From positions 221,829-285,828 of the forward strand of contig JBBHKE010000403.1 in NCBI GenBank assembly GCA_037447655.1: a stretch of 64,000 bases of DNA, given 5' to 3'. The notes beneath the pieces were generated by a model. The model ran no database searches and was not told the origin of the DNA. It worked only from the letters and a program-made list of their open reading frames with translations. The position numbers and the translations under genes are program-made. This DNA is from Zygnema cylindricum (lineage: Eukaryota; Streptophyta; Zygnematophyceae; Zygnematales; Zygnemataceae). Below, piece by piece: positions 1 through 64,000 of this stretch. Every line of letters starts with the position of its first letter. The first letter of the stretch is position 1.

Positions 1-860
1 TAGCGCTCGATTGTGTTATCTGGGTTCAGTTTTAATTTGAAGACCCACTTATAACCGATTGGTTTTCGGTGAGGTGGACAATCCACCAGCTCCCAAGTAT
101 CGGCTGCCATAATTGAGGCCATCTCCCCATTGATGGCTGTCTTCCACCGGTTTCTTTTTGGACAAGTCATCGCCTCTCCATAAGTTTGAGGTTCATCTTG
201 ATGAGATAGTTTAGTTACCTTGTTATTAACCTGTTTTTTTTGTAGTCTTTTGCTACTTCTCCTTCCCCGCTCAAAATCTGAGGCTGGGATAGATGGTTCT
301 CGTGGATTCATTCGAACAAACTCGGCTTCTCCCCTATCCCTTGATTCCGAATCAATTTCCACCATGTATTCCGCTTCGGGTAGAGTTGTCACTCGAGTTT
401 CCACAGCCGAGTCCTTTTCGGTCTGATTTGTATCTTCAAGAATGTCATCTTCTCTAAAACCTGGATAGTTAGGGAGCTCAAAGTTATCGGAATTTTCTGA
501 CTCAAATCTGATTTTTAGTGACTTTGTATATTTGAAGGGATCCATAGACTTTCCTTCATCCATAACTACTAGATGCTTTACTAAGATTATATCTTCCCTT
601 TTTTATATCATAAACTCTATATCTTTTAACATCCTCATCATATCCTAATAAGTATCCCGGTTTTCCTTTATGATCTAGCTTCCAATTAGACCGATCTGTA
701 TCTAGACTGAATACTTGACTGCCAAAAACCTTTAAGTAAGATATGTCTTGTATTCGACTGGTCCATCTCTCTTAAGGTGTTTGATCTTTTATAGCTGAGG
801 TAAGAACTCTATTTTTGAGGTAATTAGCGCAGTTCATTGCTTTTTCCCAGAACCTTTTTC

Positions 861-1902
861 CTATCTTCTTATCCGAAACATACTTCTAGCACTATCACTT
901 AGTATTCTATTTAACCTTTCATCTACCCCATTCTGTTCCAGATTTTCTGGAACTGTCTTTTGGTGTTGGACCCCATCTTCCCTCAGAAAATCCTCAAACA
1001 GGTTAGAAGTATACTCTCCACCATTGTCACTCCTTACTCTCTTGATTGGATTTTCATGGAGTTTTTCGCTCGATGCTATATATTGACTAAAACAATCCTG
1101 ATCTTCTGACTTGTTTTTCAAAAAATACACCCGGGAATACCGAGACCAATCATCAGTTATAGTCATCATAAATCTCTTTTTCCCCGTTGAGGGCACTCTT
1201 GCCGGTCCCCAAATATCTGTGTACTAGATCTAGATTTTTTTCTCCCTTATACGTGGCTGTTTTAGGAAAGGGTAATCTGTGTGCTTTACCTTGAGCACAT
1301 CCACTACAATCACTTATATCATCATTCTCACTAAACTGAATCCCTTCCACTTCTCCCATCTTTTTCATCTCTCTTAACTTATCTAGATTCACATGCCCAA
1401 GCCTCTTATGCCACATCATAATATCATGAACACCAACATAATAAAATTTCTTCTTTTCATTATTTAAGATCAGCCTAAACATCCCATGGCTACCTTTCTC
1501 AGCAATGAAATAGACATCCTCATCAAAACTAGCAGTAAAGACTCCTTCCCTAGTGCTAGTGAAAAAATCCTTATCATCTAATAGAGATGTAGAGATAAGG
1601 TTTTTGTTCAGCTCCGGAATAAATAATACATCGGAGAATGTTAATATGGATGTCTTTCATTCTACTAACACTTTTAGATCTACTGATCCTACAAGAGTAG
1701 TGGTGACTATCCTCCCATCTCCGTACTCTATCTCTACGTTGGTAATCTTTCTTATCTTAGTGAACAGGTGTCTATCCTTACACATGTGCATGGAGGCACT
1801 TGAATCTACAATCCAGCGTGCTTCACCTTTCAATCCACCGTAAGCACATTTCTGCCTTCGTGGAATTTCGACCTCATTTTTCGCCTCCAACTCCTCAATC
1901 AA
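861..1902 (-). pseudogene. copia protease-integrase remnant (element A)
   Basis: The aspartic protease segment (1657-1902) reads Ile-Val-Asp-Ser-Ser-Ala-Ser-Met-His-Met; the active-site Asp-Ser-Gly-Ala has become Asp-Ser-Ser-Ala. The integrase zinc-binding part (1153-1482) keeps the Trp-His...Gly-His...Cys-x-x-Cys arrangement. The catalytic core (861-1196) keeps Asp-Asp-Trp-Ser-Arg-Tyr and Ser-Asp-Asn-Gly-Gly-Glu-Tyr. The segments lie in different frames with overlaps, so at least two frameshifts separate them. Gag-pol processing and integration are their known family roles; here they are inactivated. Confidence 0.8.
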
Positions 1903-2162
1903 AAGGAGCTCATTGTCCTCGTCTTCGGATTCAGCCTCAAGTACCTGTGTGACAAGGGCCTTTTTCTTTCCTCTCAGGGTACCACCGGTCTGCCCCTCTT
2001 TTAACCAAGCTCGGTTAGCTTAGTGCACTCTGCCATATAGTGCCCCGGTTTCTTACAAAAATGACATAAACCTTTGGGAGCCCTTGGTTCGAACTCGTCA
2101 GCCTGTTTTTTTTGCTCCCTACCCCCATAGTTTAAGACTGGTTTCCGAGAATCCTTTTTCCT

Positions 2163-2963
2163 CTAGTCAGTCGCTGTTGCCAAAGCTTGGCCACTCTTTC
2201 CTCCCCTTCGGATCTCAATCGTATTCTCTCGAACGAGAATCATCCCTACCATTGAGTTCCATATCCACCTTGAGTCAGGCAAGTCCTTCACACGGTTGAC
2301 TATGTTCTCAAACTCATCAGGTAACTTCATTAGTAAACAGTTAACCTTTTCTTTTTCACTACAAACTTTTCCCGCACTCTCTAGCTCCATGAAGAGTGTA
2401 GCAAGCTCATTGCAAAAATCCAACATCTTCCCCCCTTTGTATACATACTCCTTAACTTTCTGATTAGCCAACTGTTGTTGCGTAATTGTACCAGTTCGGT
2501 ACATCTCTATGAGAGCCATCCAAAGATCAGATGCCATTTCTACCTGCAAATGAGGACATGCAAGTCCTTCATTGAGAAGGCGTAGGATGAAGTGTTTTGT
2601 CGCCATATTGTTGAAGTCCCAAATTTCAGTATCATTCTCCTCGTTCCTCGGAATAGGTGACATGAATGCCGAACTAGATGTTATTGGTGTGGTCGCCTTC
2701 TTCTCCTTTCCTTTGTCCACCACCTCTCCTTCTTTGGTTTCCTCCGTTGAAGTTGGATCCTCTTTTCTGGTTAATCTGCTTCCTCCAAACCCTGGAGGAA
2801 TTCCAAGACTTGATGGACGCCCCAACCGTCCACTCATTATCCCCCAAAACCTTTTTTCGCATAGAGCTCCTATCATCATACATTCCCAGTATATGAAGCC
2901 ACTTCCATTAAAGCTTGGTACCCTAGAAGGTGGGCCCATAACCTGAAACTGTGAGACCTCCAT
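2163..2963 (-). pseudogene. copia gag polyprotein remnant (element A)
   Basis: A 266-codon open frame starts at an ATG just inside the LTR and reads as a copia-type Gag (UBN2 family). The N-terminal part has a Pro-Pro-Ser-Arg-Val-Pro and Asn-Gly-Ser-Gly-Phe-Ile-Tyr-Trp stretch. The central part carries the conserved Leu-Trp-x-Ala-Leu-x-x-Met-Tyr (near residue 145) and the Leu-Leu-x-x-Leu-Pro-x-x-Phe. In this family Gag forms the virus-like particle. The frame stops at 2163, before the CCHC zinc knuckle that element B retains at about 7565-7610, so this copy lacks an in-frame nucleic-acid-binding motif. Confidence 0.8.
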
Positions 2964-2984
2964 AAGTCCTCAGAGTGGACAGCT

Positions 2985-4098
2985 TCCAAGAAGCCTCTAG
3001 GTTAACCCTGACCCTTTTGTGTTTCAGCAAAAATAACTGCCACGCTGGCAGACAAAAACTTGACCAACTTCACCCCTGTGAATACAAGACTCTCTGAGTC
3101 GATAGCAAAAAGAATCTCTGAAGTTGCTCCTCAGAGCAGTAAGTTATGGAGGGTCAAAGTTGACCTTTTGTATAGAAGCTTTCTGGGAGAGAGGGTCCTA
3201 TCTCCTAATTTTTCTAAGTCCTATCTCTCTCACAGACTCTATCTATTGATGTACGGAGCCAATTAGAATGCAGCTCCATACACAAAAATACAGCTGCCGG
3301 TGTACTTTTTGTACGAACCTCGTACGACATGGCCTAAATGTCGACACGTGGTTATCCGGATTCGCTCTTTTAATCCTCGGAGATGCTGCGATCCAATGTC
3401 ATTCCGCCACGTGTCATCCGATGTGGCGATGACCAAAACCGCCGAAATCTTCCTCCGCGATCTCGGCGCTAATCGCGGCCGTCCGATTAAATTCGGCTTT
3501 AATCGTAGCCGTAATAAATACATGCGCGGTATTTGTTTCATTTACGAAACAAATGCGCGGGTACTAATTTGTGTCCGTACCGTAAGTCGTACATTATATA
3601 TTACTGGTTCTATGTATCCCGTAATTCATTGCAGTTAAATGGTTTTTCGCACTTTATACATATTTAAATAACTATCAAACTATATGCTACGTAACACTAC
3701 CTCTAGACTAAACGGCTAAGGCTACCTGCTATTTCCTGTCTGCCGGCCGGTAGGTACCAGGATCAAATCCTGTCGCCGGCACATAACTTTTACTTAAATA
3801 AAAAAAACCCTAATATAAATTTCCCGTAAACCTCAGGATAGCCAAGGTAGCCATGGCTCTAGCTTCCTCTCCAATTAACTGCGACAAGTTTGAGAGTTGG
3901 AGAGAGAAGATAGAGATAGACTACCTCGACTTCTATATTTCTTTTCAGACCTAGAAAATACTAATAAAACCATTAATTTCTCAGTGACTGCGACAAGTTT
4001 GAAAAGTTGGAGAGAGAAGTTAGAGGTAGACTGCCTCGGCTTCTTTTTTATTTCTATTTAGACCTAGAAAATACTTTTAAAGACCATTAATTTCTACA
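2985..4098 (-). repeat. LTR shared by copia elements A and B
   Basis: About 1.1 kb that matches 8458-9476 base for base over most of its length. Its right end (5' end on the minus strand) is TGTAGAAATT, directly preceded on that strand by a purine-rich tract (AAATAAAGGGAG at 4099-4110) serving as the polypurine tract of element B. The left end is not sharply defined, because I could not recognise a standard initiator-Met primer-binding site between it and the gag ATG at 2963. One LTR lies between the two internal regions, so it is both the 3' LTR of B and the 5' LTR of A. Confidence 0.8.
3705..3783 (+). other. tRNA-like segment inside the A/B LTR
   Basis: A short stretch ends like a tRNA 3' half: a T-arm-like stem around GGATCAAATCC (one change from a Pol III B box) followed by CGCCGGCA. 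The same position of the other LTR (about 9190-9262) has the same layout in decayed form, and the C-family LTRs have a better match (11634-11644). It lies antisense to the retroelement. I cannot fold a full cloverleaf, so this is not called as a tRNA gene. Confidence 0.4.
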
Positions 4099-4407
4099 CT
4101 CCCTTTATTTTCTAGTCAATCTTTAATTTCAGACCACACTTTTCCCTGCAGAAAATTAGCTTATGGGAAGGCACTGGTTTGGTCATCATATCTGCTACCA
4201 TCTCACTATCTGGTCGGTACTCTAAGCTGATTATTTTGTTTTCTACTTTCTCTCTAACAAAGCTGAGTCTAATGTCCATGTGTTTAGCTTTAAAATGATG
4301 TTTGGGATTGGCAAAAATAGCGATTGCTGCCTGATTATCACAAAAAAATTCCGCACACCACTCTTAAGGTTACCAAGCTCACCAAGTAAAGACTTGACCC
4401 ATATCAA

Positions 4408-5623
4408 TTATTTTAGAGAAGAGCAAAAGGCCATATACTCAGCCTCCATGGTTGACTGAGCAATAATTTTTTGATGTTTGCTACTCCAACAATAAGCCCC
4501 ATCACCCACATATAATACATATCTAGAAGTGCATCTCCTCATCAGAGTATCACCATAACTGGCATCACTCCAAATAGTGATGTCAGTATTCTCCCCACCC
4601 AAATGCAACCATAGATCCTTAGTTCCTATCAAATATCTAAGGACTCTCTTAGTTGCCTCCCAATCCCTCTTAGTGGGAGCATTTAGATTTCTACTCAGCA
4701 CTGCTACAGCTGCAGCTAAATCCGACCGGGTACTATTCATAAAATAGATTAGACTTCCCACTACTTTTCTGTAAGGAATAGTCTGCATGATCTCTGCATG
4801 AACTTCTGTTCTTCAGGAGATAATTCCTCGTCTAAGACTATGACTCCTTCTTCCTCACTCCCCACACTTCCCTTCTTCAACTCCATTGGAGTTGTACAAC
4901 TATTAGCTTTATTAATCTGAAATTTTTCAAGCATGTTCCCTATTGCTTTCTTGTGAGTCAATCTTATAATCTTTCTTTTTCGATCTCTTTCTACTTGAAT
5001 TCCCAAAATATATTTTGCTTCCCCTATATCCTTCATTTCAAATCTCCCCTTAAGATTGGTTTTCAATTTATTATTTTTTTCCATTGATTTACTTAAAACA
5101 AGCAAATCATCAATATAAATTGCAATAAATATAATACCTTTTTCATTTCAAAAACATCGATTGAGTGATCTGAGCTGATCCGAATATATCCCAAACCGGT
5201 AAGAAACTCATCAAGCTTCTTATTCCATTGTCGAGGCGTCTGTTTCAAACCATAAAGAGATTTAATCAGCTGGCATACCTTGCTCTCCTCTCCTTCCTCC
5301 ACAATTCCTTCGGGTTGGCGCATGAAGATCTCCTCTTCCAATTCTCCATGCAAAAAGGTTGTCTTGATGTCCATCTGGTGCACCTCCATGTCTTTCGCTG
5401 CTGCGAGACTGAGAAGTATGCGGAAGGAGGGAAATCTGACGACCGGGGCAAAGGTTTCCTTGTAGTCAATTCCCTCCTTTTGGATAAATCTCTTTGCCAC
5501 TAATCGGGCCTTGTAGCGCTCGATTGTGTTATCTGGGTTCAGTTTTAATTTGAAAACCCACTTACAACCGATTGGTTTTCGGTTAGTTGGACAATCCACT
5601 TGCTCCCAAGTATCGGCTGCCAT
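4408..5623 (-). pseudogene. copia reverse transcriptase-RNase H remnant (element B)
   Basis: The RVT_2 domain is clear: Lys-Trp-Val-Phe-Lys-Leu-Lys, Tyr-Lys-Ala-Arg-Leu-Val-Ala-Lys, Met-Asp-Ile-Lys-Thr-Thr-Phe-Leu-His-Gly and Leu-Tyr-Gly-Leu-Lys-Gln. A frameshift near 5093-5140 falls exactly around the Tyr-Val-Asp-Asp catalytic box and separates it from Leu-Val-Leu-Ser-Lys-Ser in the next frame (5105-4761). The RNase H part (4788-4408) keeps Asp-Ala-Ser-Tyr and Ser-Thr-Met-Glu-Ala-Glu-Tyr-Met-Ala but stops early. It cannot give an active enzyme. Confidence 0.85.
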
Positions 5624-6334
5624 AATTCAGGCCATCTCCTCATTGAAGGCTATCTTCCACTGGTTTCTTTCTAGACAAGTCATTGCCTCTCCATAAGTCT
5701 GAGGTTCATCTTGATGAGATAGTTTTGTTACCTTGTTATTAACCTATTTTTCTTGCAATCTTTTGCTATTCTCCTTCCCCCCTCAAAATCTAAGGCCGGA
5801 ATAGATGGTTCTCGTGGATTCTTTCGAACAAACTCGGCTTCTCCCCTATCCGTTGATTGCGAATCAATTTCCACCACGTCTTCCACTTCGGGTAGAGTTG
5901 TCACTGGAGTTTCCACAGCCGAGTCCTTTTCGGTCTGATTTGTATCTGCAAGAATGTCATCTTCTCTAAAACCCGGATAGTTAGGGAGCTCAAAGTCATT
6001 GGAATTTTTTGACTCAAATCTGATTTTTACTGACTTTGTATATTTGAAGGGATCCACAGACTTTCCTTCATCCATAACTACTAGATGTTTTACTAATATT
6101 ATATCTTCTCTTTTTAGATCATAAACTCTATATCCTTTAACATCCTCATCATGTCCTAATAAGTATCTTGGTTTTCCTTTAGGATTTAGCTTCCAATTAG
6201 ACCGATCTGTATCTAGACTAAATACTTGACTGCCAAAAACCTTTAAGTGAGATAAGTCTGGTTTTCGGCCTGTCCATCTCTCATAAGGTGTTCGATCTTT
6301 TATAGCTGAAGTAAGAACTCTATTTTTGATGTAA

Positions 6335-8416
6335 TTAGCACAGTTCATTTCTTCTGGCCAAAACCTTTTTTCCTATCTTCTTATCTGACAACATACTTCT
6401 AGCACTATCACTTAGTGTTCTATTTAACCTTTCAGCTACCCCATTCTGTTCCGGGTTTTGTGGAACTGTCTTTTGGTGTTGGACCCCATCTTCCCTCATA
6501 AAATCCTCAAACTGGTTAGAAGTATACTCTCCACCATTGTCACTCCTTACTCTCTTGATTGGAGTTTCATGGAGTTTTTCGCTCCATGCTTTATATTGTC
6601 TAAAACAATCCTGAGCTTCAGACTTGTTTTTCAAAAAATACACTCGGGAATACCGAGATTAATCATCACTGATAGTCATCATAAATCCCTTCCCCTCCGG
6701 TGAGGGCACTTTAGCCGGTCCCCAAATATCTGTGTGTACTAGATCTAGAATTTTTTCTCCTTTATAGGTGGTTGTTTTAGGAAAGGGTAATCTGTGTGTT
6801 TTACCTTGAGCACATTAACTACAATCACTTATATTATCATTCTCACTAAACTTAATCCTTTCCACCATTCCCATCTTTTTCATCTCTCTTACTTTGTCTA
6901 GATTCACATGCCCAAGCCTCGTATGCCACATCATAATATCATGAACACGAGCATAATAAAGTTTCTTCTTTTCATTACTTAAATCCAACCTAAACATCCC
7001 ATGGCTACCTTTCTCAGCAATGAAATAGACATCCTCCTCAAACCGAGCAGCAAAGTCTCCTTCCCTAGTGCTAGTAAAAAAACCTTATCATCTAATACAG
7101 ATGTAGAGATGAGGTTTTTGTTCAGCTCCGGAATAAACATTACATCAGAGAATGTTACTATGGATGTCTTTCCTTCTACTAACACTTTCAAATCTACCGA
7201 TCCTACAAAAGTAGTGGTGACTATCTTTTTATCTCCGTACTCTATCGCTACTGTGGGAATATTTCTTATCTTAGTGAACGGGTGCCTATCCTTACACATG
7301 TGCATGGAGGCACCTGGATCTACAATCTAGCCTGCTTCACCTTTCAATCCACCGTAAACACATTTCTGCCTTCGTGGTATTTCGACCTCGTTTTTCGCCT
7401 CCAACTCCTCATCTAAAAGGAGCTCATCGTCCTCGTCCTCGGATTCCGCCTCATGCACCTGTATCACAAGGGCCTTTATCTTTCCTCTTGGGGTACCACC
7501 GGTCTGCCCCTCCTTTAACCGAAGCTCGGTTAGCTTAGTGCACATTGCCATATAGTGCCTTGGTTTCTTACAAAAATGACATAAACCTTTTGGAGCGCTT
7601 GGTCCGAACTCGGCGGTCTGATTTTTCAGCTCCCTCCCCCCATAGTTTCCGACCGGTTTCCGGGAATCCTTGATCCTCCAATCGGTCGCAGTTGCCAAGG
7701 CTTGGCCACTCTTTCCTCCCTTTCGGATTTCAATTGTATTCTCCCGAACGAGAATCATCCCTACCACTGAGTTCCATATCCACCTTGAGTCCGGCAAGTC
7801 CTGTACACGGTTGACTATGTTCTCGAACTCATCGGGTAACTTTATCAGTAAACAGTTAACCTTTTCTTTTTCACTAAAATCTTTTCCCGCACACTCTAGC
7901 TCAATGAGAGTGTAGCAAGCTCATTGCAAAAATCCAACATCTTCCCCTCTTTGTATACATACTCCTAACTTTCTGATCAGCCAACTGTTGTTGCTGAATC
8001 GTACCCACTTGGGTACATCTCTATGAGAGCCATCCAAAGATCGGATGCCCTTTCTACCAGCAAATGAGGACATGCAAGTCCTTGAGTGAGATGGCGTAGG
8101 ATGAAGTGCTTTGCCGCTATATTGTTGAAGTCCCAGGTTTCATTATGATTCTTCTCGTTCCTCGGAATATATGACATGAATGCCGAACCAGTTGTTATTG
8201 GTGTGGTCGCCTCCTTCTCCTTTCCTTTGTCCACCACCTCTCCTTCTTTTGTTTCCTTCCTCCAAACCGTAGAGGAATTGGAAGACTTGATGGACACCCC
8301 AACCGTCCACTCACTATCCCCCAAAACCTTTTTTCGCATAGAGCTCCTATCATCATACTTTCCCAGTATATGAAGCTAGTTCCATTAAAGATTGGTACCC
8401 TAAAGGGTGGGCCCAT
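6335..8416 (-). pseudogene. copia gag-protease-integrase remnant (element B)
   Basis: Gag is split into 8416-7977 and 7797-7327. The second piece holds a CCHC zinc knuckle (Cys-His-Phe-Cys-Lys-Lys-Pro-Arg-His...Cys). Just before the protease an in-frame stop replaces the Trp of the motif, and the active site reads Asp-Pro-Gly-Ala instead of Asp-Ser-Gly-Ala (7305-7330). The integrase core retains Ser-Asp-Asn-Gly-Gly-Glu-Tyr and Asn-Pro-Glu-Gln-Asn-Gly-Val-Ala-Glu-Arg (6335-6643). A stop also breaks the zinc-binding region near 6815. These lesions make it a pseudogene. Confidence 0.8.
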
Positions 8417-8457
8417 AACCTCAAACTCTGAGACCTCCTTAAATCCTTAGAGTGGAC

Positions 8458-9476
8458 AGCTTCCAAGAAGCCTCTACGATAACCCTGACCCTTTTGTGTT
8501 TCAAGAAAATTAACAGCCACCCTGGCAGACAAAAACTATGATAAACTTCACCTCTGTGAAGACAAGACTCCCCTGAGTCGATAGCAAAAAGAATCTCTGA
8601 ATTTCCTCCCCGGAGCAGTAAGTTATGGAGGCTCAAAGTTGACCTTTTTTATCGAAGCTCTGTGGGAGAGAGGGTCCTATCTTCTAATTTTTGTAAGTCT
8701 TATCTCTCTCACAGACTCTATCTACTGATGTACGAAGCCAATCAGATTTCTGTTTAGTACACAAAAGTACAGCTGCCGGTGTACTTTATGTTCGGCCATT
8801 GTACGACATGGCCTAAATGTCGACACGTGGTATGTCCGAATTCGCTCCCTTAATCATCGGAGATGCCGCGATCCAATGTCATTCCGCCACGTGTCATCCG
8901 ATGTGGCGATGACCACAAACCGCTGAAATCCTCTTTCGCGATCTCGGCGTTAATTCCGGCCGTCCGATTAAATTCATATTTAATCGTAGCCGTAATAAAT
9001 ACATGCGCTGTATTCGTTTCACTAAAGAAAGAAATGCGCGGTATTGGTTTCTTATCCGTACCGGAATCCTTACTTTTACATTTATTGGATATATGTCTCC
9101 TGTAATCAGTTATAGTTAAATGAACTTTTCTACGTATAAATGTTTAAATAATTTTCAAACCCCATCATATGTAACACTACTTCTAGACTTAATGGCTAAG
9201 GCAATCGGCTACCGGCTGTCTGCCGGCCGGTAGGTACCAAGATGAAATCATGTCGCCGACAATATCTTTTAGTAAATTAAACCCCTAACTAAAATATATT
9301 TCCCCGTAAACCTCTGGATAGCATAGGTAGCCATGGCTCTAGCTCCCTCTCCAATTTCTCAGTGACTACGACAAGTTTGAGAAGTTGGAGAGTGAAGTTA
9401 GAGGTAGACTGCCTGGGCTTCTTTCTTATTTCTATTCAGACGTAGAAAATACTTTAAAAGACCATTAATTTCTACA
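8458..9476 (-). repeat. 5' LTR of copia element B
   Basis: It matches the LTR at 2985-4098 with many scattered substitutions and small indels, indicating an old insertion. The right end is again TGTAGAAATT on the minus strand. Directly beyond 9476 begins plus-strand element D sequence, so the A/B array inserted into, or recombined against, D. Confidence 0.8.
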
Positions 9477-10306
9477 TAATATGCTACAAATATTTCAGAT
9501 GGAAAAAGCAAATGGATGTACTACTCCGATGGATTTGAAGAAATTGTTTAACGAGAGTGAAGAGAGAGGAATATTGACTTTTAATGATGAGATGGATGAG
9601 ATAGAAAGATTTTTTATGGAAAATATCCCGTAAAGACAGATTGTAGGCAATTTAATCTATTTTATGAACTTCACCCGTCCGGATATAGCCGCAACTGTAG
9701 GTGTCCTTAGTAGGATTCTAAATGAACCAAGAAAGAGGGACTGGGAGGCTGCCAAAAGGGTGATGAGGTATCTGGTGGGAACAAGGGAATTGTAGTTGCA
9801 TTTAGGAGGGAAGCACATTGACATTACCACCGGGAGTGATGCCAGTAATGGAGATGTGCCTTTAAGGCGGTGTACCACTGCATATGTGTTGCAAATTGGA
9901 TCCGGTGCATGTTGTTGGAGTAGCAAGCAACAAAAAGTAGTTGCTCATTCCACTATGGAGGCTGAATACATGGCTTCCTGTGCTGCAACCAAAGAATTAA
10001 TGTGTGTTAAATCTCTTCTTGAAGAACTTGGGTTCATGAAGTTTGGAACTCAAAATGGTTTTTGTGATAATCAAGTTGCTATCTCTATTGCTGCTAATCC
10101 GAAACATCACTTCAAAGCTAAACATATGGATATTAGACTAAGCTTTGTCAAAGAGAAGGTAGAAAATAAAATAATTAAACTGGTTCATAAAACTGAAAAA
10201 GAAATGACTGCAGACATGATGACAAAACTGGTGCCTTCCCCTAAGTTGATTTTTTTCAGAGAAAACTGTGGATTAAAATTAAAAAGTGACTAGGAATTAA
10301 GGGGAG
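9477..10306 (+). mobile_element. Ty1/copia element D, 3' end of pol
   Basis: Plus-strand copia sequence that begins inside the C-terminal part of reverse transcriptase (Thr-Thr-Pro-Met-Asp-Leu-Lys; Asn-Phe-Thr-Arg-Pro-Asp-Ile-Ala-Ala) with stops at about 9633 and 9793. It continues as RNase H, open at 9796-10293. RNase H features are Ser-Asp-Ala-Ser, Ser-Thr-Met-Glu-Ala-Glu-Tyr-Met-Ala, Asp-Asn-Gln-Val-Ala-Ile and Lys-His-Met-Asp-Ile-Arg. A polypurine tract (TTAAGGGGAG) ends at 10306, immediately before an LTR start. The 5' portion is absent, cut off by the B LTR. Confidence 0.85.
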
Positions 10307-10847
10307 TGTTGAAAAGAGGTAATTAATAGTTCACTTCTCTAATTTATTACCACTTTAAAGAGAGAGAGAGTGAGGTTCAAAGGCACGCGATGGCTGCCGC
10401 AATATTGAGAAAGTGGCAGAGTTAGAAGTAGAGGATATTTTACCAAAATAGTACCTACGTCCAGATTTGAACTTGTGTCTGTTAACCTTTATATAGTCAT
10501 ATGGCTTAAGCACTAAGGCATTATCGAAACGATGCACGTAACAGGTTTCAAAGATATATAAACATTAACGCAACAGCTAATTAACACCAGACTAACGAAG
10601 AGAAACAATTCATGCATGTACGTGAATCTGAACCGTGTAAAATATGTTTTGATCGGAAGGCCGGCATTATAGCCGCCACACGAAGTGAGCTTTTGGCGGC
10701 ATACAGAGGTAGTGTCACGCAGTGCCACGTGGCGCCATATTATTTGATACCGGAGAAGATGGGAGGAGGAACCATGGCTTCCGATTTGACAAGTGACACA
10801 TTGTAGACCTTGTCGTACAATGGTCGTACAATAAGTAAATCGCCCAT
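10307..10847 (+). repeat. 3' LTR (partial) of copia element D
   Basis: It starts with TGTTGAAAAGAGG right after the polypurine tract of D, the expected LTR start. On the minus strand the segment 10440-10530 has tRNA-like A- and B-box-like words, as in the other LTRs here. The right boundary is set by the point near 10848 where similarity to the C-family LTR/gag start begins. Confidence 0.55.
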
Positions 10848-10884
10848 AATACCTTTGCAATTTTGTGTCCTCCATTGGACCACA

Positions 10885-11860
10885 GAATACAGGAAGCCTC
10901 TAGATAGTATTTAACTAAACCACTTTAAGCCACAACCACTGCTGCCGAAGAAGGCAAACTGACAATTTGACTGCACCCCTGTGTAGCTTGGACTCCTTTG
11001 AGTCTGTAGCAAAAAGAATCGCTGAAAACGGCCAACCAGCCGATTAGTTATGAGTCAGCAAAGATGCCAAGTTTATACAAACTCTCAAAGAGAGAGAGGT
11101 TCCTATCTACCAAAATTCTCTAAGTCCTAAATCCCTCTCACAAACCCTATCTATTGAAGTACGAACCAATCAGATCACTGTAGAGTACAAAAACGTACTA
11201 TGGCCGATGTACTTTTCGTACGGGTCATGTACGGCAGCGCCAATAAGTGGACGCGTGTCCACATTTTACTTGTCCTTATGTTCGCCGGAATTCCTGCGAC
11301 CAAATGTTATCCCTCCGCGTGGCGCCACGTCACGCCACGTCCATAAACGCCAAAAATGACCATTCCGTGATCTCGGCATTGATGTACGCCGTCGGATCAG
11401 ATTCGATATTAAATTTCTGCCGTCGAAAACAAATGTCCGATTCATTTGTTTGCCTGCGAGATAATATTCGCACTATATAATACTTGGTTCCATGTTCTTT
11501 CGTTCGTAATTCCGTTAATCGAATTCATAGACGTAACATTGTTTAAATAAATATCAAACCTAATATATCCTAACGGACTTTCTACTACAGACTTGTTTAG
11601 AGCTAACGGCTAAGCCGCGCTCCACCAGTCGGAGGTTCGAGTCCTGCCGGACTCAAACTTTTGTTGAGAGTGACATAAGTCACTCTTTAGCCCTGTCTGC
11701 TTAAGCTAGGACAACCATGGCTCAGCCACCCTCTCTATCCCTCAGTGACTACGACAAGTATGGTGGGAAGAGAGAGGAGGCGAAGGCAGGCTGTCCACCT
11801 TTTTCTATTTGTACTAAATTCAGACCTACAAAATACCATATAAAAATAATAATTTCAACA
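10885..11860 (-). repeat. 3' LTR of copia element C
   Basis: About 976 bp that matches 15309-16283 with only a handful of substitutions by eye. Its right end is TGTTGAAATT on the minus strand, followed in element orientation by the C polypurine tract complement (11861-11872). Similarity to the right copy continues left to about 10848, past the LTR into what is the gag start in the right copy, so a remnant of a further tandem copy may lie there. It contains a perfect B-box word GGTTCGAGTCC at 11634-11644. Confidence 0.85.
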
Positions 11861-12088
11861 CTCCCCTTATTTTCTAGTCTAATTTAAATTTCATTTTTAA
11901 TCCACAGTTTTCCCTGCAATATTTTAACTTGGGAGAAGGCACCGATTTTGTCATCATATCAGCTACCATTTCCTCATCAGATCTATATACAAGATTCACG
12001 ATTTTATTCTCAACCTTTTCTCTTACAAAACTTAATCTTATGTCCATATGTTTTGCTTTAAAATGATGTTTTAGATTGGCTGCAATTG

Positions 12089-12913
12089 CTATGGCCGCTT
12101 GATTGTCACAAACACTTCATGCACTCCCTCCTTCATATACCCCAGTTCTTGCAACAAGGACTTGACCCACATCATCTCTTTCACAGCAAAACAAGAGGCC
12201 ATGTATTCAGCCTCCATAGTGGACTGAGCAACCACATTTTGTTGCTTACTGCTCCAACAGCATGCACCTTCCCCAACATACAACACATACCCAGAAGTGC
12301 ATCGTCTCATAGGTGCGTCCCCAGAACTGGCATCATTTCCAGTAGTGATGTCAGTGTGCTCCCCTCCCAAATGCAACTATACTTCTCTAGTTCCAACCAC
12401 ATATCTCATGACTCTCTTGGCTGCCTCCCAGTCTCTCTTCCTATGATCATTAAGACTCCTACTGAGTACTCGATTTGATGCCGCTCTGTCCGGCCTGGTA
12501 TAGTTCATAAAATAAATTAAACTTCCTAAGACCTGTCTATAAGGGATAGACTTCATAAACTCTCTCTCCTCTGGACTCATCTGGTCATCTAAGATCATCA
12601 CTCCTCCTTCTACACTCCCATCACTTACTTTTTTCAAGTCCATGGGAGTGGTACAACTGTTAGCATTTTCCATGTGGAATTTCTCAAGCATATAACCTAT
12701 AGCTTCTTTATGAGTAAGTCTGATAATCTTCTTCCCCCTATCTCTCTCCATTTGGATCCCGAAAATATATTTTGCCTCCCCTAAATCCTTCATATCAAAT
12801 CTGCCCCTAAGATCATTCTTTAGCCTATTGATATTCTCCAAAGACTTACTTAACACAAGCAGATCATCCACATAAATTGCAATAAAAATGACACCATTCT
12901 CATCTTCAAACAT
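12089..12913 (-). pseudogene. copia RT C-terminal half and RNase H (element C)
   Basis: Two abutting open frames (12913-12377 and 12376-12089) separated by a single stop codon. The first holds the intact RT catalytic box Tyr-Val-Asp-Asp-Leu-Leu-Val-Leu. The second holds RNase H with Asp-Ala-Ser-Ser-Gly-Asp and Ser-Thr-Met-Glu-Ala-Glu-Tyr-Met-Ala. The stop and a frameshift near 12110 inactivate it. Confidence 0.85.
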
Positions 12914-13020
12914 ATAGATAGAATGGTCAGAGCAGATCCGGATGTATCCCAGATCGGTGAGAAACTCATCCAGTTTCTTATTCCACTGTCGGGGAGCTTG
13001 TTTCAGTCCATATAAGGACT

Positions 13021-14334
13021 TTATGAGCCTGCAGACTTTGCTCTCTCTTCTCCTTCTTCCACAAACCCCTCGGGTTGCCTCATAAAAATTTCTTCCTCTA
13101 ACTCACCATTAAGAAAAGCAGTCTTAATGTCCATCGAGTTTATTTCCATGTCTTCCGCTGCAGCCAGACTGAGGAGAATCCTTACCGATGGGAACCGAAC
13201 AACTAGAGCAAAGGTCTCCTCATAGCCAATCCCCTCCTTTTGGGTGAACCCCTTCGCTACCAATTGAGCCTTATACCTCTCAATTGTATTATCTGGGTTC
13301 AGTTTCAGTTTAAATACCCATTTATATCCAATAGGTTTTCTGTCTGGAGGGCAATCCGCTAGTTCCCAAGTATTTGCTTCCATGATTGAAGCCATCTCAT
13401 CATTTATGGCTCTAATCCATCTTTCTTTCTCTAGAATATTCACTGCCTCTAAGTAAGACTGAGGCTCATCTGAGTGTGATAGCTTAGTTACCTTATGAGC
13501 AGCTTGTTTTTCCTGTATCCTTTTGCTGCTCCTCCTTCCTCCCTCAAACTCTGAAGCTGGAATGGATGGAAGTCTTGGATTTCTTCTCACTGTCTCATCG
13601 GCTCCCATGTCCATAGAAACCGGTTCTTGTCGCGCTTCTTCTATCTCCTCGAAGTCCATAGGATAACGTGAGGTTTCCGGTGAGTCTCCTGTATCTTGGA
13701 TCTCCCCTGAATCTGTAATCACGGTTTCACTCATATCCCTTTCGGGAACGACCAAATTCTCATCATTTTCGGACTCAAATTTGATCCTTATCTTCTTTGT
13801 ATATTTGAAGGGGTCAAATGACTTCCCTTCATCCATGACAACTATGTGTTTGACTAGAATGATATCTTTCTTTGCTAAGTCATCGACTATATATCCTTTA
13901 ACATCCTCATCATATCCCACAAAGTATCCAGGTTTTCCCTTAGCATCTAGTTTCCAGTTTTTCCTATCCGTGTCAAGACTGTAAACTTGGCTACCAAATA
14001 CTTTAAGGTGTGAGATATCTGGTTTCCTTCCAACCCATCTCTCATAAGGTGTCACTCTCTTTATAGCTGAGGTAAGGACTCTATTGTTAATGTAGTTGGC
14101 ACAGTTCATTGCTTCTGCCCAAAACCTCTTCCCTATTTTCTTCTCGGCCAACATACTGCATACACTATTTCGTAGTGTTCGATTCAACCTCTCAGCTACC
14201 CCATTTTGTTCCGGGTTATATGGTACAGTTTTTTGGTGCTGCACTCCCTCATCTCTCAGATATTCCTCAAACTTGTTAGAGGTATAATCCCCCCCATTAT
14301 ACTTCCTTATCCTTCTAATGGGGGTTTCATGCAA
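13021..14334 (-). pseudogene. copia integrase core/C-terminus and RT N-terminal half (element C)
   Basis: A 437-codon open frame, the longest retroelement frame in the window. It holds the integrase core; the second catalytic Asp is lost, since the Ser-Asp-Asn-Gly-Gly-Glu seen in B reads Lys-Tyr-Asn-Gly-Gly-Asp here. It continues through Asn-Pro-Glu-Gln-Asn-Gly-Val-Ala-Glu-Arg, the integrase C-terminal domain, an acidic linker and the RT start (Tyr-Lys-Trp-Val-Phe-Lys-Leu-Lys to Met-Asp-Ile-Lys-Thr-Ala-Phe-Leu-Asn-Gly). A frameshift near 13030 separates it from the RT catalytic box. Confidence 0.85.
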
Positions 14335-14397
14335 CTTCTCACTCCAGGCTTTATATTCTTTGAAGTAAGTTGGTGCTTCAGACTTTCTTTTCAGAAA

Positions 14398-15306
14398 TTA
14401 GACTCTAGAGTATCTAGACCAGTCATCAGTTATGGTCATCATGAACCTCTTTCCTCCAACCGAAGGTACTTTTGCAGGTCCCCAAATATCTGTGTGGACC
14501 AAATCTAACACTTTCTCACCTCTATATGTGGCGGCTTTGGGAAAGGGAAGTTTGTGAGCCTTACCTTGAGCATAACCACTACAATCATCCATCATTTCAT
14601 TATCCCCAAACTGAATGCCATCTACTACCCCAAGCTTTTTCATTTCCCTCAACCTATCAAAATGCACATGCCCCAACCCCTTATGCCAAATCATCACCTT
14701 AGGAACACCAACATAGTAAGCATTCTTCTTTTCATTACTCAGGTTAAGCCTAAACATTCCTTGGCTACCCTTATCTGCTGTAAAGTAAAATTTATTCCCA
14801 TACTTAGCTGTAAAGACTCCTTTTCTGGTGAAGGTATCAAACTCTTTGTCATCTAACACAGACGTAGAGACAAGATTTTTACTCAGCTGAGGAATGTAAA
14901 GTACATCTGAGAATGTAAGTATAGAAGTCTTACCCTCTACTAACACTTTCAGATCTACTGATCCCACTAGATCTGTGGTAACCACTCTCCCATCCCCATA
15001 CTCTATCTCTACAGTAGGAATCTTTCTTAGCTTAGTGAAGAGTTCTTTATCACGACACATATGCATGGATGCACCTGAGTCGATGATCCATCCTTCCTGT
15101 GGAGCTTCCCGAATTGCTCCCAGGGCACACTTCAGCCTCCGAGGGATCTCCTTCTCCTCCAGACTCTCGTCAAGAAGAAGCTCCCCATCCTCCTCAGAGG
15201 ACTCATCCTCGGTTTCCGAATAGATGAACCCAGATCCATTAAAGGTGGGCACCCTAGAGGGTGGGCACATTATACCTTTGGAATTCTGTGTCCTCCATTG
15301 GACCAC
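14398..15306 (-). pseudogene. copia gag-start/protease/integrase fusion (element C)
   Basis: A 302-codon open frame. Residues 1-30 are the Gag N-terminus; then an acidic Glu/Asp-Ser stretch leads into a protease with the intact active site Ile-Ile-Asp-Ser-Gly-Ala-Ser-Met-His-Met. Next come the integrase zinc-binding region, with one zinc Cys changed (Cys-Ser-Gly-Tyr instead of Cys-Ser-Gly-Cys), and the first catalytic Asp in Thr-Asp-Asp-Trp-Ser-Arg-Tyr. A stop follows at about 14398. Family roles are polyprotein cleavage and integration. Confidence 0.8.
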
Positions 15307-15308
15307 AG

Positions 15309-16283
15309 AATACAGGAAGCCTCTAATTAGTATTTAACTAACCCACTTTAAGCCACAACCACTGCTACCCAAGAAGGCAAACTGACAATTTGACTGCACC
15401 CCTGTGTAGCTTGGACTCCTTTGAGTCTGTAGCAAAAAGAATCGCTGAAAACGGCCAACCAGCCGATTAGTTATGAGTCAGCAAAGATGCCAAGTTTATA
15501 CAAACTCTCAAAGAGAGAGAGGTTCCTATCTACCAAAATTCTCTAAGTCCTAATTCCCTCTCACAAACCCTATCTATTGAAGTACGAACCAATCAGATCA
15601 CTGTAGAGTACAAAAACGTACTATGGCCGATGTACTTTTCGTACGGCCCATGTACGGCAGCGCCAATAAGTGGACGCGTGTCCACATTTTACTTGTCCTT
15701 ATGTTCGCCGGAATTCTTGCGACCAAATGTTATCCCTCCGCGTGGCCCCACGTCACGCCACGTCCATAAACGCCAAAAATGACCATTCCGTGATCTCGGC
15801 ATTGATGTACGCCGTCGGATCAGATTCGATATTAAATTTCTGCCGTCGAAAACAAATGTCCGATTCATTTGTTTGCGTGCGAGATAATGTTCGCACTATA
15901 TAATACTTGGTTCCATGTTCTTTCGTTCGTAATTCCGTTAATCGAATTCATAGACGTAACATTGTTTAAATAAATATCAAACCTAATATATCCTAACAGA
16001 CTTTCTACGACAGACTGGTTTAGAGCTAACGGCTAAGCCGCGCTCCACGGGCCGGAGGTTCGAGTCCTGCCGGACTCAACCTTTTATTGAGAGTGACATA
16101 AGTCACTCTTTAGCCTTGTCTGCTTAAGCTAGGACAGCCATGGCTCAGCCACCCTCTCTATCCCTTAGTGACTACGACAAGTATGGTGGGAAGAGAGAGG
16201 AGGCGGAGGCAGGCTGTCCACCTTTTTCTATTTGTACTAAATTCAGACCTAGAAAATACCATATAAAAATAATAATTTCAACA
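15309..16283 (-). repeat. 5' LTR of copia element C
   Basis: Nearly identical to 10885-11860 (a few single-base differences by eye). Its right end at 16283 reads TGTTGAAATT on the minus strand. A perfect Pol III B-box word is at 16057-16067 on the plus strand, antisense to the element. The open frames inside it (for example 15670-15903) occur in both LTR copies and are not genes. Confidence 0.85.
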
Positions 16284-16680
16284 ACCTTCTTGTACTATAT
16301 AGTGTTTTTATTGGACTAGGTTTTAGCAGTAGGTAGTCGTGAGTAGGCAGACCAAGACTTAGTAATATTTAGGTACATCTTTGTAAGAGAGCTTGTAACT
16401 ATAAAGGTCATCTTTGACCAGCCATAACTTACTGCTCAGGGGGAGAAAATTCAGTGATTCTTTTTGCGTTTGACTCAACGGAATCTTGTCCTCACAGGTG
16501 TGAGGGTGGTCATAATACTTTTTTGCCTGGGCTGCGCTTATTCAGTGGGAAAGTGGAAGGGGCAAATGTTATCCTAAAGGCTTTACATAGGCTGCTCATT
16601 CTGTGGGTCAATGGAGACCACATAATTTTAATCCAACTTAGTGGATTTTTTGTACACTATTTGGATGCCCAACAACCATT
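16284..16680 (+). mobile_element. Ty1/copia element E, 5' LTR end and gag start (fragment)
   Basis: Plus-strand sequence homologous, in opposite orientation, to the U5 end of the neighbouring LTRs (the TTCAGTGATTCTTTTTGC segment near 16450). It then runs into a gag-start-like stretch (TCTGTGGGTCAATGGAGACC near 16600) matching the corresponding junction of element C. Upstream it is cut off by the C LTR at 16283. It shows that copies of this family lie in both orientations around element C. Confidence 0.55.
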
Positions 16681-17373
16681 GTGGTGAAAATGTTCCGATT
16701 CATGGTTTTTCATTTTTTTTGTGTAGAAGACTTTAAAAAAAAAACTTTTATTAAAAGTGTTTTTGATAAAATGCAAGAATCAGATGAAATAACTAGTCTT
16801 AAAAATGCTCCACTTAAATGGACTTTTTTAAAAATTGTCCACTTAAATGGACTTTTGCTTCGCGATTTTGTTTATTCGTCCGTTCCCACTCTACTTGCAT
16901 CCAAAATTAGCTAAAAGAAAGCCAAAAGAAATATATTTTATATATCTTTCATTTGATACCTTTCTTGCCTTTTTTCATTGCAAAATTTGTGAGATATACG
17001 CGTTAGTGGGAGAGGGAGAGAGAGAGAGAGGCGCTTTCAAGGACTTCGCTTTTGCGATATGGCGTCCTTTGGTCATAACCCCCTCCACAACTCCCGTACG
17101 GAAAAAAACGTACGGAAAAAAGTCACGCACAGCCTGGTAACGTGAAGTGGGGTTTTTTTTTTGTACACCGCGCACAAAAATTGTTAAAAACTTTCGACAC
17201 GTGCGACAGCATCTACCTATTCGTCATCTCATGTAACTATATTTAAAATCACCTCGCGATGTGATTTTATATAAAGTTTGAAGATAAGCTGAAGGGAAGC
17301 AAAATTGGGTCGAAACGCGCTAGACGACAAACTATATCGCGCTAGTCTACAAACTGTAGTATGTTATATTCAT
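16681..17373. other. Intergenic, part of a dispersed repeat
   Basis: No gene recognised. It contains a short (GA)n run at about 17011-17028. From about 17190 to the end it is the inverted counterpart of part of the repeat at 24250-24440 (Cys/Arg-free non-coding words such as the CGCGCTAGACGACAAACTA motif). That repeat resumes at 18427 beyond the insertion described next. Confidence 0.5.
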
Positions 17374-18426
17374 TGTTGAATCGCGCGAAGTGACGCTTCA
17401 ATTAACCGCAATGTATTTCGCGTTCGCATACGAAGCGTTCGACTTCGATTCCGTCTATGTATTGATATGGAGATATTTGGTGCGAGTACTCCACACTGGT
17501 GAATTTGTGTCTCTTTGATTTGGACGTCACTTGTATATCGCGTTCGCGTACGAAGCGATTGGCTTCGATTCGCGAGTACACTTTTTGTGTACATCTAGAG
17601 TTTTGTCCTTTTGAAGTATCAAGGTTTGGCGATGTGCCTACGTGTACGTATGGAGTTTGGTACCTTTGGAGTATTGGCGTTTGACGCTGAAACGTTTTAC
17701 TTAATTTCAGGTTAATATTTGTTGAGTTAGCGAACGAAATGTACGATTTCTTTTTCGCTTCACTTTTATTTCTATGTGCAGGTGTATTATTCCGTGTGGA
17801 GGTGTCCGTGCGCACAGAAATCACGTACGAAACTTCTATTTTGGTGTTTCGCTGACTTGAGGAGAAGGCGTGTACGCCTTCTTTCGTGGAAGTTTCTTTT
17901 CGGTGTTTTCCGCCAAGAGGGAGACAAGTGTTTGCCGCCATGCTAGCTTTGCTTGATTTGCTTTGTAAGCTAGCTAGAGAGGCTATATAGGCAGCAAAGT
18001 TATCCTTGCATTAGCTTTGGATCAATTGAAGAGTAAAGATGTAGATCCTTTGTGATCAGTTAAGAGAGAGGAGAAGATCCTTTGTGATCGATTAAGAGAG
18101 AGAGAGAAAGATCCTTTGTGTTCAATTAAGAGAGAATGATCCTTTGTGGTCAATTCAAAGGTGTAGAGGATCCTTAGAGATCCATTTGGAGAATAGTGTT
18201 TTGAAGGAAAGTGATCATTATTGAGTGATCTTTTAAGAGTGTAGAGTTTCTCTTTGAAGAGAGATGAAGAGGAGAGAAGAGTTGTGGTGAAGAGGCTTCG
18301 GCTAAAACACTTATTATCCTTTTGGCCGATTATCCTCTTGCCTTTTATGAGCTTTCGTTGTGTAATGTTTTATGTTTTTTGAGCATTTATTTTGAGTGGG
18401 TATTTTATTTATTTTAAGATCCAACA
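17374..18426 (+). repeat. Solo-LTR-like insertion
   Basis: A 1053-bp block begins TGTTGAATCG and ends ATCCAACA. It interrupts a dispersed repeat whose unfilled form is seen in reverse orientation around 24255-24290 (and 32258-32293). It has LTR-like organisation: a TATA-like CTATATAGG at about 17982, then a pyrimidine/purine-rich leader with four imperfect copies of a GATCCTTTGTGATC unit (about 18038-18150), then an AT-rich 3' end. No internal coding region or second LTR was found, so it is read as a solo LTR. The TSD is not clean. Confidence 0.55.
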
Positions 18427-20462
18427 ATATAAAGTTTCAGGGTAACACAACTTGTACGGTGGTAATTCCAATTTTTTGGTAAGGCTGCGGATTTTGATGT
18501 TTTTTTCTAAGTTATGGAGGAAAACGACAAAAAAAATTTGTAACTTTAGCACATACGAAAGTACCCTTACTTGTAGGGTTTGGAAAAGGTACGAAACATA
18601 CAAATTAGTAAACTTTAGTAAAATGTAACAATATTTTAGGTTCCTTTACACAATTTTATGGTTTATAATAACTAATATCTGCGCTATGTTTGGCTTGAGC
18701 ATGCTCTAGAAAGAATATGATCGACGCGTAAAGAATCTTTGGCCAAATTGGACGCTCCAGTGGCTCACAAAAAATAGAAGCAAGAATAAAAGCTCCATAA
18801 AGAGGCGATTATTAATCGTCAGTACAGTTTTGTCCGCGCGTTCTCAAACCGTCCGACCAGGCTCCTCTCAACATCAGACGGTCAAGATTAAAAAATAGCG
18901 ATGTCGCTAGATCAAAATCCGATGAAGACTGGTCGGGAGTCCCCTTTCTTCGGTCAAACAAAAATTGCTAAATCGTTGTCGTATCTGTTTACAAAAACCC
19001 TGGTTGACTTTATTAACTGTTGTTTTGAAAAGTTTGTTTCGTGAGTACGCGACATTTTGTACGCTTGTGACAGTTCGTGCGCATTGGAATTAAATGTGGA
19101 GGTTTGAATGGATTCATGGATTGGGGGAGCCAACGAACGGATATAATATAAGTGACGTAAAAGACTCATTGAGTGGCGTGAACAAACATTGACAAATGGG
19201 CGGTTCGCGATCCGATATGGAGTAAACGAAAGGTTGAAATATGCACCGCCGGTACGGCGTAGCTGCGACGTAGACAGGACAACGGTGCTGCAGTTATTTT
19301 GGATAAATACGCGCCGCCGTTACGTAGCAGTTGCGATGCAAACAAGTCAACTTAACTGCGAATAATTTGAATGATCCGTACAGGCAAAGCAGCTGTCGTA
19401 GCTGCGGATAATATGAATAGTTTAGATTCTGAGTAATGATATTTGTTTAGTGGTTGCTTAGTGGTAGCTTGTTTTTTGACGTACGAAGATTGTGGAGGTG
19501 TCGGTGTAAATATTGTGTACAACATAGGTTTGTTTTTTTGCTAATTAGTATATTTGTGTAGATTTGTTCAGGCTGACATACCTCGAACTATTCGGGTATA
19601 CTTACAATAGTTTAGGTAGATGGTAGATACTGTACGGCTGGTATGCCTCCGTACATTGAGTAGCAAACTCTCTGAGTATAACTTGTAGGACTTAGAGTAT
19701 TTTGAGCATCACAGTCAAGTTTATCAAAGCAATGGCATACTGTTTTCTGCATCTTTGACCTGTTGGTGTGATCACCTTGTTTGGTTTTTTTAATGTGAAA
19801 CTTTGTGAATTTATTCTATGATAAAGAATCTATTTGTGTGTGCAATTTCATTATTTTCTGTTGTTTCTGTAAGATTCTGTGAGAGGTCTAAGTGGTTAGT
19901 TTGTGAAGCTGTCAACTGTTTTTGTGAAAATCTGGAGCTTATATCTTCTAGATTCCTTGGTGGATTTGGCTGTAACTTTGGGAGCTCACACTGTTTATAA
20001 TATACTGCCTATTGGTGCAGTTTGAAGGGATTTCATTGTTTGTGGAGTAATCTGTGCTGTCTGAAACACAGCTGTTTGAGGGGTAGTATGTGGTGCTTCG
20101 AGAGTCCATGGCTGAAATAGGCTATGGACAACATTAACAAGCGCGATGGTACACCGTTCGTTAACACGTTTGGTATGGAATGTGGTACGGTACAGAGCCT
20201 GGTCGTACCTATCTGTCCATAACTTTAATTGTTATTCTGTATAGTAATTTGTCGGGACTGAGAAGCTTGTCACCCTTGTAGGCTTTGCCAATCCGACCGA
20301 GTCTCCTTCTTCGGTCAAACGAACGTTTATATTCAATTCATAGTTCAAAAGTAGGCGTTTCTATTGTAGGCCTTTTGTAGGCACCTTTATCGTAAGTTGT
20401 GTTATGGGCTTTTCATGTGATCTTCTTAAATAACTACTTTGATCAGCGACCGTCCGATCGTC
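18427..20462. other. Intergenic, no gene seen
   Basis: 18427-18600 completes the dispersed repeat interrupted by the solo LTR. The remainder has only short open frames with no recognisable family, and CpG-rich words such as GTACGGCGTAGCTGCGACG (about 19250). An assembly gap follows at 20463. Confidence 0.5.
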
Positions 20463-20472
20463 NNNNNNNNNN
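20463..20472. other. Assembly gap (10 N)
   Basis: Ten undetermined bases. Continuity across this point is an assembly assumption. Confidence 0.99.
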
Positions 20473-21742
20473 TTAACATTATATCCAAGCAAAATTTATC
20501 ACACCTCATGCCTGCTGCAAGTTGGCACGTTTTGACATGAAAAAATTCATTTTTTCATGTTTATCACTAAATTATGTTAGCGCGAGCGTGCACTTTAGCC
20601 TGATTCGCTTTTAAGTTAGTGTAGCTTTTTTTCGGCAAGCGTATTCCCACGCAGAGATACATGAAGTTTGAATCTCTAAAAAAAAACAAAAAATCGCGTC
20701 TAGGCCGCCTGGGCCTAAAGCCCACAGGGATACACATGGTTTGCTTTAACAGTTCGTCACGCCCTAAGTGACAATTTCGTTTGGTACACATAGGGACACC
20801 CGAAATCCGGGTCCGCCGGATCTGCGCTAAAAAACAAAAAAAAATCTCTAAGTTTGAAGTACATAGAGACGCACCCTTATGCGAACGGCTTTTTTTCGAT
20901 GTGATTGAATTTTCGCTTAGTCCGATTTCACGTGCGAGCGCGATTGTATTAAATCACTATTTGTACTTTTTTACTTAAAAAAGTACAGTTTTGCACGGTT
21001 GAACGTCGTCCGTACTCCACACTATTTAAAACGAACCTATATTACAATTCTGATACGCTAATTAAACTTACCTAAATTAGAATAATGAAAAAGTTAGAAT
21101 CATTTACTCTACTTGATGTGATAGAGTCGAAATTTCGAGCGACCGAATTAGAGTAATTTACTCTAATTACGATTCGCGGTGGTACTGTAATAGCGATTCG
21201 CGGTTTTAAAGAATGTAAAAACTAAAAAGTAAAAACCGATCTCACGGCCCGGCTGGAATGAATGAAGACAAACCAGTACGGCTGAAACATAGACAGCTTG
21301 AAAGAACTGAATCTGTTAGAACAGTAAACGGGAGCATAGAAATAAAATGGTACAAGAATCGACGTGAAACTGAGTCATAGAAACAGGAAATTTGACGCAC
21401 GTGCGCCTTGTGTGAGTCTCCAGCCGGCTAAACTGTGACTGGAAATAACAAAAGTCCAGCTTTGACCGTTAATAAGAGTCAAACGTAACAAAAGAGTCCG
21501 GCGCAAGAAGCCCAACACGTGGCCAGTTACTGACATCGTAACTGCGTGTTTCTATGCTCGAATTTTTCCTATACTGGGTCAACCTGCGGTCAACTATTCT
21601 TGTTTACCTGTAATTCTTCGCTAAGCGGGATGATTTCAAAAGTCAAAGGTAGTCAAACATTGAATATTGTTTACCGTTGGCAGGTTAGGTAAGGTGGAGA
21701 ATACTGTTGATCATTTTTTTCGAAAAGGTCAAAGGTACAGTA
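20473..21742. other. Intergenic, transposon debris
   Basis: No gene seen. Fragments resembling termini of the Harbinger-like family occur (about 20780-20880, with an internal inverted arrangement around GGGACACCCG and GAGACGCACCC). A degenerate pair of mariner-like MITE ends occurs at about 21165-21205. Confidence 0.45.
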
Positions 21743-21959
21743 CACCGTGAATCGCTATTAGGGTTAATGTTCTTTTCGCCACTTAAAACATCTTTTATCC
21801 GTACACACTTGTCGGAATCTGGATTTGACAGTTGCGATTGAAAGCTAACATTCTCAGCTTCCGATTGGCGGTCTCAAACTGAAAAGCCAACAATTGTGTA
21901 CAGAGAAAAGATGTTTTAAGTGGCAAACAAAACATTAACCCTAATAGCGATTCACGGTG
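21743..21959. mobile_element. Tc1/mariner-like MITE, 217 bp, TA TSD
   Basis: Near-palindromic element. The left terminus CACCGTGAATCGCTATTAG has its reverse complement at the right end, and the inverted repeats extend about 54 bp with few mismatches. It is flanked on both sides by TA, the mariner-type target duplication. No coding capacity. It is the best preserved copy of a family present at least eight times in the window. Confidence 0.85.
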
Positions 21960-22377
21960 TACTGTAGTCAAACGTGGTCACTACAGTACAGGACTGTACT
22001 TTTCCATCAACTCATACGGTCGTACAAGATTTCGAAAAGATTTTGCGTGACTCAAATAGTTAAATTTGTACATTTGCGAAGAAATGTTTGAAAAAAAGTG
22101 ATATGTAACATTTTTTTGTGCCAATCACGTTCTTACCTCCGCTTCACCCGGCGCATTGGCCGGATCGCCACTTGTCGTTTGTGCTCGCCTCACGAACTGA
22201 CGCAAATGGAGCACCATTTCCAGTTACATAACTGGAAAGTACAAAAACTGACGAGCTGAGCCAATGGATATCCACCCTAACCTCGGTACAGTTCAAAAAG
22301 CAATGGTTTTGAAATGATTGAAAAGGTCGGCATGTACTTGAAACTTAGAGAAAAAACTTTGTTTTTTAGCGCAGATC

Positions 22378-22432
22378 GGGGGGGGGGGGGGGAGGGGGAG
22401 AGGGAGAGGGGGAGGGAGAGTCGGAGGAGGGA
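22378..22432 (+). repeat. Poly-G / GGGAGA low-complexity tract
   Basis: A run of about 15 G followed by G-rich GGGGGAGAGGG repeats, a strong candidate for G-quadruplex formation on the plus strand. No gene context recognised. Confidence 0.8.
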
Positions 22433-22694
22433 GACAAATAAATCAATTGCAAACTCAGTGGTAAAAGAATAATACTTCATCAAGAATAAAACTTGTAAAA
22501 ACTAAGAGTAGCAACTGTCGATAACTAGGATCGAAAACAAGTCAAAAGTAATAATACAATAGCAATAATAAAAACAAATTATTGCAAACATATATTGAAA
22601 ACAAATAAAACGCTGGCTCAAATTTCTTCCTCACTGGCATAGTAAAGGTGGTGTAATTTTATTGTTTATATTTGCTGTGAAAATGAAGGCAATT

Positions 22695-23088
22695 AAAAAT
22701 AATAACAATAACAGCAACATGACAATGACAATGACAGAACCATGGCAATTACCATGACCATGACAATGTTTGTGACAAATGACAATGAAAATGACGGCAA
22801 TGCCACTGACAATGTCAATGACAATGACAATAGAAATGGAAATGGAAATGACTATGCCAATGACAATGATAATGACAATGAAAACGACTCATGGAGATGA
22901 CGATGCCAACACTGATGCCAACGCCAATGACAGTGGAAGGACATTGATTACAAAGAAGACAATGACAATCACTACACTGACAATGGAATGACAATGACAA
23001 TGAAAATGAAAATGACAACGACAATGACAATGACAATGGCAATAACAATGACAATAAAAATGACGGTGACAAGGACAAGGACAAAGGA
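22695..23088 (+). repeat. Imperfect (GACAAT)n hexanucleotide array
   Basis: About 390 bp of degenerate tandem GACAAT/GAAAAT units. Repetitive open frames on both strands are by-products of the repeat. The array ends exactly where the 1.74-kb duplication (23090-24829) starts. Confidence 0.85.
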
Positions 23089-23089
23089 C

Positions 23090-24829
23090 AATGGAAAAAA
23101 AACCATGAAAACTTGCATTGTTCTGAACCACTTAGAAAAAATATTCAAACATGTTCATAAGAAACTTATGCATTACTGCACAAAAAATCAAAATTGTTGC
23201 GTCGGAGAACCAAATTAGCGCGGATGCAATTGTTTCTCACCCTGGTTTCAGACTCACCAGCCTGATTGGACGGAACCATCCCTAGTATTTTGTATCAAAA
23301 AAAACTAGGAACAAAAAAAATCCAAGCATGTTTTAAACATACAAGTGCTGTACGGAAATATCAACATTAGTACGGATGATGTACCAACCTGATTGGATAG
23401 GACCAGCCGTAGAGTTTTGCATCCAGTATATACTTATTGTAAATAATGACTGCAAAGCTGAGAGAAATCCAAATAATGACATAAAAGTAACTCACTAGAG
23501 CAGATCCTAAAAGAGATTGTTTGCCGCCGGACATCTCAGATTTTGCTATGGCTTGTACACTTTTTATGGCTTTATCCATGGCTTCTACTAGGGTTTTCCT
23601 GGGAGTTTTACAGGTTATTTATAGTTTATTTATAGTAATAGGGTTTTACCTCCCAGTTTTCACTAGGATTGTTACTAAGGTTTTAAAAAGGGTAATAATA
23701 ATAGCTTATAATAGCTTTATTGCAGAACGTTGGACATCTTTTGATCCATGGTATTACTTAAAAGCAGAAACCCTAAAAAAAAGTCAAAAAATGTCTTAAA
23801 AACTCCTAAAGAATACTAAAAAAAGAGTAGGAAAACTAAGAAAAACACTACAAAACACTGAAAAAAGAGTGGACAAGGTTAAGAAACGACAAACTGTAAA
23901 AGATTATAATTTGCTGAAAAAAGGAAGTACTTTGAATTAAAATCAAAAAATCTTGAGTAAAAACAAACAAAAACGGAAAAATAACAGATATGGTTGTAAC
24001 GGATAAAATGTACACTGAAACGCACGTGAGAACAGGAAAACAAAAAAAAATGTGACTTATTTTTGGTCCAAAGTACAAATGGGCCTGGAATCTATGTAAT
24101 ACCGTACGTCATTATTGAGCATAGGTATTTTCGCATGTGCTAAAGTTATAGTTATTTTCTGTCGTTTTCCTCCATAACTTAGAAAAAAACGAGAAAATCC
24201 GCAGCCGTACCAAAAAATAGAAATTTCCACCGTACAGGTTGCGTTACCCTGAAACTTTATACATACAGTAGTTTGTCGTCTAGCGCGATATAATTTGACG
24301 TTTAGCGCATTTCGACCCACTTTCGCGTCCTTTCAACACATGTTCAAACTTTACATCAAATCGCCTCGCGAGGTGACTTGAAATAAAGTCCAATAAAGTG
24401 AGCGAATAGGCAGACACTTTCGCACGTGTCTGCATTTTTTTACATTTTTTGTGCGCTGAGTACCAAAAAGAAACACACTGCACGTTTCCAGCATGTGCGT
24501 AATGTTTTGCGTGCGCTGATCCGTACAGGGGGCGTCTCTCTCAAAAGCACGTGTCTTCACACATACGGCGTATGAAAAACATTGGCCACTTGTCGGCAAG
24601 TGGGAAGACGATAAACGAAACCGCAAATTCTGTGCGACAGCGAAAGGTATTTAGGGTTTCGACACGTCGACAATGTGGCGTACGGACATTACGAAGTCAC
24701 AAAAATTGTACAGCGTGCGGAGAAACGCCTCAAATTGAAGGCGAGTGGAAGTTTCGCCTCATTTTATGTACCACTTCATCTGTCACAATTCTTCGTACAC
24801 GTCTACGTAAGTCACTTTTTTAAGTGACA
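23090..24829. repeat. 1.74-kb duplication, copy 1
   Basis: Apparently identical to 31093-32832: seven open frames of the same length and sequence recur at a constant offset of 8003 bp. It contains the first exon of a translocator-like gene (23385-23579, minus) and, at its right, a Harbinger-like repeat segment. Immediately past the right edge (24830 and 32833) the copies are still homologous but clearly diverged. Left flanks are unrelated: the GACAAT array here, AG-rich sequence at copy 2. Confidence 0.9.
23385..23579 (-). pseudogene. Triose-phosphate-translocator-like first exon, copy 1
   Basis: Sixty-five codons from an ATG at 23579 to a potential donor (Leu codon, then GTACAT). The sequence [12 protein letters not shown], then [10 protein letters not shown], Leu-Tyr-Gly-Trp-Ser-Tyr-Pro-Ile, is the first transmembrane helix region of the plant TPT/nucleotide-sugar-transporter family (Trp-Ile...Ser-Phe-x-Val-Ile-x-x-Asn-Lys-Tyr-Ile-Leu-Asp). 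Family members exchange sugar phosphates or nucleotide sugars across organelle membranes. I see no following TPT exon on the minus strand, so this is probably a captured or truncated exon. A decayed echo of its 3' end lies at 23257-23297. Confidence 0.65.
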
Positions 24830-25127
24830 TGTTATTTGCGTGTACATTTGAATGCTCTGAAAGTTGTACGGAGAATATTCGCTAAAAAAAAAAGTAACAA
24901 GACTAAGTTTCGGTTACATGCGAAAATACCCTGGCAACGACGTAGTTACTTAAGCGTGTGACGATTGTATACGCTGACAATGCCCGTGACGGCTATCGAC
25001 GTCTACAATCTGTGATGACGCACGTTTTTTTTTGTAGCATCTTGTGACGTCGCATGAGTTTTCGTGACATTGTAGACGTACCGCCATCCAGTCTGTGCCC
25101 TTTTACGGTTGAAGAAGATGCATTTTG
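24830..25127. mobile_element. Harbinger-like repeat debris
   Basis: Homologous to 46430-46545 and to the interior of the element at 45646-46422 (for example the segment with GTATACGCTGACAATGCCCG). It is the left part of the resident repeat into which the hAT-like element at 25128 inserted. Confidence 0.5.
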
Positions 25128-26073
25128 TAGTGTTGTGTATCGGTAAGGATTTGCCGATAACCGATATGGGCCTTTTTTTCGGGTATCCGATAATCGATAT
25201 ATTGGTACGATATATTGTTATCGGTGTTATCGCCGACAAATAACCAATATTTATTGGTTATTATCAGCGATAACCCTGATATCGATAACTATCGGCGATA
25301 ACTGTACGGAGGGTACAGATAAATGTACGGCCAAAACACTCAACGGTACGTGTTATTCCCCGGACGTGTACAAGCACAAAAAGTACACTCAACGGTATGT
25401 GTTATTCCCCGGACGTGTACAAGCACAAAAAGTACAGTAGCCGCCATGATATGTACGGTTTTGATACGGATCCAATAAAAACGATGTACCTTTCACATGC
25501 GACGCCATGGCTTTATCCCTTTATTCTTTGAGATCCACTGGGGACCTGCCACGTGTCAATTTGTCGGCTTTTTTGGCATAAGCTGCCAAAAGAGCCATTC
25601 CGAGCCATTCCGAGATGCTGGCGTTGGCTGTCCGCTCGTGTTTTCTCATTCAAAGGTGTCCGTTCGATTCCGGCGGCACACATAATGTTATTTTGCGCCT
25701 GTTGGACTTCGTGTCCGCCGTTCTTTTTCCGTTCCATGTTGACCAGTTCGTCAGCAAAATTCCGTACGTTGATATAAAATTTATGTTCAGTTAACCGGCC
25801 AACGTTTATGTGCTGCGCTTTCTGTAATAAATTGTTGTTAAACGGAGACGGAACAAATTCTTCTACGTGGCATGCCACGCTATACAAAGTCAATAATATA
25901 ATACAGTATGTTATAAAGTACTATTGTATGCATACTATATATATTTTTAAGTTATCCCCGATATGGAATTTGTTGGTCTTAGACCGATATATCGGAACCT
26001 CTAAACGTTCGATAACCGATAACTATCGGTAACGGTGTTATCGCTATAATCTTTTTACCGATACACAACCCTA
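25128..26073. mobile_element. hAT-like non-autonomous element, 946 bp, 8-bp TSD
   Basis: The termini are TAGTGTTGTGTATCGGTAA at the left and its imperfect complement ending ACACAACCCTA at the right. A perfect 8-bp duplication GCATTTTG flanks both ends (25120-25127 and 26074-26081), which is diagnostic of the hAT superfamily. Both subterminal regions are packed with TATCGG/CCGATA words, the usual layout of hAT transposase binding sites. An internal 58-bp unit is tandemly doubled at about 25335-25435. There is no transposase frame. A related unfilled target is visible at about 45915-45940. Confidence 0.9.
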
Positions 26074-26572
26074 GCATTTTGCCTTTGCGTCGCTTCTCCG
26101 CTCGACGTGAAATGGGATCGGAATCTTGAGACCCCTGGCAAAATAAAATCCGTAACCGGCGCAAACGGACAAAACTTAACAAATGTGTACTTTGCCTCGT
26201 CATACCTGAACGCAAACGGACAGAAAATAACGAATAGTGTACCTTTTGCCGTCGATTGAATTCGTTTGAAATTTTTGTAATTTTTTTTACACGTGCTGTG
26301 TTCCTATTTGCTTTTTCGAACACACTTTGTTTTAAAACACATCGTCACTGTTTTTTAAAGAAAAGTTTGAAGATGACGTTTTTTGGCATGGCCGTGGGTC
26401 TAACAACAAAAGACGATAACATGTAGTACATTCTAAATTCAATGATGACGCAAAATGTACTTCTCTCTTTTTCATTTTTTTTGTACGGCAGAAACTTACG
26501 CGGTACGGCTCTATGTTTTTCAGGAAAACGACAGAAAAAAACCCTTACTTAGGCACATGGAGACGCACCCTT
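26074..26572. mobile_element. Right part of Harbinger-like element interrupted by the hAT
   Basis: Continuation of the resident repeat beyond the hAT insertion. It matches 45930-46422 in order and ends with the family terminus CACATGGAGACGCACCC followed by TTA. The left terminus of this copy was not found. Confidence 0.55.
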
Positions 26573-26767
26573 AGTGTCAATGTTTTTTTCGCCACTTAAA
26601 ACATTTTTTCTTCGTATACATTTGTCGGATTTTGGATCTGACGGTTGCGATTGAAAGGTATGAATTTCAGCTTCCGATTGGCGGTCTCAAATTGAGAATC
26701 TGACAAGTGTGTACGGAGGTTGTTTTAAGTGGCGAAAAATTATTAGTCCTAATAGCGATACGCGGTG
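26573..26767. mobile_element. Mariner-like MITE, left end truncated
   Basis: Same interior as 21743-21959 (CGCCACTTAAAACATTTTTT and the complementary right half). The right terminus CTAATAGCGATACGCGGTG is followed by TA. The left terminus is cut at TTAGTGTCAATG by the Harbinger-like element, whose TTA target lies inside the MITE terminus. Confidence 0.7.
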
Positions 26768-27801
26768 TACCTTGAACTGACCGATGAAGCGTAGCGTCAC
26801 GTCACTTCATGACAGAAGTGACGTGACAAGACATCTCCCTTAATGTGAAAGCGCCTTGACTCAAATGATGTTTCGTCTTTACAAGGTTTGACACGCAAAA
26901 TTTTAGTTGCCCGATTTTTTTTTGCAATTGAGAAGCACAGTATAGTACAGTCCGTACAAATACAATTCGTCTCGAGCGCCTTTCTTTGCCCTAACATCGG
27001 GAAGCCGGCGGGTATCGTCAGTGGATATGCTTTCGACCAGAGGTCGCAAACGGTCAACCAAAACCGTGACCGACCGTTAACTGACCGCTCGCGCTGGATC
27101 CAGAACGGATTCGGTTGCCAAATTTTGGGGGCTGGGCGGTTGCGGTCGGTTGATTCACCAGAAAAAAAAATGGTCGGTTACGGTTGGTTAACCAAAAAAC
27201 AAAAAAAAAATGAAAATTCTGTACTGCCCATACAATCCAACATTATTGTACTTTGTACTCTTTGGTATCGTGGAAGTACGTGACATCATGATTAGTGTCA
27301 CAAATCTGACATGGTAGTAAACACTATTCATTTCGCAAATCTTAGGGAATGCGACAAATCGTAATTATTGGCTTATTCATACGTCGTACATTAATTAAAT
27401 ATGTACTTTTTCGGTTACGGTCGGGCACGATTAGTCGCGAGAAATCGAGTTTCGGTTAACTTTTATTTTTGTAAACGCCGGTCGGTTAACGGTTAACAAT
27501 TTGGAGCGTGACATAACCCGATCGGGCGTCGGTTACTTAGATTTTGAAAAAATAAAACGGTCGGTTTCGGTTATGTAAAATTTTGACTTTTGCGACCTCT
27601 GCTTTCGACTGACTGAGAAAACGACAAAAATCGTTAGTAATTTTGGCCAGAAATTTTGGCGTACAAAAATTATTGCCTTGTCACACCAAAAAATCCCCGA
27701 TGACCAAAAACAGATTTGAAACTTTGGGGAGAGTACACACGAAAGTGTACCTATCATTTGTAGAATTAACCATTCTAATTTCAACCCAAAATTATGACTT
27801 A
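26768..27801. other. Intergenic, no gene seen
   Basis: Only short open frames with no family resemblance. The sequence has several GGTTACGGTCGGTTAACC-like words in both orientations (27020-27580), suggesting another degenerate inverted-repeat element that I could not delimit. Confidence 0.4.
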
Positions 27802-29040
27802 AGGTACGGCGCCATGTACTTGTAACTTAGTGAGCTTACTTTGTATTTTAGCGCGGATCCGTCGGATCCGGATTTCAGGTGTCCCTATGTGTTTGCTCGA
27901 AATTGTTACTTAAGTTTCTGACGACTGTATACGTCGACAACACCCGTGACGGATGTCACCGTGTTCAATTTGTCTTTACCGCACCATATTTTTTCGAAAC
28001 TTTTTAAAGCCTTGTTGTTCAAATCGATTTTTTCCTTTTTTGCGATTGAAACATATAATTCGTGACTTTTGAAAAAATTGCAAAAAATCGTGATGTACTT
28101 TTTGTCCGGTAAACTGAACGGCTAATTTACGGAAAGTGTACGGTATTTTACGATAGCTGTATAATTTTGTACGATAAATGTACGGAATTTGACGAAAAGA
28201 TACGTTGCACTTCGTAGTACTTTCTGTCTGGTAATCTGAACATAAATTTTACGGAAATATACGGAATTGTACCAAAAATGTACGGACTATTACGAAAAGA
28301 TACGGAAAATGTACGAAAAATTGTACAAACTGCGGTATATGTGAAATTTATTTTTGTTTACATGTACGGAATAGTACGGACAAAAATTCATTAACGATTT
28401 TTACGATTTTAAAGGTTCAATGCGTTTGTTACGTATTATTCGTCGCGATTCAATCGTTCGCACTAAAATCTGTGAACAACTATGTTTTGAAGCGCCGCAA
28501 GACGCATCGTAATTTTTGAAACGATTTGGCATGTCGCATGTCATTGCGTGACATCGAAGACGTATAACCTTGCAGACGTGGCTGTACGACATGCCTTTGC
28601 GTAAACCTCTCCTGTTCGGCCGCCATGACTTCGCAAATTTTTCACCTTTACGTGATATGACACTGCACCGTCGAGACCCCTTCAAACAAAAAACCGTACA
28701 AAGCGCATGCGGACAAAAATGAACAGCCCTGTACTTTTTTCAGTCGTCAAAAACTTTTGAAAAAAAATCACGTGGGAACATGTTTTCCTATTTGTGTAAA
28801 CGATTCTACTTTGCTTAAAACACATTGCTGATATGGTTTATGATAAGTTTGAAGATGACGTGACACTGGGTCGAAAAAACACAAGACAAATTTTCGTACA
28901 TACTAAGTTCGAGAAATGACGCAAATTGTACTCTACAAAATTGCCATTTCTTCGTACGGTTTAACTTAGGCGGTACGGCGCTAAGTTTGAAAGGAAAACG
29001 ACAGAGAAAAACCCGAACTTAGCCACATGGGGCCGTACCC
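27802..29040. mobile_element. PIF/Harbinger-like non-autonomous element, 1239 bp, TTA TSD
   Basis: The termini AGGTACGGCGCCATGTAC and its near complement (CATGGGGCCGTACCC) are inverted repeats flanked on both sides by TTA (27799-27801 and 29041-29043), a 3-bp duplication typical of PIF/Harbinger. The internal part has many TGTACGGA/TTACGA words but no long frame. Confidence 0.75.
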
Positions 29041-29058
29041 TTAGTCCTAACAATACTA

Positions 29059-29275
29059 CTCCGTGTATCGCTATTAGTGTTGATATTTTTTTCGGCGCTT
29101 AAAACATCTTTTCTCCGTACACATTTGTCCAATTTTCAATTCAAGACCGTCAATCGGAAGCTGAGAAACTTACCTTTCAATCGCAAACTTCATATTTAAA
29201 AACCGACAAGCGTGTATGGAGATAAGCTTTTTAAAGAGACGAAAAATACATTAACACTAATAACGATTCACTGTG
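29059..29275. mobile_element. Mariner-like MITE, 217 bp
   Basis: The same length and interior as the element at 21743. Left terminus CTCCGTGTATCGCTATTAG, right terminus complement CTAATAACGATTCACTGTG, TA on both sides. It lies 18 bp from the Harbinger-like element. Confidence 0.75.
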
Positions 29276-30757
29276 TAGTTAAGTAAATCAGCCACAATAC
29301 GGCACGGTGGAAGACGTAAATTAGTGTAGTTAACAGTAATAATTGTGTTAGTGCCTATAATACACCTACACTAATGACGATTGGCTTATGTTTCTTATAT
29401 GGATGATCTTCTTGACATTATCATTTTTTTGTATGTTCCATTTGTTCAATCAAGTATATGTGTTGATATTTGATCCGAGAACATCAGTTCATATGAAAAA
29501 GAATATTGATGTGATAAGAGTAATATCACATAGACTCAACTTATTTTTGTCACATAATAAAAATTCAAATTACTGGCAGATACCATCATATCAAAAAATA
29601 TAGAATACACTTAATGAAATAATGCACGATGATAAACCATCTAATACATGGAAAAGAGAAAAAGAAAAGGCTGAAACGGAGGTGAAAATTGACACACAAG
29701 ATTGAAAAAAACATTAAAGAAAAAACAACTGCGAAAAGAAAATGACATACAAAAAAGACAAACTCGAGGACCAATGAACAACATAAAAGACAAAATCAAG
29801 GACTCGGAAAAAAAGAAAAGCGCTTACCCAAAACCAATGGCAATAAATTGAAATTTAACAAAGCCACCAAACTAAAATACTCTCGAAATCTTTATGCAAA
29901 CATTAAACACAATTTGTGAAACAAAGAAAAATCAACCACCGAAACAACCAATAAAACATTCGAACAGGGATTCTTTTTAGATGTTTTTTTAGGTTTTAAG
30001 GGTTTTTAGGATTTTTAGGGTTTCAACAGAGTTTTCTTTTGCAGTCTTTCCCTCAAGAGCCTTTTTTCTTAAAAACCAAAAAGAAGTAAAAAAATAAGAA
30101 ATTATTCTGCATGATTTCATTAGTATCCAATTTTAATAAGAAAACTCACATCTATACAAAACCTCATACAACGTTTCGAATAAAAAAGGAAAGACGAAAA
30201 AGTATAATCAAATAATGATCGTCTTTTACGTCAGTAAATTTTATTTTTACAAACCTAAACTAAAATTGCATTAATTGCACAAAAAAAGACTACAACATTC
30301 GTAATCGAATAATAATAGTACATTTAAACCAGAGATTTAAAGGCAAAAAAAAATTACCTATTTAGGATAATTTCTTTACTTTCTACTTCTCTTGGTAGAA
30401 TGCTTTTATTTCCAAACTTTTTTACCTTTCAAAATTACTGACTTATTTGACTTCCAAATTTAGCAATTTCGAGTAACAACTTTCCAACCACTACTTTTCG
30501 AAAACTACTTTCATATTGGCGCTTTCAATTTACAACATTCAAAAGTAAAACTTCTCAAACTAAAACTTTCAAATTTTAAAAATTAAAAACTAGAACTTTC
30601 AACTTTCCACCTCAAGTTATCGAATTACGACTTCCAAATGACTGTTTTCAAACAGAAAAAAGTCAAAATCACAACTTTTGACTTCCATCCAATTTTTGAA
30701 TCATCGCCTTTCAAATTCCCAAACGATATTTCGAAAAAATAGTACGATTCAACTTAC
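29276..30757. other. Intergenic, AT-rich, no gene seen
   Basis: A/T-rich sequence without a supported open frame. The only regularities are short runs of A or T and a GGGTTTTTAGG-like microrepeat near 30000. Confidence 0.5.
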
Positions 30758-30966
30758 GAAATTTGAATCGAATTATTTTCCATTCTATAACAATCCAACG
30801 GCACCGAACACCCGAGATCACTTCCTATAGTCTCCGGTATTGTAAGGGCTTCAGACATGACACGTGTCACATCCTTATTTTGGTTTTCCATGAGTTCCTC
30901 TAAAGCTTCAAGACCGAAATTTGGTATTTCTTTGACTCTTAAGTCGAGAGAGTCACATGAGAAACC
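30758..30966 (-). CDS. Possible orphan internal exon, unknown product
   Basis: A 209-bp open segment on the minus strand begins after a good acceptor (polypyrimidine then CCTCCAG at 30967-30973) and ends before a perfect donor GTAAGT (30757-30752). It encodes about 70 residues of balanced composition (Leu-Glu-Ala-Leu-Glu-Glu-Leu-Met-Glu-Asn; Cys-Ser-Val-Pro-Leu-Asp-Cys-Tyr), unlike the low-complexity surroundings. I do not recognise the family and found no partner exon. It could be part of a gene otherwise lost, or chance. Confidence 0.3.
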
Positions 30967-31092
30967 CTGGAGGGTGAAAGAAAAAAAAAGGGCAAAAAAT
31001 TTTAAGGGAAAAAAGAAAAAAAAGAGGCAAAATGTTTGAGGATGAAAGAAAAAAAGACAAAACGTCGGGGAGGAAGAAAGAAAAAAAAGGAA

Positions 31093-32832
31093 AATGGAAA
31101 AAAAACCATGAAAACTTGCATTGTTCTGAACCACTTAGAAAAAATATTCAAACATGTTCATAAGAAACTTATGCATTACTGCACAAAAAATCAAAATTGT
31201 TGCGTCGGAGAACCAAATTAGCGCGGATGCAATTGTTTCTCACCCTGGTTTCAGACTCACCAGCCTGATTGGACGGAACCATCCCTAGTATTTTGTATCA
31301 AAAAAAACTAGGAACAAAAAAAATCCAAGCATGTTTTAAACATACAAGTGCTGTACGGAAATATCAACATTAGTACGGATGATGTACCAACCTGATTGGA
31401 TAGGACCAGCCGTAGAGTTTTGCATCCAGTATATACTTATTGTAAATAATGACTGCAAAGCTGAGAGAAATCCAAATAATGACATAAAAGTAACTCACTA
31501 GAGCAGATCCTAAAAGAGATTGTTTGCCGCCGGACATCTCAGATTTTGCTATGGCTTGTACACTTTTTATGGCTTTATCCATGGCTTCTACTAGGGTTTT
31601 CCTGGGAGTTTTACAGGTTATTTATAGTTTATTTATAGTAATAGGGTTTTACCTCCCAGTTTTCACTAGGATTGTTACTAAGGTTTTAAAAAGGGTAATA
31701 ATAATAGCTTATAATAGCTTTATTGCAGAACGTTGGACATCTTTTGATCCATGGTATTACTTAAAAGCAGAAACCCTAAAAAAAAGTCAAAAAATGTCTT
31801 AAAAACTCCTAAAGAATACTAAAAAAAGAGTAGGAAAACTAAGAAAAACACTACAAAACACTGAAAAAAGAGTGGACAAGGTTAAGAAACGACAAACTGT
31901 AAAAGATTATAATTTGCTGAAAAAAGGAAGTACTTTGAATTAAAATCAAAAAATCTTGAGTAAAAACAAACAAAAACGGAAAAATAACAGATATGGTTGT
32001 AACGGATAAAATGTACACTGAAACGCACGTGAGAACAGGAAAACAAAAAAAAATGTGACTTATTTTTGGTCCAAAGTACAAATGGGCCTGGAATCTATGT
32101 AATACCGTACGTCATTATTGAGCATAGGTATTTTCGCATGTGCTAAAGTTATAGTTATTTTCTGTCGTTTTCCTCCATAACTTAGAAAAAAACGAGAAAA
32201 TCCGCAGCCGTACCAAAAAATAGAAATTTCCACCGTACAGGTTGCGTTACCCTGAAACTTTATACATACAGTAGTTTGTCGTCTAGCGCGATATAATTTG
32301 ACGTTTAGCGCATTTCGACCCACTTTCGCGTCCTTTCAACACATGTTCAAACTTTACATCAAATCGCCTCGCGAGGTGACTTGAAATAAAGTCCAATAAA
32401 GTGAGCGAATAGGCAGACACTTTCGCACGTGTCTGCATTTTTTTACATTTTTTGTGCGCTGAGTACCAAAAAGAAACACACTGCACGTTTCCAGCATGTG
32501 CGTAATGTTTTGCGTGCGCTGATCCGTACAGGGGGCGTCTCTCTCAAAAGCACGTGTCTTCACACATACGGCGTATGAAAAACATTGGCCACTTGTCGGC
32601 AAGTGGGAAGACGATAAACGAAACCGCAAATTCTGTGCGACAGCGAAAGGTATTTAGGGTTTCGACACGTCGACAATGTGGCGTACGGACATTACGAAGT
32701 CACAAAAATTGTACAGCGTGCGGAGAAACGCCTCAAATTGAAGGCGAGTGGAAGTTTCGCCTCATTTTATGTACCACTTCATCTGTCACAATTCTTCGTA
32801 CACGTCTACGTAAGTCACTTTTTTAAGTGACA
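31093..32832. repeat. 1.74-kb duplication, copy 2
   Basis: Same orientation as copy 1 (23090-24829), offset 8003 bp, apparently 100% identical by the matching of all open frames. Right of 32832 the sequence stays related to copy 1 for about 100 bp but with many differences (GTATTTGCGTTTACATCCG versus GTTATTTGCGTGTACATTTG). Confidence 0.9.
31388..31582 (-). pseudogene. Triose-phosphate-translocator-like first exon, copy 2
   Basis: Identical 65-codon exon to 23385-23579, with the same initiator and donor. The only candidate exon to its left (30758-30966) does not look like TPT sequence. Since both copies are identical the frame has had no time to decay, so its openness is not evidence for function. 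Confidence 0.6.
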
Positions 32833-34912
32833 AGTATTTGCGTTTACATCCGAATGTTCAGAAATCTGTACGGAGAATCTTTGCTAAAACACAAAGTAGC
32901 AAGACTAAGTTTCGGTTACATGCGAAAGTACCCTTAGTCTTTACAGATATTTTATATGTACATAAAATATACATATAAAATACTAATATTTTTTATTTTT
33001 GACTACAAAGAATCGTAATAGCTCTTCTCCATATCGAATAAAAAATAGTATTACGTATATTGGAATTTCCGATATTACGATATATTGAAATCGTCATGGT
33101 TGACAATGATTGGTTGATTCGTGACAGAACTGAACCTGATGAAACGATATATATTTTATTTTAACGATATATATTTAATGATTTATTTTTTTAACCAGCA
33201 GTTTTCTAATTTGGTGGGAGCTATTTTCGCCTTCTTGGTTTTACTATATAAACTTCATTGTACCCTGTTTTGTGATACGTACACAAAATTACAAGAGGCG
33301 TAAATTTAAAAAGAGGACAGGGTTCGTACGGAGATTTACGGTACAAGGCAGAAAAAGACAAGAAGTCAAGATTCAATATGTTTCTTGTGGACAATCTGAT
33401 AATCAATAAAGTGCGAGGCATATGAAGTTATGAACCTTTTCAAGCTTTGCGTATGAATACGTATTTAAACTGTTCCGTACATATCGGACGTGCCCTGTTG
33501 GGGGAAACCTTTTCGGCTTTTCGTATGCCTGAAAATGTACTGCGAACCGCTGCACGGTCTTTTACACGTGTAAATTCTGTTATTGAGTGGTAGAAATTTG
33601 TAAGCATGCGTCACCCGGGCTTGTAAGTGGCTGAGCATCGATTATTCCTAGTGAAGGTTTTATTTTTATTTTATTTTTTATTTTTTTTTATTTTCGTACC
33701 TTAAAATCTGGGAAATGTTTTTTTAATTTGATGCGTAGCAAGCCATACGTGCCAGAATCGTCCAGTATTGGCTTAATCAATTTTCGTGCAAATATTCCGA
33801 GGATTTCCACTTTTTCTGTAAATTGTGGAGAGGAAGTTTCCAGTATTACAGTACCGTAGTGGTATTAGACATTGGGGGGAGGTCCTATTTGGCGGGCGGC
33901 GGAGACCTTCGAGGAGGATTTTGCCCGGGCGATGTAAATCCCTCCCAGTTATTGATAAGGACAGAAAATTATCGCGCGAAGCGCGGAGAAATTTTTTTTA
34001 AGAGTCTCCTCGCGGATTAGGTCAGATGGACATGAAAAAAAAAAAAAAAGCAAAGTGTTCATACTCAAAGCGTTCTCATATAGAGCATTCGCCACAAATA
34101 ACGTCACGCGCGTCATATGAGAACATGTAAATCGCGTTCGCGACTCAAAATATCTCCATATTATAATCAGCGTTCACACTTTAAGCACTATCATTCAATC
34201 CGTCGAACAATTGAGTCGCGCGTCAAGTGAGAACACTTGTACCTTTACCATTAAAAACAAAAAAAAAAATTAGCCGCGTGTTACGTGAGAACACTTCACG
34301 TATGACATTAAAAACAGCAAAAAAAAAGTACAGTCATATTGTCGTCGTTTGGCGCCGCAGGCGATTTTTTTTTTAGTACGCTACGTGAAATGCGGATCAT
34401 ACGCGGAGAGTATAAAAATATCTTACGGTCATTATTGGAGTAGTATTTTGAAAAGAGGAGAAGGTATTTCGAAAGCGGAGAAGTATATTTAAATTTCTGA
34501 AGTACAAGACAAATCCGCGTGTACAATTTACTTTCTCCAAAATGTGACGTTATTTATCGATTTTCGTACGGTCGAAATTGAAAATCCGTACTTTTCAATG
34601 TAGATTAACTCTCCTCGCGGATGTCCGTACGTGGTAATGTTGAATTCCGTACTCTTCAATGTAGATTACCTCTCCGCGCGAATTCCGTACGCTCCGTACT
34701 CTCTAATGTACATTAACCCTCCGCGCGAATTTCGTACGCTCAAATGTGAACTAACTTTTTTTCAGTATGTATCGCAAATGATTACGTTACAAGTTGTATT
34801 TTTTTTAAACGTAAGTAACTATTTGTCGTACTACGTTAATTAATTTATTACGTACGTTTTAACCATAGGTTTTGAATTCCGTTTTAACGTATCTAGTGTT
34901 AAAACCTACAGC
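32833..34912. other. Intergenic, no gene seen
   Basis: No supported frame. It contains an AT-rich palindromic patch (32945-32985), a C/G-rich patch at 33860-33990 (GCGCGAAGCGCGGAG), and about three imperfect ~70-bp tandem units at 34560-34750 built on TCCGTAC...TTCAATGTAGATTA...CTCCGCGCGAA. Confidence 0.5.
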
Positions 34913-35060
34913 TAAATTTTACGGCTTATTTTTATCCTACAGCCTAGGCTTATCCTACAGCTTAACCTTAAATCCTACAGCCTAACCCTAAATCCTACAG
35001 CCTAACCTTAAATCCTGCAGCCTAACCCTAAATCCTGCAGCCTAACCTTAAATCCTACAG
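34913..35060 (+). repeat. Telomere-like short tandem repeat upstream of the Crypton
   Basis: Seven or so units of about 19-20 bp with the core CCTAACCCTAAATCCTACAG, drifting between CCTAACCTTAA and CCTAACCCTAA. It ends about 175 bp before the chosen start codon of the recombinase gene. Confidence 0.8.
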
Positions 35061-35234
35061 TTTTGTATTTCTATTTTTGTATTATTTTTCTTGTTTTTAT
35101 TTCATCTTTTTTTATTCCTTTACTTGTTTTCTTTAAACTCTTTGCTTTTAAATTAAACTTTTTAAATATTTTTCTTATTGTTTTTGTTTTATTATGTTTA
35201 TTTCTTTTTCTTCTTCATAAAAATTTTCTTTTCA

Positions 35235-38200
35235 ATGTTTTCTTGGCGTAAAGGAATTTTCCAAATTTTACCTAGAATTGTATCAGGGCTTACATTTGGA
35301 AACTGTCAAAAAATTGTTCATTTAGAAGATGACGATAACAATGTAGGAATAAATAACCCCCCACAATATACTGAATCAGATAGAGCACGAATCATCAAAG
35401 ATACATTAAAAAAACGTAATCCAAACACAGAATTAGCTTATCGAGTTGGTTTAAATCGGTATGCAAATTTTTGGGAGGCACAAGGACACCCCAATGTAGC
35501 TATTACACCTGATGGGGTTATAGGACTATTAGAGAACAACAAAGATAAAAGTTATACCACACTCATACAATGGGTGAAAGGTCTCCAAGACTCATATAAA
35601 ACGCAATTAGCCATAAAAGGAGGGGGTGGTAAAAGCCTTAGAGACAACAATATTATCCAAAAACTTTTACAAGAATCTAAAAAAAATACATCAAATTTTA
35701 AAAAAAATAACCATGAAGACCGCCAAGAAGGCATACGAGAAGCCTATTCTCTCGAAGATTACAAAGGTTTTTCAACATTTTGGTTGGAGTTGGCGGAAGG
35801 AAAGCACAAAGAAAAAAAATTGGGGATGGAACCATACACCAGCATTCAAGTGAGGTATGAATTGATAAAAATACGAAATCTTGTATTCCATGTTTTTTAT
35901 TTATGTTGTTTTTTACTTTAGTTTTTTACTTTACAATTTATTTTATTCGGTGTGTTATGGGCAATTTTTATTTTTTTGACAAGAGTAATACATTCTTTTA
36001 AAAGCTTCCATTATATTTGTAACATTGTCATTTTTTACGTTTGTGTTATTTTGTTTATTATTTTTGTCATACATTTTTTGGGTTTTTTGATTAAATATGC
36101 ATTTTCGTCAAAGAAAGCTTTCACTATTTTTGTAACATTGTCATTTTTTGTCTCTTCGATCGTTTGTTTTTGTCTTTTGTAGGAGTCAATTTATTATGAA
36201 CCATGCGTGTCTCAGTCGTGGCGATGATTCCCGAAATGCTCAGTTAGCGGATGTTTTTTCGTATGATCTTCCTTATCTTGGGCCGGACAAGGGTTATGTT
36301 TTGGCGATGGTTACAAGAAATGGGAAAACTAATACAGTAAGTAATCTTTAAAAACTGGAGCTTTAACGAAATTGTGTATTTTTTTTATATTTCGTACATA
36401 ACGTTAAATCAAATTTTACTAATTTTTTAGGGTTTCTTTTATGGTATTTCTTATCCGCAGAATGGTCGTGCAGAATTTATTGGATGCATGCGCCACTTGG
36501 ACTTTCTTATTTGTCCGGTAGGTGCTGTGGCCCAACAGTTTTTTTGGAGGTGGGAATTAGCTACAAATAAAAACGCAGTTCCCAAATTTACGACGAAACA
36601 AACTTGGTATGGGGAACCCTTCACGGAAGGGAGAGTTCTAGCGAAAGATGAAGAAGGAAAAGAAACACCGTTCATGCAGCCTCTTTGCTATAATACACAG
36701 TTTCAGTACATAAAAAAAACATTCAAAACCAAAAATATTTCCTTATCACATAAAACCCATGCTGGACGTGGTCAAGGAGCGACAATGTTGGCAACCGGAG
36801 GGTGCGTTTTTGTAAACTTATCATTTCATTTGATTTTTTCATGCATTTATTTTAAATAATCAAGTTTTGTTATGTATGTTTTAATTTTCCAAATTTGATT
36901 TTTCTTTATGGTAAATATTTCAGTGCTGATCGAGAAGCCATCAAAGTGATGGGACGTTGGACGTCCGACCATTTTTCGTATTCGTATGTCACGGATTTGC
37001 CGACGGACATTCTACTTCAAGCTTCCGGCCACGAAAACAACACCAGAAAATATTTTCTACCACGTTCCAGAGTGAAACCCCCTACTACTCTTTGTGCTAT
37101 GTTTTGGCCGTGGGTCGAAACGGCATATGCTGAGCTGCCAACGGTATGTTTAAAACAATTCTCATCATTTATATCATTAAACTTTGTGTTGAGTAATATT
37201 TTCTGTTTTATGTTCGTCACATTTCCTTTATGTTATTCCACTTTTTGTTATATGTATATTGGTTTTTGTTCTATATTTTGACCTTTTTTTTTGTTTTTTT
37301 TTTTAATTTCGTTTTTTTTTTGTCTTTTTAATTGTTTTTTCTATGTTTTCAATTGTTTTTTTTTTTTAAGTTGTTTTTCATACATATACATATTTTTTAG
37401 TGATAATTTGTTTTCCTCTATTTGTTTTTTTTATTTTTTTTTTCTTTCCTTCTCCCATTTTTTTTTCTTTTTTTTTCTCTCTCCGTCATATTATTTTTTT
37501 GTTTTATATCTAATAAATTATTCTTCTATTAAAAACATACAAATGTTTTTTTGTGCAGAAAAATGCTCGAGCTCCAAAATCAGAACGAGATTTAAGCGCC
37601 CAAAATTTTCTTCAAACTATGTTATGGCTAAAAACCGTGTTTTTACAAGATCATGTTTTTTTCCAAGATTTATTTCCTGATCTTCCCATCTTCAAACACA
37701 AACTATTCCAATCACATTTATGGTTGTCGTTCAAAGATGAAGTCAAAAAAACTTGTTTTGAAGCATCACACATGTGGGCTTCAATTGCAGATGCCGAAGC
37801 AAATGTGCCGATCACTATCTCACAGGTGGGAAAATCAGTCGATTCGCTATTCATGTGGAGTCAAACTTGTGGAAGAAAAATTGATTTTATTGCCGAAGAA
37901 ATGTGTTATGTAAAAGAGACAGTTTCGAGTTTGGAAGACAAAATGTGTCATATAGATGAGAACTTAAAAGAGAAAATGTGTAATATAGAAGAGAAATTAA
38001 CCCATATTACGCAAATGATGAACGGTCACGGAGAGGCGTTGTATGAAAGACAACCCTTTCAAAATCACCATAGACCAGATCAAAACAGACCATCAGAAGG
38101 TGAATCGTCTATGGGAATCGGGACTCCTGACCATAATCCTCTTCAAACTGAAGGCGACCGAGATGAAACCCATGTAGACACGGCAAGAACAACTGAAGAA

Positions 38201-38545
38201 TTTGCACCTCCTGTTCCATCAAATGAAAACTCGAATCAAGTTCCTTTGATGACACAAATTGGGGCTCGACTGCACACGGTCAAAGATGTGTGGGAAGCAT
38301 ATAACGATGGTATAGGTGGACTCCCTTCCATCGCGAAATTGGAAAAAAGTGGAACTAGTTGGAGGAAAGGAGAATCTCGGATGTTTTATAATTGGAACGT
38401 CATCTTGGTAGAAGTTAAAAGAATAGCAAAAGTGAATAAAGTATCATTGAGTACGGCATTAGACACATTGCACGATCGTCAATGCGCGAACAAATGGAGT
38501 CTGCGGGACATATCAAGAAGATTAGCGACCGAAAACAAAAAATAG
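35235..38545 (+). CDS. Crypton tyrosine recombinase with coiled coil and GCR1_C-like domain
   Basis: Five exons, 35235-35854, 36183-36336, 36431-36801, 36924-37143 and 37559-38545, join in frame with consensus GT/AG ends to 783 codons. Residues ~60-207 form the core-binding region. The catalytic domain has Ser-Arg-Gly-Asp-Asp-Ser-Arg (Arg219), Lys-Thr-Asn (256-258), Cys-Pro-Val-Gly-Ala (286-290), His368-Ala-Gly-Arg371, Gly-Arg-Trp394 and Tyr403 in Ser-Tyr-Val-Thr-Asp-Leu-Pro. These are the Arg / His-x-x-Arg / Trp / Tyr set of tyrosine recombinases, in the context typical of Cryptons. A heptad-like coiled coil with repeated Lys-Met-Cys follows, then a hydrophilic linker. The last ~88 residues (696-783) resemble the GCR1_C DNA-binding domain carried by fungal and oomycete Cryptons. 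Cryptons move as DNA circles by site-specific recombination. The start was chosen at 35235 because upstream in-frame codons are T-rich intergenic. No stop or frameshift was found. Confidence 0.85.
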
Positions 38546-38959
38546 CTAAATTGAAGTTTGCGGAACTTTTTGGGCATTTGTTATAAATGCGTTTTTTTTT
38601 AGTTTTTCAAACTTTGTAGAAACATATAATGTTTATTTAAGCTGATTTTTTTAGAAATTCAAACTCGCGTAATGTGTTTGCTTATAGTTTTATTATTTTA
38701 GGGTCATTGTATGTTTATGTTTTATTTGTTTTTTTATTTTATTTAGTACAGACCTTAAAATTGCATTACCTTTTTTTTTTTCGATAAAAAAAAAACGTGT
38801 AACCTTTAATGTTGTCGAAGTTAATGTTTTTTGTATTCTATTTCACAAAAAATCCAATTTCATTAGTATTCACAATATTTGCTGTCTAATGTGTTTTTAT
38901 CATCAAGTTGGATATATTCTACAGACACTAATTCTATGTGTATATGATTTTATTTTTAT
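38546..38959. other. 3' flank of the Crypton gene
   Basis: AT-rich, no gene. Probably the 3' untranslated and terminal part of the element. I could not fix its end: Cryptons lack inverted repeats, and the short direct repeats at their ends cannot be told from chance here. Confidence 0.4.
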
Positions 38960-39985
38960 TATTTTTATCGACAATTACGTTAGGTTGAAAATTTTTGGTT
39001 AATGATTTTTTGTTTATAAAACAAACTATAACTTAACTCAAAACAAATATAGCTTATCTATCATGGTCGATGAAAAATGTAGGCATTGTGTTTATCAAAC
39101 ATAATATGCTTGAAACATTGTAAGATAGAAAAACAAAAACATCGATCGCAGGGTTAAAATTTGTTATATTGTTTGTTTTGTGATACTACAAAACAAAATA
39201 GAAGCAATGACTAACAATTCGCATCCTTTATTTGGTTTTTTTTTATACATGCGTTTTGTCGAATATTTAATCGGATATTTCATTTCATTATTTTTATCAA
39301 CGATTATGTTAGATCAAAAAAATTTAGTTAATATATTTGGTATATACAACAAACTATAACGTAACACAAACGAAATACAGTTTCTCTATTATGGTTGATA
39401 AAAATGGAAGTCTTTTTATTTTGTGTATGGTTGATAAAAAATGAAGTCGTTACACTTTGTCAAACTTAATAAGGTTTGAAACATTCTAAGATACAAAAAT
39501 CAGTGTATCGATCGTGGGAGTAAAATTCCTACAATTTTTCCTTTTGTGGTACTATGAGAGAAAATTAAAGCAACGGCTAAATATTATCATCGTTTATTTG
39601 GTTTTTTTTTTATAAATGCCTTTTGTGGAATACTTAATCCGGTATTTCATTATTTTATCAACAATTACGTTAGTTCAAAAAGGTTAAGTGAATGTTTTTG
39701 ATTTATGTATAACAAACTATAACTTAACACAGACCAAATAGAATTTCTCTATGATGGTCGATTAAAAATATAGTCGTTGTGTTTATCAACCTTAAAAGGC
39801 TTGAAACATTGTAAGATAGCAAAAACGATAGCATCGACCGTGGGAGTAAAATTTGTTCTACTTTTTGTTTAGTGATACTGTAAAACAAAATAGAAGCTCG
39901 ACTAACTATTCTCATCGTTAATTTGGTTTTCTTTTTGTTATAAATCCCTTTTGTCCAAGATTTAATCGGATAACTAATGTATTTT
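38960..39985 (+). repeat. Three diverged tandem ~340-bp units
   Basis: Units start near 38967, 39295 and 39656, each with TTATCRACRATTAYGTTAG. Each then runs through ACAAACTATAAC, TGGT(C/T)GATGAAAAA, GAAACATTGTAAGATA, a GATCGNNGGAGTAAAAT block and TTTATTTGGTTTTTTTTT...TAAATGCCTTTTGT. Identity is partial. No coding potential. The array lies directly downstream of the Crypton gene. Confidence 0.75.
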
Positions 39986-40225
39986 TTTTAGTATTTATGT
40001 TATATTATATATAAATGTTGCATTATATTACGATTAATGCATAACAATATATTTAATTGAGCAACATTAAAAATATATTGGCGAAGGGGACCAAAAAAAT
40101 AATTAATTAAAACAACCTTATGGCCGCTAAGGACCAACCGACCAGCCGGCAGATAATTGAGTGATTAACTACTCTATTTTAAGTAGCAGCGTATCGAAGA
40201 GATTGACGATATAGGCGTAATGGTA

Positions 40226-40600
40226 CACCGCCAATCGCTATTAGGGTAGTGTACGCTAATTCCGTCCCGCTTTTTTTTTATTATTCTCAAATAGCGTAGT
40301 TTATTCTATTTTTTTGTTTACTCTATTTAGGGTTGTTTTCCAAGTACCGTACAAAACGAAAGTACGTTGACTTGTCTCTTAAATAGAGTGGTGTACAGTC
40401 AGTATCAGACCGTACATAAATGTACTTTTTAAATTTAAAAACTACAATATATTAGTTTGAGTAACCGCGGACGCATGAGAATGTGCGTTCTAAAAAATGA
40501 AAAATATCAAGTCGTGAAAAATCCCGTTCGCACATATTAGTCCGACAGCCGCGATTCGACAGTGTGAACGTACATGTAGTTAAATTTTAAATCGTTCGTT
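40226..40600. mobile_element. Mariner-like MITE of the ~540-bp type, right end missing
   Basis: Left terminus CACCGCCAATCGCTATTAG preceded by TA. The interior shares the GTACGTTGACTTG...CGGACGCATGAGAATGTGCG type of sequence with the 47165, 47959 and 50497 copies. No complementary right terminus was found before the microsatellite at 40716. Confidence 0.6.
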
Positions 40601-40715
40601 TGAGGTATGGTAAAGGAAAAGTAAAGCAACGTATAACTAATTATTAGATTTTGTATGTTTATTTTTTCAAATGCTTTTTTACACAATGTTGTTTAAAATT
40701 ATTACAAAATTATGT

Positions 40716-41160
<445 letters not shown>

Positions 41161-41162
<2 letters not shown>

Positions 41163-41569
41163 TTTGTTAATTTATATCATATTTAGTGTATGTTATATGT
41201 TATCACTATATTAGATGTTATATATATTAAATTTCATTATATTATATTATATCTTTTTATATATTGTTATATTATATTGTATTGTAATGTGTATTAAAAT
41301 GTTGCAAAAATTTAACGATAGATTAATTTTATTCGACTAAATAGATTAATAAACAGACTGATTAAAATAATAGTATCGGTAATGAGGTTTAAACGCCCTA
41401 AGTGGTACACTGTCATAAAATTAAAATCGTATCGGTAATAGGGTCGGAGTAATAGGGTAACGACAACATTTTGTTTTCTTAGTGTTTTATTTCATTATTT
41501 TTTTAAGGGGAGGAATAATTGGTTTTTTTTACATAAAATTGAAGCGCTTTAAAAAAATTGAAGCATTTG
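41161..41569. other. Intergenic, no gene seen
   Basis: AT-rich sequence adjoining the microsatellite. Nothing recognisable. Confidence 0.5.
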
Positions 41570-41835
41570 AACATCGGCCGTCGCTGAACGGCCTATTTAT
41601 CTGGTTGCGTCCTCCCGCGAGACGTCGTACGCTGCCAGCTAGGACAGGTATACCTGGCCCGGTGACGTATTCGCGGGCCAATTCCAAATGTGTCGAACCG
41701 GCATCCGCGGGAGTCTCCGCGAGGTTATCCGGCGGCCGACGTTATTCTCCTCGACCCTCCGCGAGTCTCCTCGTTTCGGCCTGTACCGGCCGTCTGCCGC
41801 CGTTTGCTCTCCGCGCGAAGCAGTATACCGTAATA
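41570..41835. other. GC-rich, CpG-rich island
   Basis: About 265 bp with strikingly high GC and CpG content inside AT-rich DNA, with repeated CTCCGCGAG and GGCCGNCG words. Both strands are open for more than 70 codons, as expected for stop-poor GC-rich sequence, but no family is recognisable. It lies about 370 bp upstream of the predicted gene at 42206 and could be its promoter region or a captured fragment. Confidence 0.5.
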
Positions 41836-42205
41836 TAGCTCGAAAGAAACGAAACTGCAGAAATTTCAATATAGAAGTAAAAACATTGTCCTATGTGAGT
41901 GGAGAATAGGAAAATAACTGGCAGAAATTTTGAAAGTTTGAAACATTACCATAGGCAGAACAAAAAAAACAGAAAAATTGTTCAAATTTCAAACTTTTTA
42001 AATTTTAAAAAATCTATCGAAATACAAGCTGGAAAAAGAAACCATACTGCAAGAATTTAAATTCAAATAGATTATCGATTCAAATTAAAATTCAATTCAA
42101 GTAGAAAGCCGTCTCTTTTTCATGTGCATTTTAACATTGTTAGACCTAAAAACTTCTTAACTTGTAATCCTCAAAATTAGTTACAAGCGGAAAGATAACT
42201 TTAGG

Positions 42206-44562
42206 ATGTCTCCGGCAGTGACCAGAGAACCGTTTAATAAGAAAACCGTTAAAACCGCCGTTAGCAAGTCAAAACATAGCCAAGATATTAAGTATTTTGG
42301 AGAGGAGTTTCCAGATTTCACGGATGTCTCGACAATATCTAATCGGGGAGGAAACAACGAACAGCTCACTCGCTCAGACTCTGCAAAGTTTCTGCAAAAA
42401 GAGTTAAAGCGTCAAGGTTCTTCTCTCCTTTATGTGATTCCAGAGTGTGTGAACGAGCAAGAGCTTTCTCCCAGGATTAAATCATCATCGTCAAAATTTA
42501 AGGAGAGGACTAAAACGTCGGCTTTTGTGACGAATGTATTCATACAAAGCAACAGTAAGAAAAACGAGGACACAGATAAGAATATTGTTTTTTTTTCCTT
42601 TGTCGACGAATATTGTTCAGGGGCTGGCTTACTCACAGCAGTTTCCATTACCAGTCTCAAAGAATGTGGAAAAAAATGCCATTTCTGTGCCAACCAATAT
42701 CTTTCAGGAACCTGTATTCACAATACACCCCCCTATACAGTCACCTGCAAATGTATGTTACAATCTTCCTATTGACGTCACTGCCAGTAAACTGACAGGC
42801 TCTTTCGCAAACTCAATGAACGATTCTTGTCCTACAAGAGCAAAAAGGTTGAAATTCAGCACAAATTTGCTTCAGAATATTGACAGTACTTGCAGTGGAA
42901 ACAAAAGTGCGCAGAAACTTGAGGCTAAAATAGGCAGCAGCGTACCATCAGTTGAAACAAATTTACGACCCGTTCAAAATGTGTACATCCAACAAAAATT
43001 TGCTAAGAAAAATGCTGAGAAAACACAACAAACTCGAGGAAAAGGAACAATACCGTCAACAAACCAGCCGAATTCATTTCAGCGAACAAAGCCAGCCGTA
43101 AATTTGAAGGCAACTGCAATGTTGTCAAGTTGTAACGAACAGAAGGTCGCAAATTTAATCAAAGAATGGGATCAGAAAAAATGTAAACAAAGAAAGTCGG
43201 GAAGTTCATCGTGGCCGAAGTTGACGATTGCAACCAAAAACTGTTCGTTCTTTGTTTCTCTCTTAGCTATCGGTTTCCTTGCTTTTACAGGTATGCCAGA
43301 TTTTACTGACTTGCACCAATTGCATGGTCTCGATTTAATGCATCTGATTTCTATTCGCGAAGATGATTTTTATCCTACCAAACGAGAAAATCGGCAAATT
43401 TGTAGTATCTTTGGCGGCGCTGTTCGATATAGGATTCATTATTAATGTCATAAGCATGGCATTCCATTCTTCTGAAGAGCATAAGCATGACATTCCATTC
43501 TTATAGAGAGAAGTATTTTCTTGGTGCTCTATAAGTTATACCTTGTTTCCTTACTATGTAGTTGGGAGCTGATTCAGTTTCAGCAAAAACTACGCTGGCA
43601 CGTGTGACGTGATACAAAACTATTTGAATGTATTCTCTTGCAGGAATATTGGCCCTCGTATCTGCTGTTTTATTTCAAGGATTGAAAACAGATTGGTTTC
43701 AGGAAGGTTGGAGCTGTAACGCAGCAATATCAGCATTAAGTGCTTTAGAATTTATGTCGGAGTCAATGTCAGGGTAAGCAATCTGACGTCAACTAACAAG
43801 TCACTTGTCGGGTCCATTGAAGGTATTTATCAGTAATTATTGTTTAGTACAGGATGCTTTTCATTTAACTTGCTAGCATACTGACAAATCTACACGGCTT
43901 GGGATGGAAAAGGAATCTTGTCATTCAGTTATAAATTGCTAACCTACTCCAATGGCCTTGAATCTTAGCTCTATAATTTTTCACTTTGCCCGTGTGTAAG
44001 AGGATGAGAAAAAAAATTATGCTTTACTGCGCATCTGTTCCAAATTAGCCAAATGTACGGAAATTAGTCCGGAGTCTGCATCTACATTGCTGGCAATGTA
44101 ATGTATGGACACGAGCTCAAGATATATGTACATGTAATATACTGTACGGATATCTGGTGCATTTACGTGCAATGTGATATACAGGTATTCAGTGCGCAGT
44201 CTATATCTACATTACAGTCTGAAAAGGTCACGTGACTTGTCTCAAACAACATCGATTTTGGCACTGTTGGTGGTTTGGTATCTCGGTTAGTATAATTGAA
44301 ACCTCCCTCAACAATTACATTTTGACTCATTCACGTGCGTATGGTATTGATTTGAGATAGCTCTTGTCATTATAACTTTTTGCTTCAAATTTTGTTCAGG
44401 ATGATGGACAAGGTAGAAATTGCAAATATGGCGAGTGAAGATTGTTTGCTTTTAGCAACTGGTGTCGGTATTTCCACAACGTCAATCACAATATTGCTAC
44501 TTTTATCGATCGTGAAAGTAGCAAATTCTTTTGTGAAACCAGGCAAGATTATCAACCCGTAG
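42206..44562 (+). CDS. Predicted membrane-associated protein, unknown family
   Basis: Four exons fit in frame with GT/AG ends: 42206-42554, 42655-43290, 43644-43773, 44400-44562 (425 codons). The first intron (99 bp, GTAAGA...TTACCAG) is inferred from the shift between two long open frames. Residues 1-300 are Ser/Lys/Asn-rich and hydrophilic, probably disordered. Across the exon 2/3 junction lies a hydrophobic run (Phe-Phe-Val-Ser-Leu-Leu-Ala-Ile-Gly-Phe-Leu-Ala-Phe, then Ile-Leu-Ala-Leu-Val-Ser-Ala-Val-Leu-Phe). A second is near the C-terminus (Ile-Thr-Ile-Leu-Leu-Leu-Leu-Ser-Ile-Val). The protein would be anchored by two to three C-terminal helices with a long soluble N-terminus. I do not recognise it and assign no function. 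Confidence 0.6.
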
Positions 44563-45645
44563 TACCAGTTTTTTATTGGAATATTTGATAATGGCTCATG
44601 AAGTAAACAATCACAGCATATAATAGGTTCGGAAGAGTTTACCTTTGTGATCACAATTGTCAAATCGGCACATGCATATAAGTAAACGATAATAAATATT
44701 TCAATAACATATTCATTTCTGAGCACATTGCATGGTTAAGCAATCTGACAGTTTTATGCAATTGGAACATTGAAATTATCAAAGTTGGAATTTACCTGTA
44801 GTAAGGTAGCTCCTACTATTTACATCACTTTCATCAAAGCGACTTTCCAAATTTTAATAATCATTGATTGAATTTTAAATTTGATGTAATCTAATCACAT
44901 TTTTATTGTTTGGCCTTCACGCACAACATAAATTCATGAATATCTGAACTTAAAAACGAATACTAAAGCAGGATAGAGAAGGAGAGAGAGAAGGAGAGAG
45001 AGAGCAACTAGAATAATGTAAAGCGATTAGAAGAGTGAGCATCCACTAAATAAAACTAATATTGGATGTGTTTTAGAAATATCCTTCACTATGGGAGATA
45101 CTTTCACCAAATCTCACTATTCTTGTGTTTGTTTTGAGGGTTATAGGTAAAAAAAACAAAGACGTTTTGTACAATTCAAAAATACAGGCTAAACCCAGAT
45201 CTCCACCCTCCACCTTTTTTACCAGCCAGCTCTATCCCCGACTTTCCTTTAGGACAACGACTGAGTGTATTTGCCAATTTAAAAACTAATCCTCCTATGA
45301 AAAGAGTTTCTCAAGAACTAGTGTGGAAGCTTTGGAAAGGAGGAAGAGTGGAGGTTATTTATGGAAGTCCTCCAAACTACGAAATCCGAAACCAAGGGGT
45401 TACATTTTCATAATAATAACAATACAACCAACGTATCGTCATGGACAGAGAACAACTTTGAAAAGGTAATTTAAAAAAATAAATGATAAAGTTTGTAAAA
45501 AAAGTGCGACGGAAGCTCGTTTGAGTACGACGGAGAAGCGAAAGGCAAAACATCAAAACAAAAATGTATTTGAACAAACAGTTAAAGGATATTTTTTGTC
45601 ATTCTTCACTTCATCTGTCACAATTCTTCGTACACGTCTACGTAA
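44563..45645. other. Intergenic, ending in a dispersed repeat
   Basis: No gene. A short (GAGA) patch at about 44975-45003. The last 45 bp (from about 45601) match 24776-24812 and form the left half of the target interrupted by the next element. Confidence 0.5.
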
Positions 45646-46422
45646 AGGTATGTCCCCATGTACTTGTAACTTAGCGATGTACTTTGTATTTTAGCGCGGA
45701 TCCGCCGGATCAGGTTTTCAGTGTCCATATGTCTAAAAGGACGAAATCGTAACTTACGTTTGTAACGATTGTATACGTCGACAATACTTGTGACGGCTGT
45801 CAAGGTCTACAATCTGTGGTCGCGCGATATTTTTTGGAACTGCTTGTGACGCCGCATGTCTTACCGTGACATTGTAGACGTACCGCCTTTCAGCCTGTGT
45901 TGTTTCACGGTTGAAGACGAGGCGCTTTGCCTTTGCGTCTCCTATCCAGTCGACATGATATGGCATCGGAATTTGAAGACCCCTGCAAAAAAGAAATCTG
46001 TACTGGACGAAAACAGACAAAACCAAACAAATTGTGTACTTTTCTTCGTCGTATTCAAACGCAAACGGACAAAACATAGTGAATTCTATACTTTTCTTTG
46101 TCCTTGGAAATCATGTGAAAATTTTCGAAAATTACAGCACGTGCGAATATATGTTCCTATTTGTTTATCGAAAATACCTAGTTTTAAAACACATCGCGCA
46201 TGTGTTTTAAACGTAAGGTTGAAGATGACGTTTTTTGTCGTGGAAGTGGGTCGAAAAACACAATACGACAAATTTTCATACATCCTAAATTCGAGGATGA
46301 CGCAAATTGTACTCTACAAATTTGGGATTCCTTCATACGATTGCAACTTAGGCAGTACGGCACTAAGTTTTACAATAAAACGACAAAAAAAAACCGTTAC
46401 TTATGCACATGGGGACATACCC
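45646..46422. mobile_element. PIF/Harbinger-like non-autonomous element, 777 bp, TAA TSD
   Basis: Inverted termini AGGTATGTCCCCATGTAC and (complement) GGGTATGTCCCCATGTGC, flanked by TAA on each side (45643-45645 and 46423-46425). The unfilled site is present in the window at about 24809 and 32812, where CTACGTAAGTCACTTTTTT is uninterrupted with a single TAA. Insertion and TSD are therefore demonstrated directly. No long coding frame. Confidence 0.9.
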
Positions 46423-47164
46423 TAAGTCACTTTTTTAAGTGACAAGTTATTTGCGTTTACATCCGAATGCTCTGAAAGCTGCACGGCGAATCTTCGCTAA
46501 AAAACAAAGTTGCAAGACTAATTTTCGGTTACATGCGAAAATACCCCGTTTGACTTATAGGAGCAATATCACAAAACGCCAAAACGGGTTCAATATAAAT
46601 AAATACCGTACACTATCTTTGAAAAAAAAACCCTCTCTTCGAGGAATAAAATAAACCAAGAGATTGACAAAACCTGGAGATGCGATACGAATCGGATAAA
46701 CCGCCACCAGATATGACCTTGATGTTTTTGCTTTTACCACTATTTGGGGCCGCCAGTAATCGTACGGACACCTTTAACTGTAAGGTTTGGCGTTGTTTAG
46801 GGACTCGAATTCCAGTAGGCGCTGCAAGTAATCATATTACACTACAGTACTGAATCGAGCGTTTTTAGGTGTGAAGGTCGCGTGTGAGGGGGTCCACGTC
46901 GCCCTGCACTCCTTTCACTCCAATTTCGCTTTACGACGCCTCGCGCCGCGCGGTGCGTCGCAAGTATAAATATGTTTAGGGTTTTTTTCTCATTCGTGTT
47001 TTTTTTATAAAAAAAAACCCGAACCAATAACCCTATGACCCTAAAAATCCCCGGTACTCGGGAGGTATTTTGCAAGTGTGCAGGTCTCGGCGCATTTCGC
47101 CTCGTGTAGGAGACCTGCACACCCTGCACACCACGTGCGAGAAAACTAACGTACCTTACCTGTA
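46423..47164. other. Repeat remainder and intergenic
   Basis: 46426-46545 is the right half of the interrupted dispersed repeat, starting with the palindrome GTCACTTTTTTAAGTGAC. The rest has no gene but includes the strong hairpin at 47076-47122. Confidence 0.5.
47076..47122. other. Perfect 13-bp stem hairpin
   Basis: GTGTGCAGGTCTC (47076-47088) is repeated exactly as its complement at 47110-47122, with a 21-base spacer that itself contains GGCG...CGCC. No coding context. Confidence 0.8.
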
Positions 47165-47704
47165 CACCGCGAATCGTTATTAGTGTCAAAGTTTAAATAG
47201 TGTTGAAGAAAATTTACCGTAATTGATGCTAATTAAGAATTAGATTTTTTTCAAAAAAAAGGTGTATTCTAATTTCGGCGTTTATGCTAATTTGGGAACA
47301 GCAAAAATTGAATAATTGTTGTACGATTATATACATTAATATATGTATCCATACAAAACATTAGAAATCGTACGCCGTCGTGAAATTTAAATATCCGTAC
47401 ATGTCAGACTAATTAACGTGTCAGAATAATCCGGTTTTTGAGCGCACGTTCCCTATGCGTGCGCGTCTGATTTAATTCATTTTTTGTAAAATTTTCACTT
47501 GAAAAGGTACATGTATGTACGGTCTGACATCGACCGTACACCATACTATTTAGATCTTATTGTACTTTCGTTCTTTACGTTTTTTTGTACGGTACCTTTA
47601 TTAACCTCAAAGAAAAACTAAAATCATGTATCCTATTTGAGGAAAAAAATCAAAATTTTAAGAACCCAAATTAGTGACTTTGACACTAATAACGATTCGC
47701 GGTG
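47165..47704. mobile_element. Mariner-like MITE, 540 bp, TA TSD
   Basis: Termini CACCGCGAATCGTTATTAG and its complement CTAATAACGATTCGCGGTG, TA on both sides. The interior differs from the 217-bp type but is shared with 47959-48518 and 50497-51035. Non-coding. Confidence 0.85.
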
Positions 47705-47958
47705 TAGTGAACAAAGTGTACATACTCAAAAATGAAGTACAGTACGCACCATAGTCGCTTCGGTTCGCACGTCGATAGTCCGTACACGTTAAAGAAATGA
47801 ATACTGGTGTGATGTCACGTGGCCAACCATATCAAATTCCTGTATATCCCACCCGTTTGGTGGTATCTCCGCGCGGGCTGTCAGAAATGGTGCATTGGCC
47901 GTCGGTAATTTTTGACGGAGTTGGGTGTGCAGCTTGGAAGTTGGGACCCAGTACAGTA

Positions 47959-48518
47959 CACCGTGAATCGTTATTCGTGTAAAGGTTTCTTTAGCGTGTA
48001 GGAACAATTACCGTTATTTACGCTAATTGAGAATTTGGATTTTTTCAAAAAAAACATACATACTGGATATTTACTTATACTAATTTGGATTTAAAAAAAT
48101 TTAAACACCCGCCCCAAACTTGTTTACACTAGTATAAGTTCTGTTCAAAATCTGACAAATTGTACACAAATCGTACGTTCACACAGTCGAAATGCGGTTG
48201 CCGGACGAATATGTGAGAACGTGATTTTTGACAACCCGATTGCATCCCCTTTTTAGAGCGCATATTCTCATGCGTCCGTGGTTACTAAAACCCATTAAAT
48301 ATACTTTCTCACTTAAAAAGGTACCATTTCGTACGGAAATATCCTGTCCGTACGCCACACTATTTCCATCGCAGTGTACTTCCATTATTAACGCTAATTG
48401 AAAAAAAAACCCTAATTATAATAATAGAAAATATAGAATTTTGGATTGTATTTTGGGATTTTTTTTTGAAAAAGGGGCACCGAATTGGCGTTATTTACTC
48501 TAATAGCGATTGACGGTG
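47959..48518. mobile_element. Mariner-like MITE, 560 bp, TA TSD
   Basis: Termini CACCGTGAATCGTTATTCG and complement CTAATAGCGATTGACGGTG with flanking TA. It ends only 7 bp before the next MITE begins. Confidence 0.85.
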
Positions 48519-48525
48519 TACTGTA

Positions 48526-49627
48526 CACCTTCAATTGTTATTAGCGTATAGAAAGTAGTAGTGTAGAGAAAAGATTAGCGTCATTCATTGTAATTTAGTG
48601 CCAAGAGACGTGGCAGATTATGGTCCACGTCCTGAAATAGTGTAATTTATTATATTTAAGGTATCAATGTCAAAATTTCGGGGTGTCGATATAGCGTACA
48701 TAAGGCTAATAACTAGTGTTGTGTATCGGTAAGGATTTGCCGATAACCGATATGGGCCTTTTTTCGGGTATCCGATAATCGATATATTGGTACGATATAT
48801 CGACATCGGTCTTATCGCCGATAAGTAGCCGATAATATCGGGTACTTATCGGCGATAATGCCGATAACGATAATTATCGGCGATAACTATACGGACCGTA
48901 CAGATAAATGTACGGTCTGTACACTCAACTGTACGTTTTATTCTCCGGACGTGTACAAGCATAGAAAGTACCGTAGTTGCCATGAAATATGTACGATTTT
49001 GATACGGATCCAATAAAAACGATGTACCTTTCACATCCGACGCCATGGCTTTGTCCCTTAATTCCTTGAGATCCACTCACGACCTGCCACGTGTCAATCT
49101 GTCGGCTTTTTTGGCAAAAGCTGCCAAAAGAGCCATTCCGGGATGCCGGCGCTCACGCTGGCCCGTCCGCTCGTGTTTTCTCATTCCAAGTCGTCCGTTC
49201 GATTCCGGCGGCGCGCAGAATGTTATTTTGCGTCTGTTGTACTTTTGTGTCCGCCGTCCTTTTCCAGTTCCATTTTCACCAGCTTTTTAGTAAACTTCCG
49301 TACGACGCCGTAAAATTTTTGTTCAGTTATTCGGCCAAAGTTTATGTGCCGCGTTCGCCGTAATAAATTGCAGTTAAACCGTAACGGAACAGATTTCTAT
49401 ACGTGGCATGCCACGCTATATAAAATCAATAAAATAATACAGTATGTTATAAAGTATTACTGTATGCATACTATATATTTTTTAAGTTATCGACGATATA
49501 GAATTTGTTGGTCCCAAACCGATATATCGGAACCTCTGACCGTTCGATAACCGATAACTATCGGTATCGGTGTTATCGCGATAAGTTTTTTACCGATACA
49601 CAACACTACTAATAACGATTCACGATG
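48526..49627. mobile_element. Mariner-like MITE (~199 bp) split by a hAT element
   Basis: Left terminus CACCTTCAATTGTTATTAG after TA at 48524-48525. The right terminus complement GATTCACGATG precedes TA at 49628-49629. Removing the hAT insert (48714-49608) and one TSD copy leaves an element of about 199 bp. The hAT target CTAATAAC lies within the right terminal repeat. Confidence 0.85.
48714..49608. mobile_element. hAT-like non-autonomous element, 895 bp, 8-bp TSD
   Basis: Termini TAGTGTTGTGTATCGGTAA and TTTACCGATACACAACACTA are matching inverted repeats. Perfect 8-bp duplications CTAATAAC lie at 48706-48713 and 49609-49616. Same family as 25128-26073, with TATCGG/CCGATA subterminal words, but with a single copy of the internal unit that is doubled in the other element. 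No transposase. Confidence 0.93.
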
Positions 49628-50496
49628 TAGTTGTCATCGCTATGTCCATCGTGGATCGTATTTTCATTTTTTTATGTGTAGCAGTTATACACGTCCAAGA
49701 TAAGAACGATAATAACCTGGCTGGATTTACAGAAAAAAACAAACAATTTTGACACTTACGGTGGCGTTTCATCAGAAAATCATGTAATCGTACGGCCAAC
49801 TCTACGGGCTGGGTTATGACGATGTTCCGCGACATAGATTCTGTAAACCACGTGTTTTAAATCGAGTGAGTCCACGTAAGCTATGATCCGATATTGAATA
49901 TCCTTAAGATTTTTAACAGCGACAAATACAACTTCAAATCTTCACTTGCGTACCATGTACCTCGGTATGAAGTCATCGTACGATAAAACTTTTGGCCTTA
50001 TTGCAAACGTCAGTCTTTTACGTCAGCTCATTTTTTAGGGTTCCTGTTTTCGAACATAACGAAAGTCCTTTTCCATAAATAGTGTGACGAAAGAACTTTG
50101 CTAGAAATACGAAGGAGCGTGTCGAAAATATATTTTTTCATTTTAGGTTGCATTTTGAAAGGTACATACCATGTGCAAATTTTGTGAATTTTTGTTGGTT
50201 GTCCATCGTGACATGTAGCTTGATCGTCTTACGTGTCGCGATTCACTTTTCTTTGTAGCTGTCAACCCACCTCTCACAACAACGTTGTCACATTCAGAGA
50301 AAAATGAAGGGAACGCCTCGCGGATGAATATCCGACGGTCAGATGAATATTCGACGGTCAGTGTTACCTCCCTGACCTTCGGAGAGTACTGACAAGATTC
50401 TTTGTAATGTTATTTCGCGTATAAAAACAAAATAGGCGTATAAAAACAAAATAAGAGATACGACTTGGTACGGATAACGCGAATTTCTGTAAACTA
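49628..50496. other. Intergenic, no gene seen
   Basis: Short frames only. A small direct repeat GATGAATATTCGACGGTCAG-like occurs at about 50322-50360, and AGGCGTATAAAAACAAAATA occurs twice near 50420-50450. Confidence 0.5.
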
Positions 50497-51035
50497 CACC
50501 GTCAATTGCTATTAGAGTAAAGGAATAAATAGCGTAAAAAAAAAATAGTGTTATTAACACTAATCAGGATTTTTTTTTTGTTTGAAAAAAAAAATATATA
50601 CTAATTAATTCCTAACTGTAATTTGGGTTGTCCTGAATAATAAATACCCGCCCTTTCAATGTCTACAGTAATATGTGTATTCGTACAAAATCTGACAATT
50701 CGTATGCCGTCGCGCTGTTCACACGGTCGACGGATGAACATATGAGATTGTCGACGAGTTTGTATCTCTTTCTTCCATTGCACATTCACATGTGTGCGCA
50801 ATAACGTTAAGTGTCTTTTTATGCCTTTGTTATTCAAAAAGTACCATTTCGTACGGAAATATCATGTCCTTACGCCACACTATTTCCATTGCATGTACTT
50901 TCATTATTAACGCTAATTGAAAAAAAACCCTAATTAGAATAATGGAAAAAATAGAATTATGGATTGTATTTCAGTTTTTTTTTTGAAAAAAGGGCACCGA
51001 ATTAGCGTTATTTACGCTTATAGCGATTGGCGGTG
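50497..51035. mobile_element. Mariner-like MITE, 539 bp, TA TSD
   Basis: Termini CACCGTCAATTGCTATTAG and complement CTTATAGCGATTGGCGGTG with TA at 50495-50496 and 51036-51037. Interior homologous to 47165-47704 and 47959-48518. Confidence 0.85.
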
Positions 51036-52237
51036 TACCGCACTTTTCGACTGATGGAACGCCACCCTAAGTTACAATTAGGGTGGACTTCCATTAGGCG
51101 TCCCAGTGATTGTACGAAAAATTGTACTGAAGGGCGTGCCTTCCATTAAGTCGAGTCTGTAACCCTGTGTACCTCATTCTGGTTGGTAGCACTAGGTTGA
51201 TATTCGATGCTTAAAATCTTGAAAGAATCTTCGAATGCAATGTCAGAACGCAATATCTGTACGAGCGGAGGAGCGGAGGTAATATCTGTACCAGCGGAGA
51301 TAATATCTGTACCAACGGAGGTAATTAATGACTGGTACAGAGGGCATTAAATGTACTACCCAAAATTTAAAAACGCAACGACAAAATGGCGGCGGCAAAC
51401 TTTGATGGTGGGAGCGTGACGGGATAATTTCGGCGGATTCGCAGCCACCCTGGCGGAAGGCACATGGCCCTTGCGACGTGTACGCACATACGCGCGCGCT
51501 CATCGTGGATTCATTTTATCTTTTCCACGCGGCCTATTTTTACACGTTCTACTGTGCACGGTCTTAGAAAACTGTAGTGTTGGTGACGTGGCGTCACGGA
51601 TATAAAGTATAATTGAATCTGACGGTCCTAATTTACGCCTACAACCTTGGAAAATTTTCTGTAATGTTGTTTTCGTTGATTTTTTTTTGTACGAATTTGT
51701 TCGAAACGGTACGGCCCTCAGTAAAAATCCCCACTTTTTCGCTAATGGAAGTCCACATGTAGGAATACCTTAAATGATATTGCCCCGTCCTCCTCTCCAC
51801 GTGTTACTTCATCCCTCTGGCACGTGTTGCCTCAACATTCTCGCCGCGTGTCACCTCTTTTCCTCATTTCCGCACGTGCTGGATTTGAAACTTACATATA
51901 AAAAACGTCACGTCACGTAACTGGGAGTGAAACGTCTTAACCCGTTTCCGAAATTAATACCATCCAACGTAACCCTAAAAAGCGGAAGTACAACCAAAAT
52001 TTACCGAATAACCCTAACCCTAAAAATAAAAGTGAAAATAAATAAAAAAGAAAATAGAATAAAAAAGAAAATAGAATAAAAACGAAAATAGAATAAAAAA
52101 GAAAATAGAATAAAAAAGAAAAAAAATAAAATTAAAAAAGAAAATAAAATAAAAAAGAAAATAGAATAAAAAAGAAAACAAAATAAAATAGAAAGTTGCA
52201 CCTGCGTCCTTCCGAACCCTAAAGCTGACGTGGCACC
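51036..52237. other. Upstream region of the NUDX19-type gene
   Basis: It contains a 9-bp-stem hairpin CCACCCTAA...TTAGGGTGG near 51069-51095, a tandem of three ~23-bp units (TAATATCTGTACCAGCGGAG) at 51248-51325, and an A-rich array of AATAAAAAAGAAAATAG units at 52021-52195 just before the gene. No TATA box stands out clearly. Confidence 0.5.
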
Positions 52238-55200
52238 ATGTCATTCGTCCATCTGTTTGCTGGAAATCCGCTGCTTCCAGGAAAGAGAGACCGCCTATCC
52301 ACTGAAGCGGCCGTCTCTCTCCTAAACGGTACGGACAAATCGTACGGACCGGATATTCCGGCAGAACTCCGTACAATTCTCCCTGTGCATGAGGGCCGTC
52401 CTCTCGTAGCTTCTTCCAAATCTAGCCACGTGGCAGGAAGTGACGTCACATGGAGGCTTGCGTGGCACACCGCCGAGGAATTAGGGTTTGAAAAATCTCA
52501 AAACGGGGAACTGGGAGAATACGACAAATTGGTGTACCTGGGAGAGAGAGACGGGAAACCGTACTTTTGTACGGACGTGGGAGGTTTGTCTTGGGAGAGG
52601 AGGGAGGGAGAGGAGAGGAAAGAGGAGGGGAGCGTGGAGGGGAGAGAGGGAGAGGGAGAGAAAGGTCCAAAAGCTCTTGTACGGAAGCTGACAGGCGGGA
52701 GTACGGATGCGTACGGATTTAGTGCTGGTTTTGTCGATTTGCGAACTTTGATGGTGGCTGCTGATTGGACGAACGAGAGAGAGAAGGAGGAGGTGGCCAT
52801 GGCGGGACATGTAGGGCTGTACGGACATTTTGGCTTTACTTGGGAATAAGACAAATTTATTGTGAAACGTGTTGCTAAATGTCATATTTTTTTTGGAAGT
52901 TAGCGAATTTGTAAAAAATGAGAGAAATCGGAAAATGGATAATTTTGTTTTCAAATTCTCCTGTTTTTTTTTTTTGAAAAAAAATCAAAAACCGACGAGA
53001 ATCTTCATAAAATGAACATTGATAATCAGGAACATATGTAAAAATTATGTAAAAAAGAATAAAAATTTATGTTATGTATTTTTTTTTACTTTCATAGACT
53101 TTTAATTAAGCATATAGACATTTCAATCATATTTCCTACATAAGTTTAAAGATACTTTCAAACATATGTTAAAATGTTTGATTTTTTCAACGATTTCCAT
53201 TAATAAATACATGCAATTTGAACGATGTATCTCATATACAATTTTTGATTTTTTTTCTTTTTTTTTCTTTTTATGTCTTTTTATGTCTTTAATGTTATCC
53301 TAGAGAGATGACTTGCCATTGACTCCTATTTTTAACGTTTAAACAATGGGTTTCGACTTCAAAATAATCGTTTGAACGCTGGTTTTAACATCGATATAAC
53401 CATTTGAACAATACGTTTAAACGTGAAAGTAATCTTTGTAATCATGAATTTAAACATCTATCGTTCTAACAATGGGTTTAAACATCAAAAGGATGGTTTG
53501 ACTTTTCGACGGTTTGGTGGTGTGTTCAAACCCAACACTTGCACTTTTTTTTTGTTTGTGTTTTTGGTTGGAGAGGGGGGAGGGAGGGAGGGTATTGTTT
53601 TCAGGCAAGAGCAATGTTAGAATGGCACAAAACTTCACAATTTTGTGGAAAATGTGGGACCCAAAATGTTCCTATTGAAGCTGGTAATAGAAGGCAATGT
53701 ATTAATTCTAGGTGTAAAACAAAAGCCTATCCTCGTATTGATCCGGTGAGTGACAATTTGCGACATCACCTTTTATCAATTGTTTGTTTCTGTTCAATTG
53801 GCCTTAATGTTCAGGAATGTTGTAATTTAAGCTTAATGAAATGTACTAATTTCAAATATAGAGCAAACATCTAGAAACAAAGTGATTCCAAAAATGAAGA
53901 CAGGCGTACTTTTTTTTAATTGTTTTATTCGTTATTGACAGTATTTGTAGAGTTAACTTTTTAGTTGTTCCTATAATGTGTATTTGACATCCATGATCGA
54001 CAAAAACCCAAAAAATGTAGGTAAAAAAAAAACCCATTATTTTTCTAATGTAATTTACAATACATTCGGCTGGGAGTTACTAATGTAAGATATGGTGTAC
54101 CTTTCTTCGCTATTAAAGCTGGTATCATTAATTCAAACTCGGATTTTTTTTACCCAAATTATAAAATATTGTTAACAACACCACTGAAGGGATTGGCAAA
54201 AAATATGCCACATTTTTTTTTGTTGTCTTATTATTGTTATTATCCAAATCATTATCATTGTTATTATTATCATTATTGATGTCATAATTGTCATTGTCAT
54301 TGGTTAAGTTCCTGATTTTCCACAATTTTAGTTTCTCTTGTAAATTGTGTAAATATTTTTTTTTTGGAAAATTGTCAATTTTGTAATTATGGAGATTTCG
54401 AAATTTCAGAATTTTTTAAACTTCGTAATTCTGGAGAATTTGAAACCCTTGGAGATTTTGAAATTTTGGAAACGATGAAAATACAGGTGGTAATTATGCT
54501 TGTGATCGACAAAGAACAAAATCGTGCGATTTTAGGACGACAATCGCGATTTCTCCCTCGAATGTGGAGTTGTTTAGCGGGTTTTATGGAGGTGGGTTTT
54601 GGATATTAACGAACTTGATTTATGTTAACCAAATAATCAAGCCAAAAAAAAGAAGCGATTGAGTTAAGAAAATTGATGAAAATGTTTCGGATTAATGAAG
54701 GTTGTTGAAATTTATGAATTGAAATTAAGTGAATTGGTTTAGCTTGTAAACCTTGTTTCTATTTTAAGATGATGGAGGTGATTGGAAGCTTCTTGTTCCA
54801 TTTTTCACTCCAATCTGGGGAGAAGAGGAAGGAAGGTAGAAGAGGAAGGAAGGTAGAAGGAAGCTTCTTATTTTAATTTTAAGAAGAAGAGGGGTGGGAG
54901 GAAGCTTCTTGTGGCCAGCCAGGAGAGAGTTTGGAGGAGGCGGTGAAGAGAGAGACACGAGAAGAAGTCGGTTTGGAAATTGGAGAAATGATTTATCACA
55001 GCTCACAGCCTTGGCCAGGTGACTTGTTCATTATTATTGCTTTTTTTAAATCTTTTTATCTTTTATTGTACGTATATACAAATGTACGTATGTATATATG
55101 TTTGTTAATATCTTTATATATACATGTATAGTATACATATAATACATATAATACATATATATATATATATACACACACACACTTATATACACACATATAT

Positions 55201-55393
55201 ACATATATATATACACATATATATGTATATATAGGTATATATTAGTATATATAAGTATGTACATATATTTAATATACATATGCACGTATATACTTATGTA
55301 TACATGTATGTATATATATGTACCTATATATGTCGTTACACATGTAAGTAATGTCCTTTTTTACCATATATATTTAAAACTGTAATTAAAATA

Positions 55394-55433
<40 letters not shown>

Positions 55434-55655
55434 TATGTGTTCTTTGCATTAGTTGATAGTTAAGGAAAAATAGGGTTTAGTTCTTTGTTCTAACTAATAT
55501 TAAGTTTTTTAAATTGGGAACTTATAATGTCTATATGTTTTTTTTCTATATTGTTTGTGTTTGTGGTTTTTTAAAAAACAAGATTTTTTAAAAATGAATG
55601 TTTTGGCTTTCTCTTTTAATTGTATTAAGTTTTGGCAGATGTGCAACATACCAGC

Positions 55656-55690
<35 letters not shown>

Positions 55691-56735
55691 GTTGGTTTTT
55701 TTTTGTGTTTTTTTTTTTGGGTTTTTTTTTTTATAAGAGAGATTGAAGGAGAACCCTTTTTTCAAAGTTTGGAGAGGGAGGGAGAGGGAGAGAAAGGGAA
55801 GGAGAACCCTTTCTCATGTTTCAAGTATTAATTTTGGGGGTGGAGGGAGAGGGAGGGATGCAGTGGGCCAAGGGACGATGTCATGTCAACTTATGATTGG
55901 ATTCTTCGCTTTTGCCAAAAATTTTGATCTTGTCATCGACAAAAAAGAATTAGAAGGTTTCATTTTTTGCCCCTTTTTCTTTTGTTTCTTTCTTTTTTTT
56001 ATCTTTTTGTTTGTTTTCTTTGATGTTCTTTTATTAATTTATTTATTTGTCATTTTTTTTTTTTTTTTAATGTCAAATGGGAGCATCGACTTTTTTCATT
56101 TTTTAAATATCATTCCCGTCAATTTATCTTATACACGACGGGACTTTCAGTTTTTTCTCTTTCTCTTTTTTTGTTTTTGTTTTTTTTAGTCTTCATAACG
56201 TTTTTTAACGAAATTGACATTATTCACTATATTCTTAGTTATGCCCTTAATTAATATCATTCACTCTAATGTATAATTATTTTATACTTTAATTTTAACA
56301 TCTTTTTCACTCTTTTATCAATAAAACTGTGTTATCTGTTATTTTCTTCTCACCCTTTTTTTTGCCCTTATTTTTCTCCCTCTTCTTTTTCTTCCCCTTT
56401 TTTACTCCTTTTTTCCCTCCTTTTTTTAATACCCCTTTTTTCTATTTCCAGATGCCAGGTGGCATTCCCAAGAAGAAGTCAAACAAGGTTTGACTTTTTC
56501 GGAGTACCAAGAAAACCAACAATTAGCGTTGACTAAACTGTACGGAATTTGCCATGGAACGGACGAAAGTCAAGGTTGGTCAAAGGGGGAAAGCGGAAAA
56601 CCAAAAACCCCATTTTATGCCCCCGGTCCATATGCCATCGCCCATCATTTAATTAAAACTTGGGCGGATTTGGGTACAAATGGGATATTAGATATTTCTT
56701 CTAATAAAGCACAAGGGATATTAAGCAAAGTTTAA
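52238..56735 (+). CDS. NUDX19: NADH diphosphatase, Nudix hydrolase (NUDX19-type)
   Basis: Six exons join without frame breaks: 52238-52810, 53605-53745, 54487-54591, 54919-55018, 55864-55956, 56452-56735 (431 aa, close to the plant family length). Residues 1-191 form the N-terminal domain. A zinc ribbon follows (Cys205-x-x-Cys208, Cys223, Cys228). The Nudix box is Gly270 to Leu292, with the metal-binding Arg-Glu-Thr-Arg-Glu-Glu-Val-Gly core. The NADH-pyrophosphatase signature is Ser302-Gln-Pro-Trp-Pro. The C-terminal helix region has Pro-Gly-Pro-Tyr-Ala-Ile-Ala-His-His. Family enzymes split NAD(P)H or NAD+ into NMN(H) and AMP, in peroxisomes or plastids in plants. The chain ends Ser-Lys-Val, a possible non-canonical peroxisomal signal (inference). 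Unusual are a Glu/Gly/Arg-rich insert at about 120-143, encoded by GGGAGA-like DNA, and Val-Gly-Gln-Gly after Ser-Gln-Pro-Trp-Pro. Confidence 0.93.
55065..55430. repeat. (TATA/CATA)n microsatellite in NUDX19 intron 4
   Basis: About 365 bp of TA, CATA and CACA repeats inside the 845-bp fourth intron. A long T run follows at about 55658-55730 in the same intron. Confidence 0.9.
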
Positions 56736-57177
56736 AAAAGAATGTCTAGAAAAAGTTTAAAAAAAGTCTAAAAAGAAAAAAGTCTAAAAAAAAGTCTAAA
56801 AAAAGTCGAAAAAAGTGGATTTCTTGTAAAACGATTTTGAAAAAGGTTATTTTTTTGTAAAATAAGTTAAAAAAAGGTTTGAAAAGGTTCTTACAAAAGT
56901 TTATATGTAAAACAAGTTGAAAAGGGTCTATTCTTTTAAGACAAGCTAAGAAAGGTGGTTAGAAAAGGGGCGTTAAAAATTTTTTTTTTTTTTTTTTTTT
57001 TTCTCTATTATTTTTTTTTTTTTTTTTTGGTTTTGTTTTTTTTTTTTTGCTTTTTTATTTTTTGTTTTTTTTATTTTTTGGAAAGAATAAATGACAAGTT
57101 GTGCAAATGTTTGCATTTTTGGGTCCGAAAAAATGCGATTTTTTTTTTGTTTTTGGAATACTTTTGTTGTTCAATTA
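56736..57177. other. 3' flank of the NUDX19-type gene
   Basis: Just after the stop comes a tandem of AAAGTCTAAAAA-type units (56740-56815), then AAAAGGT units and long T runs (56980-57070). Presumably 3' UTR and downstream sequence. No gene. Confidence 0.5.
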
Positions 57178-58366
57178 AGGGCATATTCCCACGTAACCGA
57201 AACTTAGTCTTGTTACTTTGTTTTTTAACGAAGATTTCTCGTTCTAATTTCAAAGCGTTCCGTGGTAACGCAATGATTGTTACTTTAAATTGTGATGGAT
57301 GTAGACATGGGTGTAGTTTGTGACGGTTGTAGACGACTACAAAACTCGCGAAAACTGATGACGCTTACAAAATAGCGACGGTTCTAGACGCCTAATTTCT
57401 TGTGACATTGTAGACGTCTAGGGTTTGTGACATTTTGACGTCACACTCACTTATGATAGCGTCGACGCCATCTTTTCAAAACTTTAACCCAAAATTCAGT
57501 TCCCAACGAGAAAAACTTTAACCGTACGAAAAAATTACTTTTACCACAATACAGTGAACATCAATTTGATACTTCGAATGTACTCCATGTTTATCGTCAT
57601 GTGAACGAACAAATTTTGGCATTTTCCTCTTTTTGACACCCGGGCAACAAAATCCAACTCAACAAAATACTTTATCAAGAATCACCTCGCGAGGTGATTT
57701 TTAGTTATCATCTCGAACAACGAATGACAAACAATTCACGCATGCGCCACACAAGTGGGAATATTTTAGGACGAGGGAGTCTACTCGCTATTTTTCTCCT
57801 TGCCCGTCAGTCGTATGTACGTAAAAAAATTTGCAAGGGTCTCGAACCTCCACTTTCATTCATGGGTCATTTGCAGAATTTTACGCCGTCGTCGCCTCTC
57901 CCCTCTCCCCTCTCCCTCTCACACTATCGCTTTTATCTCACACTTTTTAGAATGAGACACGACAATACAGGTATGAAATGAAAGCTCTTTAAAAATAATT
58001 ATTTTGACTGCCTTTAAGTATATTTTTCTGGCAAGTCGAGTGGGAAAAGTCGAGTGAGAAAAGTCGAAAACGAAATCGGGAAGCCATGGCGGAAAGTTCT
58101 TGAATCAATGACGTCGACGTTGTTACAAGTGAGCATGACATCACAATGTCACAAAACCCTAAACATCTACAATTTCACAAAAAACTAAGTGTCTACAATC
58201 GTCACTTTTTTTGTTAGACGTCGCCAATCGTCGGAAGTTTCGTAGTCTTCTTCAATCGTCACAAGTTATGCTCGTCACATTCCAAAGTTCCGATTTCATT
58301 TTTGCACATTTATACGCTCTTCAAAGTAGTACGGAGAATCTTTATCGATTACATGTGGACACCCCC
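57178..58366. mobile_element. PIF/Harbinger-like non-autonomous element, ~1189 bp
   Basis: Left terminus AGGGCATATTCCCACGTAAC after TTA; right terminus (complement) GGGGGTGTCCACATGTAATC before TCA. The TSD therefore matches at two of three bases. It shares family words with the elements at 27802 and 45646, the CCTCGCGAGGTGA palindrome with 24365, and ACATGTGGACA-like termini. No transposase frame. Confidence 0.6.
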
Positions 58367-59249
58367 TCAGTAAATGATGTTTTTTTTTTGCATTTTAAAA
58401 CAACTAGTACCATCATGTATTTTTCGGTCTTTAGTTCGTCGTCTTTTCCACGCTAAATATATTGTCCAGATTATTATACATCTCCTACCATTCCCAAATA
58501 TGGTAAACGTCAACTGATTTTTCATTAAAACTTTAACAAAGATTTCCGATGAGACATACACTACAATACCATAAACTCGAATTATTGTTATTTCCAATAT
58601 TTTTATTTATTTATTTATTTTTGCCGGCATTTCACCGTACTTTGTGGTTGCCGTTCATTCGAGTGGGAGAGGCCTCGAGAGCGCAGATTCCCATCCTCGC
58701 TTCTTTTTATTGTCAATGTTTATTTCTTTTAATAAAGAACGTTTTTAAAAATGTTAATCTTTATTGTTGCTTTTTTATCATTGGGGGAGCGGTTGCCTAT
58801 TAAAACTGATGCGCTCCGCGCGTGTTCCTTGCTTGCTACAAGCTTTTGGAGCACGTCACCACCTGCTCTGCTGCTCTGCTCCTTTGTGAAGCAAAGTCTC
58901 CTCTTCCTATTGCCGTCATATATCGTCGAAACGTTACGCTTTTCAGTTTTCTTTACTGATTCCGGTCCCCCTCGAGGAAAAGAAGATTTGGAACCAGTGT
59001 ATTCTCCCTCCCTCGATTCCCATAGATTTGGAGACAGCTTTTGTGGTTCTATTTCCACCTCCTCCTCCTCCCGTAGATTCACGTCCTCCCTTGGCTTGCT
59101 AACGGGTTCTCTGATCGCAATACCCTCTTACCTTTTTTTTTTTAACTACTCTTTCACCCGCTTATCTTTTTACCTTTTTTTTTTCCTTTTTTTTTCCAAC
59201 GGCTCTGTCTGCACCTCTTTCCAAAAGACCGGGCCACCGGATTTTCCGG
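58367..59249. other. Intergenic between convergent genes, no supported gene
   Basis: A plus-strand frame (58751-59371) and a minus-strand frame (59082-58729) overlap here. Neither shows a recognisable domain, and the plus frame runs into a microsatellite. I leave both uncalled. Confidence 0.4.
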
Positions 59250-59355
59250 GAGAGGGAGAGGGAGAGGGGGAGAGGGAGAGAGGGAGAGGGAGAGGGAGAG
59301 AGGGCGAGAGGGAGAGGGAGAGGGCAAGAGGGAGAGAGGGAGAGAGGGAGGGATG
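59250..59355 (+). repeat. (GGGAGA)n tract
   Basis: About 105 bp of GGGAGA/GGGAGAGA repeats, like the low-complexity DNA that also encodes the acidic insert of the NUDX19-type protein. Confidence 0.9.
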
Positions 59356-60506
59356 GTGGAGCTACTTCTAATCCCGTTTACCCTACTGGTGGGGATGTCC
59401 CAACTTTTGGCCACCACTTCTCCCAGCTTCTGATAGATGGACATCTACCTCTGCTCCTTTCCTCTCATGCTTTTTTGGATCTACCTCCATCTGTTTTTCC
59501 CTCCTCTCGTGCTTTTTTGGATCTATCTCTTGGTGTTCCCTCCTCCCGAGAGGTCTTTTCCCCAAATTCGAGGACATTTGATAAAACCCGACTGTCCCCT
59601 GCTTCCTCCTGGCCCACAACGGGTGGGAGAGCCGAGTGACACGCCCCTATAAAAGCCCTAAAAGGCCCTAAAAAACTCGGAGCTCCCACCTGTCCTTCCG
59701 TCCATCCAGAGGTACTCCAACCGGGAAACCTTATTGGGTCCATCATTTGTTCCCAAAATTCCCCTCCAGACACTGTTTGGAATCATGACGTTATAATCCG
59801 CGCTGGCGTAAATTCTTGTCTCCAGTAAAAATCGATTTAAGAAAAGTTTTTCCCTTTCCTTTCCACTCACATGTGTCAACCAAGCACAGTTAGTTAACCG
59901 AAACATTAAAAAAACATTTTTTTGACTAAAACTACAACAGAAATAATTCCAATATACACACATGGAAAATTTATTACATTATTTTCAAGCATTTGACCTA
60001 CTTTCGGTTTGTTTGTATCTTACCTTGCAAAGAACAGCACAAAAGATCAAAGGTATACCTGGGTTTTTCCATCGTGAATGTTTTTCCCTAAACTGAGTTT
60101 AAAAAAAAAAAAAAACAAACACCCACACACACAAACACGCAGTGGAGACGAACCAAAGTGACATCGCAAAAATTTCAAGAAAGAGAGGTAACTTCTGTAG
60201 TTTTTTTTTCCCCTAAGAAATACTCGACCCAATTCCAACTGTTGGAAGCTTGAAAGTTTCTCTGTTTCTTACAAATTTCATAAACTTATATACACAATAG
60301 TCAATTTCCCGGGGAACAAAGTTCTATTTCGGCCCAAAAAATTGCATAAACAGCTGAGCATCTAAATTATAAAAAAACCCGATTTTGATGTAAACCGACG
60401 TTCAAAAAAAAAAAAACCTCACCCATTGTACACAACCCGCTAAGCGATTATACACGCAAAAAAGAAAAAAAATAAAACCACCCTGTTAAAATCTATAAAT
60501 TTCTCT
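59356..60506. other. 3' flank of the DEP-DUF547 gene with an unassigned open frame
   Basis: A plus-strand frame from the GGGAGA tract to about 59639 is open for some 95 codons with a tandem Ala-Phe-Leu-Asp-Leu repeat; its minus complement (59619-59383) is also open with a Glu-Val-Asp-Pro-Lys-Lys-His-Glu-Arg repeat. The underlying DNA is a ~48-bp tandem duplication at about 59450-59530. I do not call a gene. The rest is AT-rich. Confidence 0.35.
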
Positions 60507-63500
60507 TCAGTCATTTAGTGACCAGTCGTACTTCTTGAATTCAACCTTATAAGTTTTGCGAGTTAAAAGGTTGTTCATGTCCTCTCTTTTTTTTTCATCC
60601 AAATACGGTAACAACCATTTAAGACGTTCCTCTGTATTATTCCCAAAATCGACTTTATACCAGTCGAGAATTTTCGACAAAGTTACTATCCCAGTAACAG
60701 AATTAACTTCCACCTCACTCTCACAAAATGCCGAAACTGCTCCATCCAAAGCAGAATTCAAATTTTCGGCAGAATAAACTTTGATTGGGGGACAAGATTT
60801 CGCGCCACAATTCAAAGCAAAGTGAATTCGAGGCTCGTTTGGAGTCAAAGACCAAAACCTTCGCGGATCTTTTCCTCCAAAAGGGCGTTTTCCAAATATA
60901 CTAAGTAAAGAGGTGGGCCGGTTTCCTCTCAAAATTCCGTGTTCTATGTCATCCAAAGATAAGTCGAAACCACCCACGTTGTACTTATTTGTACTATAAA
61001 ATAACAATCGTTGAGTGAAAGAAGTTGCTTGTCCTTTTGTAACCATTGTATGAACAACTAATGCATTATAAGTGTTTATCCAAAAAGCAAGTTTTCCCTC
61101 TCTTGTCAAGGAATTTACATCAACCTGGACAGGAACAAAACGAAAAAGGTAAAAGAAAATTAAAACAATAGTAAATGATTTCAGTATTTGACAAAAAAGG
61201 ATATTTACATGAGAGCTAACAAGAAGGGTGGCTCTAGTTCTAGGATTATTTACTGCGGTTTTTTTGGGTTTTTTGAGGTTTCTTGGGATTTTGAAGGTTT
61301 TAGAAAATCCAAACTATAGCTGTCAAAACTAAGACTGCTTTTATCGAGTAGTTAGGTCTGGTTAAATTTTCCAAGTAAATCAACCTAACTTAAAGAATGC
61401 ATAAATTCATGTATTTTCTTTAGTGTTGTGTATCGGTAAAATTCCTATCGCGATAAATCCAATAACCAATATATCGTTATTAGTATCGCTAAGGGGGGGC
61501 GATATATCGTCATCGTTATTGGTAAGAGATTATCGCCCATAAATCGGATAACCGATAACCGATATATGCCAGGGGAGAGGAGGGGTGCGTTGATTTTTTT
61601 TTCGTTGGAGTACAGAACTTCAGTACAGAATACGGAATTGTACGTATAAAGTACAGAACCAATATATCGAGTGCCGGTAGATCAAAAAAGCTATATACCA
61701 GTTATTGGTAAAAAGGCTACCCACACACAACAATAATTTGTATACATAACAACTGACAGTGATATTTTCACAAAAAGTGGGGTCATTTTTGCTGTACATT
61801 GTACTAATTTCACAATGTGGCGCAATATGATTTTCTGTTGTATCAAATCGGGCCATCTCAAGTTCTGTATCGCGAAATTGTACCACATACGACATTCTTT
61901 CGACACGCTATTTGATGCGATCCAATAACTATATTTTATCCCTTGGTACAAATTTGATACAGAACGCGTGACTTTTCATAACTAATGGTCATGTATATCC
62001 TGTACGGCTCGTAATACCTGGTCACATTGTCATATTTTGACACGTGGACACTCAATAATGTGTCCTCAACTTCATGATCATTCAGATTTGCAAAATCTTG
62101 TTTGCCATCCATTTGTAATTGGACAGCTACATCTTGACTAATTGTGGAGTTTCATAAATTTTATTTTTGGTTTACAGTGGCGGTGTATGGAATATTGCGC
62201 TTGATACAAAATTTATCGCGTAATGGGGGTCAAATAAAAACTCGGTACCAAGTATCGCCAAATAGTTCTCAATGTACATTCACTCCTCGAAATGCTATGT
62301 CTACCATTCAAAAATAAACGCGTGAACATGTAGTTCGACAATGAATTGCAGATTGTTGATATAGAAAGTGGATGAAAGCTTCACCCAAACAATCTTTTAC
62401 GGATATAGAAATCAATCCAATCACGAAATAGTGTTGAATGATAAGTAATAACACAATTCTTAACGCTAATTTTTTTAAAAGTCGAAATCACCCACGTCAT
62501 TTGGAACTAAATCAGAATTAATAACACTATCATAAACCTCATGATAATAATTTCTTTACTGTAATAGTGATCCACGGTATACTTTCTCATTAGTTAATTA
62601 AGTGCCGAGCTTATAATACAAAGTTCATCTGAAATAGACCTGATCTGACTAAGCGGCTTTTGACATTTAAAAGGAAGAGAGAGAGGGAGGAGGGCCCTCT
62701 TCGCCAGAAAGTTTGTGAAAAACTTTGACTGTGTTGTTAACTTGGTAATCCCAGTGACCTTCAAACAGAAATGCAAGAGATAATTATCTTCTAAAGGTTT
62801 TGTATGACTGAAAAGAAAACAATAGACTTAAGTCTTCTTTACTCTTTGCAAAGTATTCCGAGGGAAAAAAATAAAAGCATAGCTGTGCACTTTGAGAGAA
62901 AACATTATGGTAAAAAAGCTAAGAAACTGTTATGTTTATTGAATGACCAAAAGAACCCCGGATTAGACTCACTTATGAGCAAAAACACATAAAAAGTGAA
63001 TGACACCCTCTCCTTCTCTCATATTTCTCCTCATTATTCATCATCAAGTCGAGGTACAAAACAAACAAACTTAGTTTTAACTCCATTAATAACGTTAAAT
63101 GCAAAACCCACCTTAAATGAAGTAAAGTCATATGTAGTCAGGTCGAAAAGATTTCAATCAACAACCGAAGGACAAAACAAAAGAGAAATGAAAAGAGAAA
63201 TGAAGGAGAAAATGAAAAGAAAAAAGAAATAATAACTCACTTTTCGGGAAGCCAAATAGAGAAATGAAAGGAGAAATGGAAGGAGGACTGAGATAATAAA
63301 CTCACTTTTTGGAGCAATAAAAAGAGAAATAAAAGGAGAAATGAAAGGAGAAAGGAAATAATAACTCACATTTTGGGGAAACGAAGAGAGAAATGAAAGA
63401 AGAAATCAAAGAGGACAGAGATAACAAACTCACTTTTTGCAACTCTTCTGTGGCTTCAACATAGCTTTCAAATTCTGGACTACCTTTCAAAGCTCCGTAA

Positions 63501-63962
63501 TTTACAGATAGTCCATCTGGGGAGAGAGCAAACTCATATAGTTCCAAGATTCGAGTCCTTAACTCTTCAGCAACCTTTTGTTCCCCATAGACAGATAATG
63601 AGCAAAAAAAAAAACCCAAGTTAAAAATAGAACTGGAGTCAAAATAAATTGGAATCGAAAAAACTTGAGCCGCAAAAGGAGTAAAGAAAACGTGAGTGAA
63701 AAGAAAAAGCTTGAGTAAAAAAAAACTGTTATAATTTTATATTTAAGTCTTTTTTTATTATTTTACTCACATCTGAAGCTGGTCTGGCAGGTTTCAGCCA
63801 CGCTTGTCTCCCATTCAAAGAAGAGCTGAACGGCGCCTCATCTGAATGGAGACGGAAAAAAGAGTCCACTGACGCAGAAAATCCCTCACTATATGTAAAA
63901 TGGTGTAATAATTGGGCCTGTTGGAGCTCTTTCCCCATTTCCTCTGCCTCTGTAGCATCCAG
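60507..63962 (-). CDS. DEP-DUF547 domain protein (3' part, runs off the window)
   Basis: Three minus-strand exons join in phase 0 at consensus GT/AG sites: 63962-63771, 63574-63434 and 61124-60507 (317 codons to the stop). More exons must lie right of the window, since the first begins after an acceptor. The first exon gives the end of a DEP domain (Gln-Leu-Leu-His-His-Phe-Thr-Tyr...Phe-Phe-Arg-Leu) and Lys-Pro-Ala-Arg-Pro-Ala-Ser. The second and third form DUF547: Val-Asn-Tyr-Gly-Ala-Leu, Thr-Arg-Glu-Gly-Lys-Leu-Ala-Phe-Trp-Ile-Asn-Thr-Tyr-Asn-Ala-Leu, Pro-Arg-Ile-His-Phe-Ala-Leu-Asn-Cys-Gly-Ala-Lys-Ser-Cys-Pro-Pro. In plants this pair occurs in DEP/glutaredoxin-like/DUF547 proteins of unknown biochemical role; whether a glutaredoxin-like part is present cannot be seen. 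The 2.3-kb intron 61125-63433 holds transposon remnants. Confidence 0.88.
61421..61570. mobile_element. hAT-like element, left-end fragment, in DUF547 intron
   Basis: It begins with the family terminus TAGTGTTGTGTATCGGTAA and continues with TATCG-rich subterminal repeats for about 150 bp. No matching right end or TSD was found, so it is truncated. Confidence 0.65.
62430..62579. mobile_element. Degenerate mariner-like MITE in DUF547 intron
   Basis: The right terminus is recognisable (GTAATAGTGATCCACGGTA near 62561-62579, complement of the family end), and the interior has TTAACGCTAATTTTTTT as in the 539-560-bp copies. The left terminus is decayed. Confidence 0.45.
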
Positions 63963-63984
63963 CTGATAAAAAAAAGAAAAACGA

Positions 63985-64000
63985 GAGAGAGAGAGAGAGA
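63985..64000. repeat. (GA)n tract at window edge
   Basis: A GAGAGA run within the intron upstream of the first visible DUF547-gene exon. Confidence 0.8.

Follow-up and report, generated by a model that had tools for sequence, protein, structure and literature searches.

A young, apparently autonomous CryptonF-type DNA transposon in the genome of the streptophyte Zygnema cylindricum

The stretch of Z. cylindricum DNA analyzed here (64,000 nucleotides, bases 221829–285828 of contig C312; hereafter "the window") belongs to assembly GCA_037447655.1 (G000), which comprises 352,776,454 bases in 2689 contigs. Cryptons are a rare kind of mobile gene, best known from fungi and water moulds. The window very probably carries a CryptonF-type DNA transposon that inserted recently and looks autonomous, a member of a family with multiple copies in this streptophyte genome; its single gene is spliced, and the encoded tyrosine recombinase has GCR1_C as its C-terminal domain. 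Judged from its sequence, the window copy looks complete as well as young, has well-defined ends, and may still be able to move.

A preliminary description had proposed that five exons join in frame over 783 codons, and this proves to be exact: the joined exons (35235–38545) give 2352 nt, or 783 codons and a stop, and all four introns are GT-AG. Random codons of the same base composition would contain about 54 stops per 783 codons; the observed frame is open. In a Pfam search, the joined protein matches NDC10_II, a domain derived from tyrosine recombinases (127.1 bits, E = 9.8e-37, residues 204–507, a stretch that crosses all four exon junctions) and GCR1_C (38.8 bits with a cut-off of 23, E = 1.1e-9, residues 692–760), which agrees with the Crypton identity first put forward. 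Exons 3, 4, and 5 each pass the curated NDC10_II cut-off separately and at successive profile positions (neither exon 1 nor exon 2 does so by itself), and this supports the splice model without recourse to RNA. The positions named earlier as catalytic (R219, H368, R371, W394, and Y403) are all found, and they include the tyrosine-recombinase tetrad R219, H368, R371, and Y403, assigned by position and motif; Tyr403 lies nine residues C-terminal of Trp394. Phage_integrase scores 14.9 bits on the joined protein, under its cut-off of 27.1, which counts against the CryptonF-type reading, and Phage_int_SAM_1 scores 12.4 bits, also under its cut-off. Among solved structures no recombinase was matched at E up to 1 by the whole protein or at E up to 10 by residues 1–453, a PHROGs search returned three weak matches with no integrase family among them, and exon 5 folded alone has a mean pLDDT of 45.9.

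Table 1. Features of the Crypton element and its target-site relative (positions in the window)
Feature	Position	Strand	Remarks
Whole Crypton element, with a nested insertion inside	33852–41830	+	7979 bp including both terminal cores
Left terminal core TACCG (putatively target-derived copy)	33852–33856	+	Homology start among aligned copies
20-bp tandem repeat, 5' non-coding part of element	34934–35060	+	Tandem Repeats Finder, 6.4 copies
Exon 1	35235–35854	+	Weak match to an N-terminal SAM-like (core-binding) domain, under its cut-off
Exon 2	36183–36336	+	Catalytic Arg219 (RGDD)
Exon 3	36431–36801	+	NDC10_II profile 82–178; His368 and Arg371
Exon 4	36924–37143	+	NDC10_II profile 189–264; Trp394 and Tyr403
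Exon 5	37559–38545	+	NDC10_II profile 271–313 (its end), 33-bp tandem duplication, C-terminal GCR1_C, stop
Unit of about 345 bp in three diverged tandem copies, 3' non-coding part	38947–39990	+	Unit also present in other copies
Stretch absent from most compared copies	40226–41565	.	40226 to about 40570 common to L016 and L017; remainder includes a TA-rich microsatellite
Right terminal core TACCG	41826–41830	+	Homology stop among aligned copies
Unoccupied relative of L028 target site, core GGTACCG once	47590–47596	-	Lies between the two aligned flanks of L028

The extent originally reported for the element, 35235–38545, covers the gene exactly, but the whole element is larger. When 20 copies fetched with their flanks are aligned to the window, homology runs from about 33852 to 41830 and the flanks differ between copies, so that the ends of the element are placed there (Table 1). 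Inspection by eye shows no terminal inverted repeats at these ends. Open frames of at least 100 amino acids that lie between these ends but not in the gene reach at most 162 amino acids, and the longest of these is a TA repeat. The left flank of the window copy (33550–33856) has a single match in the genome, namely itself. The repeat at 40226–40573 inside the element, common to the window, L016, and L017, resembles the inverted stretches 48157–48365 and 50895–51039. Other repeats in the window include Copia-like tandem stretches at 1–2743 and 5514–8257 (within 1–8257; 91% identical, with broken frames) and direct repeats of 1850 bp at 23083–24932 and 31086–32934 that are 99.1% identical and 6.2 kb apart. 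The latter pair looks like the LTRs of a young element with no recognized gene; inspection of its flanks showed no clear target duplication.

A genome-wide search for copies and for empty sites had been proposed as a check. Across the 352.8-Mb assembly, the DNA of the gene is matched at least 81 times, on 39 contigs (a lower bound, with 40 of 192 first-look candidates scored), and the best match outside the window is 97–98% identical to it. Profile searches of the assembly give 60 matches to NDC10_II and 50 to GCR1_C, some of them at places absent from the list of DNA matches; neither profile matches any of 14 control genomes, but these controls offer no positive control. In a tree of 18 rows with a midpoint root, the window copy groups with L016–L018 with support of 100/100. 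Two subfamilies are set apart by indels of 33 nt and 15 nt, each a multiple of three, which are found in nine of nine subfamily-B copies. One of the profile matches absent from the DNA list, L056 (G000:C623), has four stretches 29–51% identical to the protein encoded in the window, with similarity that breaks near the window's exon borders, and on these protein similarities it represents a second, divergent family of Cryptons in this genome.

The ends of the element were sought in the 20 fetched copies and in 20 short stretches taken around the expected ends of further copies. Twenty-six left ends were seen, three of them truncated (L024, L031, and L055); all 23 of the others have the final G of the core and 12 have TACCG exactly. 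The right end has an exact TACCG in 14 of 17 cases. The background rate of TACCG in the window is 0.00054 per strand-base. The left-end count excludes fetched copies whose alignment stops short of that end (L022, L023, L025, L026, and L034), the right-end count likewise excludes L018, L019, L023, L024, and L026, and nine of the 20 short stretches had no end and are uncounted (no match in L037, L041, L042, L043, L046, and L049; a match elsewhere in L045, L047, and L050). Left cores are variable among copies and right cores nearly constant, as would be expected if the target supplies the left core.

Three unoccupied relatives of target sites were found, each with a single core; these sites (in the window, L018, and L033) are related repeats and not alleles. 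The left core of L028, GATACCG, is not identical to the GGTACCG of its relative in the window. For L020, the two flanks align around 9375–9379 of L018, where ACTACCG is present once, and also around 565–571 of L033, where AGTACCG is present once; the left core of L020 is the same as that of the unoccupied site in L033, and its right core resembles the element's TATACCG. The core mismatch of L028 and the 11 of 23 left cores that depart from TACCG count against the explanation favored here. Insertion positions within the same repeat families are shared by the left flanks of L018, L020, L048, and L051 and by those of L021 and L054, and repeat families hit repeatedly at one position look like preferred targets. 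At L040 (G000:C990:135702–136502) a left end of the element directly follows a right end in a head-to-tail array, in which stubs of the left end (27 to 67 bp) and right end (about 29 bp) lie between the junctions with the same order repeated. The left core at L040 is among the 23 counted above, and its odd internal right junction was left out of the right-end count. The stubs may be mini-derivatives or the outcome of repeated insertion into the same core.

By analogy with other tyrosine recombinases, and following the proposal for Cryptons described in PMC3212892, we infer that the enzyme would recombine the two TACCG repeats and so release the element as a circle; Tyr403 would be the likely nucleophile, and GCR1_C would perhaps help to bind element DNA. 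The circle would then re-insert by strand exchange at a TACCG-like core, leaving a left core that derives from the target and a right core supplied by the element. The head-to-tail junctions at L040 are compatible with such a circular intermediate. Where the circle would be joined, a 5-bp inverted repeat, ATACC/GGTAT, was spotted by eye, and no argument here is built on it.

The element is assigned to the CryptonF type by its domain layout, since NDC10_II followed by a C-terminal GCR1_C is the layout published for that group, in which a tyrosine recombinase precedes GCR1_C and the terminal direct repeats are 4 or 6 bp long (Kojima and Jurka 2011, PMC3212892). The direct repeat here, TACCG, is similarly short at 5 bp, and long terminal inverted repeats are not seen. 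Several copies at unrelated places together with unoccupied sites are taken as the mark of a mobile CryptonF, and both are seen here, the unoccupied sites being in related repeats. The present element differs in that its host is a streptophyte, whereas the CryptonF hosts given in PMC3212892 are fungi and oomycetes (the host table there for Cryptons as a whole has fungi, animals, oomycetes, and a diatom), and in that it is present at about 40 places with long non-coding flanks that bear tandem repeats. The yeast genes Ndc10/Cbf2, Gcr1, Msn1, and Hot1, described in the same paper as host genes derived from CryptonF, share the NDC10_II and/or GCR1_C domains; the catalytic site is reported there not to be preserved in Cbf2 and Gcr1, which are host genes, whereas the element in the window keeps the tetrad and has ends and copies.

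Other eukaryotic elements with tyrosine recombinases fit less well. DIRS, Ngaro, and PAT elements share the recombinase but encode a reverse transcriptase, and DIRS-type and PAT-type elements have been reported in Viridiplantae (PMC4157794). Judged by frame length, no frame outside the gene in 33852–41830 is long enough for a reverse transcriptase, and a DIRS/Ngaro retrotransposon was set aside. Starships, the giant cargo-carrying elements of Pezizomycotina, are likewise DNA moved in eukaryotes by a tyrosine recombinase, the captain, whose domain is DUF3435; this domain is not among the four Pfam families that match the joined protein at E up to 1. No relatives were found in IMG/VR by a protein scan or among plasmids. 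A scan of IMG/VR with a degenerate motif, built from the window's own residues and those of fungal Cryptons, gave seven loci that are unrelated by tblastn (best E 2.4), and 13 pattern matches in prokaryote genomes included no relative. The preliminary description knew of no well-characterized streptophyte Crypton, and none is described among the literature matches listed, which come mostly from outside subscription journals and exclude Repbase (among them PMC3537659, PMC11630846, PMC4157794, PMC3627910, PMC9406493, and PMC12220804). An automatic annotation of soybean counts 535 "Crypton" items but does not describe them (PMC8729191). The element is of a known kind, in what is apparently a new host group.

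When the 21 copies read are spliced as in the window, only the window copy is open. Each of the other 20 has a stop, a frameshift, or both; L028, with one stop and no frameshift, is the least damaged, and L023–L025 lack large parts. Stop counts exclude a 3-nt end column of subfamily B and a 1-nt column beside intron 2, and damage in subfamily B may be overstated because it may splice differently at intron 2, where the acceptor AG of the window is absent in eight of nine subfamily-B copies and a CAG lies two bases on in L026 and L033. Differences fixed between the subfamilies (61 synonymous and 51 non-synonymous, pN/pS 0.22; 22, 23, and 67 at the three codon positions) show purifying selection, and changes private to the 20 other copies (125 synonymous and 407 others, pN/pS 0.86; 187, 183, and 162) do so much less. 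These values, and an exon divergence from the window that is below the intron divergence in 20 of 20 copies, show that the source lineage coded under selection and that its copies decayed after landing. The private pN/pS of single copies ranges from 0.26 to 2.58, and this wide spread counts against the explanation favored here. Catalytic residues at codons 219 and 368 are lost in the dead copies L018, L021, and L025 as R219C and H368Y, changes that C-to-T would give.

The earlier description had left the choice between a mobile Crypton and a host-domesticated recombinase. A Crypton-derived gene kept open by host selection, like Ndc10, Gcr1, or the DUF3504 genes, might account for 783 open codons among 20 broken copies and for purifying selection in the lineage. 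The window copy itself gives no sign of it, with equal exon and intron divergence from its six nearest copies (14 private changes in 2313 exon positions, 0.6%, of which eight alter an amino acid and six are silent, versus 4 in 819 intron positions, 0.5%; Fisher p = 1; the counts over all 21 copies are 4/2256 and 2/743). No constraint beyond that of its introns was found in this comparison, and the insertion is young. It also lies between TACCG-cored element ends in unique DNA, and it keeps its catalytic residues, most of which are reported lost in DUF3504 genes (PMC3212892). Domestication is very improbable, and the mobile half of the original alternative is favored by the many copies, the sharply defined ends that they share with their short direct repeat, the unoccupied sites, and the neutral divergence of the window copy. 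A recently landed relic that is already inactive, open because of its youth and moved in trans or silent, is a different matter and has an appreciable, though lesser, chance of being correct; it bears on whether the element is active now and does not conflict with its identity as argued here. Some of the eight private amino-acid changes could impair the window copy, and the dead copies suggest that ends alone may suffice for being moved. That this is the sole open copy known also counts against the explanation favored here. Against the relic, the open frame and its splice sites are present, as are all five catalytic positions, the two domains, and the core at each end.

Contamination had been raised as a possibility at the outset, and it is very unlikely indeed that the element entered the assembly from a fungus or oomycete. 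CryptonF has been described from fungi and oomycetes (PMC3212892), and in a nematode survey one Nasonia Crypton match near an oomycete CryptonF was judged to be likely contamination (PMC4157794), but the 39 contigs with matches are all in a single assembly and one is 797,696 bases long, and the flanks of copies match repeats in the window and at the loci of other copies. The window also holds a DUF547 gene and, at 53 kb, a NADH-pyrophosphatase zinc-ribbon exon (25.4 bits, cut-off 24.8), near a NUDIX-like stretch at 52 kb that scores 20.3 bits, below its cut-off of 22; we take this NUDIX gene to resemble plant NUDT19. The genome had been called plant-like, and the assembly indeed contains 10 matches to the LOB domain (best E 7.1e-36). 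LOB/LBD genes are, to our knowledge, confined to streptophytes and thus point to a streptophyte host. The LFY SAM domain PF01698 has no match in the assembly or in any of the 14 control genomes and is hence uninformative.

We suggest tentatively, and at somewhat short of an even chance, that CryptonF lineages peculiar to streptophytes have long resided in them, with at least two present here (29–51% identical in protein over the compared stretches), and that one of these might still be moving, guided by the 5-bp TACCG core and inserting next to itself into head-to-tail arrays. If so, introns in the genes and the lack of inverted repeats at the ends may be why plant annotation has missed elements of this kind. 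The element extends the range of CryptonF into the plant lineage, in a family of multiple copies with readable ends, target core, and unoccupied sites, and an open copy in a photosynthetic host bears on whether Cryptons have moved sideways between fungi, oomycetes, and plants.
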